Of a stretch of DNA of 64,000 bases, positions 1-64,000 are shown one piece after another. Every line of letters begins with the position of its first letter. Positions within the stretch are counted from its first letter, which is position 1. The notes below the pieces were generated by a model. That model saw only the letters and a program-made list of their open reading frames with translations, did not search any database and was not told the DNA's origin. Source of the DNA: Branchiostoma floridae (Eukaryota > Chordata > Leptocardii > Amphioxiformes > Branchiostomatidae); contig NC_049991.1 of assembly GCF_000003815.2 (NCBI RefSeq), forward strand, positions 7,868,976 to 7,932,975, read 5' to 3'. Both the position numbers and the translations under genes were made by a program.

Positions 1-3000
1 TCATAGTAAGACATGTGGGCAAACGGTAGAAAAGTGATTTGAGTGCCCAAAATTACTTTGTAACTATTCTACATACGAATGAAGGCTCACCTGCGGCTAA
101 CCGCTAAGCGAACCCTTCGGTAACCGCAAAAAAGTGACCCCTTACAGTTGGGCTTCCGAAATTTCAAACAAAATGTGCGTTACTTTCAACACTTGAATAT
201 CATAGTAAGACATGTGGGCAAACGGTAGAAAGTGATTTGAGTACCCAAAATTACTTTGTAACTTTTCTACATACGAATGAAGGCTCACCTGCGGGATAAC
301 CGCTAACCGCTAAGCAAACCCTTCGGTAACCGCAAAAAAGTGACCCCTTACAGTTGGACTTCCGAAATTTCAAACAAAATGTGCGTTACTTTCAACACTT
401 GAATATCATAGTAAGACATGTGGGCAAACGGTAGAAAGTGATTTGAGTACCCAAAATTACTTTGTAACTTTTCTACATACGAATGAAGGCTCACCAGCGG
501 GATAACCGCTAACCGCTAACCGCTAAGCGAACCCTTCGGTAACCGCAAAAAAGTGACCCCTTACAGTTGGACTTACCAAATTTCAAACAAAATGTGCGTT
601 ACTTTCAACACTTGAATATCATAGTAAGACATGTGGGCAAACGGTAGAAAGTGATTTGAGTGCCCAAAATTACTTTGTAACTTTTCTACATACGAATGAA
701 GGCTCACCTGCGGGATAACCGCTAAGCGAACCCTTCGGTAACCGCCAAAAAGTGACCCCTTACAGTTGGACTTCCGAAATTTCAAACAAAATGTGCGTTA
801 CTTTCAACATTTGAATATCATAGTAAGACATGTGGGCAAACGGTAGAAAGTGATTTCAGTACCCAAAATTACTTTGTAACTTTTCTACATACGAATGAAG
901 GCTCACCTGCGGGATAACCGCTAACCGCTAAGCGAACCCTTCGGTAACCGCAAAAAAGTGACCCCTTACAGTTGGACTTCCGAAATTTCAAACAAAATGT
1001 GCGTTACTTTCAACACTTGAATATCATAGTAAGACATGTGGGCAAACGGTAGAAAGTGATTTGAGTACCCAAAATTACTTTGTAACTTTTCTACATACGA
1101 ATGAAGGCTCACCTGCGGGATAACCGCTAACCGCTAAGCGAACCCTTCGGTAACCGCAAAAAAGTGACCCCTTAAGGTTGGACTTCCGAAATTTCAAACA
1201 AAATGTGCGTTACTTTCAACACTTGAATATCATAGTAAGACATGTGGGCAAACGGTAGAAAGTGATTTGAGTACCCAAAATTACTTTGTAACTTTTCTAC
1301 ATACGAATGAAGGCTCACCTGCGGGATAACCGCTAAGTGAACCCTTCGGTAACCTCAAGAAAGTGACCCCTTACAGTTGGACTTCCGAAATTTCAAACAG
1401 AATGTGCGTTACTTTCAACACTTGAATATCATAGTAAGACTTGAGGGCAAACGGTAGAAAGTGATTTGAGTACCCAAAATTACTTTGTAACTTTTCTACA
1501 TACGAATGAAGGCTCACCTGCGGGATAACCGCTAACCGCTAAGCGAACCCTTCGGTAACCGCCAAAAAGTGACCCCTTACAGTTGGACTTACCAAATTTC
1601 AAACAAAATGTGCGTTACTTTCAACACTTGAATATCATAGTAAGACATGTGGGCAAACGGTAGAAAGTGATTTGAGTACCCAAAATTACTTTGTAACTTT
1701 TCTACATACGAATGAAGGCTCACTGCGGGATAAGCGCTAAGCGAACCCTTCGGTAACCGCAAAAAAGTGACCCTTACAGTTGGACTTCCGAAATTACAAA
1801 CAAAAATAAAAATGTGCGTTACTTTCAACACTTGAATATCATAGTAAGACATGTGGGCAAACGGTAGAAAGTGATTTGAGTACCCAAAATTACTTTGTAA
1901 CTTTTCTACATACGAATGAAGTCTCACCTGCGGGATAACCGCTAACCGCTAATCGAACCCTTCGGTAACCGCAAAAAAGTGACCCCTTACAGTTGGACTT
2001 CCGAAATTTCAAACAAAATGTGCGTTACTTTCAACACTTGAATATCATAGTACGACATGTGGGCAAACGGTAGAAAGTGATTTGAGTACCCAAAATTACT
2101 TTGTAACTTTTCTACATACGAATGAAGGCTCACCTGCGGGATAACCGCTAACCGCTAATCGAACCCTTCGGTAACCGCAAAAAAGTGACCCCTTACAGTT
2201 GGACTTCCGAAATTTCAAACAAAATGTGCGTTACTTTCAACACTTGAATATCATAGTAAGACATGTGGGCAAACGGTAGAAAGTGATTTGAGTACCCAAA
2301 ATTACTTTGTAACTTTTCTACATACGAATGAAGGCTCAGCTGCGGGATAACCGCTAACCGATAACCGAAGCCATCGGTAACCGCTGAACCGTGACCCCTT
2401 ACAGTTGGACTCTCGAAATTTCATACGAGATGTGCGTTACTTTCAACACTCGAATATCGTACTAAGAGCTGTGGGCAAACGGTAGAAAGTGATTTGAGTA
2501 CCCAAAATTACTTTGTAACTTTTCTACAGACGAATGAAGGCTCACCTGCGGGATAACCGCTAACCGCTAAGCGAACCCTTCGGTAACCGCTGAAAAGTGA
2601 CCCCTGACAGTTGATCTTTCGAAATTTCAAACAAGATGTGCGATACTTTCGACACTTGAATATCATAGTAAGACATGTGGGCAAACGGTAGAAAGTGATT
2701 TGAGTACCCAAAAGTACTTTGTAACTATTCGACATACGAATGAAGGCTCACATGCGGGATAACCGCTATGCGAACCCTTCGGTAACCGCAAAAAAGTGAC
2801 CCCTTACAGTTGGACTTACCAAATTTCAAACAAAATGTGCGTTACTTTCAACACTTGAATATCATAGTAAGACATGTGGGCAAACGGTAGAAAGTGATTT
2901 GAGTACCCAAAATTACTTTGTAACTTTTCTACATACGAATGAAGGCTCACCTGCGGGATAACCACTAACCGCTAAGCGAACCCTTCGGTAACCGCAAAAA

Positions 3001-6000
3001 AGTGACCCCTTACAGTTGGACTTCCGAAATTTCAAACAAAATGTGCGTTACTTTCAACACTTGAATATCATAGTAAGACATGTGGGCAAACGGTAGAAAG
3101 TGATTTGAGTACCCAAAATTACTTTGTAACTTTTCTACATACGAATGAAGGCTCACCTGCGGGATAACCGCTAACCGCTAAGCGAACCCTTCGGTAACCG
3201 CAAAAAAGTGACCCCTTACAGTTGGACTTCCGAAATTTCAAACAAAATGTGCGATACTTTCAACACTTGATTATCATAGTAAGACATGTGGGCAAACGGT
3301 AGAAAGTGATTTGAGTACCCAAAATTACTTTGTAACTTTTCTACATACGAATGAAGGCTCACCTGCGGGATAAGCGCTAAGCGAACCCTTCGGTAACCGC
3401 AAAAAAGTGACCCCTTACAGTTGATCTTCCGAAATTTCAAACAAAATGTGCGATACTTTCAACACTTGATTATCATAGTAAGACATGTGGGCAAACGGTA
3501 GAAAGTGATTTGAGTACCCAAAATTACTTTGTAACTTTTCTACATACGAATGAAGGCTCACCTGCGGGATAACCGCTATGCGAACCCTTCGGTAACCGCA
3601 AAAAAGTGACCCCTTACAGTTGGACTTACCAAATTTCAAACAAAATGTGCGTTACTTTCAACACTTGAATATCATAGTAAGACATGTGGGCAAACGGTAG
3701 AAAGTGATTTGAGTACCCAAAATTACTTTGTAACTTTTCTACATACGAATGAAGGCTCACCTGCGGGATAACCACTAACCGCTAAGCGAACCCTTCGGTA
3801 ACCGCAAAAAAGTGACCCCTTACAGTTGGACTTCCGAAATTTCAAACAAAATGTGCGTTACTTTCAACACTTGAATATCATAGTAAGACATGTGGGCAAA
3901 CGGTAGAAAGTGATTTGAGTACCCAAAATTACTTTGTAACTTTTCTACATACGAATGAAGGCTCACCTGCGGGATAACCGCTAACCGCTAAGCGAACCCT
4001 TCGGTAACCGGTGAAAAGTGACCCCTTACAGTTGGACTTCCGAAATTTCAAACAAAATGTGCGATACTTTCAACACTTGATTATCATAGTAAGACATGTG
4101 GGCAAACGGTAGAAAGTGATTTGAGTACCNNNNNNNNNNNNNNNNNNNNNNNNNNNNNNNNNNNNNNNNNNNNNNNNNNNNNNNNNNNNNNNNNNNNNNN
4201 NNNNNNNNNNNNNNNNNNNNNNNNNNNNNACCGCTAACAACTGACCCCTGACAGTTGGACTTCCGAAATTTCAAACGTCATGCGCGTTACGTTCGACACT
4301 TGAATATCATAGTAAGACATGTGGCCAAACGGTAGAAAGTGATTTGAGTACCCAGTACTACTTAGTAACTTTTCGACATACGAATGAAGGCTCACGTGCG
4401 GGATAACCGCTAACCGCTAAGCGAACCCTTCGGTAACCGCTGACAAGTGACCCCTGACAGTTGGACTTCCGAAATTTCAAACGAAATGTGCGTTACTTTC
4501 AACACTTGAATATCATAGTAAGACATGTGGGCAAACGGTAGAAAGTGATTTGAGTACCCAAAATTACTTTGTAACTTTTCTACATACGAATGAAGGCTCA
4601 CCTGCGGGATAACCGCTAACCGCTAAGCGAACCCTTCGGTAACCGCTGACAAGTGACCCCTTACAGTTGGACTTCCGAAATTTCATACGAAATGTGCGAT
4701 ACTTTCGACACTTGAATATCATAGTAAGACATGTGGGCAAACGGTAGAAAGTGATTTGAGTACCCAAAATTACTTTGTAACTTTTCGACATACGAATGAA
4801 GGCTCACATGCGGGATAAGCGCTAAGCGAACCCTTCGGTAACCGCAAAAAAGTGACCCCTTACAGTTGATCTTCCGAAATTTCAAACAAAATGTGCGTTA
4901 CTTTCAACACTTGAATATCATAGTAAGACATGTGGGCAAACGGTAGAAAGTGATTTGAGTACCCAAAATTACTTTGTAACTTTTCTACAGACGAATGAAG
5001 GCTCACCTGCGGGATAACCGCTAACCGCTAAGCGAACCCTTCGGTAACCGCAAAAAAGTGACCCCTTACAGTTGGACTTCCGAAATTTCAAACAAAATGT
5101 GCGTTACTTTCAACACTTGAATATCATAGTAAGACATGTGGGCAAGCGGTAGAAAGTGATTTGAGTACCCAAAATTACTTTGTAATTTTTCTACATACGA
5201 ATGAAGGCTCACCTGCGGGATAACCGCTAAGCGAACCCTTCGGTAACCGCAAAAAAGTGACCCCTTACAGTTGGACTTCCGAAATTTCAAACAAAATGTG
5301 CTGTCACTTTTAACACTTGAATATCATAGTAAGACATGTGGGCAAACGGTAGAAAGTGATTTCAGTACCCAAAATTACTTTGAAACTTTTCTACATACGA
5401 ATGAAGGCTCACCTGCGGGATAACCGCTAACCGCTAAGCGAACCCTTCGGTAACCGCAAAAAAGTGACCCCTTACAGTTGGACTTCCGAAATTTCAAACA
5501 AAATGTGCGTCACTTTCAACACTTGAATATCATAGTAAGACATGTGGGCAAACGGTAGAAAGTGATTTGAGTACCCAAAATTACTTTGTAACTTTTCTAC
5601 ATACGAATGAAGGCTCACCTGCGGGATAACCGCTAACCGCTAAGCTAACCCTTCGGAAACCACAAAAAAGTGACCCCTTACGTTTGGACTTACTAAATTT
5701 CAAACAAAATGTGCGTTACTTTCAACACTTCAATATCATAGTAAGACATGTGGCCAAACGGCAAAAAGTGATTTGAGTACCCAAAATTACTTTGTAACTT
5801 TTCTACTTACGAATGAAGGCTCACCTGCGGGATAACCGCTAACCGCTAAGCGAACCCTTCGGTANNNNNNNNNNNNNNNNNNNNNNNNNNNNNNNNNNNN
5901 NNNNNNNNNNNNNNNNNNNNNNNNNNNNNNNNNNNNNNNNNNNNNNNNNNNNNNNNNNNNNNNNNNNNNNNNNNNNNNNNNNNNNNNNNNNNNNNNNNNN

Positions 6001-8139
6001 NNNNNNNNNNNNNNNNNNNNNNNNNNNNNNNNNNNNNNNNNNNNNNNNNNNNNNNNNNNNNNNNNNNNNNNNNNNNNNNNNNNNNNNNNNNNNNNNNNNN
6101 NNNNNNNNNNNNNNNNNNNNNNNNNNNNNNNNNNNNNNNNNNNNNNNNNNNNNNNNNNNNNNNNNNNNNNNNNNNNNNNNNNNNNNNNNNNNNNNNNNNN
6201 NNNNNNNNNNNNNNNNNNNNNNNNNNNNNNNNNNNNNNNNNNNNNNNNNNNNNNNNNNNNNNNNNNNNNNNNNNNNNNNNNNNNNNNNNNNNNNNNNNNN
6301 NNNNNNNNNNNNNNNNNNNNNNNNNNNNNNNNNNNNNNNNNNNNNNNNNNNNNNNNNNNNNNNNNNNNNNNNNNNNNNNNNNNNNNNNNNNNNNNNNNNN
6401 NNNNNNNNNNNNNNNNNNNNNNNNNNNNNNNNNNNNNNNNNNNNNNNNNNNNNNNNNNNNNNNNNNNNNNNNNNNNNNNNNNNNNNNNNNNNNNNNNNNN
6501 NNNNNNNNNNNNNNNNNNNNNNNNNNNNNNNNNNNNNNNNNNNNNNNNNNNNNNNNNNNNNNNNNNNNNNNNNNNNNNNNNNNNNNNNNNNNNNNNNNNN
6601 NNNNNNNNNNNNNNNNNNNNNNNNNNNNNNNNNNNNNNNNNNNNNNNNNNNNAGTCTCACCTGCGGGATAACCGCTAACCGCTAAGCGCACCCTTCGGTA
6701 ACCGCTGACAAGTGACCCCTTACAGTTGGACATCCGAAATTTCAAACAAAATGTGCGTTACTTTCGACACTTGAATATCATAGTAAGACATGTGGGCAAA
6801 GCGTAGAAAGGGATTTGAGTACCCAAAATTACTTTGGTAACTTTTCTCCAGACGAATGAAGGCTCACCTGCGGGATACCGGCTAACCGCTAAGCGAACCT
6901 TTCGGTAACCGCAAAAAAGTGACCCCTTACAGTTGGACTTTCCAAATTTCAAACAAAATGTGCGTTACTTTCAACACTTGAATATCATAGTAAGACATGT
7001 GGGCAAACGGTAGAAAGTGATTTGAGTACCCAAAATTACTTTGTAACTTTTCTACATACGAATGAAGGCTCACCTGCGGGATAACCGCTAAGTGAACCCT
7101 TCGGTAACCTCAAAAAAGTGACCCCTTACAGTTGGACTTCCGAAATTTCAAACAGAATGTGCGTTACTTTCAACACTTGAATATCATAGTAAGACTTGAG
7201 GGCAAACGGTAGAAAGTGATTTGAGTACCCAAAATTACTTTGTAACTTTTCTACATACGAATGAAGGCTCACCTGCGGGATAACCGCTAACCGCTAAGCG
7301 AACCCTTCGGTAACCGCCAAAAAGTGACCCCTTACAGTTGGACTTACCAAATTTCAAACAAAATGTGCGTTACTTTCAACACTTGAATATCATAGTAAGA
7401 CATGTGGGCAAACGGTAGAAAGTGATTTGAGTACCCAAAATTACTTTGTAACTTTTCTACATACGAATGAAGGCTCACCTGCGGGATAACCGCTAAGCGA
7501 ACCCTTCGGTAACCGCAAAAAAGTGACCCCTTACAGTTGGACTTCCGAAATTACAAACAAAAATAAAAATGTGCGTTACTTTCAACACTTGAATATCATA
7601 GTAAGACATGTGGGCAAACGGTAGAAAGTGATTTGAGTACCCAAAATTACTTTGTAACTTTTCTACATACGAATGAAGTCTCACCTGCGGGATAACCGCT
7701 AACCGCTAATCGAACCCTTCGGTAACCGCAAAAAAGTGACCCCTTACAGTTGGACTTCCGAAATTTCAAACAAAATGTGCGTTACTTTCAACACTTGAAT
7801 ATCATAGTACGACATGTGGGCAAACGGTAGAAAGTGATTTGAGTACCCAAAATTACTTTGTAACTTTTCTACATACGAATGAAGTCTCACCTGCGGGATA
7901 ACCGCTAACCGCTAATCGAACCCTTCGGTAACCGCAAAAAAGTGACCCCTTACAGTTGGACTTCCGAAATTTCAAACAAAATGTGCGTTACTTTCAACAC
8001 TTGAATATCATAGTAAGACATGTGGGCAAACGGTAGAAAGTGATTTCAGTACCCAAAATTACTTTGTAACTTTTCTAAATTCGAATGAAGGCTCACCTGC
8101 GGGATAACCGCTAACCGCTAAGCGAACCCTTCGGTAACC

Positions 8140-8146
8140 GCACATG
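8140..8146. other. Internal deletion junction in Sat-1
   Basis: Here the sequence passes from the end of one unit (GGTAACCGCA) straight to the middle of the next (CATGTGGGCAAACGG). Most of the intervening segment, from the AAAAAGTGACC block to the start of the CATGTGGGC block, is missing. This is a within-array deletion or unequal-exchange scar. Confidence 0.8.
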
Positions 8147-11100
8147 TGGGCAAACGGTAGAAAGTGATTTGAGTACCCAAAATTACTTTGTAACTTTTCT
8201 ACATACGAATGAAGGCTCACCTGCGGGATAACCGCTAACCGCTAAGCAAACCCTTCGGTAACCGCAAAAAAGTGACCCCTTACAGTTGGACTTCNNNNNN
8301 NNNNNNNNNNNNNNNNNNNNNNNNNNNNNNNNNNNNNNNNNNNNNNNNNNNNNNNNNNNNNNNNNNNNNNNNNNNNNNNNNNNNNNNNNNNNNNNNNNNN
8401 NNNNNNNNNNNNNNNNNNNNNNNNNNNNNNNNNNNNNNNNNNNNNNNNNNNNNNNNNNNNNNNNNNNNNNNNNNNNNNNNNNNNNNNNNNNNNNNNNNNN
8501 NNNNNNNNNNNNNNNNNNNNNNNNNNNNNNNNNNNNNNNNNNNNNNNNNNNNNNNNNNNNTAGAAAGTGATTTGAGTACCCAAAATTGCTCTGTAACTTT
8601 TCTACATACGAATGAAGGCTCACCTGCGGGATAACCGCTAAGCGAACCCGTCGGTAACCGCAAAAAAGTGACCCCTTACAGTTGGACTTCCGAAATTACA
8701 AACAAAAATCAAAATGTGCGTTACTTTCAACACTTGAATATCATAGTAAGACATGTGGGCAAACGGTAGAAAGTGATTTGAGTACCCAAAATTACTTTGT
8801 AACTTTTCTACATACGAATGAAGGCTCACCTGCGGGATAACCACTAACCGCTAAGCGAACCCTTCGGTAACCGCCAAAAAGTGACCCCTTACAGTTGGAC
8901 TTCCGAAATTTCAAACAAAATGTGCGTTACTTTCAACACTTGAATATCATAGTAAGACATGTGGGCAAACGGTAGAAAGTGATTTGAGTACCCAAAATTA
9001 CTTTGTAACTTTTCTACATACGAATGAAGGCTCACCTGCGGGATAACCGCTAACCGCTAATCGAACCTTTCGGTAACCGCAAAAAAGTGACCCCTTAAGG
9101 TTTGACTTCCGAAATTTCAAACAAAATGTGCGTTACTTTCAACACTTGAATATCATAGTAAGATATGTTGGCAAACTGTAGAAAGTGATTTGAGTACCAA
9201 AAATTACTTTGTTACTTTTCTACATACGAATGAAGGCTCACCTGCGGGATAACCGCTAAGCGAACCCTTCGGTAACCGCAAAAAAGTGACCCCTTACAGT
9301 TGGACTTCCGAAATTTCAAACAAAATGTGCGTTACTTTCAACACTTGAATATCATAGTAAGACATGTGGGCAAACGGTAGAAAGTGATTTGAGTACCCAA
9401 AATTACTTTGTAACTTTTCTACATACGAATGAAGGCTCACCTGCGGGATAACCGCTAAGCGAACCCTTCGGTAACCGCCAAAAAGTGACCCCTTACAGTT
9501 GGACTTCCGAAATTTCAAACAAAATGTGCGTTACTTTCAACACTTGAATATCATAGTAAGACATGTGGGCAAACGGTAGAAAGTGATTTGAGTACCCAAA
9601 ATTACTTTGTAACTTTTCTACATACGACTGAAGGCTCACCTGCGGGATAACCGCTAAGCGAACCCTTCGGTAACCGCAAAAAAGTGACCCCTTACAGTTG
9701 GACTTCCGAAATTTCAAACAAAATGTGCGTTACTTTCAACACTTGAATATCATAGTAAGACATGTGGGCAAACGGTAGAAAGTGATTTGAGTACCCAAAA
9801 TTACTTTGTAACTTTTCTACAGACGAATGAAGGCTCACCTGCGGGATAACCGCTAACCGCTAAGCGAACCCTTCGGTAACCGCAAAAAAGTGACCCCTTA
9901 CAGTTGGACTTCCGAAATTTCAAACAAAATGTGCGTTACTTTCAACACTTGAATATCATAGTAAGACATGTGGGCAAACGGTAGAAAGTGATTTGAGTAC
10001 CCAAAATTACTTTGTAACTTTTCTACATACGAATGAAGGCTCACCAGCGGGATAACCGCTAACCGCTAACCGCTAAGCGAACCCTTCGGTAACCGCTAAC
10101 AATGACCCCTTACAGTTGGACCTCGCAAATTTCAAACTCGATGTGCGTTACTTTCTACACTTGAATATCATAGTTAGACATGTGGCCTAACGGTAGAAAG
10201 TGATTTCAGTACCCAGAATTACTTAGTAACTTTTAAACATACGAATGAAGACTCACGTATGAGATATCCGCTAACCGCTAAGCGAACCCTTCGGTAACCG
10301 CCAAAAAGTGACCCCTTACAGTTGGACTTCCGAAATTTCAAACCAAATGTGCGTTACTTTCTACACTTGAATATCATAGTTAGACATGTGGGCTAACGCT
10401 AGAAAGTGATTTCAGTACCCAGAATTACTTTGTAACTTTTCTACATACGAATGAAGGCTCACGTGCGGGATATCCGCTAACCGCTAACCGCTAAGTGAAC
10501 CCTTCGGTAACCGCAAAAAAGTGACCCCTTACAGTTGGACTTCCGAAATTTCAAACAAAATGTGCGTTACTTTCAACACTTGAATATCATAGTAAGACAT
10601 GTGGGCAAACGGTAGAAAGTGATTTGAGTACCCAAAATTACTTTGTAACTTTTCTACATACGAATGAAGGCTCACCTGCGGGATAACCGCTAACCGCTAA
10701 GCGAACCCTTCGGTAACCGCCAAAAAGTGACCCCTTACAGTTGGACTTCCGAAATTTCAAACAAAATGTGCGTTACTTTCAACACTTGAATATCATAGTA
10801 AGACATGTGGGCAAACGGTAGAAAGTGATTTGAGTACCCAAAATTACTTTGTAACTTTTCTACAGACGAATGAAGGCTCACCTGCGGGATAACCGCTAAC
10901 CGCTAAAAGAACCCTTCGGTAACCGCAAAAAAGTGACCCCTTACAGTTGGACTTCCGAAATTTCAAACAAAATGTGCGTTACTTTCAACACTTGAATATC
11001 ATAGTAAGACATGTGGACAAACGGTAGAAAGTGATTTGAGTACCCAAAATTACTTTGTAACTTTTCTACATACGAATGAAGGCTCACCTGCGGGATAACC

Positions 11101-14100
11101 GCTAACCGCTAAGCGAACCCTTCGGTAACCGCAAAAAAGTGACCCCTTACAGTTGGACTTCCGAAATTTCAAACAAAATGTGCGTTACTTTCAACACTTG
11201 AATATCATAGTAAGACATGTGGGCAAACGGTAGAAAGTGATTTGAGTACCCAAAATTACTTTGTAACTTTTCTACATACGAATGAAGGCTCACCTGCGGG
11301 ATAACCGCTAAGCGAACCCTTCGGTAACCGCCAAAAAGTGACCCCTTACAGTTGGACTTCCGAAATTTCAAACAAAATGTGCGTACTTTCAACACTTGAA
11401 TATCATAGAAAGACATGTGGGCTAACGGTAGAAAGTGATTTGAGTACCCAAAATTACTTTGTAACTTTTCTACATACGAATGAAGGCTCACCTGCGGGAT
11501 ACCGCTAAGTGAACCCTTCGGTAACCTCAAAAAAGTGACCCCTTACAGTTGGACTTCCGAAATTTCAAACAGAATGTGCGTTACTTTCAACACTTGAATA
11601 TCATAGTAAGACTTGAGGGCAAACGGTAGAAAGTGATTTGAGTACCCAAAATTACTTTGTAACTTTTCTACATACGAATGAAGGCTCACCTGCGGGATAA
11701 CCGCTAACCGCTAAGCGAACCCTTCGGTAACCGCCAAAAAGTGACCCCTTACAGTTGGACTTACCAAATTTCAAACAAAATGTGCGTTACTTTCAACACT
11801 TGAATATCATAGTAAGACATGTGGGCAAACGGTAGAAAGTGATTTGAGTACCCAAAATTACTTTGTAACTTTTCTACATACGAATGAAGGCTCACCTGCG
11901 GGATAACCGCTAAGCGAACCCTTCGGTAACCGCAAAAAAGTGACCCCTTACAGTTGGACTTCCGAAATTACAAACAAAAATAAAAATGTGCGTTACTTTC
12001 AACACTTGAATATCATAGTAAGACATGTGGGCAAACGGTAGAAAGTGATTTGAGTACCCAAAATTACTTTGTAACTTTTCTACATACGAATGAAGTCTCA
12101 CCTGCGGGATAACCGCTAACCGCTAATCGAACCCTTCGGTAACCGCAAAAAAGTGACCCCTTACAGTTGGACTTCCGAAATTTCAAACAAAATGTGCGTT
12201 ACTTTCAACACTTGAATATCATAGTACGACATGTGGGCAAACGGTAGAAAGTGATTTGAGTACCCAAAATTACTTTGTAACTTTTCTACATACGAATGAA
12301 GGCTCACCTGCGGGATAACCGCTAACCGCTAATCGAACCCTTCGGTAACCGCAAAAAAGTGACCCCTTACAGTTGGACTTCCGAAATTTCAAACAAAATG
12401 TGCGTTACTTTCAACACTTGAATATCATAGTAAGACATGTGGGCAAACGGTAGAAAGTGATTTGAGTACCCAAAATTACTTTGTAACTTTTCTACATACG
12501 AATGAAGGCTCACCTGCGGGATAACCGCTAACTGCTAAGCGAACCCTTCGGTAACCGCAAAAAAGTGACCCCTTACAGTTGGACTTCCGAAATTTCAAAC
12601 AAAATGTGCGTTACTTTCAACACTTGAATATCATAGTAAGACATGTGGGCAAACGGTAGAAAGTGATTTGAGTACCCAAAATTACTTTGTAACTTTTCTA
12701 CATACGAATGAAGGCTCACCTGCGGGATAACCGCTAAGTGAACCCTTCGGTAACCTCAAGAAAGTGACCCCTTACAGTTGGACTTCCGAAATTTCAAACA
12801 GAATGTGCGTTACTTTCAACACTTGAATATCATAGTAAGACTTGAGGGCAAACGGTAGAAAGTGATTTGAGTACCCAAAATTACTTTGTAACTTTTCTAC
12901 ATACGAATGAAGGCTCACCTGCGGGATAACCGCTAACCGCTAAGCGAACCCTTCGGTAACCGCCAAAAAGTGACCCCTTACAGTTGGACTTACCAAATTT
13001 CAAACAAAATGTGCGTTACTTTCAACACTTGAATATCATAGTAAGACATGTGGCAAACGGAGAAAGTGATTTGAGTACCCAATTTACTTTGTAACTCTTC
13101 TACATACGAATGAAGGCTCACCTGCGGGATAACCGCTAACCGCTAAGCGAACCCTTCGGTAACCGCCAAAAAGTGACCCCTTACAGTTGGACTTCCGAAA
13201 TTTCAAACAAAATGTGCGTTACTTTCAACACTTGAATATCATAGTAAGACATGTGGGCAAACGGTAGAAAGTGATTTGAGTACCCAAAATTGCTCTGTAA
13301 CTTTTCTACATACGAATGAAGGCTCACCTGCGGGATAACCGCTAAGCGAACCCTTCGGTAACCGCAAAAAAGTGACCCCTTACAGTTGGACTTCCGAAAT
13401 TACAAACAAAAATCAAAATGTGCGTTACTTTCAACACTTGAATATCATAGTAAGACATGTGGGCAAACGGTAGAAAGTGATTTGAGTACCCAAAATTACT
13501 TTGTAACTTTTCTACATACGAATGAAGGCTCACCTGCGGGATAACCACTAACCGCTAAGCGAACCCTTCGGTAACCGCAAAAAAGTGACCCCTTACAGTT
13601 GGACTTCCGAAATTTCAAACAAAATGTGCGTTACTTTCAACACTTGAATTTCATAGTAAGACATTTGGGCAAACGGTAGAAAGTGATTTGAGTACCCAAA
13701 ATTACTTTGTAACTTTTCTACATACGAATGAAGTCTCACCTGCGGGATAACCGCTAACCGCTAATCGAACCCTTCGGTAACCGCAAAAAAGTGACCCCTT
13801 AAGGTTTGACTTCCGAAATTTCAAACAAAATGTGCGTTACTTACAACACTTGAATATCATAGTAAGATATATTGGCAAACGGTAGAAAGTGATTTGAGTA
13901 CCCAAAATTACTTTGTTACTTTTCTACAGACGAATGAAGGCTCACCTGCGGGATAACCGCTAAGCGAACCCTTCGGTAACCGCCAAAAAGTGACCCCTTA
14001 CAGTTGGACTTCCGAAATTTCAAACAAAATGTGCGTTACTTTCAACACTTGAATATCATAGTAAGACATGTGGGCAAACGGTAGAAAGTGATTTGAGTAC

Positions 14101-14562
14101 CCAAAATTACTTTGTAACTTTTCTACATACGAATGAAGGCTCACCTGCGGGATAACCGCTAAGCAAACCCTTCGGTAACCGCAAAAACGTGACCCCTTAC
14201 AGTTGATCTTCCGAAATTTCAAACAAAATGTGCGTTACTTTCAACACTTGAATATCATAGTAAGACATGTGGGCAAACGGTAGAAAGTGATTTGAGTACC
14301 CAAAATTACTTTGTAACTTTTCTACATACGAATGAAGGCTCACCTGCGGGATAACCGCTAACCGCTAAGCGAACCCTTCGGTAACCGCAAAAAAGTGACC
14401 CCTTACAGTTGGACTTACCAAATTTCAAACAAAATGTGCTTTACTTTCAACACTTGAATATCATAGTAAGACATGTGGGCAAACGGTAGAAAGTGATTTG
14501 AGTACCCAAAATTACTTTGTAACTTTTTTACAGACGAATGAAGGCTCACCTGCGGGATAACC

Positions 14563-14643
14563 TGTGTGTGCGGGGATCGATAAGCCCGATAGGGCTTATC
14601 AGTATAAATAACAGGGTCAATCTGAGACTGAATCTGAAACTGA
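14563..14643. other. Non-satellite insert with perfect hairpin inside Sat-1
   Basis: About 80 bp unrelated to Sat-1 interrupts one unit between its GGATAACC and AACCGC blocks. It holds a perfect 9-bp inverted repeat (GATAAGCCC / GGGCTTATC, 14579-14600, loop GATA), followed by short near-repeats of CTGAGACTGAATCTGAAACTG. The flanking satellite is also altered (CCGCTTACGGTAAACCGC). No terminal inverted repeats or clear target duplication were found, so its origin is unknown. Confidence 0.7.
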
Positions 14644-17600
14644 ACCGCTTACGGTAAACCGCAAAAGAAAGCTGCCTCCCTTACAGTTGGACTTCCGAAA
14701 TTTCAAACAAAAATCAAAATGTGCGTTACTTTCAACACTTGAATATCATAGTAAGACATGTGGGCAAACGGTAGAAAGTGATTTGAGTACCCAAAATTAC
14801 TTTGTAACTTTTCTACATACGAATGAAGGCTCACCTGCGGGATAACCGCTAACCGCTAAGCGAACCCTTCGGTAACCGCAAAAAAGTGACCCCTTACAGT
14901 TGGACTTCCGAAATTTCAAACAAAATGTGCGTTACTTTCAACACTTGAATATCATAGTAAGACATGTGGGCAAACGGTAGAAAGTTATTTGAGTGCCCAA
15001 AATTACTTTGTAACTTTTCTACATACGAATGAAGGCTCACCTGCGGGATAACCGCTAAGCGAACCCTTCGGTAACCGCTAAAAAGTGACCCCTTACAGTT
15101 GGACTTCCGAAATTTCAAACAAAATGTGCGTTACTTTCAACACTTGAATATCATAGTAAGACATGTGGGCAAACGGTAGAAAGTGATTTGAGTACCCAAA
15201 ATTACTTTGTAACTTTTCTACATACGAATGAAGGCTCACCTGCGGGATAACCGCTAACCGCTAACCGCTAAGCGAACCCTTCGGTAACCGCTGAAAAGTG
15301 ACCCCTTACAGTTGGACTTCCGAAATTTCAAACAAAATGTGCGTTACTTTCAACACTTGAATATCATAGTAAGACATGTGGGCAAACGGTAGAAAGTGAT
15401 TTCAGTACCCAAAATTACTTTGTAACTTTTCTACATACGAATGAAGGCTCACCTGCGGGATAACCGCTAACCGCTAAGCGAACCCTTCGGTAACCGCCAA
15501 AAAGTGACCCCTTACAGTTGGACTTCCGAAATTTCAAACAAAATGTGCGTTACTTTCAACACTTGAATATCATAGTAAGACATGTGGGCAAACGGTAGAA
15601 AGTGATTTCAGTACCCAAAATTACTTTGTAACTTTTCTACATACGAATGAAGGCTCACCTGCGGGATAACCGCTAACCGCTAACCGCTAAGTGAACCCTT
15701 CGGTAACCGCAAAAAAGTGACCCCTTACAGTTGGACTTCCGAAATTTCAAACAAAATGTGCGTTACTTTCAACACTTGAATATCATAGTAAGACATGTGG
15801 GCAAACGGTAGAAAGTGATTTGAGTACCCAAAATTACTTTGTAACTTTTCTACATACGAATGAAGGCTCACCTGCGGGATAACCGCTAACCGCTAAGCGA
15901 ACCCTTCGGTAACCGCAAAAAAGTGACCCCTTACAGTTGGACTTCCGAAATTTCAAACAAAATGTGCGTTACTTTCAACACTTGAATATCATAGTAAGAC
16001 ATGTGGGCAAACGGTAGAAAGTGATTTGAGTACCCAAAATTACTTTGTTACTTTTCTACATACGAATGAAGGCTCACCTGCGGGATAACCGCTAAGCGAA
16101 CCCTTCGGTAACCGCAAAAAAGTGACCCCATACAGTTGGACTTCCGAAATTTCAAACAAAATGTGCGTTACTTTCAACACTTGAATATCATAGTAAGACA
16201 TGTGGGCTAACGGTAGAAAGTGATTTGAGTACCCAAAATTACTTTGTAACTTTTCTACATACGAATGAAGACTCACCTGCGGGATAACCGCTAACCGCTA
16301 AGCGAACCCTTCGGTAACCGCAAAAAAGTGACCACTTACAGTTGGACTTCCGAAATTTCAAACAAAATGTGCGTTACTTTCAACACTTGAATATCATAGT
16401 AAGACATGTGGGCAAACGGTAGAAAGTGATTTGAGTACCCAAAATTACTTTGTAACTTTTCTACATACGAATGAAGGCTCACCTGCGGGATAACCGCTAA
16501 CCGCTAAGCGAACCCTTCGGTAACCGCCAAAAAGTGACCCCTTACAGTTGGACTTCCGAAATTTCAAACAAAATGTGCGTTACTTTCAACACTTGAATAT
16601 CATAGTAAGACATGTGGGCAAACGGTAGAAAGTGATTTGAGTACCCAAAATTACTTTGTAACTTTTCTACATACGAATGAAGGCTCACCTGCGGGATAAC
16701 CGCTAACCGCTAAGCTATCGGTTCGGTAACCGCAAAAAAGTGACCCCTTACAGTTGGACTTCCGAAATTTCAAACAAAATGTGCGTTACTTTCACACTTG
16801 AATTTTGAGTAAAGAATGTGGGCAAACGGAAGAAAGTGATTTGTTTGCCCAAAATTACTTTGTAACTTTTCTACATACGAATGAAGGCTCACCTGCGGGA
16901 TAACCGCTAAGCGAACCCTTCGGTAACCGCAAAAAAGTGACCCCTTACAGTTGGACTTCCGAAATTTCAAACAAAATGTGCGTTACTTTCAACACTTGAA
17001 TATCATAGTAAGACATGTGGGCAAACGGTAGAAAGTGATTTGAGTACCCAAAATTACTTTGTAACTTTTCTACATACGAATGAAGGCTCACCTGCGGGAT
17101 AACCGCTAACCGCTAAGCGAACCCTTCGGTAACCGCAAAAAAGTGACCCCTTACAGTTGGACTCACGAAATTTCAAACAAAATGTGCGTTACTTTCAACA
17201 CTTGAATATCATAGTAAGACATGTGGGCAAACGGTAGAAAGTGATTTGAGTACCCAAAATTACTTTGTAACTTTTCTACAGACGAATGAAGGCTCACCTG
17301 CGGGATAACCGCTAACCGCTAAGCGAACCCTTCGGTAACCGCAAAAAAGTGACCCCTTACAGTTGGACTTCCGAAATTTCAAACAAAATGTGCGTTACTT
17401 TCAACACTTGAATATCATAGTAAGACATGTGGGCAAACGGTAGAAAGTGATTTGAGTACCCAAAATTACTTTGTAACTTTTCTACATACGAATGAAGGCT
17501 CACCTGCGGGATAACCGCTAACCGCTAAGCGAACCCTTCGGTAACCGCAAAAAAGTGACCCCTTACAGTTGGACTTCCGAAATTTTCAAACAAAATGTGC

Positions 17601-20600
17601 GTTACTTTCAACACTTGAATATCATAGTAAGACATGTGGGCAAACGGTAGAAAGTGATTTGAGTACCCAAAATTACTTTGTTACTTTTCTACATACGAAT
17701 GAAGGCTCACCTGCGGGATAACCGCTAAGCGAACCCNNNNNNNNNNNNNNNNNNNNNNNNNNNNNNNNNNNNNNNNNNNNNNNNNNNNNNNNNNNNNNNN
17801 NNNNNNNNNNNNNNNNNNNNNNNNNNNNNNNNNNNNNNNNNNNNNNNNNNNNNNNNNNNNNNNNNNNNNNNNNNNNNNNNNNNNNNNNNNNNNNNNNNNN
17901 NNNNNNNNNNNNNNNNNNNNNNNNNNNNNNNNNNNNNNNNNNNNNNNNNNNNNNNNNNNNNNNNNNNNNNNNNNNNNNNNNNNNNNNNNNNNNNNNNNNN
18001 NNNNNNNNNNNNNNNNNNNNNNNNNNNNNNNNNNNNNNNNNNNNNNNNNNNNNNNNNNNNNNNNNNNNNNNNNNNNNNNNNNNTTTTCTACATACGAATG
18101 AAGGCTCACCAGCGGGATAACCGCTAACCGCTAACCGCTAAGCGAACCCTTCGGTAACCGCAAAAAAAGTGACCCCTTAAGGTTAGACTTCCGAAATTTC
18201 AAACAAAATGTGCGTTACTTTCAACACTTGAATATCATAGTAAGACATGTGGGCAAACGGTAGAAAGTGATTTGAGTACCCAAAATTACTTTGTTACTTT
18301 TCTACATACGAATGAAGGCTCACCTGCGGGATAACCGCTAAGCGTAACCCTTCGGTAACCGCAAAAAAGTGACCCCATACAGTTGGACTTCCGAAATTTC
18401 AAACTAAATATGAGATGCTTTCAACCCTTGAATTTCATAGTAAGACATGTGGGCAAACGGTATAAAGTGATTTGAGTACCCAAAATTCCTTTGTAACTTT
18501 TCCACATACGAATGAAGGGTCACCTGGGGGATAACCGCTAAGCGCTAAACGAAACCTTCGGTAATCGCCAAAAAGTGACCCCTTACAGTTGGACTTCCGA
18601 AATTTCAAACAAAATGTGCGTTACTTTCAACACTTGAATATCATAGTAAGACATGTGGGCAAACGGTAGAAAGTGATTTGAGTACCCAAAATTACTCTGT
18701 AACTTTTCTACATACGAATGAAGGCTCACCTGCGGGATAACTGCTAAGCGAACCCTTCGGTAACCGCAAAAAAGTGACCCCTTACAGTTGGACTTCCGAA
18801 ATTACAAACAAAAATAAAAATGTGCGTTACTTTCAACACTTGAATATCATAGTAAGACATGTGGGCAAACGGTAGAAAGTGATTTGAGTACCCAAAATTA
18901 CTTTGTAACTTTTCTACATACGAATGAAGTCTCACCTGCGGGATAACCGCTAACCGCTAATCGAACCCTTCGGTAACCGCAAAAAAGTGACCCCTTACAG
19001 TTGGACTTCCGAAATTTCAAACAAAATGTGCGTTACTTTCAACACTTGAATATCATAGTAAGACATGTGGGCAAACGGTAGAAAGTGATTCGAGTACCCA
19101 AAATTACTTTGTAACTTTTCTACATACGAATGAAGGCTCACCTGCGGGATAACCGCTAACTGCTAAGCGAACCCTTCGGTAACCGCTGAAACGTGACCCC
19201 TTACCGTTGGACTTCCGAAATTTCAAACAAAATGTGCGTTACTTTCAACACTTGAATATCATAGTAAGAGATGTGGGCAAACGGTAGAAAGTGATCTGAG
19301 TACCCAATATTACTTTGTCACTTTTCTACATACGAATGAAGGCTCAGCTGCGGGATAACCGCTAAGCGATAAGTGAGCCCTTCGGTAACCGCAGAAAAGT
19401 GACCCTTTGCAGTTGGACTTCCGAAATTTCAATACATGTGCGTTACTTTCAACACTTGAATATCATAGTAAGACATGTGGGCAAACGGTAGAAAGTGATT
19501 TGAGTACCCAAAATTACTTTGTAACTTTTCTACATACGAATGAAGGCTCACCTGCGGGATAACCACTAACCGCTAAGCGAACCCTTCGGTAACCGCAAAA
19601 AAGTGACCCCTTACAGTTGGACTTCCGAAATTTCAAACAAAATGTGCGTTACTTTCAACACTTGAATATCATAGTAAGACATGTGGGCAAACGGTAGAAA
19701 GTGATTTGAGTACCCAAAATTACTTTGTAACTTTTCTACATACGAATGAAGGCTCACCTGCGGGATAACCGCTAACCGCTAAGCGAACCCTTCGGTAACC
19801 GCAAAAAAGTGACCCCTTACAGTTGGACTTCCGAAATTTCAAACAAAATGTGCGATACTTTCAACACTTGATTATCATAGTAAGACATGTGGGCAAACGG
19901 TAGAAAGTGATTTGAGTACCCAAAATTACTTTGTAACTTTTCTACATACGAATGAAGGCTCACCTGCGGGATAAGCGCTAAGCGAACCCTTCGGTAACCG
20001 CAAAAAAGTGACCCCTTACAGTTGATCTTCCGAAATTTCAAACAAAATGTGCGATACTTTCAACACTTGATTATCATAGTAAGACATGTGGGCAAACGGT
20101 AGAAAGTGATTTGAGTACCCAAAATTACTTTGTAACTTTTCTACATACGAATGAAGGCTCACCTGCGGGATAACCGCTATGCGAACCCTTCGGTAACCGC
20201 AAAAAAGTGACCCCTTACAGTTGGACTTACCAAATTTCAAACAAAATGTGCGTTACTTTCAACACTTGAATATCATAGTAAGACATGTGGGCAAACGGTA
20301 GAAAGTGATTTGAGTACCCAAAACTACTTTGTAACTTTTCTACATACGAATGAAGGCTCACCTGCGGGATAACCACTAACCGCTAAGCGAACCCTTCGGT
20401 AACCGCAAAAAAGTGACCCCTTACAGTTGGACTTCCGAAATTTCAAACAAAATGTGCGATACTTTCAACACTTGAATATCATAGTAAGACATGTGGGCAA
20501 ATGGTAGAAAGTGATTTGAGTACCCAAAATTACTTTGTAACTTTTCTACATACGAATGAAGGCTCACCTGCGGGATAACCGCTAACCGCTAAGCGAACCC

Positions 20601-21304
20601 TTCGGTAACCGCAAAAAAGTGACCCCTTACAGTTGGACTTCCGAAATTTCAAACAAAATGTGCGTTACTTTCAACACTTGAATATCATAGTAAGACATGT
20701 GGGCAAACGGTAGAAAGTGATTTGAGTACCCAAAATTACTTTGTAACTTTTCTACATACGAATGAAGGCTCACCTGCTGGATAACCGCTAAGCGAACCCT
20801 TCGGTAACCGCAAAAAAGTGACCCCTTACAGTTGGACTTCCGAAATTTCAAACAAAATGTGCGTTACTTTCAACACTTGAATATCATAGTAAGACATGTG
20901 GGCAAACGGTACAAAGTGATTTGAGTACCCAAAATTACTTTGTAACTTTTCTACATACGAATGAAGGCTCACCTGCGGGATAACCGATAACCGCTAATCG
21001 AACCCTTCGGTAACCGCAAAAAAGTGACCCCTTACAGTTGGACTTACCAAATTTCAAACAAAATGTGCGTTACTTTCAACACTTGAATATCATAGTGAGA
21101 CATGTGGGCAAACGGTAGAAAGTGATTTGAGTACCCAAAATTACTTTGTAACTTTTCTACATACGAATGAAGGCTCACCTGCGGGATAACCGCTAACCGC
21201 TAAGCGAACCCTTCGGTAACCGCAAAAAAGTGACCCCTTCCGAAATTTCAAACAAAATGTGCGTTACTTTCAACACTTGAATATCATAGTAAGACATGTG
21301 GGCA

Positions 21305-22302
21305 GGGTTACGCAGGGTTACATGGTTGTCCGGTTGTAAGCAACACCAAAACACCTAACGTCTAAGGCCTACTGCAACTACAAATGATCACTAAAAATCT
21401 GGGTTTTTTTAAACACAATAAAGAGACTATAACCCTAACCCATAATATGCACCTCCAAAATGCAAACATATCTCAAGAAAAACATTTCTACAGGCACTTT
21501 TGCCAATGATACCTAATCATTTTGAGTAGGCTGATACTGGGCGCTCTGCGCCTGTCCGGAAATACTGAAATTTGCCATATATTACCGACTCCGACTCCGG
21601 TCAGATTTGAGCTTTGACCTGGTATTACAGAAGTTTTGTTCCGGTCTTGCAGATTGGTTTGGGTACCATATTTGAGGGAAAAATTTGCCTCTGCCGGCTG
21701 AAGTCCTTCCCCAGCTTATGTTACTGTTTTAAGCCACCGGGGGAATCTGCTTGGAGATTACGCATTATACACAATTATAGAAACCTTTCACCACCCAAAT
21801 CATATGCGGCCTCAGAGTCGACACCTTCCGTGACCACGCAGCACATGTTATATCTGGCTGCCTCTCAAACAATGCCTTTTACCTCTCCTTCAACAAATTT
21901 ATCCGTACTATTTTATGTACCCGCGTCACGCATAAATGATCATAAATACTGTGTTCTGCTACCTCGAGGAGAGGCCTGACAGGCACATGCGGAAGCACAA
22001 TGTCTATTTTGACAACCGAGCCCTGGACCGTCAACATGTCTGTGACGTAAATATTGAGCGAAGAGCGGCCTAAAATGGATCCTATGCTACCTGGCCGAAG
22101 AAAACTCTACTCTATACATGACCATACATGGCGAACCGTTGGGCGCGTTCATCGATTTTTTTTCCACAAGGCCGCAATTTTTGCACAGAAAGAATTATCT
22201 TTATGTCCATTTCCACCCATCAACTGCCTTTGATATACAGCACCAAATAAAGCTCGCTAGATCTCAACCGTGAAGCCGCCCTGTTAGAAGGGTGTGCCAC
22301 AA
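21305..22302. repeat. Cassette copy A, left part
   Basis: This sequence recurs at 42044-43280 (copy D), 45756-46900 (copy B) and from 50529 (copy C, right part only). It opens with GGGTTACGCAGGGTTACATGG, directly joined to Sat-1. It holds a short CCCTAACCC stretch and a block (about 21780-22110) also present at 42955-43250 that may be a decayed coding remnant. It ends at GTGTGCCACAA, where the retrotransposon begins. No intact gene is visible. It behaves like part of a mobile or segmentally duplicated unit. Confidence 0.75.
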
Positions 22303-23859
22303 CATACCAGTCACATCAACAACACAAAAAACAAGGCCTACAAGGCACTCAAAGTAGTCAGCAGAGTGACTAATGCGATGAAGAACCCAAACCAGGAAGC
22401 GCACCTGTTGTTGTATCGAGCACTGATCAGACCGATATTAGAATATGGAGCGGAATGCACTATCATGGCGGGGAAGAAACAAGAAGATGCCTATGCACCC
22501 ATCCAGAGAAGGGCCCTACTGGCAGCAACAGGTTGCAAACAAAGAACTAGCACCGAAGCGCTAGAAGCACTAACTGGAACTATCCCTGTAGACATCCATC
22601 TCACATGTCGGCAAGCACAGGCATATTTAAGGCTCAGCACAAAACACACGGGCAACCCCATCTATGATACCATTACACATGAGTTGACAGAGGAAAGAAG
22701 AGGCACACCTGTACATCTACTTGCTACAAGATTCAAAGAGCTGAAAGGTGAGCTGGAAACTGAGACAGTCGATAAAGAATGCTACTTTGATGCTAGGTTA
22801 CCACCCTTCTCCATTGGAAGAATAACAGGGTCATTCACACCCAAAATGAACAACCAATGCAGCAAAGAGCAAGCGAAAGAAGAAATAGCACAGTTACTGC
22901 AAAGTATCAAGCAGACAAAGACAACCGTCGTCTTTACGGACGGATCGTCTCTAGGGAACCCAGGTCCGACAGGATGCTCGGCAGTGATCTACGAACATTG
23001 GGGCAGAACAGAACCATACACTGTCAAGAAGCCCGTAGCAGCAAAGTCAAACAACTATGAGGGGGAATTGCAGGGACTTCACCTGGCACTCAGCACACTG
23101 AGCAAGAGGGAAAGAAGTGAAGAGAGAGTGCTCATCTTATGTGACTGCAAGGCGGCAATAGAAAATGTCATCACCACTCACCAAGTAGATGCCTATAACG
23201 ATCTAGTTAACAACATAAGACAGAAACTGCACGAAATGAAGCAGAAGAGAGTCAACATTCAAATTGAATGGTGCCCAGGGCACATGGGAGTAGCAGGCAA
23301 TGAGCTAGCCGACGAACAAGCCAAACTTGCAGCTGAAGAGGCCAGAAACAGCAACATGAATACAGTGTGGACAAGACAACAAGCCCTCAAACACATAGAA
23401 AAACAAGCAGAAGAAAGATGGAAAAGAAGAAGCGAGCTACATACTACCAGCAAACACATGCAGAAGATAAATGTACAAATGAAGAAAAAATGCAAAGTAC
23501 TGGGACTGAGGTCAACCCAAATTGCAATAAACCAGCTGGTGAGTGGGCACACCTCACTCAACGCCTACAGAAACTGGATAGACGACACAGAGTCACCCAA
23601 CTGTGAAGCATGTGGGGAGAGAGAAAGCACAGAGCACTTCCTGTACTACTGCCCAAGGTATGAGAGCAGCAGACGCAGAATGTATAACGAGGTGGACAAC
23701 ATATACCAAGAACTCAGTACACGGGAGAAAGAGAGAAGGCTGGACATAGTGACGCTAGCAGGGATGAGAGAAGATCTGGGAGAAGAAACAAACAAAAAGA
23801 TGTACAAGGCATTCTCAAAGTATATAGAAGACACAGGGAGATTTGCCGGGGAGGACTAA
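22294..23859 (+). pseudogene. Non-LTR ORF2 fragment: RT C-terminus, RNase H, CCHC
   Basis: One open frame of about 520 codons encodes the C-terminal part of a retrotransposon ORF2. The first three codons are flanking DNA starting with GTG; the first in-frame ATG is at 22378, so this is a truncated frame and not an intact gene. Residues about 10-120 resemble the region after the RT core (RPILEYGAE). A type I RNase H domain follows at about 210-350: FTDGSS (D216), NNYEGEL (E258), LCDCKAA (D284) and PGHMGVAGNELADE (H330, D340). A CCHC-like knuckle (C437, C440, H448, C453) lies near the end. The RNase H domain points to the I/R1/Tad-like groups of non-LTR elements (family knowledge). The absence of stops indicates a recent insertion. 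Confidence 0.92.
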
Positions 23860-24018
23860 TAGGTCACCAACTTACTATACACGAATGTGCAAAGCACCAG
23901 AGTTCAAGCACCAAGGAGCAACAACCACATGAGAAGCACCTAGATGGAAATAGTACCTGGAGCTCACGTCTAGCGAAGAAATAGACGTTAAGCAGGGACA
24001 ACAACAACAACAACAACA
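22303..24018 (+). mobile_element. 5'-truncated non-LTR retrotransposon with RNase H and (CAA)n tail
   Basis: The insertion is defined by its empty site: copy C reads GTGTGCCACAAATATTGCC at about 50630 and copy B has the equivalent at about 46310, whereas here 1.7 kb lies between GCCACAA and ATATTGCC. The element ends in (CAA)n at 23999-24018, typical of simple-repeat-tailed non-LTR elements. Any target duplication merges with the CAA tail and cannot be sized. The endonuclease and the catalytic part of the reverse transcriptase are missing, as expected from 5' truncation. Confidence 0.9.
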
Positions 24019-24540
24019 AATATTGCCTATAGAACGGGCTGGATATTTCCTTTTAAGTGACTTGGCTACATCGACTAGACCATTACATAACTTTTTACAT
24101 TGTTCCTAAACGCAATTTATGAACTGGAAAACACACGCACAAAAAACAACAACAAAACGGAATTCGCGGAAAACGTCCGCCATTTTGATCGTAATTCTCA
24201 GCTAATATTTGACAGTCTATCAATCAGAGATTTTTTGCCAACCCACGGCATGTATATTCTTATTTTGAAGCTGCTATGTAGTATTTACATGGCTGAAAAC
24301 TTTTTTAATCTTGGAAACTGCCGAAAATTCATGCGCGCGCGGATGTCATCTATCAACATGGCCTAGCGTTAGGTAGCTAGCGTTTATTTGTAGCGCATGT
24401 GTTATTAACAATGAACGTTAACGGCCCATTCATACCTGTATTTAACAAATTGTAACGAGGAAGCCACCTACCTTAGGCATGTGTGAACCACCAGGCAAGC
24501 AATCCCACAATCTTCCGTAGAATATCCCCCGCAGAATCCC

Positions 24541-24888
24541 TTGTTGTTGTTGTGGTCCTTGTTTAACGTCTAATTCTCCGCTCGACGTGGGCCCATGGTG
24601 TTTCTGCTTGGTGCTCTTTGGCTTGCTGTCCCCACTGGTGCTTGCACACTGGTGCTTTGTTTTGGCGTGTTTGAAAGTGATTTTCAATCCTGCTTGGCAA
24701 ACCTTTTCGTGTCTTCTGCGAACTTAGAAAATGCCATGTACATCCTTCTGTTTGCTTCGTCTCCCGGGTTTTCTCGCATTCCTGCTAAGGTTACTACATC
24801 GACTGTTCTGTCTTGTTGCGCTGTTCTGTATTCTCCATATGTTGTCAACTTCGCTCAGTAGTTGCTGTCTTGGCCTCTCGTATCTTGG
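24541..24888 (-). mobile_element. 348-bp reverse remnant of the RNase H retrotransposon family
   Basis: On the minus strand this matches the 3' end of the 22303-24018 element. It starts inside the codons for the CPRYE motif, includes the EVDNI region and shares the 3' untranslated AGACGTTAA block and the CAA tail (seen as TTGTTGTTG on plus). It is flanked by a perfect 10-bp duplication, GCAGAATCCC, at 24531-24540 and 24889-24898. The reading frame is broken. The same insertion, with the same duplication, occurs in cassette copy C. Confidence 0.9.
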
Positions 24889-25148
24889 GCAGAATCCCCA
24901 AACGACAAACAATATGGCGACATGTACAAACGAACAACGCACCCAAATCCTTGACAAGCACCTGTGATTGACAATGGGTCTTCCTGCACGTGCACGTGCA
25001 GCTTGATAATTTGGTTATCAGGCGGCAATCAGCGAAGTGGAGCGCTCAATAGCTTTGCCATTCTGAATATTAACGATGTCTGCCATTGGTCACGTTAAAG
25101 GCCCTATCCTGTTTGTTGATAGCAAATTAGATAGCACGTTTCAAATTT

Positions 25149-25256
25149 TAGCCTGGTATCCAGCCGTAATATTGCTCCCGAGTCTCTTCTCTCCTCTTCG
25201 CAATTACAGAGGAGAGAAGAGACTCGGGAGCTATACCACGGCTGGAAACCAGGCTA
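25149..25256. mobile_element. 108-bp hairpin MITE, TSD TTCAAATTT
   Basis: An almost complete palindrome with arms of about 50 bp begins TAGCCTGGTATCCAGCC and ends GGCTGGAAACCAGGCTA. It is bounded by TTCAAATTT on each side (25140-25148 and 25257-25265). Copy C lacks the element at the equivalent place (about 51750), giving an empty site. An 8-9 bp duplication suits an hAT-like or Mutator-like non-autonomous element, but no transposase is present to decide. Confidence 0.85.
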
Positions 25257-26057
25257 TTCAAATTTGTCATTTGTATCCCAATTAATCAAAGCTGATGCGT
25301 TTTAAAAAGCTGCTTGATATTGCGTGACAATATATAATAGTTAATTCCACATTCTTACCGGAGAGCTAATTGCAGTCAGCATGAAAGTGTACAAACAGTA
25401 TAGAACAGCATTGAATATGTCCACTATAGCTAACACTAAACTGTCACTTGTTGGGTTTGGCTTCTTTTCCTGAGACAGTGGAAGATGAACGATCCCACTT
25501 TTTCTATAATGTGATAATGTAGCCACTGGATCAAATCTCACTAGCACGCCTAGTTTGCTATCCTTTTTTTGTGCGTTTGTCTTTGCGAACCTGTACTACT
25601 GACAACAGTAGTTACTTGGTCAGATAGCAGATGATTAGCTTTTTCTGACAGTATACTGTTTACTAATTGTCTGGAATACAATACCAGGAATAAAATTTAT
25701 CATTTTAGTCCTATCAAAGATGCAAAATGTAGATCATTGTGCCTAAATTGTTGATTCATATCATCTGAGCAATCTCTGAGAGGGAAAAGGAACAAGACTG
25801 TGATAATATCCCAAAGGATTTGCCACCTACCATCACAAGTCCGGGTAGTTAGTACAATGCGACATTACAAGGCCATTGCAGGTGAACCCCGAAGGCAGCA
25901 GGTTATCAAGGACAGGTAATGAGGTATGTTCTGATCAGGTGTACGTACAATTAGTATGTTTTAGAAGTAGCTGGATTTGACTTCATGATCAGCGTTCCTA
26001 CCAAAGTTGCGAGACATCCTGTTCAAAAGCGAGTTCTGATAAATTCAAATATCAGCT

Positions 26058-26143
26058 CTTTCACTCTCTCTTTAACTCTCTCACTTTCTCTCATCTCACT
26101 CTATCTCTCACTCTCTCACTCGCTCTATCTCTCTCTCACAAAC
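26058..26143. repeat. CT-rich low-complexity tract
   Basis: Irregular CTCT/CACT runs. A shorter, more diverged tract occupies the same place in copy C near 53447-53488. Confidence 0.85.
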
Positions 26144-26437
26144 AACATATTACCTTGGCCTTGGTGGCACAATAATTACCAGAGGTTATTGACCTGAAGG
26201 CAACGAATACAATAGGGGCAGTGTGAAGTCTCGGCTATGTTTAGATGCACCTTGCCCAAGCACTACCACATAGCAGTGAAGAACGGTGTCAGGGGGACTC
26301 CCGAGACTTAAAGAAGTTCTCAGATTGACAGACAGGANNNNNNNNNNNNNNNNNNNNNNNNNNNNNNNNNNNNNNNNNNNNNNNNNNNNNNNNNNNNNNN
26401 NNNNNNNNNNNNNNNNNNNNNNNNNNNNNNNNNNNNN

Positions 26438-27296
26438 TATATTCCGCATATTGTACGATGAGCGCAGTAAATCGCAGCAAAATCGTAAGCAAAATCAGCC
26501 ATCGCAACGCATCGGATGATGTTCAAAAATTTTCCAGCGTCGTACGATTTTTCACTTGTGCCTCTTTTGAATAGCCGCCTGGCCGCTTTTGTGCTTCTTT
26601 AACCAAAAGAATGTGGACTTGGCTGTTGAATACCTTCCTATAATATCTTTAACTGTAAAAATAAATTTAAAAAGACCATGACAACAAGAGTATTACAATA
26701 AAATTTCAAATCAAGCGTGAGTACTGGTATGATTATCTCGGCCTGCTTGCCGGCTCTACGTGTCAGGCTCTTTCGAAGATCGTATCATGATATGCTATCA
26801 ACAAAAAGATGCCATCATACAAAAATCATATCATAAGCATTATATCATATATATTTCCGACTCATAGAGCCTGCCTTTATGTTCGAGTTGTCCCCATGAT
26901 TATTACGATTATGGTAAACTGGCCCAAGACCGACGAGAGCTTATATTTGATCTAATTATAACCTCACGTGCATGAAGCGATCAAACAATTGTCTGCATCA
27001 CCTGTGCGGGGCGCGCTGTTCTCTGGTTGCGACTGTGGCAGTTGCGCCTGATATATTTTCCCTTTTCGTCAATATCCACAATATCAGGGAAAACTGAAAC
27101 AATCACAACATGCTAACAATTCATAAATCTATAACCTCATCAGTAGACAAAAATTGCCGTAATAGATCTGATTATTTATCACATTTATTTAGCACTGAAA
27201 AGTATATAAAATAAATGTCGTGATAACTGAAAAAGATGTGATAAAGGATTTAGGTTTTTATATCACATTAATTCACCAAATAAGTGTTACTACAAT
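26438..27296. other. AT-rich intergenic stretch; degenerate foldback-like end
   Basis: No gene seen. From about 27177, fragments such as TTATCACATTTATTT and AAATAAATGTCGTGATAA resemble decayed units of the adjacent 70-bp repeat, so the true edge of the foldback element may lie here and not at 27297. Confidence 0.5.
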
Positions 27297-27298
27297 CT

Positions 27299-27670
27299 TC
27301 TTCTGGAGAATAAATGTGATAGCAACCCCTTTATCACATTTATTCTCCATAGAGAGAACCAGGATTCTTCTTCTGGAGAATAAATGTGATAGAAACCCCT
27401 TTATCACATTTATTCTCCATAGAGAGATCCTGAATTCTTCTTCTGGAGAATAAATGTGATAGCAACCCCTTTATCACATTTATTCTCCATAGAGAGAACC
27501 AGAATTCTTCTTCTGGAGAATAAATGTGATAGCAACCCCTTTATCACATTTATTCTCCATAGAGAGAGCCAGAATTCTTCTTCTGGAGAATAAATGTGAT
27601 AGCAACCCCTTTATCACATTTATTCTCCATAGAGAGAACCAGAATTCTTCTTCTGGAGAATAAATGTGAT
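27299..27670. repeat. Foldback left array, outer part (70-bp units)
   Basis: About five units; CTGGAGAATAAATG recurs at 27303, 27373 and 27443, fixing the 70-bp period. The array ends at GAATAAATGTGAT, which is repeated at 28922 beyond the inserted retrotransposon. Confidence 0.93.
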
Positions 27671-28921
27671 CATCATCAGTCACTGTGTTCTGCATCTATA
27701 GTCTGGAAAGTCCTATAGCTGCATTCAGTCTTTCTTCATCCTTTTCCATTGTTCCTTGCATCCTGCAAGCTTCCTTAGCTCCTGGAGTTTCTTTGCCGTT
27801 GTAGGAAAAGCTCGACCTCTGTGCTTTAGGTCTGCTTTCAGCAGGCTGAGCAGGTTGACACAGTGTCTTCCCTTGCGTGCCTTGAATCTATTTGAACCTA
27901 GTATGGCATATTCAAGGGCTTTTTGTGCAGGTGTGTCTTGTGGCATCCTGAGGATGTGTCCAAACATAGACCACCTTGCCTGCTCGGCTTTTTCGGAGAG
28001 AGGTATGGTGTTACAGATACGGTACAGGGTGTTGTTGGATACCATGCTTTTTGGCCATTGGAGACCTGTGATTGCACGCAGATGTTTCCTGTGGCAGACG
28101 TCTAACTTCTCTGTGACTGCCTTTGGTACTGCCCAGCTGTTGCAGTTATATAGCATGATGGACACACAGCATGCATTGTACAGCTGTAGCTTCTTTGCCA
28201 AAGGAATGCTGGATCTTCGGACCCAGATCTTGCAGAAGGATCTAAAAGCAATGTTGCCCATGATGCAGCGTGCTTCTACATCGGCAGAACTACAGAGGAG
28301 GGAACCCAGTATCTTACTTTTCCTCCATTCCTCTTCTCCCCGTTGTGGTTTGTCTGCCAGGTAGACATGTGTAAACTCTGTTTTACCTTCATTAACAAAC
28401 AGATTTGAGTCTCTTAGATTCTTTGCTGCCACAGGTAGGAGACTTTCTAGTGGATCTCTTTCCTCATCTAGAAAGTCCACGTCATCCGCATACTCCATTT
28501 CTAGGGGCATGCCTAGTGTAGAGACAGGTGGATTGGGTCTTGCAGAAGATTTCCGTACCGTTTCCAGTGCAGCTGCGAGGTAGCATGTGAACAACACTGG
28601 AGACAGGCTATCTCCTTGTGGTGATCCAATGGTCGTTTCAAAGTCTGCTGAATGGGTTGACTTGACGCGTACCTTCAGTTTGGTATCAGACAGCAGTAGC
28701 CTTACGAGTCTCAGTTCATCGTCATTGCATCCAGCTTGTTTTAACACTTCTAGGATTTTTGATCGTTTAATAGTGTCAAAGGCCCGGGACATGTCGATGC
28801 CCATTTTGTGAAAGTCCCAGTGTTTGGACATGACAACGGAGACGAGCATACGTTGGGCCCACACTATGTCTGCGCAGCTGCGACCCCTTTTAAATCCGCT
28901 CTGATATGGCCCGGTGAAGTT
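27671..28921 (-). mobile_element. 5'-truncated non-LTR retrotransposon inside the foldback array
   Basis: A 1251-bp insertion splits the 70-bp array. The 13-bp sequence GAATAAATGTGAT flanks it on both sides (27658-27670 and 28922-28934), a target-site duplication. On the minus strand the element ends in GATGATG, a short triplet tail. Its 5' side is truncated within the reverse transcriptase. Confidence 0.92.
27725..28921 (-). pseudogene. Non-LTR reverse transcriptase fragment
   Basis: About 398 codons run without a stop from the 5' truncation to TAA-type termination at 27725; the frame continues upstream into the 70-bp array but has no genuine start. Numbered from 28951, the RT core shows FKRGRSC (20-26), motif A GIDMSRAFD (51-59, D53), motif B GSPQGDSLSP (109-118) and the catalytic EYADD box (153-157). 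A C-terminal region with HLRAITG and FGHILRM follows, as in many non-LTR elements. No RNase H or endonuclease is present, so it is a different family from the 22303 element. The clade was not assigned. The fragment cannot move on its own. Confidence 0.9.
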
Positions 28922-29425
28922 GAATAAATGTGATAGCAACCCCTTTATCACATTTATTCTCCATAGAGAGAACCAGAATTCTTCTTCTGGAGAATAAATG
29001 TGATAGCAACCCCTTTATCACATTTATTCTCCATAGAGAGAACCAGAATTCTCCTTCTGGAGAATAAATGTGATAGCAACCCCTTTATCACATTTATTCT
29101 CCAAAGAGAGAACCAGAATCCTTCTTCTGGAGAATAAATGTGATAGCAACCCCTTTATCACATTTATTCTCCAAAGAGAGAACCAGAATTCTCCTTCTGG
29201 AGAATAAATGTGATAGCAACCCCTTTATCACATTTATTCTCCAAAGAGAGAACCATAATCCTTCTTCTGGAGAATAAATGTGATAGCAACCCCTTTATCA
29301 CATTTATTCTCCATAGAGAGATCCTGAATCCTTCTTCTGGAGAATAAATGTGATAGCAACCCTCTTATCACATTGATTCTCCAAAGACAGAACCAGGATC
29401 CTTCTTCTGGAGAATAAATGTGATA
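28922..29425. repeat. Foldback left array, inner part
   Basis: About seven 70-bp units continue in the same orientation as 27299-27670. Several share the variant CTCCAAAGAGAG instead of CTCCATAGAGAG, indicating local homogenisation. Confidence 0.93.
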
Positions 29426-30892
29426 AAGGCCTCTTCGTATCAGTTTGCGGTTAACGCCACTAGCTCGCAGCATGCAATCGTTTCCGGTTTTCGTCGTTGT
29501 GCGACGTCTCGATTCGTGATTTGCGCAAATTCCGTTCCGACTTAGAGTCCATTTAAAAAATCAAAGATAAAGACGGTTAGATCTCACCATTAACATCATT
29601 AACAACGTATGAGCTATGTATCACTTTAAGTCAGGCGTATTGCCTTCGTTAACTAGTGGCATAGTTATGAATGTCACTGCAAATCGTACTGTTGAGTAGC
29701 GCGTGTGAACTAATACAAGTATACCAATAGAAAGTGCATACCGTACTCGCCGAGGTAACCTTGTCAGGATGTTGCGGAAAGCACGTACGGAGACCAAGGT
29801 ACGGACACAATGACATGTGTAGTCTTTGCCAGTTAGTGGCAAACCCTTATCACATTAATTCTTCAAAGAGAGAACCAGGGTTCTTTCTGGAGAATTAATG
29901 TGCTAGTCCTGTGTTTCAGGTACAGTACTGCGCAAACCATAACTACATCTCGTCAGGTCTTAAACATCTCTGGAATAACAGTCCCGTGTTTCTGTTGAAT
30001 TTTTGAACACATCATGGATACAGCTCGTCTTGTTGTACACGTTTCTGGAACAACGACTTGCATATCTCGTCAACTTCTGCGTAGCAACATGTATCGGTAT
30101 TTTTCTCAGATTTTACCACAAAAAATGATAGGAAAATGCCTATTTACTTCAATTATTTGAAACGCTCTGGAAGACGACTGGTGACAAAGTGCCGTCTGTG
30201 AAACGGTGAAACTTCTGAATTCACCTTCCCACGTTTCACGTTCGCTTCCTCTCGCTGTGCATCGTCAGCAAATAAAATTTCCTTTCAGTTAGAATCTGAA
30301 GTTAACTGTGTTCCGACTCTATCGGGTATGTAAATTACCAAAATCTCCGTGGCCTACCCATCTGGATCCAATTCCATGGATCTGTGGGCCTGATGAGTTC
30401 GATGTCTGGATTCCGGGGTCGGTTCAGCTCGGCTAGGTTCGGACATGTTGTAAGAAGTGATTGCTTTCGTCTTTCGGAAGGGACGTAAGACGGGGTCCCA
30501 ACCTAAAACAACTACCTTGTCCCTACCTGGCCTGACGAACTCTAAGAGTTCTCTATGACAAAGTCAGATGGCTTTCCATGCCGATTTATGTTTTTGTTCC
30601 ATCCCGCGGAGTTGGGGGAGTACCCTGTGACGTCTTTTCCGGTCTCATGTTCGCAAAATAGGGGCGATTCGTCTGGACAAACCTCAGCTCTGGAGAAAAC
30701 TTATACAGTTTCCCCCACAGTCAGGACGTTGTATAACCAACAGACAGTGTATGTACGTAACATTCATAAAGTTTCTCCCCAAATCAAGGACAATATATTA
30801 CACCCAAATGTAACGTGTGTGGTGTTTAATTCCGGTAACGATTGCATGCTGCGAGCTAGTGACGTTAACCGCTAACTGATACGAAGAGGCCT
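29426..30892. other. Central loop of the foldback element
   Basis: About 1.47 kb of non-repetitive DNA lies between the two arms. Its outer about 65 bp on each side are near-perfect inverted copies (CCTCTTCGTATCAGTT, then AGCTCGCAGCATGCAATCG). A single decayed pair of array-like half-sites (TTATCACATTAATTC, GAATTAATGTGCTAG) sits at about 29848-29912. No reading frame with a recognisable product was found. Confidence 0.7.
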
Positions 30893-31834
30893 TTATCACA
30901 TTTATTCTCCAGAAGGAGAATCCTGGTTCTCTCTATGGAGAATAAATGTGATAAATGGGTTGCTATCACATTTATTCTCCAGAAGAAGAATCTTGGTTCT
31001 CTCTATGGAGAATAAATGTGATAAAGGGGTTGCTATCACATTTATTCTCCAGAAGAAGAGTCTTTGTTCTCTCTATGGAGAATAAATGTGATAAAGGGGT
31101 TGCTATCACATTTATTCTCCAGAAGAAAGTTTCAGGATCTCTCTATGGAGAATAAATGTGATAAAGGGGTTGCTATCACATTTATTCTCCAGAAGAAGAA
31201 TCTTGCAATTGGTTCTCTCTATGGAGAATGAATGTGATAAAGGGGTTGCTATCACATTTATTCTCCAGAAGAAGAATTCAGGATCTCTCTATGGAGAATA
31301 AATGTGATAAAGGGGTTGCTATCACATTTATTCTCCAGAAGAAGAATCCTGGTTCTCTCTATGGAGAATAAATGTGATAAAGGGGTTGCTATCACATTTA
31401 TTCTCCAGAAGAAGAATTCAGGTTCTCTCTATGGAGAATAAATGTGATAAAGGGGTTGCTATCACATTTATTCTCCAGAAGAAGAATTCAGGATCTCTCT
31501 ATGGAGAATAAATGTGATAAAGGGGTTGCTATCACATTTATTCTCCAGAAGAAGAATCTTGGTTCTCTCTATGGAGAATAAATGTGATAAAGGGGTTGCT
31601 ATCGCATTTATTCTCCAGAAGAAGAATCCTGGTTCTCTCTATGGAGAATAAATGTGATAAAGGGGTTGCTATCACATTTATTCTCCAGAAGAAGAATCCT
31701 GGTTCTCTCTATGGAGAATAAATGTGATAAAGGGGTTGCTATCACATTTATTCTCCAGAAGAAGAATCTTGGTTCTCTCTATGGAGAATAAATGTGATAA
31801 AGGGGTTGCTATCACATTTATTCTCCAGAAGAAT
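30893..31834. repeat. Foldback right array (inverted 70-bp units)
   Basis: About 13.5 units in the opposite orientation to the left arm. One unit near 31199 carries a small insertion (CTTGCAATTGG). The array then breaks off into unrelated sequence. Confidence 0.93.
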
Positions 31835-31962
31835 GAAAATCCTTGTTGGCGAAAAAATGAGACAAAGGTTTACTCATCACTATCACATATTTTGTAATTA
31901 TCAAGCTTTTCATGAGAAATACTTTTTTGAGCTAAAAGAATGAGATAAATAGCTAACTCTGT

Positions 31963-32087
31963 AGAAAGTGATTTGAGTACCCAAAATTACTTTGTAACTT
32001 TTCTATATACGAATGAAGGCTCACCTGGGGGACAACCGCTAACCGCTAAGCGAACCCTTCGGTAACCGCAAAAAAGCGACCGATAAC
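31963..32087. repeat. Isolated Sat-1 fragment
   Basis: A partial Sat-1 unit, from GTAGAAAGTGATTTGAG to AAAAAAGCGACC. Its GGGGGACAACCGC and AAAGCGACC variants match the subfamily at 43281-45755 and not the main array. Confidence 0.88.
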
Positions 32088-32851
32088 CGCCTGTTGTTCT
32101 TAATTAGAGGCTGGTGGAAGGGTTCCCTGGCACGTGTCGTGGTTAATGACCCGTGGTGTTAAAAGTTAGACGCACGGGAAAAATTCATGCCCTGCTTTCC
32201 AGAAGAGCGGCCTAGAAGATTGTTTATGACATAATCCAATTAGCTGACGTTACTGTTAGATTCTCTGTTATGTTCATAACAGCAAACGTAATAGTAGGAT
32301 ATGGTGGGAGCCTGCTGTTCTTAATTCGTGGTGTTAGAAGTTAGACGCCCAGGAAAAGTGCTTGTCATATATGTTTTCCCGAGACCAGCGGCCAGTGTGC
32401 TTCAGGACTTTGCTGAACTTTACTTGTGACATGTGCAGCCATGAGGAATGCTCCTGCAGTCCAGGTGCGCTTGCGACCTAGGAGAAGATTGTTTTTGACA
32501 TAATCCAATTAGGTGACATTACGGCCACAATCCTTTGTGTACTTAACCTCGTTGTTCAATTCCCAATTGAAACCATGGTGTACAGTACGATTACTTACTA
32601 TATTTGAGTTCTACTAGAGATATGTCGGGATATTCCTTAATTAATTTTATCCCCAATGGAGATATAAAAGGATACATGTCGGTAATTCTCCTAAATGGTT
32701 GCCTGACCCATCTAAATTGTTTTTCTAGAGGTTATTCTACCTGAGCCATGTGTTTTCCCTGATCCATGTCGATCCTTTTTTTTTGCTGTTAGATTTTCTG
32801 TTAGGTTCTTAAATGCCCTATGTTCTGCTAGGTCCATTACCTTGCCACTAC
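32088..32851. other. Intergenic, with a diverged direct repeat
   Basis: Two diverged copies of a roughly 160-200 bp block occur at about 32090-32255 and 32310-32515. Both contain a TTGTTCTTAATT-like start, a GTTAGACGC block and GACATAATCCAATTAG. No gene seen. Confidence 0.55.
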
Positions 32852-35800
32852 TCACCGGGTAGGGGGTGACTTAATGACGCGACTGTAGCTTAGACTTTAG
32901 GTTCCGGCCCGGCAAACTTGGTATGGTTGGAAAGGTTGCATAGCAAGGAATCAAAATGTGCAAACCGCAAAATATTCGGATACTTCCTTCTCGAGATATT
33001 CTTAAGTATACGGGCTCTCTTCAGGCGCAACCGCTAGCTCTTCTTCTAAACACCGCCGGTCACGGCACCGGGTTGGGGTTGACTTAATAAAGCGACTGTA
33101 GCTTAGACTTAAAGTTCCGGCCCGGCAAACTTGGTATGGTTGGAAAGGTTGCATAGCAAGGAATCGAAAGGTGCAAACCGCAAAATATTCGGATACTTCC
33201 TTCTCGAGATATTCTTGAGTATACGGGCTCTCTTTCGGCGCAACCGCTAGCCCCTTCTTCTAAGCACCGCCGGTCACGGCACCGGATAGGGGATGACTTA
33301 ATGACGCGACTGTAGCTTAGACTTTAAGTTCCGGCCCGGCAAACTTGGTATGGTTGGAAAGGTTGCATAGCAAGGAATGGAAAGGTGCAAACCGCAAAAT
33401 ATTCGGATACTTCCTTCTCGAGATATTCTTGAGTATACGGGCTCTCTTCAGGCGCAACCGCTAGCTCTTCTTCTAAACACCGCCGGTCACGGCACCGGGT
33501 TGGGGTTGACTTAATAAAGCGACTGTAGCTTAGACTTTAAGTTGCGGCCCGGCAAACTTGGTATGGTTGGAAAGGTTGCATAGCAAGGAATCGAAAGGTG
33601 CAAACCGCAAAATATTCGGATACTTCCTTCTCGAGATATTCTTGAGTATACGGGCTCTGTTTAGGCGCAACCGCTAGCCCCTTCTTCTAAACACCGTCGG
33701 TCACGGCACCGGGTAGGGTTGACTTAATGAAGCGACTGTAGCTTAGGCTTTAAGTTCCGGCCCCGCAAACTTGCTATGGTTGGAAAGGGTTGCATAGCAA
33801 GGAAACAAAGGTGCAAACCGCAAAATATTCGGATACTTCCTTCTCGAGATATTCTTGAGTATACGGGCTCTCTTTAGGCGCAACCGCTAGCCCCTCTCNN
33901 NNNNNNNNNNNNNNNNNNNNNNNNNNNNNNNNNNNNNNNNNNNNNNNNNNNNNNNNNNNNNNNNNNNNNNNNNNNNNNNNNNNNNNNNNNNNNNNNNNTG
34001 ACTTAATGACGCGACTGTAGCTTAGACTTTAAGTCCCGGCCCGGCAAACTTGTTATGGTTCGAAAGGTTGCATAGCAAGGAATCGAAAGGTGCAAACCGC
34101 AAAATATTTGGATACTTCCTTCACGAGATATTCTTGAGTATACGGGCTCTGTTTAGGCGCAACCGCTAGCCCCTTCTTCTAAACACCGCCGGTCACGGCA
34201 CCGGGTAGGAATGACTTAATGAAGCGACTGTAGCTTAGGCTTTAAGTTCCGGCCCCGCAAACTTGTTATGGTTGAAAAGGTTGCATAGCAAGGAAACAAA
34301 AGGTGCAAACCGCAAAATATTCGAATACTTCCTTCTCGAGATATTCTTGAGTATACGGGCTCTCTTTAGGCGCAACCGCTAGCTCTTCTCCTAATTACCG
34401 CCGGTCACGGCACCGAGTAGGAATGACTTAATGACGCGACTATAGCTTAGGCTTTAAATTCCGGCCCGGCAAACTTGGTATGGTTGGAAAGGTTGCATAG
34501 CAAGGAATGGAAAGGTGCAAACCGCAAAATATTCGGATACTGCCTTCTCGAGATATTCTTGAGTATACGGGCTCTGTTTAGGCGCAACCGCTAGCCCCTT
34601 CTTCTAAACAACGACCGGTCACGGCACCGGCTATGGGGTGACTTAATGACGCGACTGTAGCTTAGACTTTAAGTTCGGACTCGACAAACTTGGTATGGTT
34701 GGAAAGGTTGCATAGCAAGGAATCGAAAGGTGCAAACCGCAAAATATTCGGATACTTCCTTCTCGAGATATTCTTGAGTATACGGGCTCTCTTTCGGCGC
34801 AACCGCTAGCCCCTTCTTCTAAGCACCGCCGGTCACGGCACCGGATAGGGGGTGACTTAATGACGCGACTGTAGCTTAGACTTTAAGTTCCGGCCCGGCA
34901 AACTTGGTATGGTTGGAAAGGTTGCATAGCAAGGAATCGAAAGGTGCAAACCGCAAAATATTCGGATACTTCCTTCTCGAGATATTCTTGAGTATACGGG
35001 CTCTCTTTAGGCGCAACCGCTAGCCCCATCTTCTAAACACCGCCGGTCACGGCACCGGCTAGGGGGTGATTTAATGACGCGACTGTAGCTTAGACTTTAA
35101 GTTTCGGCCCGGCGAACTTGGTATGGTTGGAAAGGTTGCATAGCAAGGAATCGAAAAGTGCAAACCGCAAAATATTCGGATACTTCCTTCTCGAGATATT
35201 CTTGAGTATACGGGCTCTGTTTAGGCGCAACCGCTAGCCCCTTCTCCTAAACACCGCCGGTCACGGCACCGGGTAGCGGGCGACTTAATGACGCGACTGT
35301 AGCTTAGACTTTAAGTTCCGGGCCGGCAAACTTGGTATGGTTGGAAAGGTTGCATAGCAAGGAATCGAAAGGTGCAAACCGCAAAATATTCGGATACTGC
35401 CTTCTCCAGATATTCTTGAGTATACGGGCTCTCTTTAGGCGCAACCGCTAGCCCCTTCTTCTAAACAACGACCGGTCACGGCACCGGCTATGGGGTGACT
35501 TAATGACGCGACTGTAGCTTAGACTTTAAGTTCGGACTCGACAAACTTGGTATGGTTGGAAAGGTTGCATAGCAAGGAATCGAAAGGTGCAAACCGCAAA
35601 ATATTCGGATACTTCCTTCTCGAGATATTCTGGAGTATACGGGCTCTCTTTCGGCGCAACCGCTAGCCCCTTCTCCTAAACACCGCCGGTCACGGCACCG
35701 GGTAGGGGGTGACTTAATGACGCGACTGTAGCTTAGACTTTAAGTTCCGGCCCGGTAAACTTGGTATGGTTGGAAAGGTTGCATAGCAAGGAATCGAAAG

Positions 35801-38800
35801 GTGCAAACCGCAAAATATTCGGATACTTCCTTCTCGAGATATTCTTGAGTATACGGGCTCTCTTTAGGCGCAACCGCTAGCCCCTTCTTCTAAACACCGC
35901 CGGTCACGGCACCGGCTAGGGGGTGATTTAATGACGCGACTGTAGCTTAGACTTTAAGTTCCGGGCTTGCGAACTTGGTATGGTTGGAAAGGTTGCATAG
36001 CAAGGAATCGAAAAGTGCAAACCGCAAAATATTCGGATACTTCCTTCTCGAGATATTCTTGAGTATACGGGCTCTGTTTAGGCGCAACCGCTAGCCCCTT
36101 CTCCTAAACACCGCCGGTCACGGCACCGGGTAGGGGATGACTTAATGACGCGACTGTAGCTTAGACTTTAAGTTCCGGCCCGGCAAACTTGGTATGGTTG
36201 GAAAGGTTGCATAGCAAGGAATCGAAAGGTGCAAACCGCAAAATATTCGGATACTTCCTTCTCGAGATATTCTTGAGTATACGGGCTCTGTTTAGGCGCA
36301 ACCGCTAGCCCCTTCTCCTAAACACCGCCGGTCACGGCACCGGTTAGTGGTGATTTAATGACGCCACTGGAGCTTAAACTTTAAGTTCCGGCCCGGCAAA
36401 TTTGGTATGGTAGGAAAGATTGCATAGCAAGGAATCGAAAGGTGCAAACCGCAAAATATTCCGATACTTCCTTCTCGAGATTTTCTTGAGTATACCGGCT
36501 CTGTTTAGGCGCAACCGCTAGCCCCTTCTCCTAAACACCACCGGTCACGGCACCGTGTAGGGGGTGACTTAATGACGCGACTGTAGCTTAGACTTTAAGT
36601 TCCGGGCCGGTAAACTTGGTATGGTTGGAAAGGTTGCATAGCAAGGAATCGAAAGGTGCAAACCGCAAAATATTCGGATACTTCCTTCTCGAGATATTCT
36701 TGAGTATACGGGCTCTCTTTAGGCGCAACCGCTAGCCCCTTCTTCTAAACACCGCCGGTCACGGCACCGGCTAGGGGGTGATTTAATGACGCGACTGTAG
36801 CTTAGACTTTAAGTTCCGGGCTTGCGAACTTGGTATGGTTGGAAAGGTTGCATAGCAAGGAATCGAAAAGTGCAAACCGCAAAATATTCGGATACTTCCT
36901 TCTCGAGATATTCTTGAGTATACGGGCTCTGTTTAGGCGCAACCGCTAGCCCCTTCTCCTAAACACCGCCGGTCACGGCACCGGGTAGCGGGCGACTTAA
37001 TGACGCGACTGTAGCTTAGACTTTAAGTTCTGGGCCGGCAAACTTGGTATGGTTGGAAAGGTTGCATAGCAAGGAATGGAAAGGTGCAAACCGCAAAATA
37101 TTCGGATACTGCCTTCTCGAGATATTCTTGAGTATACGGGCTCTGTTTAGGCGCAACCGCTAGCCCCTTCTTCTAAACAACGACCGGTCACGGCACCGGC
37201 TATGGGGTGACTTAATGACGCGACTGTAGCTTAGACTTTAAGTTCGGACTCGACAAACTTGGTATGGTTGAAAAGGTTGCATAGCAAGGAATGGAAAGGT
37301 GCAAACCGCAAAATATTCGGATACTTCCTTCTCGNNNNNNNNNNNNNNNNNNNNNNNNNNNNNNNNNNNNNNNNNNNNNNNNNNNNNNNNNNNNNNNNNN
37401 NNNNNNNNNNNNNNNNNNNNNNNNNNNNNNNNNNNNNNNNNNNNNNNNNNNNNNNNNNNNNNNNNNNNNNNNNNNNNNNNNNNNNNNNNNNNNNNNNNNN
37501 NNNNNNNNNNNNNNNNNNNNNNNNNNNNNNNNNNNNNNNNNNNNNNNNNNNNNNNNNNNNNNNNNNNNNNNNNNNNNNNNNNNNNNNNNNNNNNNNNNNN
37601 NNNNNNNNNNNNNNNNNNNNNNNNNNNNNNNNNNNNNNNNNNNNNNNNNNNNNNNNNNNNNNNNNNNNNNNNNNNNNNNNNNNNNNNNNNNNNNNNNNNN
37701 NNNNNNNNNNNNNNNNNNNNNNNNNNNNNNNNNNNNNNNNNNNNNNNNNNNNNNNNNNNNNNNNNNNNNNNNNNNNNNNNNNNNNNNNNNNNNNNNNNNN
37801 NNNNNNNNNNNNNNNNNNNNNNNNNNNNNNNNNNNNNNNNNNNNNNNNNNNNNNNNNNTGACGCGACTGTAGCTTAGACTTTAAGTTCCGGCCCGGCAAA
37901 CTTGGTATGGTTGGAAAGGTTGCATAGCAAGGAATCGAAAGGTGCAAACCGCAAAATATTCGGATACTTCCTTCTCGAGATATTCTTGAGTATACGGGCT
38001 CTCTTTAGGCGCAACCGCTAGCCCCATCTTCTAAACACCGCCGGTCACGGCACCGGCTAGGGGGTGATTTAATGACGCGACTGTAGCTTAGACTTTAAGT
38101 TTCGGCCCGGCGAACTTGGTATGGTTGGAAAGGTTGCATAGCAAGGAATCGAAAAGTGCAAACCGCAAAATATTCGGATACTTCCTTCTCGAGATATTCT
38201 TGAGTATACGGGCTCTGTTTAGGCGCAACCGCTAGCCCCTTCTCCTAAACACCGCCGGTCACGGCACCGGGTAGCGGGCGACTTAATGACGCGACTGTAG
38301 CTTAGACGTTAAGTTCCGGGCCGGCAAACTTGGTATGGTTGGAAAGGTTGCATAGCAAGGAATCGAAAGGTGCAAACCGCAAAATATTCGGATACTGCCT
38401 TCTCCAGATATTCTTGAGTATACGGGCTCTCTTTAGGCGCAACCGCTAGCCCCTTCTTCTAAACAACGACCGGTCACGGCACCGGCTATGGGGTGACTTA
38501 ATGACGCGACTGTAGCTTAGACTTTAAGTTCGGACTCGACAAACTTGGTATGGNNNNNNNNNNNNNNNNNNNNNNNNNNNNNNNNNNNNNNNNNNNNNNN
38601 NNNNNNNNNNNNNNNNNNNNNNNNNNNNNNNNNNNNNNNNNNNNNNNNNNNNNNNNNNNNNNNNNNNNNNNNNNNNNNNNNNNNNNNNNNNNNNNNNNNN
38701 NNNNNNNNNNNNNNNNNNNNNNNNNNNNNNNNNNNNNNNNNNNNNNNNNNNNNNNNNNNNNNNNNNNNNNNNNNNNNNNNNNNNNNNNNNNNNNNNNNNN

Positions 38801-41800
38801 NNNNNNNNNNNNNNNNNNTCGGATACTTCCTTCTTGAGATATTCTTGAGTATACGGGCTCTCTTTAGGCGCAACCGCTAGCCCCTTCTTCTAAACACCGC
38901 CGGTCACGGCACCGGGTAGGGGTTGACTTAATGACGCGACTGTAGCTTAGGCTTTAAGTTCCGGCCCCGCAAACTTGGTATGGTTGGAAAGGTTGCATAG
39001 CAAGGAATCGAAAGGTGCAAACCGCAAAATATTCGGATACTTCCTTCTCGAGATATTCTTGAGTATACGGGCTCTGTTAAGGCGCAACGGCTAGCCCCTT
39101 CTCCTAAACACCGCCGGTCACGGCACCGGTTAGGGTTGACTTAATGACGCGACTGTAGCTTAGACTTTAAGTTCCGGCCCGGCAAACTTGGTATGGTTGG
39201 AAAGGTTGCATAGCAAGGAATCGAAAGGTGCGAACCGCAAAATATTCGGATACTTCCTTCTCGAGATATTCTTGAGTATACGGGCTCTGTTTAGGCGCAA
39301 CCGCTAGCCCCTTCTTCTAAACACCGCCGGTCACGGCACCGGGTAGGGTTGACTTAATGAAGCGACTGTAGCTTAGGTTTTAAGTTCCGGCCCCGCAAAC
39401 TTGATATGGTTGAAAAGGGTGCATAGCAAGGAATCATAAGGTGCAAACCGCAAAATATTCGGATACTTCCTTCTCGAGATATTCTTGAGTATACGGGCTC
39501 TCTTCAGGCGCAACCGCTAGCCCCTTCTCCTAAACACCGCCGGTCACGGCACCGGGTAGCGGGCGACTTAATGACGCGACTGTAGCTTAGACTTTAAGTT
39601 CTGGGCCGGCAAACTTGGTATGGTAGGAAAGGTTGCATAGCAAGGAATCGAAAGGTGCAAACCGCAAAATATTCGGATGCTTCCTTCTCGAGATATTCTT
39701 GAGTATACGGGCTCTGTTTAGGCGCAACCGCTAGCCCCTTCTCCTAAACACCACCGGTCACGGCACCGTGTAGGGGGTGACTTAATGACGCGACTGTAGC
39801 TTAGACTTTAAGTTCCGGCCCGGCAAACTTGGTATGGTTGGAAAGGTTGCATAGCAAGGAATCGAAAGGTGCAAACCGCAAAATATTCGGATACTTCCTT
39901 CTCGAGATATTCTTGAGTATACAGGCTCTGTTTAGGCGCAACCGCTAGCCCCTTCTCCTAAACACCACCGGTCACGGCACCGGGTAGGGGGTGACTTAAT
40001 GACGCGACTGTAGCTTAGACTTTAAGTTCCGGCCCGGCAAACTTGGTATGGTTGGAAAGGTTGCATAGCAAGGAATCGAAAGGTGCAAACCGCAAAATAT
40101 TCGGATACTTCCTTCTCGAGATATTCTTGAGTATACGGGCTCTGTTTAGGCGCAACCGCTAGCCACTTCTCCTAAACACCGCCGGTCACGGCACCGGGTA
40201 GGGGGTGACTTAATGACGCGACTGTAGCTTAGACTTTAAGTTCCGGCCCGGCAAACTTGGTATGGTTGGAAAGGTTGCATAGCAAGGAATCGAAAGGTGC
40301 AAACCGCAAAATATTCGGATACTTCCTTCTCGAGATATTCTTGAGTATACGGGCTCTCTTTAGGCGCAACCGCTAGCCCCTTCTCCTAAACACCGCCGGT
40401 CACGGCACCGGGTAGCGGGTAACTTAATGACGCGACTGTAGCTTAGACTTTAAGTTCCGGGCCGGCAAACTTGGTATGGTTGGAAAGGTTGCATAGCAAG
40501 GAATCGAAAGGTGCAAACCGCAAAATATTCGGATACTTCCTTCTCGAGATATTCTTCAGTATACGGGCTCTGTTAAGGCGCAACGGCTAGCCCCTTCTCC
40601 TAAACACCGCCGGTCACGGCACCGGTTAGGGTTGACTTAATGACGCGACTGTAGCTTAGACTTTAAGTTCCGGCCCGGCAAACTTGGTATGGTTGGAAAG
40701 GTTGCATAGCAAGGAATCGAAAGGTGCAAACCGCAAAATATTCGGATACTTCCTTCTCGAGATATTCTTGAGTATACGGGCTCTGTTTAGGCGCAACCGC
40801 TAGCCCCTTCTCCTAAACACCGCCGGTCACGGCACCGGGTAGAGGGTGACTTAATGACGCGACTGTAACTTAGACTTTAAGTTCCGGCCCGGCAAACTTG
40901 GTATGGTTGGAAAGGTTGCGTAGCAAGGAATCGAAAGGTGCAAACCGCAAAATATTCGGATACTTCCTTCTCGAGATATTCTTGAGTATACGGGCTCTGT
41001 TTAGGCGCAACCGCTAGCCCCTTCTTCTAAACACCGCCGGTAACGGCACCGGCTAGGGGGTGACTTAATGAGGCGACTGTAGCTTAGACTTGAAGTTCCG
41101 GCCCGGCAAACTTGGTATGGTTGGAAAGATTGCATAGCAAGGAATCGAATGGTGCAAACCGCAAAATATTCGGATACTTCCTTCTCGAGATATTCTTGAG
41201 TATACGGGCTCTGTTTAGGCGCAACCGCTAGCCCCTTCTCCTAAACACCGCCAGTCACGACACCGGGTAGGGGGTGACTTAATGACGCGACTGTAGCTTA
41301 GACTTTAAGTTCCGACTCGACAAACTTGGTATGGATGGAAAGGTTGCATAGCAAGGAATCGAAAGGTGCAAACCGCAAAATATTCGGATACTTCCTTCTC
41401 GAGATATTCTTGAGTATACGGGCTCTGTTTAGGCGCAACCGCTAGCCCCTTCTCCTTAACACCGCCGGTCACGGCACCGGCGAGGGGGTGACTTAATGAC
41501 GCGACTGTAGCTTAGACTTTAAGTTCCGACTCAACAAACTTGGTATGGTTGGAAAGGTTGCATAGCAAGGAATCGAAAGGTGCAAACCGCAAAATATTCG
41601 GATACTTCCTTCTCGAGATATTCTTGAGTATACGGGCTCTCTTTAGGCGCAACCGCTAGCCCCTTCTTCTAAACACCGCCGGTCACGGCACCGGGTAGGG
41701 TTGACTTAATGAAGCGACTGTAGCTTAGACTTTAAGTTCCGGCCCGGCAAACTTGGTATGGTTGGAAAGGTTGAATAGCAAGGAATCGAAAGGCGCAACC

Positions 41801-41860
41801 CGAAAAATATTCGGATACTTCCTTCTCGAGATATTTTTGAGTATACGGGCTCTGTTTAGG
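32852..41860. repeat. Sat-2 satellite array, 214-bp unit
   Basis: About 42 head-to-tail units. The landmark GGATACTTCC recurs at 213-214 bp intervals (ATACTT at 39891, 40105 and 40319). Each unit carries GACGCGACTGTAGCTTAG, GTTGCATAGCAAGGAATCG, a CTCGAGATATTC block and, in many units, a short inverted repeat CCGGT-CACGGC-ACCGG. N gaps fall at 33899-33998, 37335-37858 and 38554-38818. Subtypes recur in order (GTTCGGACTCGACAAAC units; GGGCTTGCGAAC units), so a higher-order arrangement exists. Reading frames in the array are incidental. Confidence 0.97.
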
Positions 41861-42043
41861 GGATAACCGCTAATCGCTAAGCGAACCCTTCGGTAACCGC
41901 AAAAAAGCGACCCCTTACATTTGGACTTCCGAAATTTCAAACAAAGTGTGCGTTACTTTCAATACTAGTACTTGAGTATCATAGTAAGACATGTGGGCAA
42001 ACGGTAGAAAGTGACTTGAGTACCCAAAATTACTTTGTAACTT
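41861..42043. repeat. Single Sat-1 unit fused to Sat-2
   Basis: Sat-2 breaks after CTCTGTTTAGG and continues as GGATAACCGCTAA of Sat-1. Both satellites have an AACCGCTA core at the corresponding place, so the junction lies beside microhomology. The unit then joins cassette D at CTTCTGGGCAGGGTTACG. Confidence 0.9.
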
Positions 42044-43280
42044 CTGGGCAGGGTTACGTAGTTGTCCGGCCTCGAAAAAGTAATTTGACGAATAAAAAAG
42101 GATAAATTGTATGGCGGAATTCTATCATATGCCATCAAAACATAGGTGGTGGCCTTTTCACCCCTTTTCACTGCCTGTAAGCAACACCAAAACACCTAAC
42201 GTCTAAGGCCTACTGCAACTACAAATATCACCAAAAATCTGGGGGTTTTTTTCAACACAATATAGAGACTATAACCCTAACCCATAATATGTACCTCCAA
42301 AATCCAAACATATCTCAAGAAAAACATATCTACAGGCACTTTTGCCAATGGTACCTAATCATTTTGAGTAGGCTGATACTGGGCGCTCTGCGCCTGTCCG
42401 GAAATACTGAAATTTGCCCTATATTACCGACTCCGGTCAGATTTGAGCTTTGACCTGGTATTACAAAAGTTTTGTTCCGGTCTTGCAGATTGGTTTGGGT
42501 ACCATATTCGGTACGCAGAGAAAGGAAATTGGGGCTGCCTTAAAGCTCCGAAGACCCACACGTACATTGTGCACCTGAAGATGCGCGTAGAGGACAGAAG
42601 AGACTCGGGAGCTATAATTCTGAAAGGTAAATAACTGTCGTGTTAGGTGGAGGTGCAATAGTCTACCTGAGACACCACAGTGGTTTCTCCCAGCATTAAT
42701 TGCTTTGAAGGGAGCAGAACACATTTTCGGCCAATGGGGATTTCTATAGTTAAGGGCTACAAAGTGGACTGGCTTCGGCGCGGAAAAAAATATGGGAAGG
42801 GTGCACTTTAGGAATATGTTCGAGTCCAGGGTACAAGCCACAAAATATTTTTTTTCAACATCCTGTAGGCCTTCTCGCGCCCACTTTGAAACGCCGCTCT
42901 GCGGAGTTCAAATAACTGCAGCTGGCTCACACTAGAAGGGCAGTTGCGTAATTGCACCACCCAAATCATATTCGGCCTCAGAGTCGGCACCTTCCGTGAC
43001 CACGCAGCACATGTTATATCTGGCTGCCTCTCAAACAATGCCTTTTACCTCTCCTTCAACAAATTTATCCGTACTATTTTATGTACCCGCGTCACGCATA
43101 AATGATCATAAATACTGTGTTCTGCTACCTCGAGGAGAGGCCTGACAGGCACATGCGGAAGCACAATGTCTATTTTGACTACCGAGCCCTGGACAACATG
43201 TCTGTGACGTAGATTTCGAGCGAAGAGCGGCCTAAAATGGAACCAGCCGTTTCCTATGCTACCTGGCCGAAGAAAACTCT
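42044..43280. repeat. Cassette copy D (left part only)
   Basis: This matches 21305-22100, with an additional internal segment (about 42510-42950) absent from copy A. It breaks at GAAGAAAACTCTAC, where Sat-1 restarts; copy A continues there with TCTATACATGACC. A 22-bp stretch at about 42596-42617 matches the interior of the 25149 hairpin MITE. Small open frames are present but none is recognisable. Confidence 0.8.
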
Positions 43281-45755
43281 ACATGTGGGCAAACGGTAGA
43301 AAGTGATTTGAGTACCCAAAATTACTTTGTAACTTTTCTACATACGAATGAAGGCTCACCTGGGGGACAACCGCTAACCGCTAAGCGAACCCTTAGGTAA
43401 CCGCAAAAAAGCGACCCCTTACAGTTGGACTTCCGAAATTTCAAACAAAGTGTGCGTTACTTTCAACACTTGAATACCATTGTAAGACATGTGGGCAAAC
43501 GGTAGAAAGTGATTTGAGTACCCAAAATTACTTTCTAACTTTTCTACATAAGAATAAAGGCTAACCTGGGGGATAACCGCTAAGGCTAAGCGAACCCTTA
43601 GGTAACCGCAAAGCAAATCCATAAGTACGATTGAACTTTTGGAATTTCAAACAAAGTGTGCGTTACTTTCAACACTTGAATATCATAGTAAAACCCGTGG
43701 ACAGAGGTAAGATAGTGATTTGTGTACCCCAAATTACTTTGTAACTTTTCTACATACGAATGAAGGCTCACCTGGGGGACAACCGCTAACCGCTAAGCGA
43801 ACCCTTCGGTAACCGCAAAAAAGCGACCCCTTACAGTTATACTTCCTAAATTTCAAAGTGTGCGTTACTTTCAACACTTGATAACCATTGTAAGACATGT
43901 GGGCAAACGATAGAAAGTGATTTGAGTACCCAAAATTACTTTGTAACTTTTCTACATACGAATGAAGGCTCACCTGGGGGACAACCGCTAACCGCTAAGC
44001 GAACCCTTAGGTAACCGCAAAAAAGCGACCCCTTACAGTTGGACTTCCGAAAAGTGTGCGTTACTTTCAACACTTGAATACCATTGTAAGACATGTGGGC
44101 AAACGGTAGAAAGTGATTTGAGTACCCAAAATTACTTTCTAACTTTTCTACATAAGAATAAAGGCTAACCTGGGGGATAACCGCTAAGGCTAAGCGAACC
44201 CTTAGGTAACCGCAAAGCAAATCCATAAGTACGATTGAACTTTTGGAATTTCAAACAAAGTGTGCGTTACTTTCAACACTTGAATATCATAATAAAACCT
44301 GTGGGCTGTGAGTTGTGTACCCAACATTACTTTGTAACTTTTCTACATACGAATGAAGGCTCACCTTGGGGACAACCGCTAACCGCTAAGCGAACCCTTC
44401 GGTAACCGCAAAAAAGCGACCCCTTACAGTTGGACTTCCGAAATTTCAAACAAAGTGTGCGTTACTTTCAACACTTGAATACCATTGTAAGACATGTGGG
44501 CAAACGGTAGAAAGTGATTAGAGTACCCAAAATTACTTGGTAACTTTTCTACATACGAATGAAGGCTCACCTGGGGGACAACCGCTAACCGCTAGGCGAA
44601 CCCTTCGGTAACCGCAAAAAAGCGACCCCTTACAGTTGGACTTCCGAAATTTCAAACAAAGTGTGCGTTACTTTCAACACTTGAATACCATTGTAAGACA
44701 TGTGGGCAAACGGTAGAAAGTGATTTGAGTACCCAAAATTACTTTGTCACTTTTCTGCATACGAATGAAGGCTCACCTGGGGGACAACCACTAACCGCTA
44801 GGCGAACCCTTCGGTAACCGCAAAAAAGCGACCCCCTACAGTTGGACTTCCTAAATTTCAAACAAAGTGTGCGTTACTTTCAACACTTGAATACCATTGT
44901 AAGACTTGTGGGCAAACGGTAGAAAGTGATTTGAGTACCCAAAATTATTTTGTAACCTTTCTACATACGAATGAAGGCTCACCTGGGGGACAACCGCTAA
45001 CCGCTAAAAGCTAAGCGAAGGCTGCCGTAACTGCAAAAAAGCGACCCCTTACAGTTGGACTTCCGAAATTTCAAACAAAGTGTGCGTTACTTTCAACACT
45101 TTAATACCATTGTAAGACATGTGGGCAAACGGTAGAAAGTGATTTGAGTACCCAAAATTACTTTGTAACTTTTCTGCATACGAATGAAGGCTCACCTGGA
45201 CGACAACCGCTAACCGCTAGGCGAACCCTTCGTTAACCGCAAAAAAGCGACCCCCTACAGTTGGACTTCCGAAATTTCAAACAAAGTGTGCGTTACTTTC
45301 AACACTTGAATACCATTGTAAGACATGTGTAAGACATGTGGGCAAACGGTAGAAAGTGATTTGAGTACCCAAAATTACTTTGTAACTTTTCTACATACGA
45401 ATGAAGGCTCACCTGGGGGACAACCGCTAACCGCTAGGCGAACCCTTCGGTAACCGCAAAAAAGCGACCCCTTACAGTTGGACTTCCGAAATTTCAAACA
45501 AAGTGTGCGTTACTTTCAACACTTGAATACCATTGTAAGACATGTGGGCAAACGGAAGAAAGTGATTTGAGTACCCAAAATTACTTTGTAACTTTTCTAC
45601 ATACGAATGAAGGCTCACCTGGGGGACAACCGCTAACCGCTAAGCGAACCCTTCGGTAACCGCAAAAAAGCGACCCCTTACAGTTGGACTTCCGAAATTT
45701 CAAACAAAGTGTGCGTTACTTTCAACACTTGAATATCATAGTAAGACATGTGGGC
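43281..45755. repeat. Sat-1 array, variant subfamily
   Basis: About 12 units carry shared variants: AAAGTGTGCG, GGGGGACAACCGC, AAAGCGACCCC and GAATACCATTGTAAG. A 12-bp duplication (GTAAGACATGTG) occurs at about 45318. Some units hold CCTTAGGTAACC and a shortened block before AAGTACGATTGAAC; these pair up as a two-unit repeat (43,42x-43,73x against 44,03x-44,34x). The last unit passes into cassette B at the same base as the main array passes into A. Confidence 0.95.
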
Positions 45756-46900
45756 AGGGTTACGCAGGCTTACATGGTTGTCCGGCCTCGAAAAAGTAAT
45801 TTGACGACAAAAAAGGATAAATTGTATGGCGGAATTCTATCATATGTCATCAAAACATAGGTGGTGGCCTTTTCACCCCTTTTCACTGCCTGTAAGCAAC
45901 ACCAAAACACCTAACGTACTAAGGCCTACTGCAACTACAAATATCACTAAAAATCTGGGGGGGGGGGGTCAACACAATATACAGACTATAACCCATACCC
46001 ATAATATGTACCTCCAAAATGCAAACATATCTCAAGAAAAACATTTCTACAGGCACTTTTGCCAATGGTACCTAATCATTTTGACACTGGGTGCTCTGCG
46101 CCTGTCCGGAAATACTGAAATTTGCCCTATCATGACCATACATGGCGAACCGTTGGGCGCGTTCATCGATTTTTTTTTCACAAGGCCGCAATTTTTGCAC
46201 AGAAAGAATTATCTTTATGTCCATTTCCACCCATCAACTGCCTGTGATATACAGCACCAAATAAAGCTAGCTAGATCTCAACCGTGAAGCCGCCCTGTTA
46301 GAAAGGTGTGCAACAAACATTGCCTATAGAACGGGCTGGATATTTTTTAAGAGACTTGGCTACATCGACTAGACCATTACATAACTTTTTACATTGTTCC
46401 TAAACGCAATTTATGAACTGGAAAACACACGCACAAAAAACAACAACAACACGGAATTCGCGGAAAACGTCCACCATTTTGATCGTAATTCTCAGCTAAT
46501 ATTTGACAGTCTATCAATCAGAGATTTTTTTGCCAACCCACGGCATGTATAGTCTTATTTTGAAGCTGCTATGTAGTATTTACATGGCTGAAAACTTTTT
46601 TAATCTTGGAAACGGCCGAAAATTCATGCGCGCACGGATGTCATATATCAACATGGCCTAGCGTTAGCTAGCTAGCGTTTATTTGTAGCGCATGTGTTAT
46701 TAACAATGAATGTTAACGGCCCATTCATACCTGTATTTAACAAATTGTAACGAGGAAGCCACCTACCTTAGGCATGTGTGTACCACCAGGCGACCAGTCC
46801 CACAATCTTCCGTAGAATATCCCCGCGCAGAATCCCTTGTTATTGTTGTGGTCCTTGTTTAACGTTTAAATCTCCGCTCGACGTGGGCACATGGTGTTTC
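45756..46900. repeat. Cassette copy B
   Basis: This matches copy A's left part and continues into its right part without the 22303 retrotransposon, so it gives an empty site at about 46310. It lacks the A segment from about 21570 to 22110 and has a run of 12 G at about 45958. Its end includes the CAA-tail side of the reverse retrotransposon remnant (from 46837). It loses similarity after CATGGTGTTTC. Confidence 0.85.
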
Positions 46901-48857
46901 CACTGCGCGAAAACACAGATTTCCGCTTTGCAAACCCGTGTACACATGCAAGTAAATTCAGAGTGTCAACGGGTTCCCACGAGTGCCCACTGTGCGAACG
47001 TGACGTGCCCCCACATGGGACACCCGTGCAAACCCGTGGAAACGGACCACTCGCGTGTGCATAACGTGCCCTTCCTGTGGAAACCCGTGTGCACTAGCTG
47101 TGCCCTCTTAGTACACTTGTGCGTACGCGTGGAAACTATCGACGTATGCTTTTGTGTGCGAATGACTGTTGCATAACGTAACTGCTAATTATCACCTAAT
47201 TATCTCCCGGGGCTCGACTGCGCCGTAATTACACCCTTTGTCATTAAAAGCAGCGCCATTTTCACTGCCCGGGCTTTCCCAGCCCAAAAATTTACCCTCC
47301 CAGATTTTCCCTTCCCCTGTATACAATGTGTTTGCTTTTATTCTTTCTGAATGGTGAATTATCTTTCGTTAATTTTCGTTTTGTTTTTTGAGAGTCGACC
47401 GCTCCTGACGCGTTCCTTCATATGTACTTAGTGCTGTCGCCCCTTTAGCTTCCAAAGGTTCGTCGGTCCTCCATCCCGTTGTTTTGGGGTTGTTATCCGC
47501 AGTCGCTCCCCTCCAGGACGTTATAAACGTTGTCCTTGCTCCACTGTGCAGTCGCTCCAAGTTTGATGACAGAAAATTCCTGTAGGTCTCTTGAATTCAG
47601 CTCTGTACATTATGATGTCGGCAGCCGCATTTATCACATAGTCGTTGCAGAATTCCAAGCGTGGACGTGCAAGTTCGTAACAGTGGTATCCAGCCGAGCC
47701 GAAGGAACTCCAAATCACCCAGGTCGACCGGACAGAATCTTGTGTACCACGTAGAGCGACGTAGAGTAACANNNNNNNNNNNNNNNNNNNNNNNNNNNNN
47801 NNNNNNNNNNNNNNNNNNNNNNNNNNNNNNNNNNNNNNNNNNNNNNNNNNNNNNNNNNNNNNNNNNNNNNNCAGAGAGCCTGCCCGACTCTCGGTGGACC
47901 GGATAATAGTCAGGAGGCCAGTCGTTGCTCTGAAAGTAGAATTTGGTCCCATGGCACTAGCAGTGGATTTCAATTCGATGGCAAGATAATGTCCGGTCTG
48001 GATGTAGAATCATTCCCAAGCTCTCAATGAGTGCCTGCGCTGTTTGTCGTGCGATCAAATACTTAGCTATCGGCCGGTTTGCGCAGCGTGAAAGCACTGA
48101 GACTGAATGAGAAAGATTTGAAATGACAACCGTCACAGGTTTGAAAATTGGGACACGTGTGTTGATTGGTCCTCATTTCCAAACACCCACCTCATGTGTG
48201 AAATACGATTGGCTACTTCGGATGGGTATTTGAATACAGACACAATAACTCATTGTATATACTATTTGTGTGTATCATCAAGGAGTTTGTACATTATGCC
48301 CTGCGTTCTTCAAGTATTCTTAGTTCACTAAAGGAAGCTTGAGCTTTTCTTATGTATCATTGTTTTATCAAATATACAAATCGCATAAGTTCTAATATTA
48401 ATCTCAAAACACCTTGGGCTTTAGATAAATCATTTGTGTCTGCAGAAAGCCTACCAACCAAAGCAAAAAAGAAACATTTAACCAACTACACCCTGTGTAT
48501 GTAGCCTCCCGCTAAACTCCCTTCCACGGTAAACTTACTTTCCCGGCATTAGAAAACCTTAGTCAACATTGAAAATCGCGAACCAGCCCACATAAAATAA
48601 AATCCAACCCTCCTCGTAGCCTGCGACGGAAGCTATGAGACACGCGCGTCGGGATGCCATGCCGGGAAACAAAACAATGAAATGTGTATTGGGCCATGGG
48701 GGAGGGGTGCTTGTGAAAGTCCAGTAATAACCTTCTTGCTTTTCACCTTGCTTGTCGGTATTACCCACTTGTAACAGACATTTAGACATTTGCCGAGTTC
48801 ATCAGTATTCTGGCGGGTCAAACTTCCGCCCCTCAATATCAACCAAAAACCAACTGA
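46901..48857. other. Unassigned region between cassette copies B and C
   Basis: 46901-47176 is GC-rich with recurring ACCCGTG/GAAACCCGTG words and an open plus-strand frame (46778-47176) rich in Cys that I do not recognise; part of that frame is cassette sequence, so I do not call a gene. 47180-48857 shows no convincing gene apart from the weak candidate at 47521-47973. A 100-N gap lies at 47772-47871. Confidence 0.4.
47521..47973 (-). CDS. Possible exon(s), unrecognised, interrupted by gap
   Basis: A minus-strand frame of 150 codons spans a 100-N gap whose true size is unknown, so continuity across it is not established. Another frame, entered by a possible acceptor (CACTGCTAG at about 47955), gives a protein-like segment including FYFQSNDWPPDYYPVH. 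The two frames conflict and neither matches a family I can name. It could be an exon of an unmodelled gene or chance. Confidence 0.15.
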   Translation of the reverse strand: MKSTASAMGPNSTFRATTGLLTIIRSTESRAGSLXXXXXXXXXXXXXXXXXXXXXXXXXXXXXXXXXXLLYVALRGTQDSVRSTWVIWSSFGSAGYHCYELARPRLEFCNDYVINAAADIIMYRAEFKRPTGIFCHQTWSDCTVEQGQRL

Positions 48858-49778
48858 NNNNNNNNNNNNNNNNNNNNNNNNNNNNNNNNNNNNNNNNNNN
48901 NNNNNNNNNNNNNNNNNNNNNNNNNNNNNNNNNNNNNNNNNNNNNNNNNNNNNNNNNNNNNNNNNNNNNNNNNNNNNNNNNNNNNNNNNNNNNNNNNNNN
49001 NNNNNNNNNNNNNNNNNNNNNNNNNNNNNNNNNNNNNNNNNNNNNNNNNNNNNNNNNNNNNNNNNNNNNNNNNNNNNNNNNNNNNNNNNNNNNNNNNNNN
49101 NNNNNNNNNNNNNNNNNNNNNNNNNNNNNNNNNNNNNNNNNNNNNNNNNNNNNNNNNNNNNNNNNNNNNNNNNNNNNNNNNNNNNNNNNNNNNNNNNNNN
49201 NNNNNNNNNNNNNNNNNNNNNNNNNNNNNNNNNNNNNNNNNNNNNNNNNNNNNNNNNNNNNNNNNNNNNNNNNNNNNNNNNNNNNNNNNNNNNNNNNNNN
49301 NNNNNNNNNNNNNNNNNNNNNNNNNNNNNNNNNNNNNNNNNNNNNNNNNNNNNNNNNNNNNNNNNNNNNNNNNNNNNNNNNNNNNNNNNNNNNNNNNNNN
49401 NNNNNNNNNNNNNNNNNNNNNNNNNNNNNNNNNNNNNNNNNNNNNNNNNNNNNNNNNNNNNNNNNNNNNNNNNNNNNNNNNNNNNNNNNNNNNNNNNNNN
49501 NNNNNNNNNNNNNNNNNNNNNNNNNNNNNNNNNNNNNNNNNNNNNNNNNNNNNNNNNNNNNNNNNNNNNNNNNNNNNNNNNNNNNNNNNNNNNNNNNNNN
49601 NNNNNNNNNNNNNNNNNNNNNNNNNNNNNNNNNNNNNNNNNNNNNNNNNNNNNNNNNNNNNNNNNNNNNNNNNNNNNNNNNNNNNNNNNNNNNNNNNNNN
49701 NNNNNNNNNNNNNNNNNNNNNNNNNNNNNNNNNNNNNNNNNNNNNNNNNNNNNNNNNNNNNNNNNNNNNNNNNNNNNN
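48858..49778. other. Assembly gap (921 N)
   Basis: No sequence. Long open frames across this run are artefacts of translating N. Confidence 1.
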
Positions 49779-50528
49779 ACTTTTCTGCCACTCTTGTCCT
49801 GCTAAAAGCGTAATATCGTAATTGTAACACGCCGCGGAATTACACGGCGAACGGGCGCGTGGTTGGGAGGGGGTACAAAATACCGGCCGGAAGAAACACG
49901 GCACAATTCACTGTCGCTATGTACCTTTATACATCCTCCATGTTCCTTCCTTTTCTGTTAGTAAAATACATAAAACATAAACCTACATGAGCATGCAAAA
50001 TGTCATGAGAAAACGGACGTATACTGTCGAGAATTTCCATTTAACTTCTGTCCGTCACAACCGCTGTGACGTAACACTTTACTGCTAGCGTAGATATAAA
50101 AATGGCGGGAAAATGGCTGCGTACGTTCAATTTTGCCCATTCAGCCGTAGATCCGGGCTGTTATGCAACGGTTCTTCACACTTTTACATGAGTTGTAGGT
50201 CACCAACAGAAATTCACGATTGCTGTTGAATCATGTTCGTCTTGTGCCGTGAGCATGTGTAATTATGATCTACAAATCTGGCAATGAATGTGACGGTGTG
50301 TTCGTCCCACGACGAGCTGCCTGTCCCGAAAAAGATACTGAAAACTTTTCGCCTTGTTGTCTTCGAATGCATTGTAATCGATGCTTTGTAAATGATTTAT
50401 TGGACACCTGGATGTCTGAAGTGTGCATACCTCAGAAATAACTATTGTTGCATGTGTAGATCTCTTTAAATTCCATTATTTTTTATCGGCCGGTATAAGT
50501 CTTACGGCCGGTATTATGCCAATGCGTG
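49779..50528. other. Intergenic, possible promoter-like GATATAAAAATGGCGGG
   Basis: No gene recognised. At about 50094-50125 a TATAAAAATGGCGGGAAAATGG stretch combines a TATA-like word with two ATGG(C) words resembling YY1 sites; no reading frame worth calling follows. A GGCCGGTAT direct repeat lies at about 50488-50515, just before cassette C. Confidence 0.35.
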
Positions 50529-51164
50529 TTATCTTTATGTCCATTTCCACCCATCAACTGCCTGTGATATACGGGCACCAAATAAAGCTCGCTAGATCTC
50601 AACCGTGAAGCCGCCCTGTTTAGAAGGGTGTGCCACAAATATTGCCTGTAGAACGGGCTGGATATTTCCTTTTAAGTGACTTGGCTACATCGACTAGACC
50701 ATTACATAACTTTTTACATTGTTCCTAAACGCAACTTATGAACTGGAAAACACACGCACAATTAACAACAACAACAAAACGGAATTCGCGGAAAACGTCC
50801 GCCATTTTGATCGTAATTCTCAGCTAATATTTGACAGTCTATCAATCAGAGAATTTTTTGCCAACCCACGGCATGTATATTCTTATTTTGAAGCTGCTAT
50901 GTAGTATTTACATGGCTGAAAACTTTTTTAATCTTGGAAACGGCCGAAACTTCATGCGCGCGCGGATGTCATCTATCAACATGGACTAGCGTTAGGTAGC
51001 TAGCGTTTATTTGTAGCGCATGTGTTATTAACAATGAATGTTAACGGCCCATTCATACCTGTATTTAACAAATTGTAACGAGGAAGCCACCTACCTTAGG
51101 TATGTGTGAACCACCAGGCAAGCAATCCCACAATCTTCCGTAGAATATCCCCGCGCAGAATCCC

Positions 51165-51514
51165 TTGTTCTTGTTGTGGTCCTTGTTTAACGTCTAATTC
51201 TCCGCTCGACGTGAGCCCATGGTGTTTCTGCTTGGTGCTCTTTGACTTGATGTCCCCACTGGTGCTTGCACGCTGGTGCTTAGTTTAGGCGTGTTTGGGA
51301 GTGATTTTCAGTCCTGCTTGGCAAACCTTTTGGTGTCTTCTACATACGTAGAAAATGCCATGTACATCCTTCTGTTTGCTTCGTCTCCCGGGTTTTCTCG
51401 CATTCCTGCTAAGGTTACTACATCGACTGTTATCTCTTGTTGCGATATTCAGTTTTCTTCATATGTGTTGTCAACTTCGCGCAGTAGTTGCTGTCTTGGC
51501 CTCTCGTATCTTGG
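51165..51514 (-). mobile_element. Reverse retrotransposon remnant, copy C orthologue
   Basis: Same insertion as 24541-24888: the same truncation point, the same CAA tail (TTGTTCTTGTTG on plus) and the same flanking GCAGAATCCC at 51155-51164 and 51515-51524. It was therefore present before the cassette was duplicated. Confidence 0.9.
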
Positions 51515-52417
51515 GCAGAATCCCCAAACGACGAAAAATATGGCGACAAACAAACAACGCAACCCAAATCCTTGACAGGCACCTGTGATTGACAATGCGT
51601 CTTCCTACACGTGCAGCTTGATAACTTGGTTATCAAAAGGCAGCCAATCAGCGACTTGGAGCGCCAATAGCTTTGCCATTCTGAATATTAACGACGTCTG
51701 CCATTGGTCACGCATTTAAATGTTAATGATAGCCAATTAGATAGCACGTTTCAGACTTATATCCCAATTAAATCAAAACTAATTGGTTTTAAAAAGTTGC
51801 TTGATATACGGCTTGATGATATATGATAGTTTATTACAAATTCTTGCCCGAAGGCTAATTGCAGTCAGCATGAAAGTGTACAAACAAGCAGTATAGAACA
51901 ATATGGATTATGTCTACTCTAGTCTAAAAGCTAACACTAAACTGTATCTTGTTGGGTTCGACTTCTTTTCCTGAGACAGTGGAAGATGAATGATCCCACT
52001 TTTTCTGTATAATGTGATAATGTAGCCACTGGATCAAATCTCACTAGCACGCCTAGTTTGCTATCCTTTTTTGTGCGTTTGTCTTTGCGACCCTGTACTA
52101 CTGACAACAGTAGTCTCATCGTCAGATAGCCGATAATTAGCTTTTTTCTGACTGTATACTGTAGTCTACTAATTGTCCGGAATACAATATCATGAATAAA
52201 ATGTACTCTTTTACTTGACTAAAGGTAGTTCATTGTGCCTATTTTTTATATCCATATCATCTGAGCAATTTTTGAGAAGGAAAAGGAACACGACTGTGAT
52301 AATCGCCTGAAGGATTTGCCACCTGCCATCACGAATCTGTCAGTACAATACAACATTTTAAGGCCACTGTAAGTGAATCCCGAAGGCAGGAAGGTATCCA
52401 GGACAGGTAATGAGGTA

Positions 52418-53298
52418 CGAGGGGGGTTCAATAAGTTCTTGGCCTCACCAAGAAATAACAAGCACAACTCAGATTTTCAGGCACAACTTCATAGTATGAA
52501 GTCTTTTATCAATATCCTCCAAATTTCAAATCATTGGAGTCATTACTTTCCAGGCATTCGTTTTTCCTAAATTAGAAGGTAAGTGGCGAGAAAAAAGTTG
52601 TGTGAATTGTGATCAGACATGTGTGGGTCTAGTTTCCCATGCCATAAATTAACAAAAGACGTTGTCAAAATGTTTGATAATGATTCTCTTCCTATTTCAA
52701 GCAAAAAGAATTGGGTTTCTAACTTCCAGCAGCGCAAATTGACCCACACACTCAGGTCAGGTCAATTGTCCACGTTTTTTTCCTTCTCCCTCACCTAACG
52801 TTACTGGGTGTCGCCTGCAAAGTAATGATCACACTAATTTGAATTTTGGTACATATTTATATAAGACTTTATACTTGACATCTATGCTTCGAAATCTGAG
52901 CTGTGCTTATTTTTTCTCGGTAAAGTCGGGGACTTATTGATAACCCCACGTACATGTATAAAGTCTTATATAAATGTGTACCAAAATTCAAATTATTGTG
53001 ATCATCATGTTGCAGGCGACACCCAGTAACGTTAGGTAAGGGATAACGAAAAAAAAAGGTGGACAATTGATCTGCAACCTGAGGCGTGAGGTCAAATTGT
53101 CTGATCACACTTCACCCTTCTTTTTCTCCCAACTTACCTTCTAATTTAGAAAAAACGAATGCCTGGAAAGTAATGACTCCAATGATTTGTAATTTGGAGG
53201 ATATTGATAAAAGACTTCATACTATGAAGTTGTGCCTGAAAATCTGAGTTGTGCTTGTTATTTCTTGGTGAGGCCAAGAACTTATTGAACCCCCCTCG
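52418..53298. mobile_element. 881-bp TA-flanked palindromic transposon (MITE/foldback)
   Basis: Long inverted repeats begin CGAGGGGGGTTCAATAAG and end in the reverse complement. They extend inward almost to the centre, broken by an unpaired stretch of about 130 bp in the left arm (52620-52750). The element is flanked by TA on both sides, and copy A has the unoccupied site GAGGTATGTTCTGATC (TA at 25925-25926). TA duplication with such ends fits a non-autonomous Tc1/mariner-type element (family knowledge). No transposase is encoded. Confidence 0.92.
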
Positions 53299-53785
53299 TA
53301 TGTCCTGATCACCTTATCAGATGATAACAATTAGTACGTTTTAGAAGTAGCTTGATTTGACTTCATGATCTGCGTTCCTACCAAAGTTGCGAGGCATCCT
53401 GTTCAAAAGAGCGTTCTGTTCAATTCGAATATAAGCTCTCTGTTTGTCACTCTCTCTAACTCTCGCTCGCGCGCTCTTTCTCTCTGACTGCTACACAACA
53501 ACAGATTAGCTTGTCCTTGTTGGCACAGTAATTATGAGAGGTTATTGACCTGAATGCAACGAATACAATAGCTTGACCTTACATTTACACAGCCATGACC
53601 TCGCATCTATGATTAGATGCACCTTGTCCAACCACTATTACACAACAGTGAAGAACAATGTCAGTGGGACTCCCGAGACTTAAAGAAGTTCTAAGACTGA
53701 CACTGACAGACAAGAAAGGTCGATTATTCATACTTCAGTGAGTCTTTCTACTGTTTCTCTAAAATCCTATATGGTTGTTGACGTG

Positions 53786-54140
53786 TCATTACCTTCGCCA
53801 AGGTTATGTTTCCGGTTGCGCCATGGTAGAGCAGCTGTGGTGTGGGTGTGTATGCAGTTCAACAGCAAAAATCGAGAATTGATCAGCCTGCAAACGTTTA
53901 GCTTTCTCTTTGTTGTTACCTCGATGAAATGTCATGGAGGTTATATTTTCAGTAGCGTTTGTGTGTGTGTGTCTGTCTGTCTGTGAACAAGATACCTCAA
54001 GAACAGCTGGATGGATTGGTTTCATACTTGGTGCGTTGGTGGGGGTGTGATGAAAGCTGGAAATATTAGATTTGGGGCCTCCTAGCGGCTTCCCTTGGTA
54101 CTGCAGCGCAACTTCCGGTTTGGCTATCTTATGTTCTGAA
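53786..54140. repeat. Probable interspersed repeat upstream of the LRR gene
   Basis: The block runs from CTTCGCCAAGGTTATG through a GT/CTGT microsatellite (53961-53984) and AACAGCTGGATGGATTGG. Its composition resembles repeats dispersed in marine invertebrate genomes (recollection, not verified). It has only one copy in the window. It lies within 100 bp of the LRR gene's splice acceptor. Confidence 0.4.
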
Positions 54141-54239
54141 CAGGCTATGGTCACGAATTTTAGAGTGTTAGATATAGCTCTTGTGCTCAATATTGACATA
54201 TTCGTTGTTCTTTGTAACTACAGGCGCACCAGTAGCAGC

Positions 54240-56892
54240 ATGCCGACGTGTCGAGCTGTTGTCAGTGTCCTCCTCAGTCTCCTGTGTATCGTCACGGCTA
54301 CCTTCGCCTGCCCGAAAAAATGTGACTGTTGGTATTTTGGCCGATATGTTGACTGTGCGGGAGCAGGGCTCGAAGATGTTCCCGCCAACATACCAGTTGG
54401 TGCAACGTATCTCGATCTTGGCAACAATAACATACAGAATCTGTCTGATGCGGATTTCTCCCAACTCACCAGTTTGAGCAAGTGGGGGCTTAAGCTAACA
54501 AACAACGGCATCCGCGTTCTCCCTGTCGGAGTCTTCTCAAATCTCACCCATCTGAGGAGTTTGGATCTATCTGGTAATCATGTAGCTAATCTGCCGGATG
54601 GAATATTCTCAAATCTGACTAGTTTGATACGGCTTTACCTTTCCAACAACAACATCTCGAGTCTAACCGCTAGAGTATTCTCACATCTAACCCGTTTGAG
54701 GTGGCTGGATCTATCTCTTAATCATATAGCTGATCTGTCGGATGGAACGTTCTCACATCTCACCCGTCTGTGGCTCTTGGATCTATCTGGTAATTATATA
54801 GCTGATCTGCCGGATGAAGTATTCTCAAATCTGAAAAGTTTGGGACTGCTTTATCTGTCCAACAATAACATCTCGCGTCTCCCCTCCGGAGTTTTCTCGC
54901 ATCTCAATCATTTGTGGTGTTTGGATCTATCTGGTAATCATATAGCTCATCTCCAAAGTGAAGTATTCTCCAATCTGACTACTTTGGAACGTATTGACTT
55001 GTACAACAATAGCATCTCCCGTCTCCCAACTGGAGTGTTCTCACATCTCATCCGGCTCAGGTGGCTAGATTTGTCTGGTAATCATATAGCTGATCTCCCG
55101 GATGGAATGTTCTCAGATCTGGCCAGTCTGGGACATCTTTATATGGCAAACAATAACATCTCGAGTCTGTCCGTTGGAGTATTCTCACATCTCACCAGTC
55201 TGAAGTGGCTGGATCTATCTGGTAATTGTATATCTCATCTCCCGGGTGGAGTATTCTCAAACCTGACTAGCTTGCTACAGCTTCGCTTGTACAATAATAA
55301 CATCTCGATTCTGCCCGCTAGAGATTTCACACATCTAACCCGTCTGTGGTGGTTGGATCTCTCTGGTAATCATATCTCTGAGCTCCCTGCTGAAGTATTC
55401 TCAAACCTAACCACTTTGCTGGAGCTTCGCTTGTACAATAATAACATTTCTAGTCTCACTCCTGGAGTGTTCTCGCACCTTTATCTGCGGCGGTTGGATT
55501 TGTCCAGAAACAATATAGGCGATCTCCCAAATGGCATATTCTCAAATCTCAACCTTGGAGAGTTGGACCTGTCTAGCAATAACATCTCAAGTCTTCCCAC
55601 TGGAGTCTTCTCACGGCTTTGGAACCTAAGACGGTTGTATCTTAGAAACAACAATATACAGAATCTGGCTGAGGAGATATTTTCAAACGGAACTATCCTT
55701 GAAACACTGGCCCTGTCCGATAATCACATAAACATTTTTCCAGCCACAGCTTTCTCTGATTTAACCAGTGTAACCCAACTGGACTTGTCCAATAACAGTA
55801 TGCAGACTCTACCCGCAGATATTACACGTCTTTCCCTGAAGACTCTTGCCATTGCTGGGAATCCATTCATCTGTGACTGTCGTTTACATTGTCTACTAGC
55901 ATCGGCACGTTTACGCACTTCGATATACGGAGAACCTACATGCAGCTCTCCTCCCCACATGAAAGGTTCTGCTCTGAGATTGTTTATGGCAGACAAGGTT
56001 TGTCACGGCCATGGCGTGTGTAGCACGGGAAGTGCGAGGGGTGCTTGTGCTTGCAATGTCGAGTGGACTGGTTCATACTGTGGCAAAGGTAAGGTCCTCT
56101 CGACAATCCTCTTTATCCTAGGCACAAATGTTTTTGCTAAAAATAAATCAAATCAGAATCAGATGAAAGGATGGTCGTTTTCTATTACCTACACTGTGAT
56201 CACGCCAATCTTCCGGGTCAAGTCTTTCTTCCCAAGAACATAAAAACGACCTGGAAAAACACTTTATAGAGTTAAGTATTATATCATCTCAGTTTGCATT
56301 CCTCGTCACTGTTATGAATGCATGGTAACACTGCCTCAGTGACGTTGTTACCCCAAAATTGAAAAGTTGTTATCACACACACAGTATTTACATCTATCAT
56401 CGGTTGCACCAGTGTGGGCATTGCTGCAGTGCAGATGATTGTGGCAGCTGTCTTCTTTATGGTCCTGAGACAAAGGAGGAAGAGAAGAAGGAAATACCCT
56501 CTACGATCAATAGAATATTTTCTTCCAAGTGACAAGTGAGTAAGGTTTATTTCTTTTTTCAAGGACAGTAGTGAACGTTTATTTTCAGGTTATTCTACAA
56601 GTCAATCTTGAAAGTTTTGCACCCATATCGCTTTTCATCATTTCTGTAAAATGTTCAAGATGTTTCCATCCTAAGACTACAAACTTTAACATAATGTTCT
56701 TGTCCCATGCTCTTGTACAGTTCACAGGAGAATGTAGGAAAAGGTCTTACTGGTTACTGTCCGGTCAGAATTCCAGAAGCTCAAGGTCAACCCCAGCCTT
56801 GTGACACAAGGCCATTGATAATTCACAAATGCAATTTAATTCCATATAAATCTAACTTGCTATTGGTAGAGTATGAGAAAAATCCTTCCTAG
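54240..56892 (+). CDS. LRR-EGF single-pass transmembrane receptor, three coding exons
   Basis: Exons are 54240-56088, 56385-56535 and 56721-56892; the phases (1, then 2) agree and the joined frame is 723 aa. The ATG at 54240 follows an acceptor (TTTGTAACTACAG, ending 54223) and starts a signal peptide (VVSVLLSLLCIVTATFA). Domains in order: LRRNT (CPKKCDC), about 20 LRRs of 24 residues (xxLxLxxNxIxxLPxGVFSxL), LRRCT (FICDCRLHC to KVC) and a short EGF-like Cys motif. Exon 2 encodes a membrane helix (VGIAAVQMIVAAVFFMVL) followed by RQRRKRRRK, which sets topology. Exon 3 gives a cytoplasmic tail of about 57 residues with no TIR or kinase domain. Repeated NLT/NIS sequons imply N-glycosylation. It is probably a cell-surface recognition or adhesion protein; the ligand is unknown. 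It converges on PIGQ. Confidence 0.9.
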
Positions 56893-56946
56893 GCATATAC
56901 ATAAATGTAAATTGCAAAGGTATGCATCTTATGAGAGGTGAACCAA

Positions 56947-56952
56947 AATAAA
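56947..56952 (+). terminator. Candidate poly(A) signal of the LRR gene
   Basis: AATAAA lies 55 nt after the stop codon at 56890-56892, with the expected order for a 3' end. No transcript data support it. Confidence 0.5.
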
Positions 56953-57269
56953 TTGGAGAAGAGGTTGAATCTTTTTCTCACTAGGTCAAGAGTTTTGCAA
57001 ATGTTTTCTTGTACATATGCAATAATATAACTTTTCCAAGAAATATACATGTAGGCCTAGGCTGCTAGCACAATATAGATGAATTATACATGTACTCAAG
57101 ACGAAGTAAAGAAAATACAGATTGTTTTCAAATGTACTAAGGTTCTGGTGTCTTTCCTGATGTGTACACCCTTTTCTGTGAAAAAGCTATTTGTCCTGAC
57201 CCTTGTTGTGCCTAATGGCACACAGGACAGCACATTTCCTTGCTGTTTCAGTAACAGTACAGGGTATTT
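56953..57269. other. Spacer between convergent genes
   Basis: Lies between the 3' ends of the LRR gene and PIGQ. No gene seen, and no convincing minus-strand AATAAA for PIGQ was found here, so the end of its 3' untranslated region is undefined. Confidence 0.5.
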
Positions 57270-57465
57270 TACAGGGAGGGGTTTCTAGACCTTTCCCTTT
57301 GATGTGGTGGAGGCACCTCCTCGAACACAAGACCCCCCTTGTACCTCCTAACCAATTTAGTCTGTGTAGCCCCAAAAGAGATTTTGAACCAGGGTCTCCC
57401 AATTACTGCCTTAATCATTGGAACCAGGAGCTAAACTGTGAGGCTGCTGCTAGTTGAGTTACAGT
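57270..57465 (-). repeat. tRNA-derived SINE-like sequence
   Basis: Read on the minus strand, CTCAACTAGCAGCAGCC, then a GGTTCAAAATC word resembling a pol III B box (GGTTCGANTCC) and a GGGGCTACACAG tail, recall a decayed tRNA-like SINE head. The boxes are imperfect and no tail repeat or target duplication was identified. Confidence 0.3.
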
Positions 57466-57528
57466 CCTTAGCGAGTTCTTTTCATTCACTGTCAATCGAT
57501 GCTGGCCCTTTGCTGAATGAGGCACTCT

Positions 57529-60500
57529 TTATGGTTTGTTTCCCCCCCAAGGATAGATGAGATCTCCCGTTAGCAGCTTCCTTCCCAGCATGCTCCAGGA
57601 CGTCAGTTCCTCCTGCCCAGTCTGCTGCAGACTGTGTCTCTCAAGCACTGTTGCCATGGTAACAGGAACAACCTGTAACCATGACAACAATACTGTCAAT
57701 TCATTTAAGATTAGTAGCACTTTGCCCAGCACAATAAAAATCGTGAATGACTTTCAGTTCACACATTAAAGAATAGTAGTAACATTATGGAAGACATGTA
57801 CAGAACATAAATCATTTCAATCATGCTGTAAGTATATTGCAAGGTGGTTTATGAAAATGAAACACGGTAAATCCTAAAATCTTCAGCGTTTTCAAGTGAA
57901 CTTTCAGCACACTATTCATCACACTCTGAGTGTATATTTACAGCTTTGGATTTCTTTTCAGGTTTTTGAAACAATCATTATTTGTGGTGGTACTAAAAAC
58001 TGTTTTCCAGAGAATGCAAATATGGACAGAAAAAAGGTTATGAAAATTTTGCTTTGAATTTTAAAGTTTATAATCAGAAAACATACCTGCACAGACAAGC
58101 ACAGAGGTCTGTCTTCCACCTGGGGCAGCACCTGGAATGTAATCCCACCTGCAGCAAGACATATTAAACAGTTTAGCAGATGCAAATAAATAAGTATGAA
58201 AGGTGTCCCAGTATTTCAAATCTAAAAGCTGTGATGGCCTTATACAGTCATGTCGACATTGTTTCAACTTCCCAAATCCACCTGTACATGCAATTTTGGG
58301 CAATAATTATATGTTCATATGCCCTTTCTTCTGTTCTCTCTTCTCTTTTTCTTGGCATTGTCATTGTTTCAAACATTATGTTGTGCACCACAATTTTTCT
58401 TTGTGCACCTTACTGTTAAAGTTAGGTGCACCAGTCCAATTATTAAAAAGAATGAATAAAATATAAAGCACCTTACCTGCCATGCTTTCACCATTGCACA
58501 GCTGAAGTAAGACTGAGAACAGAGGGAAGCTGCTGATAGTTGTGATCACCTTCGTCAACACTCCTTGTAGAATCAGCACTGCCATACGGAACTGTTTGTA
58601 CACAAAAGTGTTCCCGGTCCAAGTTATTTTCTATTGTACAGTTATTGTCCAAAAATTGTGTCATAAAAATATTTTGATTTCATTTCGTAATACAACTCCA
58701 TTACTCTACTGTTTTTCCAAATCATACTGAATTCATAACAAACTTCTTGAAGAACCATTATTAGTTTTATATCAACAATGACAAAGAGAGTAATTATATT
58801 ATGTACAAACTTACAGCTGTAAAGACCACATAGTACAATGCTGTTGTGGGAAGCAGGAACAGCAGGATAGTGAACAGCAGGGTTCCCAGGAACAGCTAAG
58901 TTAACAGACATAAACATTCATGTACTCACACACACTGGGTCATATACTATTGTCTCTAATGATCTTCAATAAATTTCTAATATGTTACAAAAATTCAAAA
59001 CTCATGCACAATGTCGTGATAATGATTGAATTTAACATAATGTAAAAAGTAAAGAATTTCTGAAGTTATCTGAGGACCATCCTTGTACATGTGTTAGGTG
59101 GTCTTCCATGTCTAAATGCTGAGGATCAAGTCAATACATTCATTCTAAGTGACATGGATCAGAGTTAAAATCAAATTCTTTTAAGCAACTATCCACATGC
59201 ACAGTAAAATTTGTCTGACTCCAATCAGTAATTCTATTGGTAGAATTTGCGAATGTACTGGCAGAAATCCTGATTTATTAATTTCATCTGAAGACTGGTG
59301 GGTAACACCTTTAACTTTAACAAGTTAGTTTCCAAGGGGACCAACCATGATCACTGTTGATAGAGACTCTGACTGCTATCACCTTCCCTACTAGTATATG
59401 ATGACCCTGTCAGACTGAAATCTCTACACTGACATAGATAGAATTTCCATTTCAACCCCCACCCCTGTGAATGAAACATGCCACACTAACCTGATCTACA
59501 TTATACTGACAGGAGTCCACCCTCTGTCTCAGTGGGTTCCATTTTTTCCCCGTGAACAGCCTCCAGAGAGACCCGAGTCCATACAGCTGCAGCCTGTACA
59601 ACCTGGGTGATGACAATGTGAGAAGAACATTGTACAGTTTGTGTCCATATGCATGATACATGGTCACAAAAAAGTTCTAAATGATACATGTTCCTTATTA
59701 GCTTGGGACTTTGAAGTACATAGTAGTTTATTAGTACATCACATTTTCTGTGTGTGTAATCTTAAAAGAATTTTCCAAATACTGGAGCAAGGCAACAATG
59801 CATGTAAATCTAAAAAAACCTTGCCACACAATCTAACACCAATTTACTTGGCTAACATGTTGGCAACTCCTCAGCTACATGTGCTTTCCTTGGCCTGAAT
59901 GAGCCACAAGGACAATGTCTGAAATACTGGCCAGGTATATATATATTTGCTTTAGATTGTGACATTAAAACATAGATGGATAACATGGTACTATATACAA
60001 ACTTACCTCGCTGCATATACATAGAAGCAGTAGATATGAAACGTCAACATGGACAGAGTGTCTGATGCCAGGGCCAACAATACAGACATGCCCAGACAGC
60101 CTGATAGACCAATACACCAGGTGATCAGCTCCAGGTAGGGTCGTAGAATGTACAGGTAACCTTAAAGAAAATGTAGAAGGCATTAGTCTTATTACCAAGG
60201 TGTTGAGGACAGTATGAGAGTTAAATGTATCCAGTGTGAGATTTCAAAAATTACTGCATATTTTGAAACCTTTGCAGTGGTTTTATTTTTGCAGTACCTC
60301 TCTAACTGTGGCAAGCCAATACTAGTGAAGCCATCTTGAAGATTCATGAAATGCAAAATTGTGACACCGCAAATATTCATTTTTATGGTGTTGCTACGGT
60401 ACAGTTACTGCATTTGAGCATTGTTTCAACAGTCAAAACTGCTTTAGCCCCAAATATTGTAAGCTCCTTGCAATGCAGCCCCTGGCTGGGTTGAGAGAAT

Positions 60501-62913
60501 AGTCGACCCACCAAATAATTTTTCTCTTTTGCCTGCGAAAAGAGGTCCCCACCAACTCTCCACCAAAATGTAAGATTTACAGTTACTGTATTTCACAGAT
60601 ACCCTAAAACTAATAGAAAGTCAACTAATGTTACATAAACCCTACAAATGCGTAAAAAAAAATTATCTAGTGTGTGGAGTGACAGCCCTGTGGATGCCAA
60701 ACCTTAAATATCGGACAAAAGACTCTAGGAGCATTGAAAATGTTAACTGGAAATGTAGAGACCCAAAATGTAGACATGAAGCTCAAAATGTGTCAAAACA
60801 AAGGAAGTAAATTGTTGTGACCCAGTGTGTAATTCAAAAGAGACTGACCTATCCAAAGCTGGATGTGGTACAGGAAGAAACGTCCCAGGAACTCGTCCAA
60901 TGGTCGGTTGAGTTTCAGACCAGCAGGGGCACCCATCAGCCAGTGTAGCAGGGCTTGTAACTCTGACGCTACGTACTGTGGCAAATATGATCATTCTAAT
61001 TTCACATGTAATACTTGTAATAAAAATTAGATAAGAACAATGATAGTCACCTATAGAGTGTCTTCTATAGGATGCAAATCTTTGTTGACCATAATCAGGC
61101 AATGTTCTACTTTTGTACCATAGGTATAATATATAATTGAAAAGAACATGACATTTAGAATGTCTTCTACTACTGCCTATCAAAACATAGACAGCATAGA
61201 TGTATTACACTTTGCACTGTTGCATTGTATCTCTATAGCCAGTATAGGTACCCTTTGGGGTAACACACCAGCTTTATGTGATATTGGAAAAATGGTTTTG
61301 CCTACATTATACAGGTACATTTATTTTGTATATATTTTTGAGAGTTTAAGATCAAATATACATGTACAACCAAACAATATGAAACAACTTACATCTGCAA
61401 AAGGGATGAGGTTGGTTGCCAGTGTCTTGGTGTAGTTTCCCTTTGAGAGGAAGAGGAAGACTGCAACACCCAGCAAGACGTCCAGCACCAAGGACAGGGC
61501 AAGGTCACATACACGTCCTCTATATGACCATATATGGGGATTTCAATTCAACATTCATAATTCATCTGTGGTAAATGTCATTGTATATAATACAAGACTA
61601 CATAGATATAACGCTGGATGATACATTTTACCCAGATTACAAGATTAGTATGAAACACTATGACACTATACAGCTATAGTAGTACTTCAATGTAATATAG
61701 TCAATGTTCATAAATTAAACAAAAAAAACATTAACCTGTAATGCTGGCTGTTGTGGTTGGACCCTTTCGTGCCTACACTAGTCTCTCCATACCTGATGAC
61801 AGTACTGAGGTGTCCAAGCCGAAGCGCCACCTGGCTTCCCACTGTAGGGTACTGCACCACTGAGCAGAAGACTTCATTCTGATAAATTCTGTAATTCAGA
61901 TGAAACAGGATCACATTTAACATGGTAGACACTTAACAAGATTCACCTTACAGTAGATGACAAACAACACACAAACCAAATGTATTATAAAGGACAAATC
62001 AGTTGCCTCTAAAGTAAGCATATGGTGCTTTGTAAAAACAAGGAGGTTAAAGTTTAACCTCCTTGGTAAAAAAAATATGTAAGAAAAAGAAATAGAGCAG
62101 ATACCATATACATGCTCCATAACACAGTCATCATCAGTAACAGTGAAATGGTGCATGAAATTAAAAATGGCTTCTGTTTTTCTATGCTGTCTACATTTTC
62201 CTAACTACCTGAATGTTTCTAATGCTGAAGCAATTAAGGAGACCAGCAAGATTGTTAACAAATCACCTGGAAAGACAGCTGCTCCTGCATATTTTTACAA
62301 TTGTTCTTGCAGCGAGTTGTATGAGACAGAGTAAAGTCCATATTGGTGCGAGAATACGTGATGTCACACTGGCACGTTTGTTGTTGGCTGACTTACTATG
62401 TGTCAGTTGCAGTCCTGACTGCTCTTCAAAGAAACATCTGTGACATCTTAGGGCTGAAAATGCCACATCGAAATCTGATTGGTTGGCAGTGTTAATTAAG
62501 TCAACCACTTGGAAGGCTGACTTCAAAATGTGCGCTTGGTCGTAGACGATCAGTATTCGAGGGTCATTTTGAGTCACGTGGTTGTTCCAGTTGCCTTGTG
62601 GGTCCACATGGGGTATGTCGGTATCATCTTTTATCAGTTCAACCCAACAATCTTGTAAGAGATTGGATACAGAATTACTTGGAACCTCCTGAACAGGATT
62701 CTCCGTAGTATTAACCCATTTGCCGAGTATTCCGAGCTTGTACGCTCCTCTCTCTGATTCAGACTGGAGTAAATTTCGTGCATCGGATATTTTCAAACCG
62801 GACGTAGGATGTAACACTGAGAAGATGCAGACAATCTTCAAGTCTTCATCTTGCCAGCCGACCAGCCAACCACTATCAGCATTAAGGCAGCAGCGTGGTA
62901 TGAACACCTTCAT
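57529..62913 (-). CDS. PIGQ: PIGQ, GPI-GlcNAc transferase subunit Q (ten coding exons)
   Basis: PIGQ (Gpi1 family) stabilises the ER complex with PIGA, PIGC, PIGH, PIGP, PIGY and DPM2 that transfers GlcNAc to phosphatidylinositol, the first step of GPI-anchor synthesis. Coding exons on minus, all with GT-AG borders and compatible phases: 62913-62267, 61888-61793, 61519-61393, 60975-60849, 60160-60007, 59602-59491, 58895-58815, 58591-58477, 58148-58087, 57672-57529; joined 554 aa, near the 581 of a vertebrate form. Family landmarks: [15 protein letters not shown] start, [80 protein letters not shown] and C-terminal GDLIYPW. Several hydrophobic helices fit a multi-pass ER protein. The start was chosen by match to the family's N-terminus; the first coding exon opens after an acceptor at 62928. 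No frame break was seen. Confidence 0.96.
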
Positions 62914-62954
62914 GTTTTGAGTCGGGCCTGTATGAGAAAGAACATCAGAATCAG

Positions 62955-63015
62955 GAGAAACATAATTTGTTCGCAGGTACCCAACGCTGCTAACCACTAC
63001 GCCAAAAGGGTCAGA
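62955..63015 (-). repeat. tRNA-like A-box fragment in PIGQ intron 1
   Basis: On the minus strand TTTTGGCGTAGTGGTTAGCA contains TGGCGTAGTGG, a full match to the pol III A-box consensus, followed by CGTTGGGTACCTGCGAAC. This is how a tRNA-derived SINE head would look. The B box is weak, and the boundary was not found. Confidence 0.35.
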
Positions 63016-63699
63016 CCCATTGGTATGGTCAGTTTGGCGGCGCTTGAACCCCACTGTTACACATGTGGCAAGGAGGTAAAACTTGCATGTGAGTAATAAA
63101 CATGTGTGGGGGGGAGGGCAAAAGTTTGGTTGGTTTGTTGCCTTGGTTGCCTGCATTACAGTTTAACTGACATAGCGACATATGCAATAAAACAACCTTA
63201 ATGCGCTAGAATAAGTAACAGCAGCATCGAAAATGTCTTGAATGACGTTGAATACCTGCTGGCGAAAAAATACCAAGTTTAACAACCTTGTCACATGTCA
63301 TGTGCAGCGAAGTGATGTCTGTTGACGAAATCGACTGGCTCATTGGAACGAACCATTTCTACGAAGGGGTTTACAAGCGCAAGATGTATTTTAATATAAA
63401 ACAACCAATCGTGTGACCTGAAAATATACTTATCCAGACAATAAAAGATATTTGGTTGATGTTAATATTCCAGATTAACAAGATATCAACGTTACAATGA
63501 TGAGGTGTTCATCACTTTTATTTTTGGGATTGACTCATTTTGATCATGCCATTCAGCTGAGTTTGTATAGGGGTGTCGAATCTAAGCAAATTCAGAATAA
63601 TAAAAGGAGTTTCTAAAAAATCATCAAATATCATAAACAAATTTATTCCATATATCTTATATATTTCATGATTATCAATGAAAAGAAAACATTTGCTCC
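63016..63699. other. Intron 1 of PIGQ / intergenic
   Basis: AT-rich, no gene or clear repeat seen. It falls inside the predicted PIGQ intron 63751-62928. Confidence 0.5.
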
Positions 63700-63790
63700 T
63701 GAATGCTCATAAGACCTTTAATGATTTAGACCACGGTTGGGTTTGACTTACCTTGATTCACAGTGGAACATTCCTACGAAAATGGCGGCT
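63700..63790. promoter_or_regulatory. Candidate bidirectional promoter of PIGQ and the 63782 gene
   Basis: PIGQ's predicted donor (63752, minus) and the ATG of the plus-strand gene (63782) are only 30 bp apart, so both transcripts must start in or across this interval. The ATG sits in ACGAAAATGGCGGC, a YY1-type word often found at start sites of housekeeping genes. No TATA box is seen. Confidence 0.45.
63752..63790 (-). other. PIGQ: Predicted 5' non-coding exon 1 of PIGQ
   Basis: On the minus strand CTGTGAATCAAG is followed by GTAAGTC, a full consensus donor (exon end 63752). Splicing to the acceptor at 62928 would remove an 824-bp intron and put this 5' leader before the PIGQ ATG. The transcription start is unknown, so the upper limit is arbitrary. 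An upstream ATG out of frame with the main start would be included if transcription begins above about 63772. Confidence 0.5.
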
Positions 63791-64000
63791 GATTTGTCGA
63801 AACGCACGGAGCAGGATAAGAAAATTTCTCCAGCTCTTGGCTTGCACGAGTACGCCGAGGCTTCCCATGGAGATGCAGGCGATGCTGTCGTCAAGGGGAG
63901 CAGTCTGGAGTACTTTGAAGAGGCTGAAGAAATCGTGGGGCTGATAAACTCCATCCCAAATGTCGCCGGGGACCTCATTCCCATGGAGATGGCGTTGGAG
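63782..64000 (+). CDS. N-terminus of an unrecognised protein, runs off window
   Basis: An ATG in the context GAAAATGGCGGCTG opens 73 codons without a stop up to the window end (starts MAADLSKRTEQDKK, ends LIPMEMALE). The peptide is acidic and probably helical (SSLEYFEEAEEIVGLINSIP), with no signal peptide or membrane segment. A polar MAA start, G/C-rich codons and the head-to-head position beside PIGQ support a real first exon. I do not recognise the family. The frame begins after a possible plus-strand acceptor (TTGATTCACAG, ending 63763), so an upstream non-coding exon is also possible. Confidence 0.7.
   Translation, partial: MAADLSKRTEQDKKISPALGLHEYAEASHGDAGDAVVKGSSLEYFEEAEEIVGLINSIPNVAGDLIPMEMALE

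Follow-up and report, generated by a model that had tools for sequence, protein, structure and literature searches.

A probable non-autonomous, foldback-like DNA transposon family with a palindromic 70-bp unit in Branchiostoma floridae

A 4.8-kb element, in which a loop is bounded on each side by an array of a 70-bp unit, the two arrays running in opposite orientations, is present within the window (the whole 64,000-nucleotide stretch of Branchiostoma floridae DNA that was analysed; contig NC_049991.1, positions 7,868,976 to 7,932,975 of the forward strand). This element is very probably one copy of a young, non-autonomous, cut-and-paste DNA transposon family with a foldback-like build. The family has defined ends, imperfect inverted termini, dispersed copies, 8-bp target duplications, low loop divergence and no recognisable transposase. 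The first-pass annotation had described a foldback-like mobile element without its own transposase, a description with which the dispersed loci, the terminal inverted repeats and the 8-bp target duplications agree.

Architecture of the element in the window

The element spans positions 27164-31960, which amounts to 4797 bp with a LINE insertion and approximately 3.5 kb without it. Its ends are set by the points at which 13 other loci cease to match and by the 8-bp duplications located at these points. Its features are as follows.

27164-27303, plus strand: left end segment (LF), which starts with AGATCTGATTATTTATCAC; its outer portion is the terminal inverted repeat, and it is 89-99% identical at other loci
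27305-27670, plus strand: outer piece of the left array, with 5 full units and a partial unit
27671-28921, minus strand: LINE fragment of 1251 bp inside the left array, foreign to the element, with RVT_1 and a 13-bp duplication
28922-29412, plus strand: inner piece of the left array, with 7 units
29413-29487, plus strand: left copy of the inner inverted repeat, 96% identical to the complement of 30832-30906
29426-30893, no strand: loop of 1468 bp without recognisable coding sequence
29840-29915, no strand: lone diverged unit within the loop
30832-30906, minus strand: right copy of the inner inverted repeat (approximately 75 bp), which borders the loop
30911-31826, minus strand: right array, with approximately 13 inverted units
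31834-31960, plus strand: right end segment (RF), which terminates in ATAAATAGCTAACTCT

Arrays of the 70-bp unit are detected by TRF at 27296-27670 (5.4 copies), 28922-29425 (7.2 copies) and 30894-31833 (13.3 copies), the last of which runs inverted relative to the other two. The window copy has approximately 12 units on the left and 13 on the right, with a 1.47-kb loop between them. The first-pass annotation had reported inverted arrays of about 12.5 and 13.5 copies around a loop of this size, as well as an inner inverted repeat of 65 bp; the arrays are recovered by TRF and inverted-repeat searches, and the inner repeat is found at a length of about 75 bp. The extent initially assigned to the element, 27297-31834, correctly locates the arrays, but the element continues past both boundaries, to 27164 and 31960. 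Likewise, the left array does consist of 70-bp units, but it is in two pieces, split by the LINE insert.

The 1251-bp LINE fragment is a later insertion. It contains a reverse transcriptase ORF at 27725-28951 on the minus strand (Pfam RVT_1, E 2.5e-18), and a 13-bp direct duplication, which is unit sequence, is present at both of its borders (27658-27670 and 28922-28934). Different LINE fragments are located within or beside the arrays at three loci (the window, L050 and L054), and the fragment at L054 has a poly-A tail and a duplication of ordinary appearance.

External to the arrays, the element has ends that are common to other loci, with a length of 140 bp at the left and 127 bp at the right, and similarity stops beyond them. 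The element termini read AGA...TCT. An imperfect terminal inverted repeat of approximately 71 bp is formed by positions 10-80 of LF and the complement of positions 48-118 of RF, which are 73% identical.

Copies, subfamilies and target duplications

The assembly searched (513,431,437 bp in 431 contigs) contains 416 matches to the unit, 37 to RF and 40 to LF. The terminal 34-mer, when up to two mismatches are allowed, gives 75 matches, and its reversed control gives none. Thirteen loci (L009-L021) were chosen from the best 150 of the 416 unit matches and therefore represent the best matches. Both ends, inverted arrays and a loop are present in the window copy and at L010, L011, L012, L013, L014 and L018, partial copies are present at L009, L015, L016 and L017, and a few units are present at L019, L020 and L021. 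A short member of approximately 390 bp, L031, has both ends and approximately 1.6 units. Subfamily A2 (L046, L047 and L056) has its own arrays, as do subfamilies B and C (L050, L052 and L054), in which the units are 70-72 bp long and the outer sequence is different. A relative of approximately 25 kb is located at C1:2.37 Mb, where 14,908 N are present within the 20 kb read. A genome search with the 70-bp unit had been proposed as a check, with restriction to a single locus counting against an element family; the arm-loop-arm layout recurs at other loci. The loops of five copies differ from each other by only 0.69-1.64% in pairwise comparison, and these copies are therefore recent. The family is recently mobile.

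Target duplications were sought at 13 loci with both end segments, from two subfamilies, by comparing the 8 bases outside the left end with the bases to the right of the right end. An exact 8-bp duplication flanks the element at ten of the 13 loci.

L010: AGATTTCG
L011: AATTTCCC
L012: CACAGAGA
L013: AGGTACGA
L014: CTTTAACA
L031: ATGTAATG
L033: ATTAGACT
L034: AGAAATGT
L046: CTTCAGGC
L056: TTTTTTTT, which is of low information and carries little weight

The three loci without an exact duplication are the window, L018, at which AAATATCT is present on both sides with an offset of 3 bp from the left end, and L021, the left end of which is altered. Among seven B and C loci, only L051 (subfamily B, 401 bp) is positive, with CTGTATTA on both sides; the left-flank 8-mers of L049, L050 and L052-L055 are not found downstream within 6-kb stretches.

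The flanks of the window copy do not match each other (GCCGTAAT on the left and GTAGAAAG on the right), and the element ends are intact. The right flank GTAGAAAG opens a 121-bp piece of a local satellite, the 206-bp repeats of which occupy much of the window, and the left flank (26438-27163) has no other match within the window. According to the parts of the source consulted, chimeric copies of Galileo with two different parents have non-matching flanking sequences (PMC3573991). Because the flanks of the window copy mismatch, as those of Galileo chimeras do, a recombination history is proposed for it: judged from its flanks, it may be a chimera, recombinant between two elements. Recombination between copies would generate such chimeras. 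The reciprocal recombination product is not found among the flanks examined.

The palindromic unit and the two arms

The unit contains a perfect inverted repeat, the 17-bp arms of which are separated by a 10-nt loop. Its predicted fold as single-stranded DNA has an energy of -16.5 kcal/mol, and none of 200 shuffled sequences is equally stable, so that the initial description of each unit as a hairpin with 17-bp arms holds in the predicted fold. When at most one mismatch is allowed, the 4.8-kb element contains 29 + 27 occurrences of the half-site ATCACATTTATT or its complement, and the remaining 59.2 kb of the window contain 1 + 0. The half-site TGTGATA/TATCACA is present twice, in inverted orientation, in every unit; an exact half-site is also located at 27178 in the left terminal repeat, and weaker forms are located in the right end. 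A core of TGTGATA-N9/10-TATCACA is common to all subfamilies. In one C-type unit this core is altered on both sides, to TGTGTTA/TAACACA.

A putative transposase would act in trans on the element ends, and the half-site TGTGATA/TATCACA would be its putative binding site, the arms being amplified arrays of paired sites. The arrays are interpreted as multiplied recognition sites because the left terminal repeat contains the half-site and the right end contains weaker forms of it, and by analogy with Galileo, in which the consulted parts of the source place the binding sites of the transposase THAP domain inside the tandem repeats (PMC3688188).

Variation among diverged units was analysed with eight units that were hand-picked for diversity. 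The stem is paired in 97.8% of the cells, and 5 of the 17 pairs have both sides changed, counts that are inflated by related rows. For the same eight units the covariation score is 0.277; shuffled controls score 0.111, and slid partners do not exceed 0.048. These sequences suggest that units of the diverged subfamilies stay palindromic as their letters change, which appears to be the most unusual feature of the family. Within subfamily A, substitutions were counted in the 196 of 222 units that are 70 bp long, and amount to 0.012 and 0.018 per site in the two arms, 0.082 in the spacer and 0.045 in the loop. Two-sided changes are weakly in excess in this subfamily: among distinct sequences 6 are observed and 2.6 expected, and five of the 6 are located at a single position. 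The variation of the unit is compatible both with constraint on a paired half-site and with repair by template switching.

It is possible, if somewhat doubtful, that template switching copies one arm of the quasi-palindrome onto the other and that unequal exchange spreads the result, so that the hairpins are a mutational by-product of an element that is still a transposon. In the parts of the sources consulted, template switching is reported to homogenise the two arms of an inverted repeat and to preserve hairpins via paired substitutions (PMC8604942, PMC8794818), and one stem position of subfamily A does show the steps, with approximately 17% of the 196 units changed on one side and 6 units changed on both. 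However, the low substitution rate of the arms is what is expected of constraint, and the TGTGATA-N10-TATCACA core is nearly unchanged over the four subfamilies whereas the outer stem differs. In addition, 85 stem changes in subfamily A are one-sided and only 7 are two-sided (all complementary, 6 of them at one position), indicating that repair is not instant.

Because the two stem sides have changed together in the diverged subfamilies, the units may alternatively be recognised as a folded hairpin or a symmetric dimer site, in which case selection on the shape or symmetry of the DNA, rather than on its letters, would hold the stem. This reading is unlikely. If it were true, the arms would be large arrays of sites that a transposase or a host factor recognises by their structure.

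Both arms are present at eight loci, and the left/right numbers of units there are 12/13 (window), 8/7, 18/14, 11/22, 10/13, 13/3, 13/6 and 8/12. They range from 3 to 22 per arm and are not correlated (r = 0.02). Coupled amplification as the source of equal arms is rejected on this basis, together with the order of unit variants, which is mixed and favours inheritance per arm. When alignment begins at the inner end, the left arm of the window copy is most similar to the left arms of L010, L009, L011 and L012, with 1.75, 1.88, 2.0 and 2.4 differences per unit respectively, as compared to 3.83 for its own right arm. The first-pass annotation had taken the near-equal arms to suggest coupled amplification or gene conversion, an interpretation that these values do not support; chance is the best explanation for the similar numbers of units in the window copy. 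The all-pair averages of inside-aligned arms give a less distinct picture, with 5.26 for the two arms of one copy and, for different copies, 5.08 (left-left), 5.43 (left-right) and 4.50 (right-right). When 222 units of 11 copies are compared, a unit shows on average 4.44 differences within an arm and 4.77 between the arms of one copy; for different copies the averages are 5.11 between the same arms and 5.34 between opposite arms. The unit sequences thus suggest that the arms are mostly inherited as blocks, and the values of 4.77 and 5.11 leave room for slight exchange between the arms within copies. Higher-order periods of 139 and 208 bp are detected in the arms of related copies and, as sequence patterns, point to block duplication. 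Each arm would grow and shrink independently of the other, through duplication of local blocks and through unequal exchange.

Transposase search, known systems and significance

Transposase models of the MULE, P, hAT, KDZ and Merlin types were searched for throughout the assembly, and their distances to the family ends were computed by script for MULE, P and hAT and compared by eye for KDZ and Merlin. Among the matches compared, no MULE, P or hAT match is nearer than 125 kb. MULE elements usually make 8-11 bp duplications, so that 8 bp fits; the nearest of 27 PF10551 matches is 529 kb from the compared ends. P elements make 7-8 bp duplications, and the nearest of 3 PF21787 matches is 1.7 Mb from the compared ends. 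hAT elements make 8-bp duplications and have ends that start with C/TA, so that the duplication fits but the AGA...TCT ends do not; of 33 PF05699 matches, 31 were compared and the nearest is 125 kb away. Merlin and KDZ (Zisupton) elements make duplications of approximately 8 bp, and none of the 12 KDZ and 3 Merlin-type matches is near the listed ends by eye. Three ORFs of the window loop give no match in Pfam. An autonomous partner was sought among larger and more distant relatives (L046-L056). The loops of the A and A2 copies contain no ORF of at least 150 aa except in LINE insertions and N runs, and ten loop ORFs give only sub-threshold matches to Pfam. The element has inverted ends of tandem repeats around a middle, mobility and a variable repeat number, and therefore falls within the structural definition of a foldback element.

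The foldback-like transposon reading leaves very little to three further explanations. That the feature is a non-mobile inverted duplication of a minisatellite, arising by segmental duplication, would be in line with its tandem arrays and with the 206- and 214-bp satellites nearby, but is refuted for the family by dispersed copies with identical, precise ends and 8-bp flanking duplications, and is highly improbable. Tandem repeats and short palindromes can be present inside Helitrons, which are not known to make target duplications or to have terminal inverted repeats; a Helitron or HINE-type element with tandem repeats is hardly conceivable here, since the terminal inverted repeats and 8-bp duplications contradict it. 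An assembly artefact, in which the right array is a mis-inverted left array as the first-pass annotation had cautioned, might be suspected from the many gaps (ten N runs in the window) but is very unlikely: no N run is present between 26438 and 33898, the layout recurs elsewhere in the assembly with other copy numbers, and the succession of unit variants is not the same in the left and right arms.

The FB elements of Drosophila melanogaster, which are likened to the amphioxus element by structure and not by sequence, also have long inverted repeats of tandem repeats around a loop, but make 9-bp duplications and have shorter repeats. The structurally closest systems appear to be Tetris and Galileo of Drosophila, and of these Tetris is the nearest. 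In the parts of its description consulted, Tetris of Drosophila virilis has an outer domain, variable tandem repeats, an inner domain and a non-coding middle, makes 8-10 bp target duplications and has no autonomous copy found (PMC4079207). The modular inverted repeats, the non-coding middle and the failure to find an autonomous copy are shared with the amphioxus element, as are a short MITE-like relative, unequal repeat numbers and a tandem unit that partly resembles the outer domain. However, the Tetris unit is approximately 220 bp long rather than 70 bp, and the consulted parts of that source mention no palindromic unit (PMC4079207; compared by structure, not by end sequence). Galileo, a member of the P superfamily, is similar in that the tandem repeats in its long inverted repeats vary independently in each arm (PMC3573991, PMC3688188) and in its chimeric copies with non-matching flanks (PMC3573991), but differs, according to the same partly consulted sources, in that it makes 7-bp rather than 8-bp duplications and has a known P-type transposase (PMC3573991, PMC3688188). 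The Tm1 Mutator/foldback elements of root-knot nematodes, as far as the consulted part of their description extends, likewise have composite inverted repeats, variable short tandem repeats and MITE-like members, but differ in that their duplications are mostly 9 bp, their repeats are 14 bp long and members with a transposase exist (PMC3169594).

In the literature searched, no paper joins foldback elements with amphioxus or describes this family, and its status as an undescribed family is unproven. Amphioxus MITEs are reportedly the subject of an earlier paper.

The element is thus of a known kind, foldback-like, with an unusual building block, a palindromic unit that is kept through paired changes, as far as the eight hand-picked units indicate. 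Its long, near-identical inverted arms are likely sites of rearrangement. Why foldback elements amplify tandem repeats at their ends is an open question, for which Galileo suggests extra transposase-binding sites. A family that spans approximately 1.6 to 22 units per array and has diverged subfamilies and a palindromic unit is a natural test series, which could separate the effects of symmetry, spacing and mere site number, and could also show whether template switching alone keeps palindromes perfect.

Sequences surrounding the element

Two satellites and two open reading frames of the window lie outside the foldback-like element.

1-21304 and 43281-45756: 206-bp satellite, broken up by N runs and other sequence
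22294-23859, + strand: ORF of 521 aa that includes an RNase H domain (PF00075)
32853-41872: second satellite, 213-214 bp, in about 5 and 37 copies
54072-56243, + strand: 723-aa ORF with leucine-rich repeats

On its right side the element is flanked by 121 bp of the 206-bp satellite. The stretch 22294-23859, which holds the RNase H ORF, shows a strong excess of A over T.

Internal organization of relatives

In L047, a large relative, the left end is followed by an array, the inner repeat, an array and again the inner repeat (79-2464 of this locus). The repeated array and inner repeat are an internal duplication. At about 4795-5586 of L052, an array of subfamily C reaches an ORF resembling galactose-3-O-sulfotransferase.

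LINE sequence within family members

LINE sequence is present in these elements at three loci, which are the window, L050 and L054. The subfamily C locus L054 contains a long reverse transcriptase ORF (RVT_1, 1088 aa, 1589-4852), which is accompanied by a poly-A tail and is inserted inside the array of subfamily C units. The LINE fragment of L050 is a different one from that of L054.
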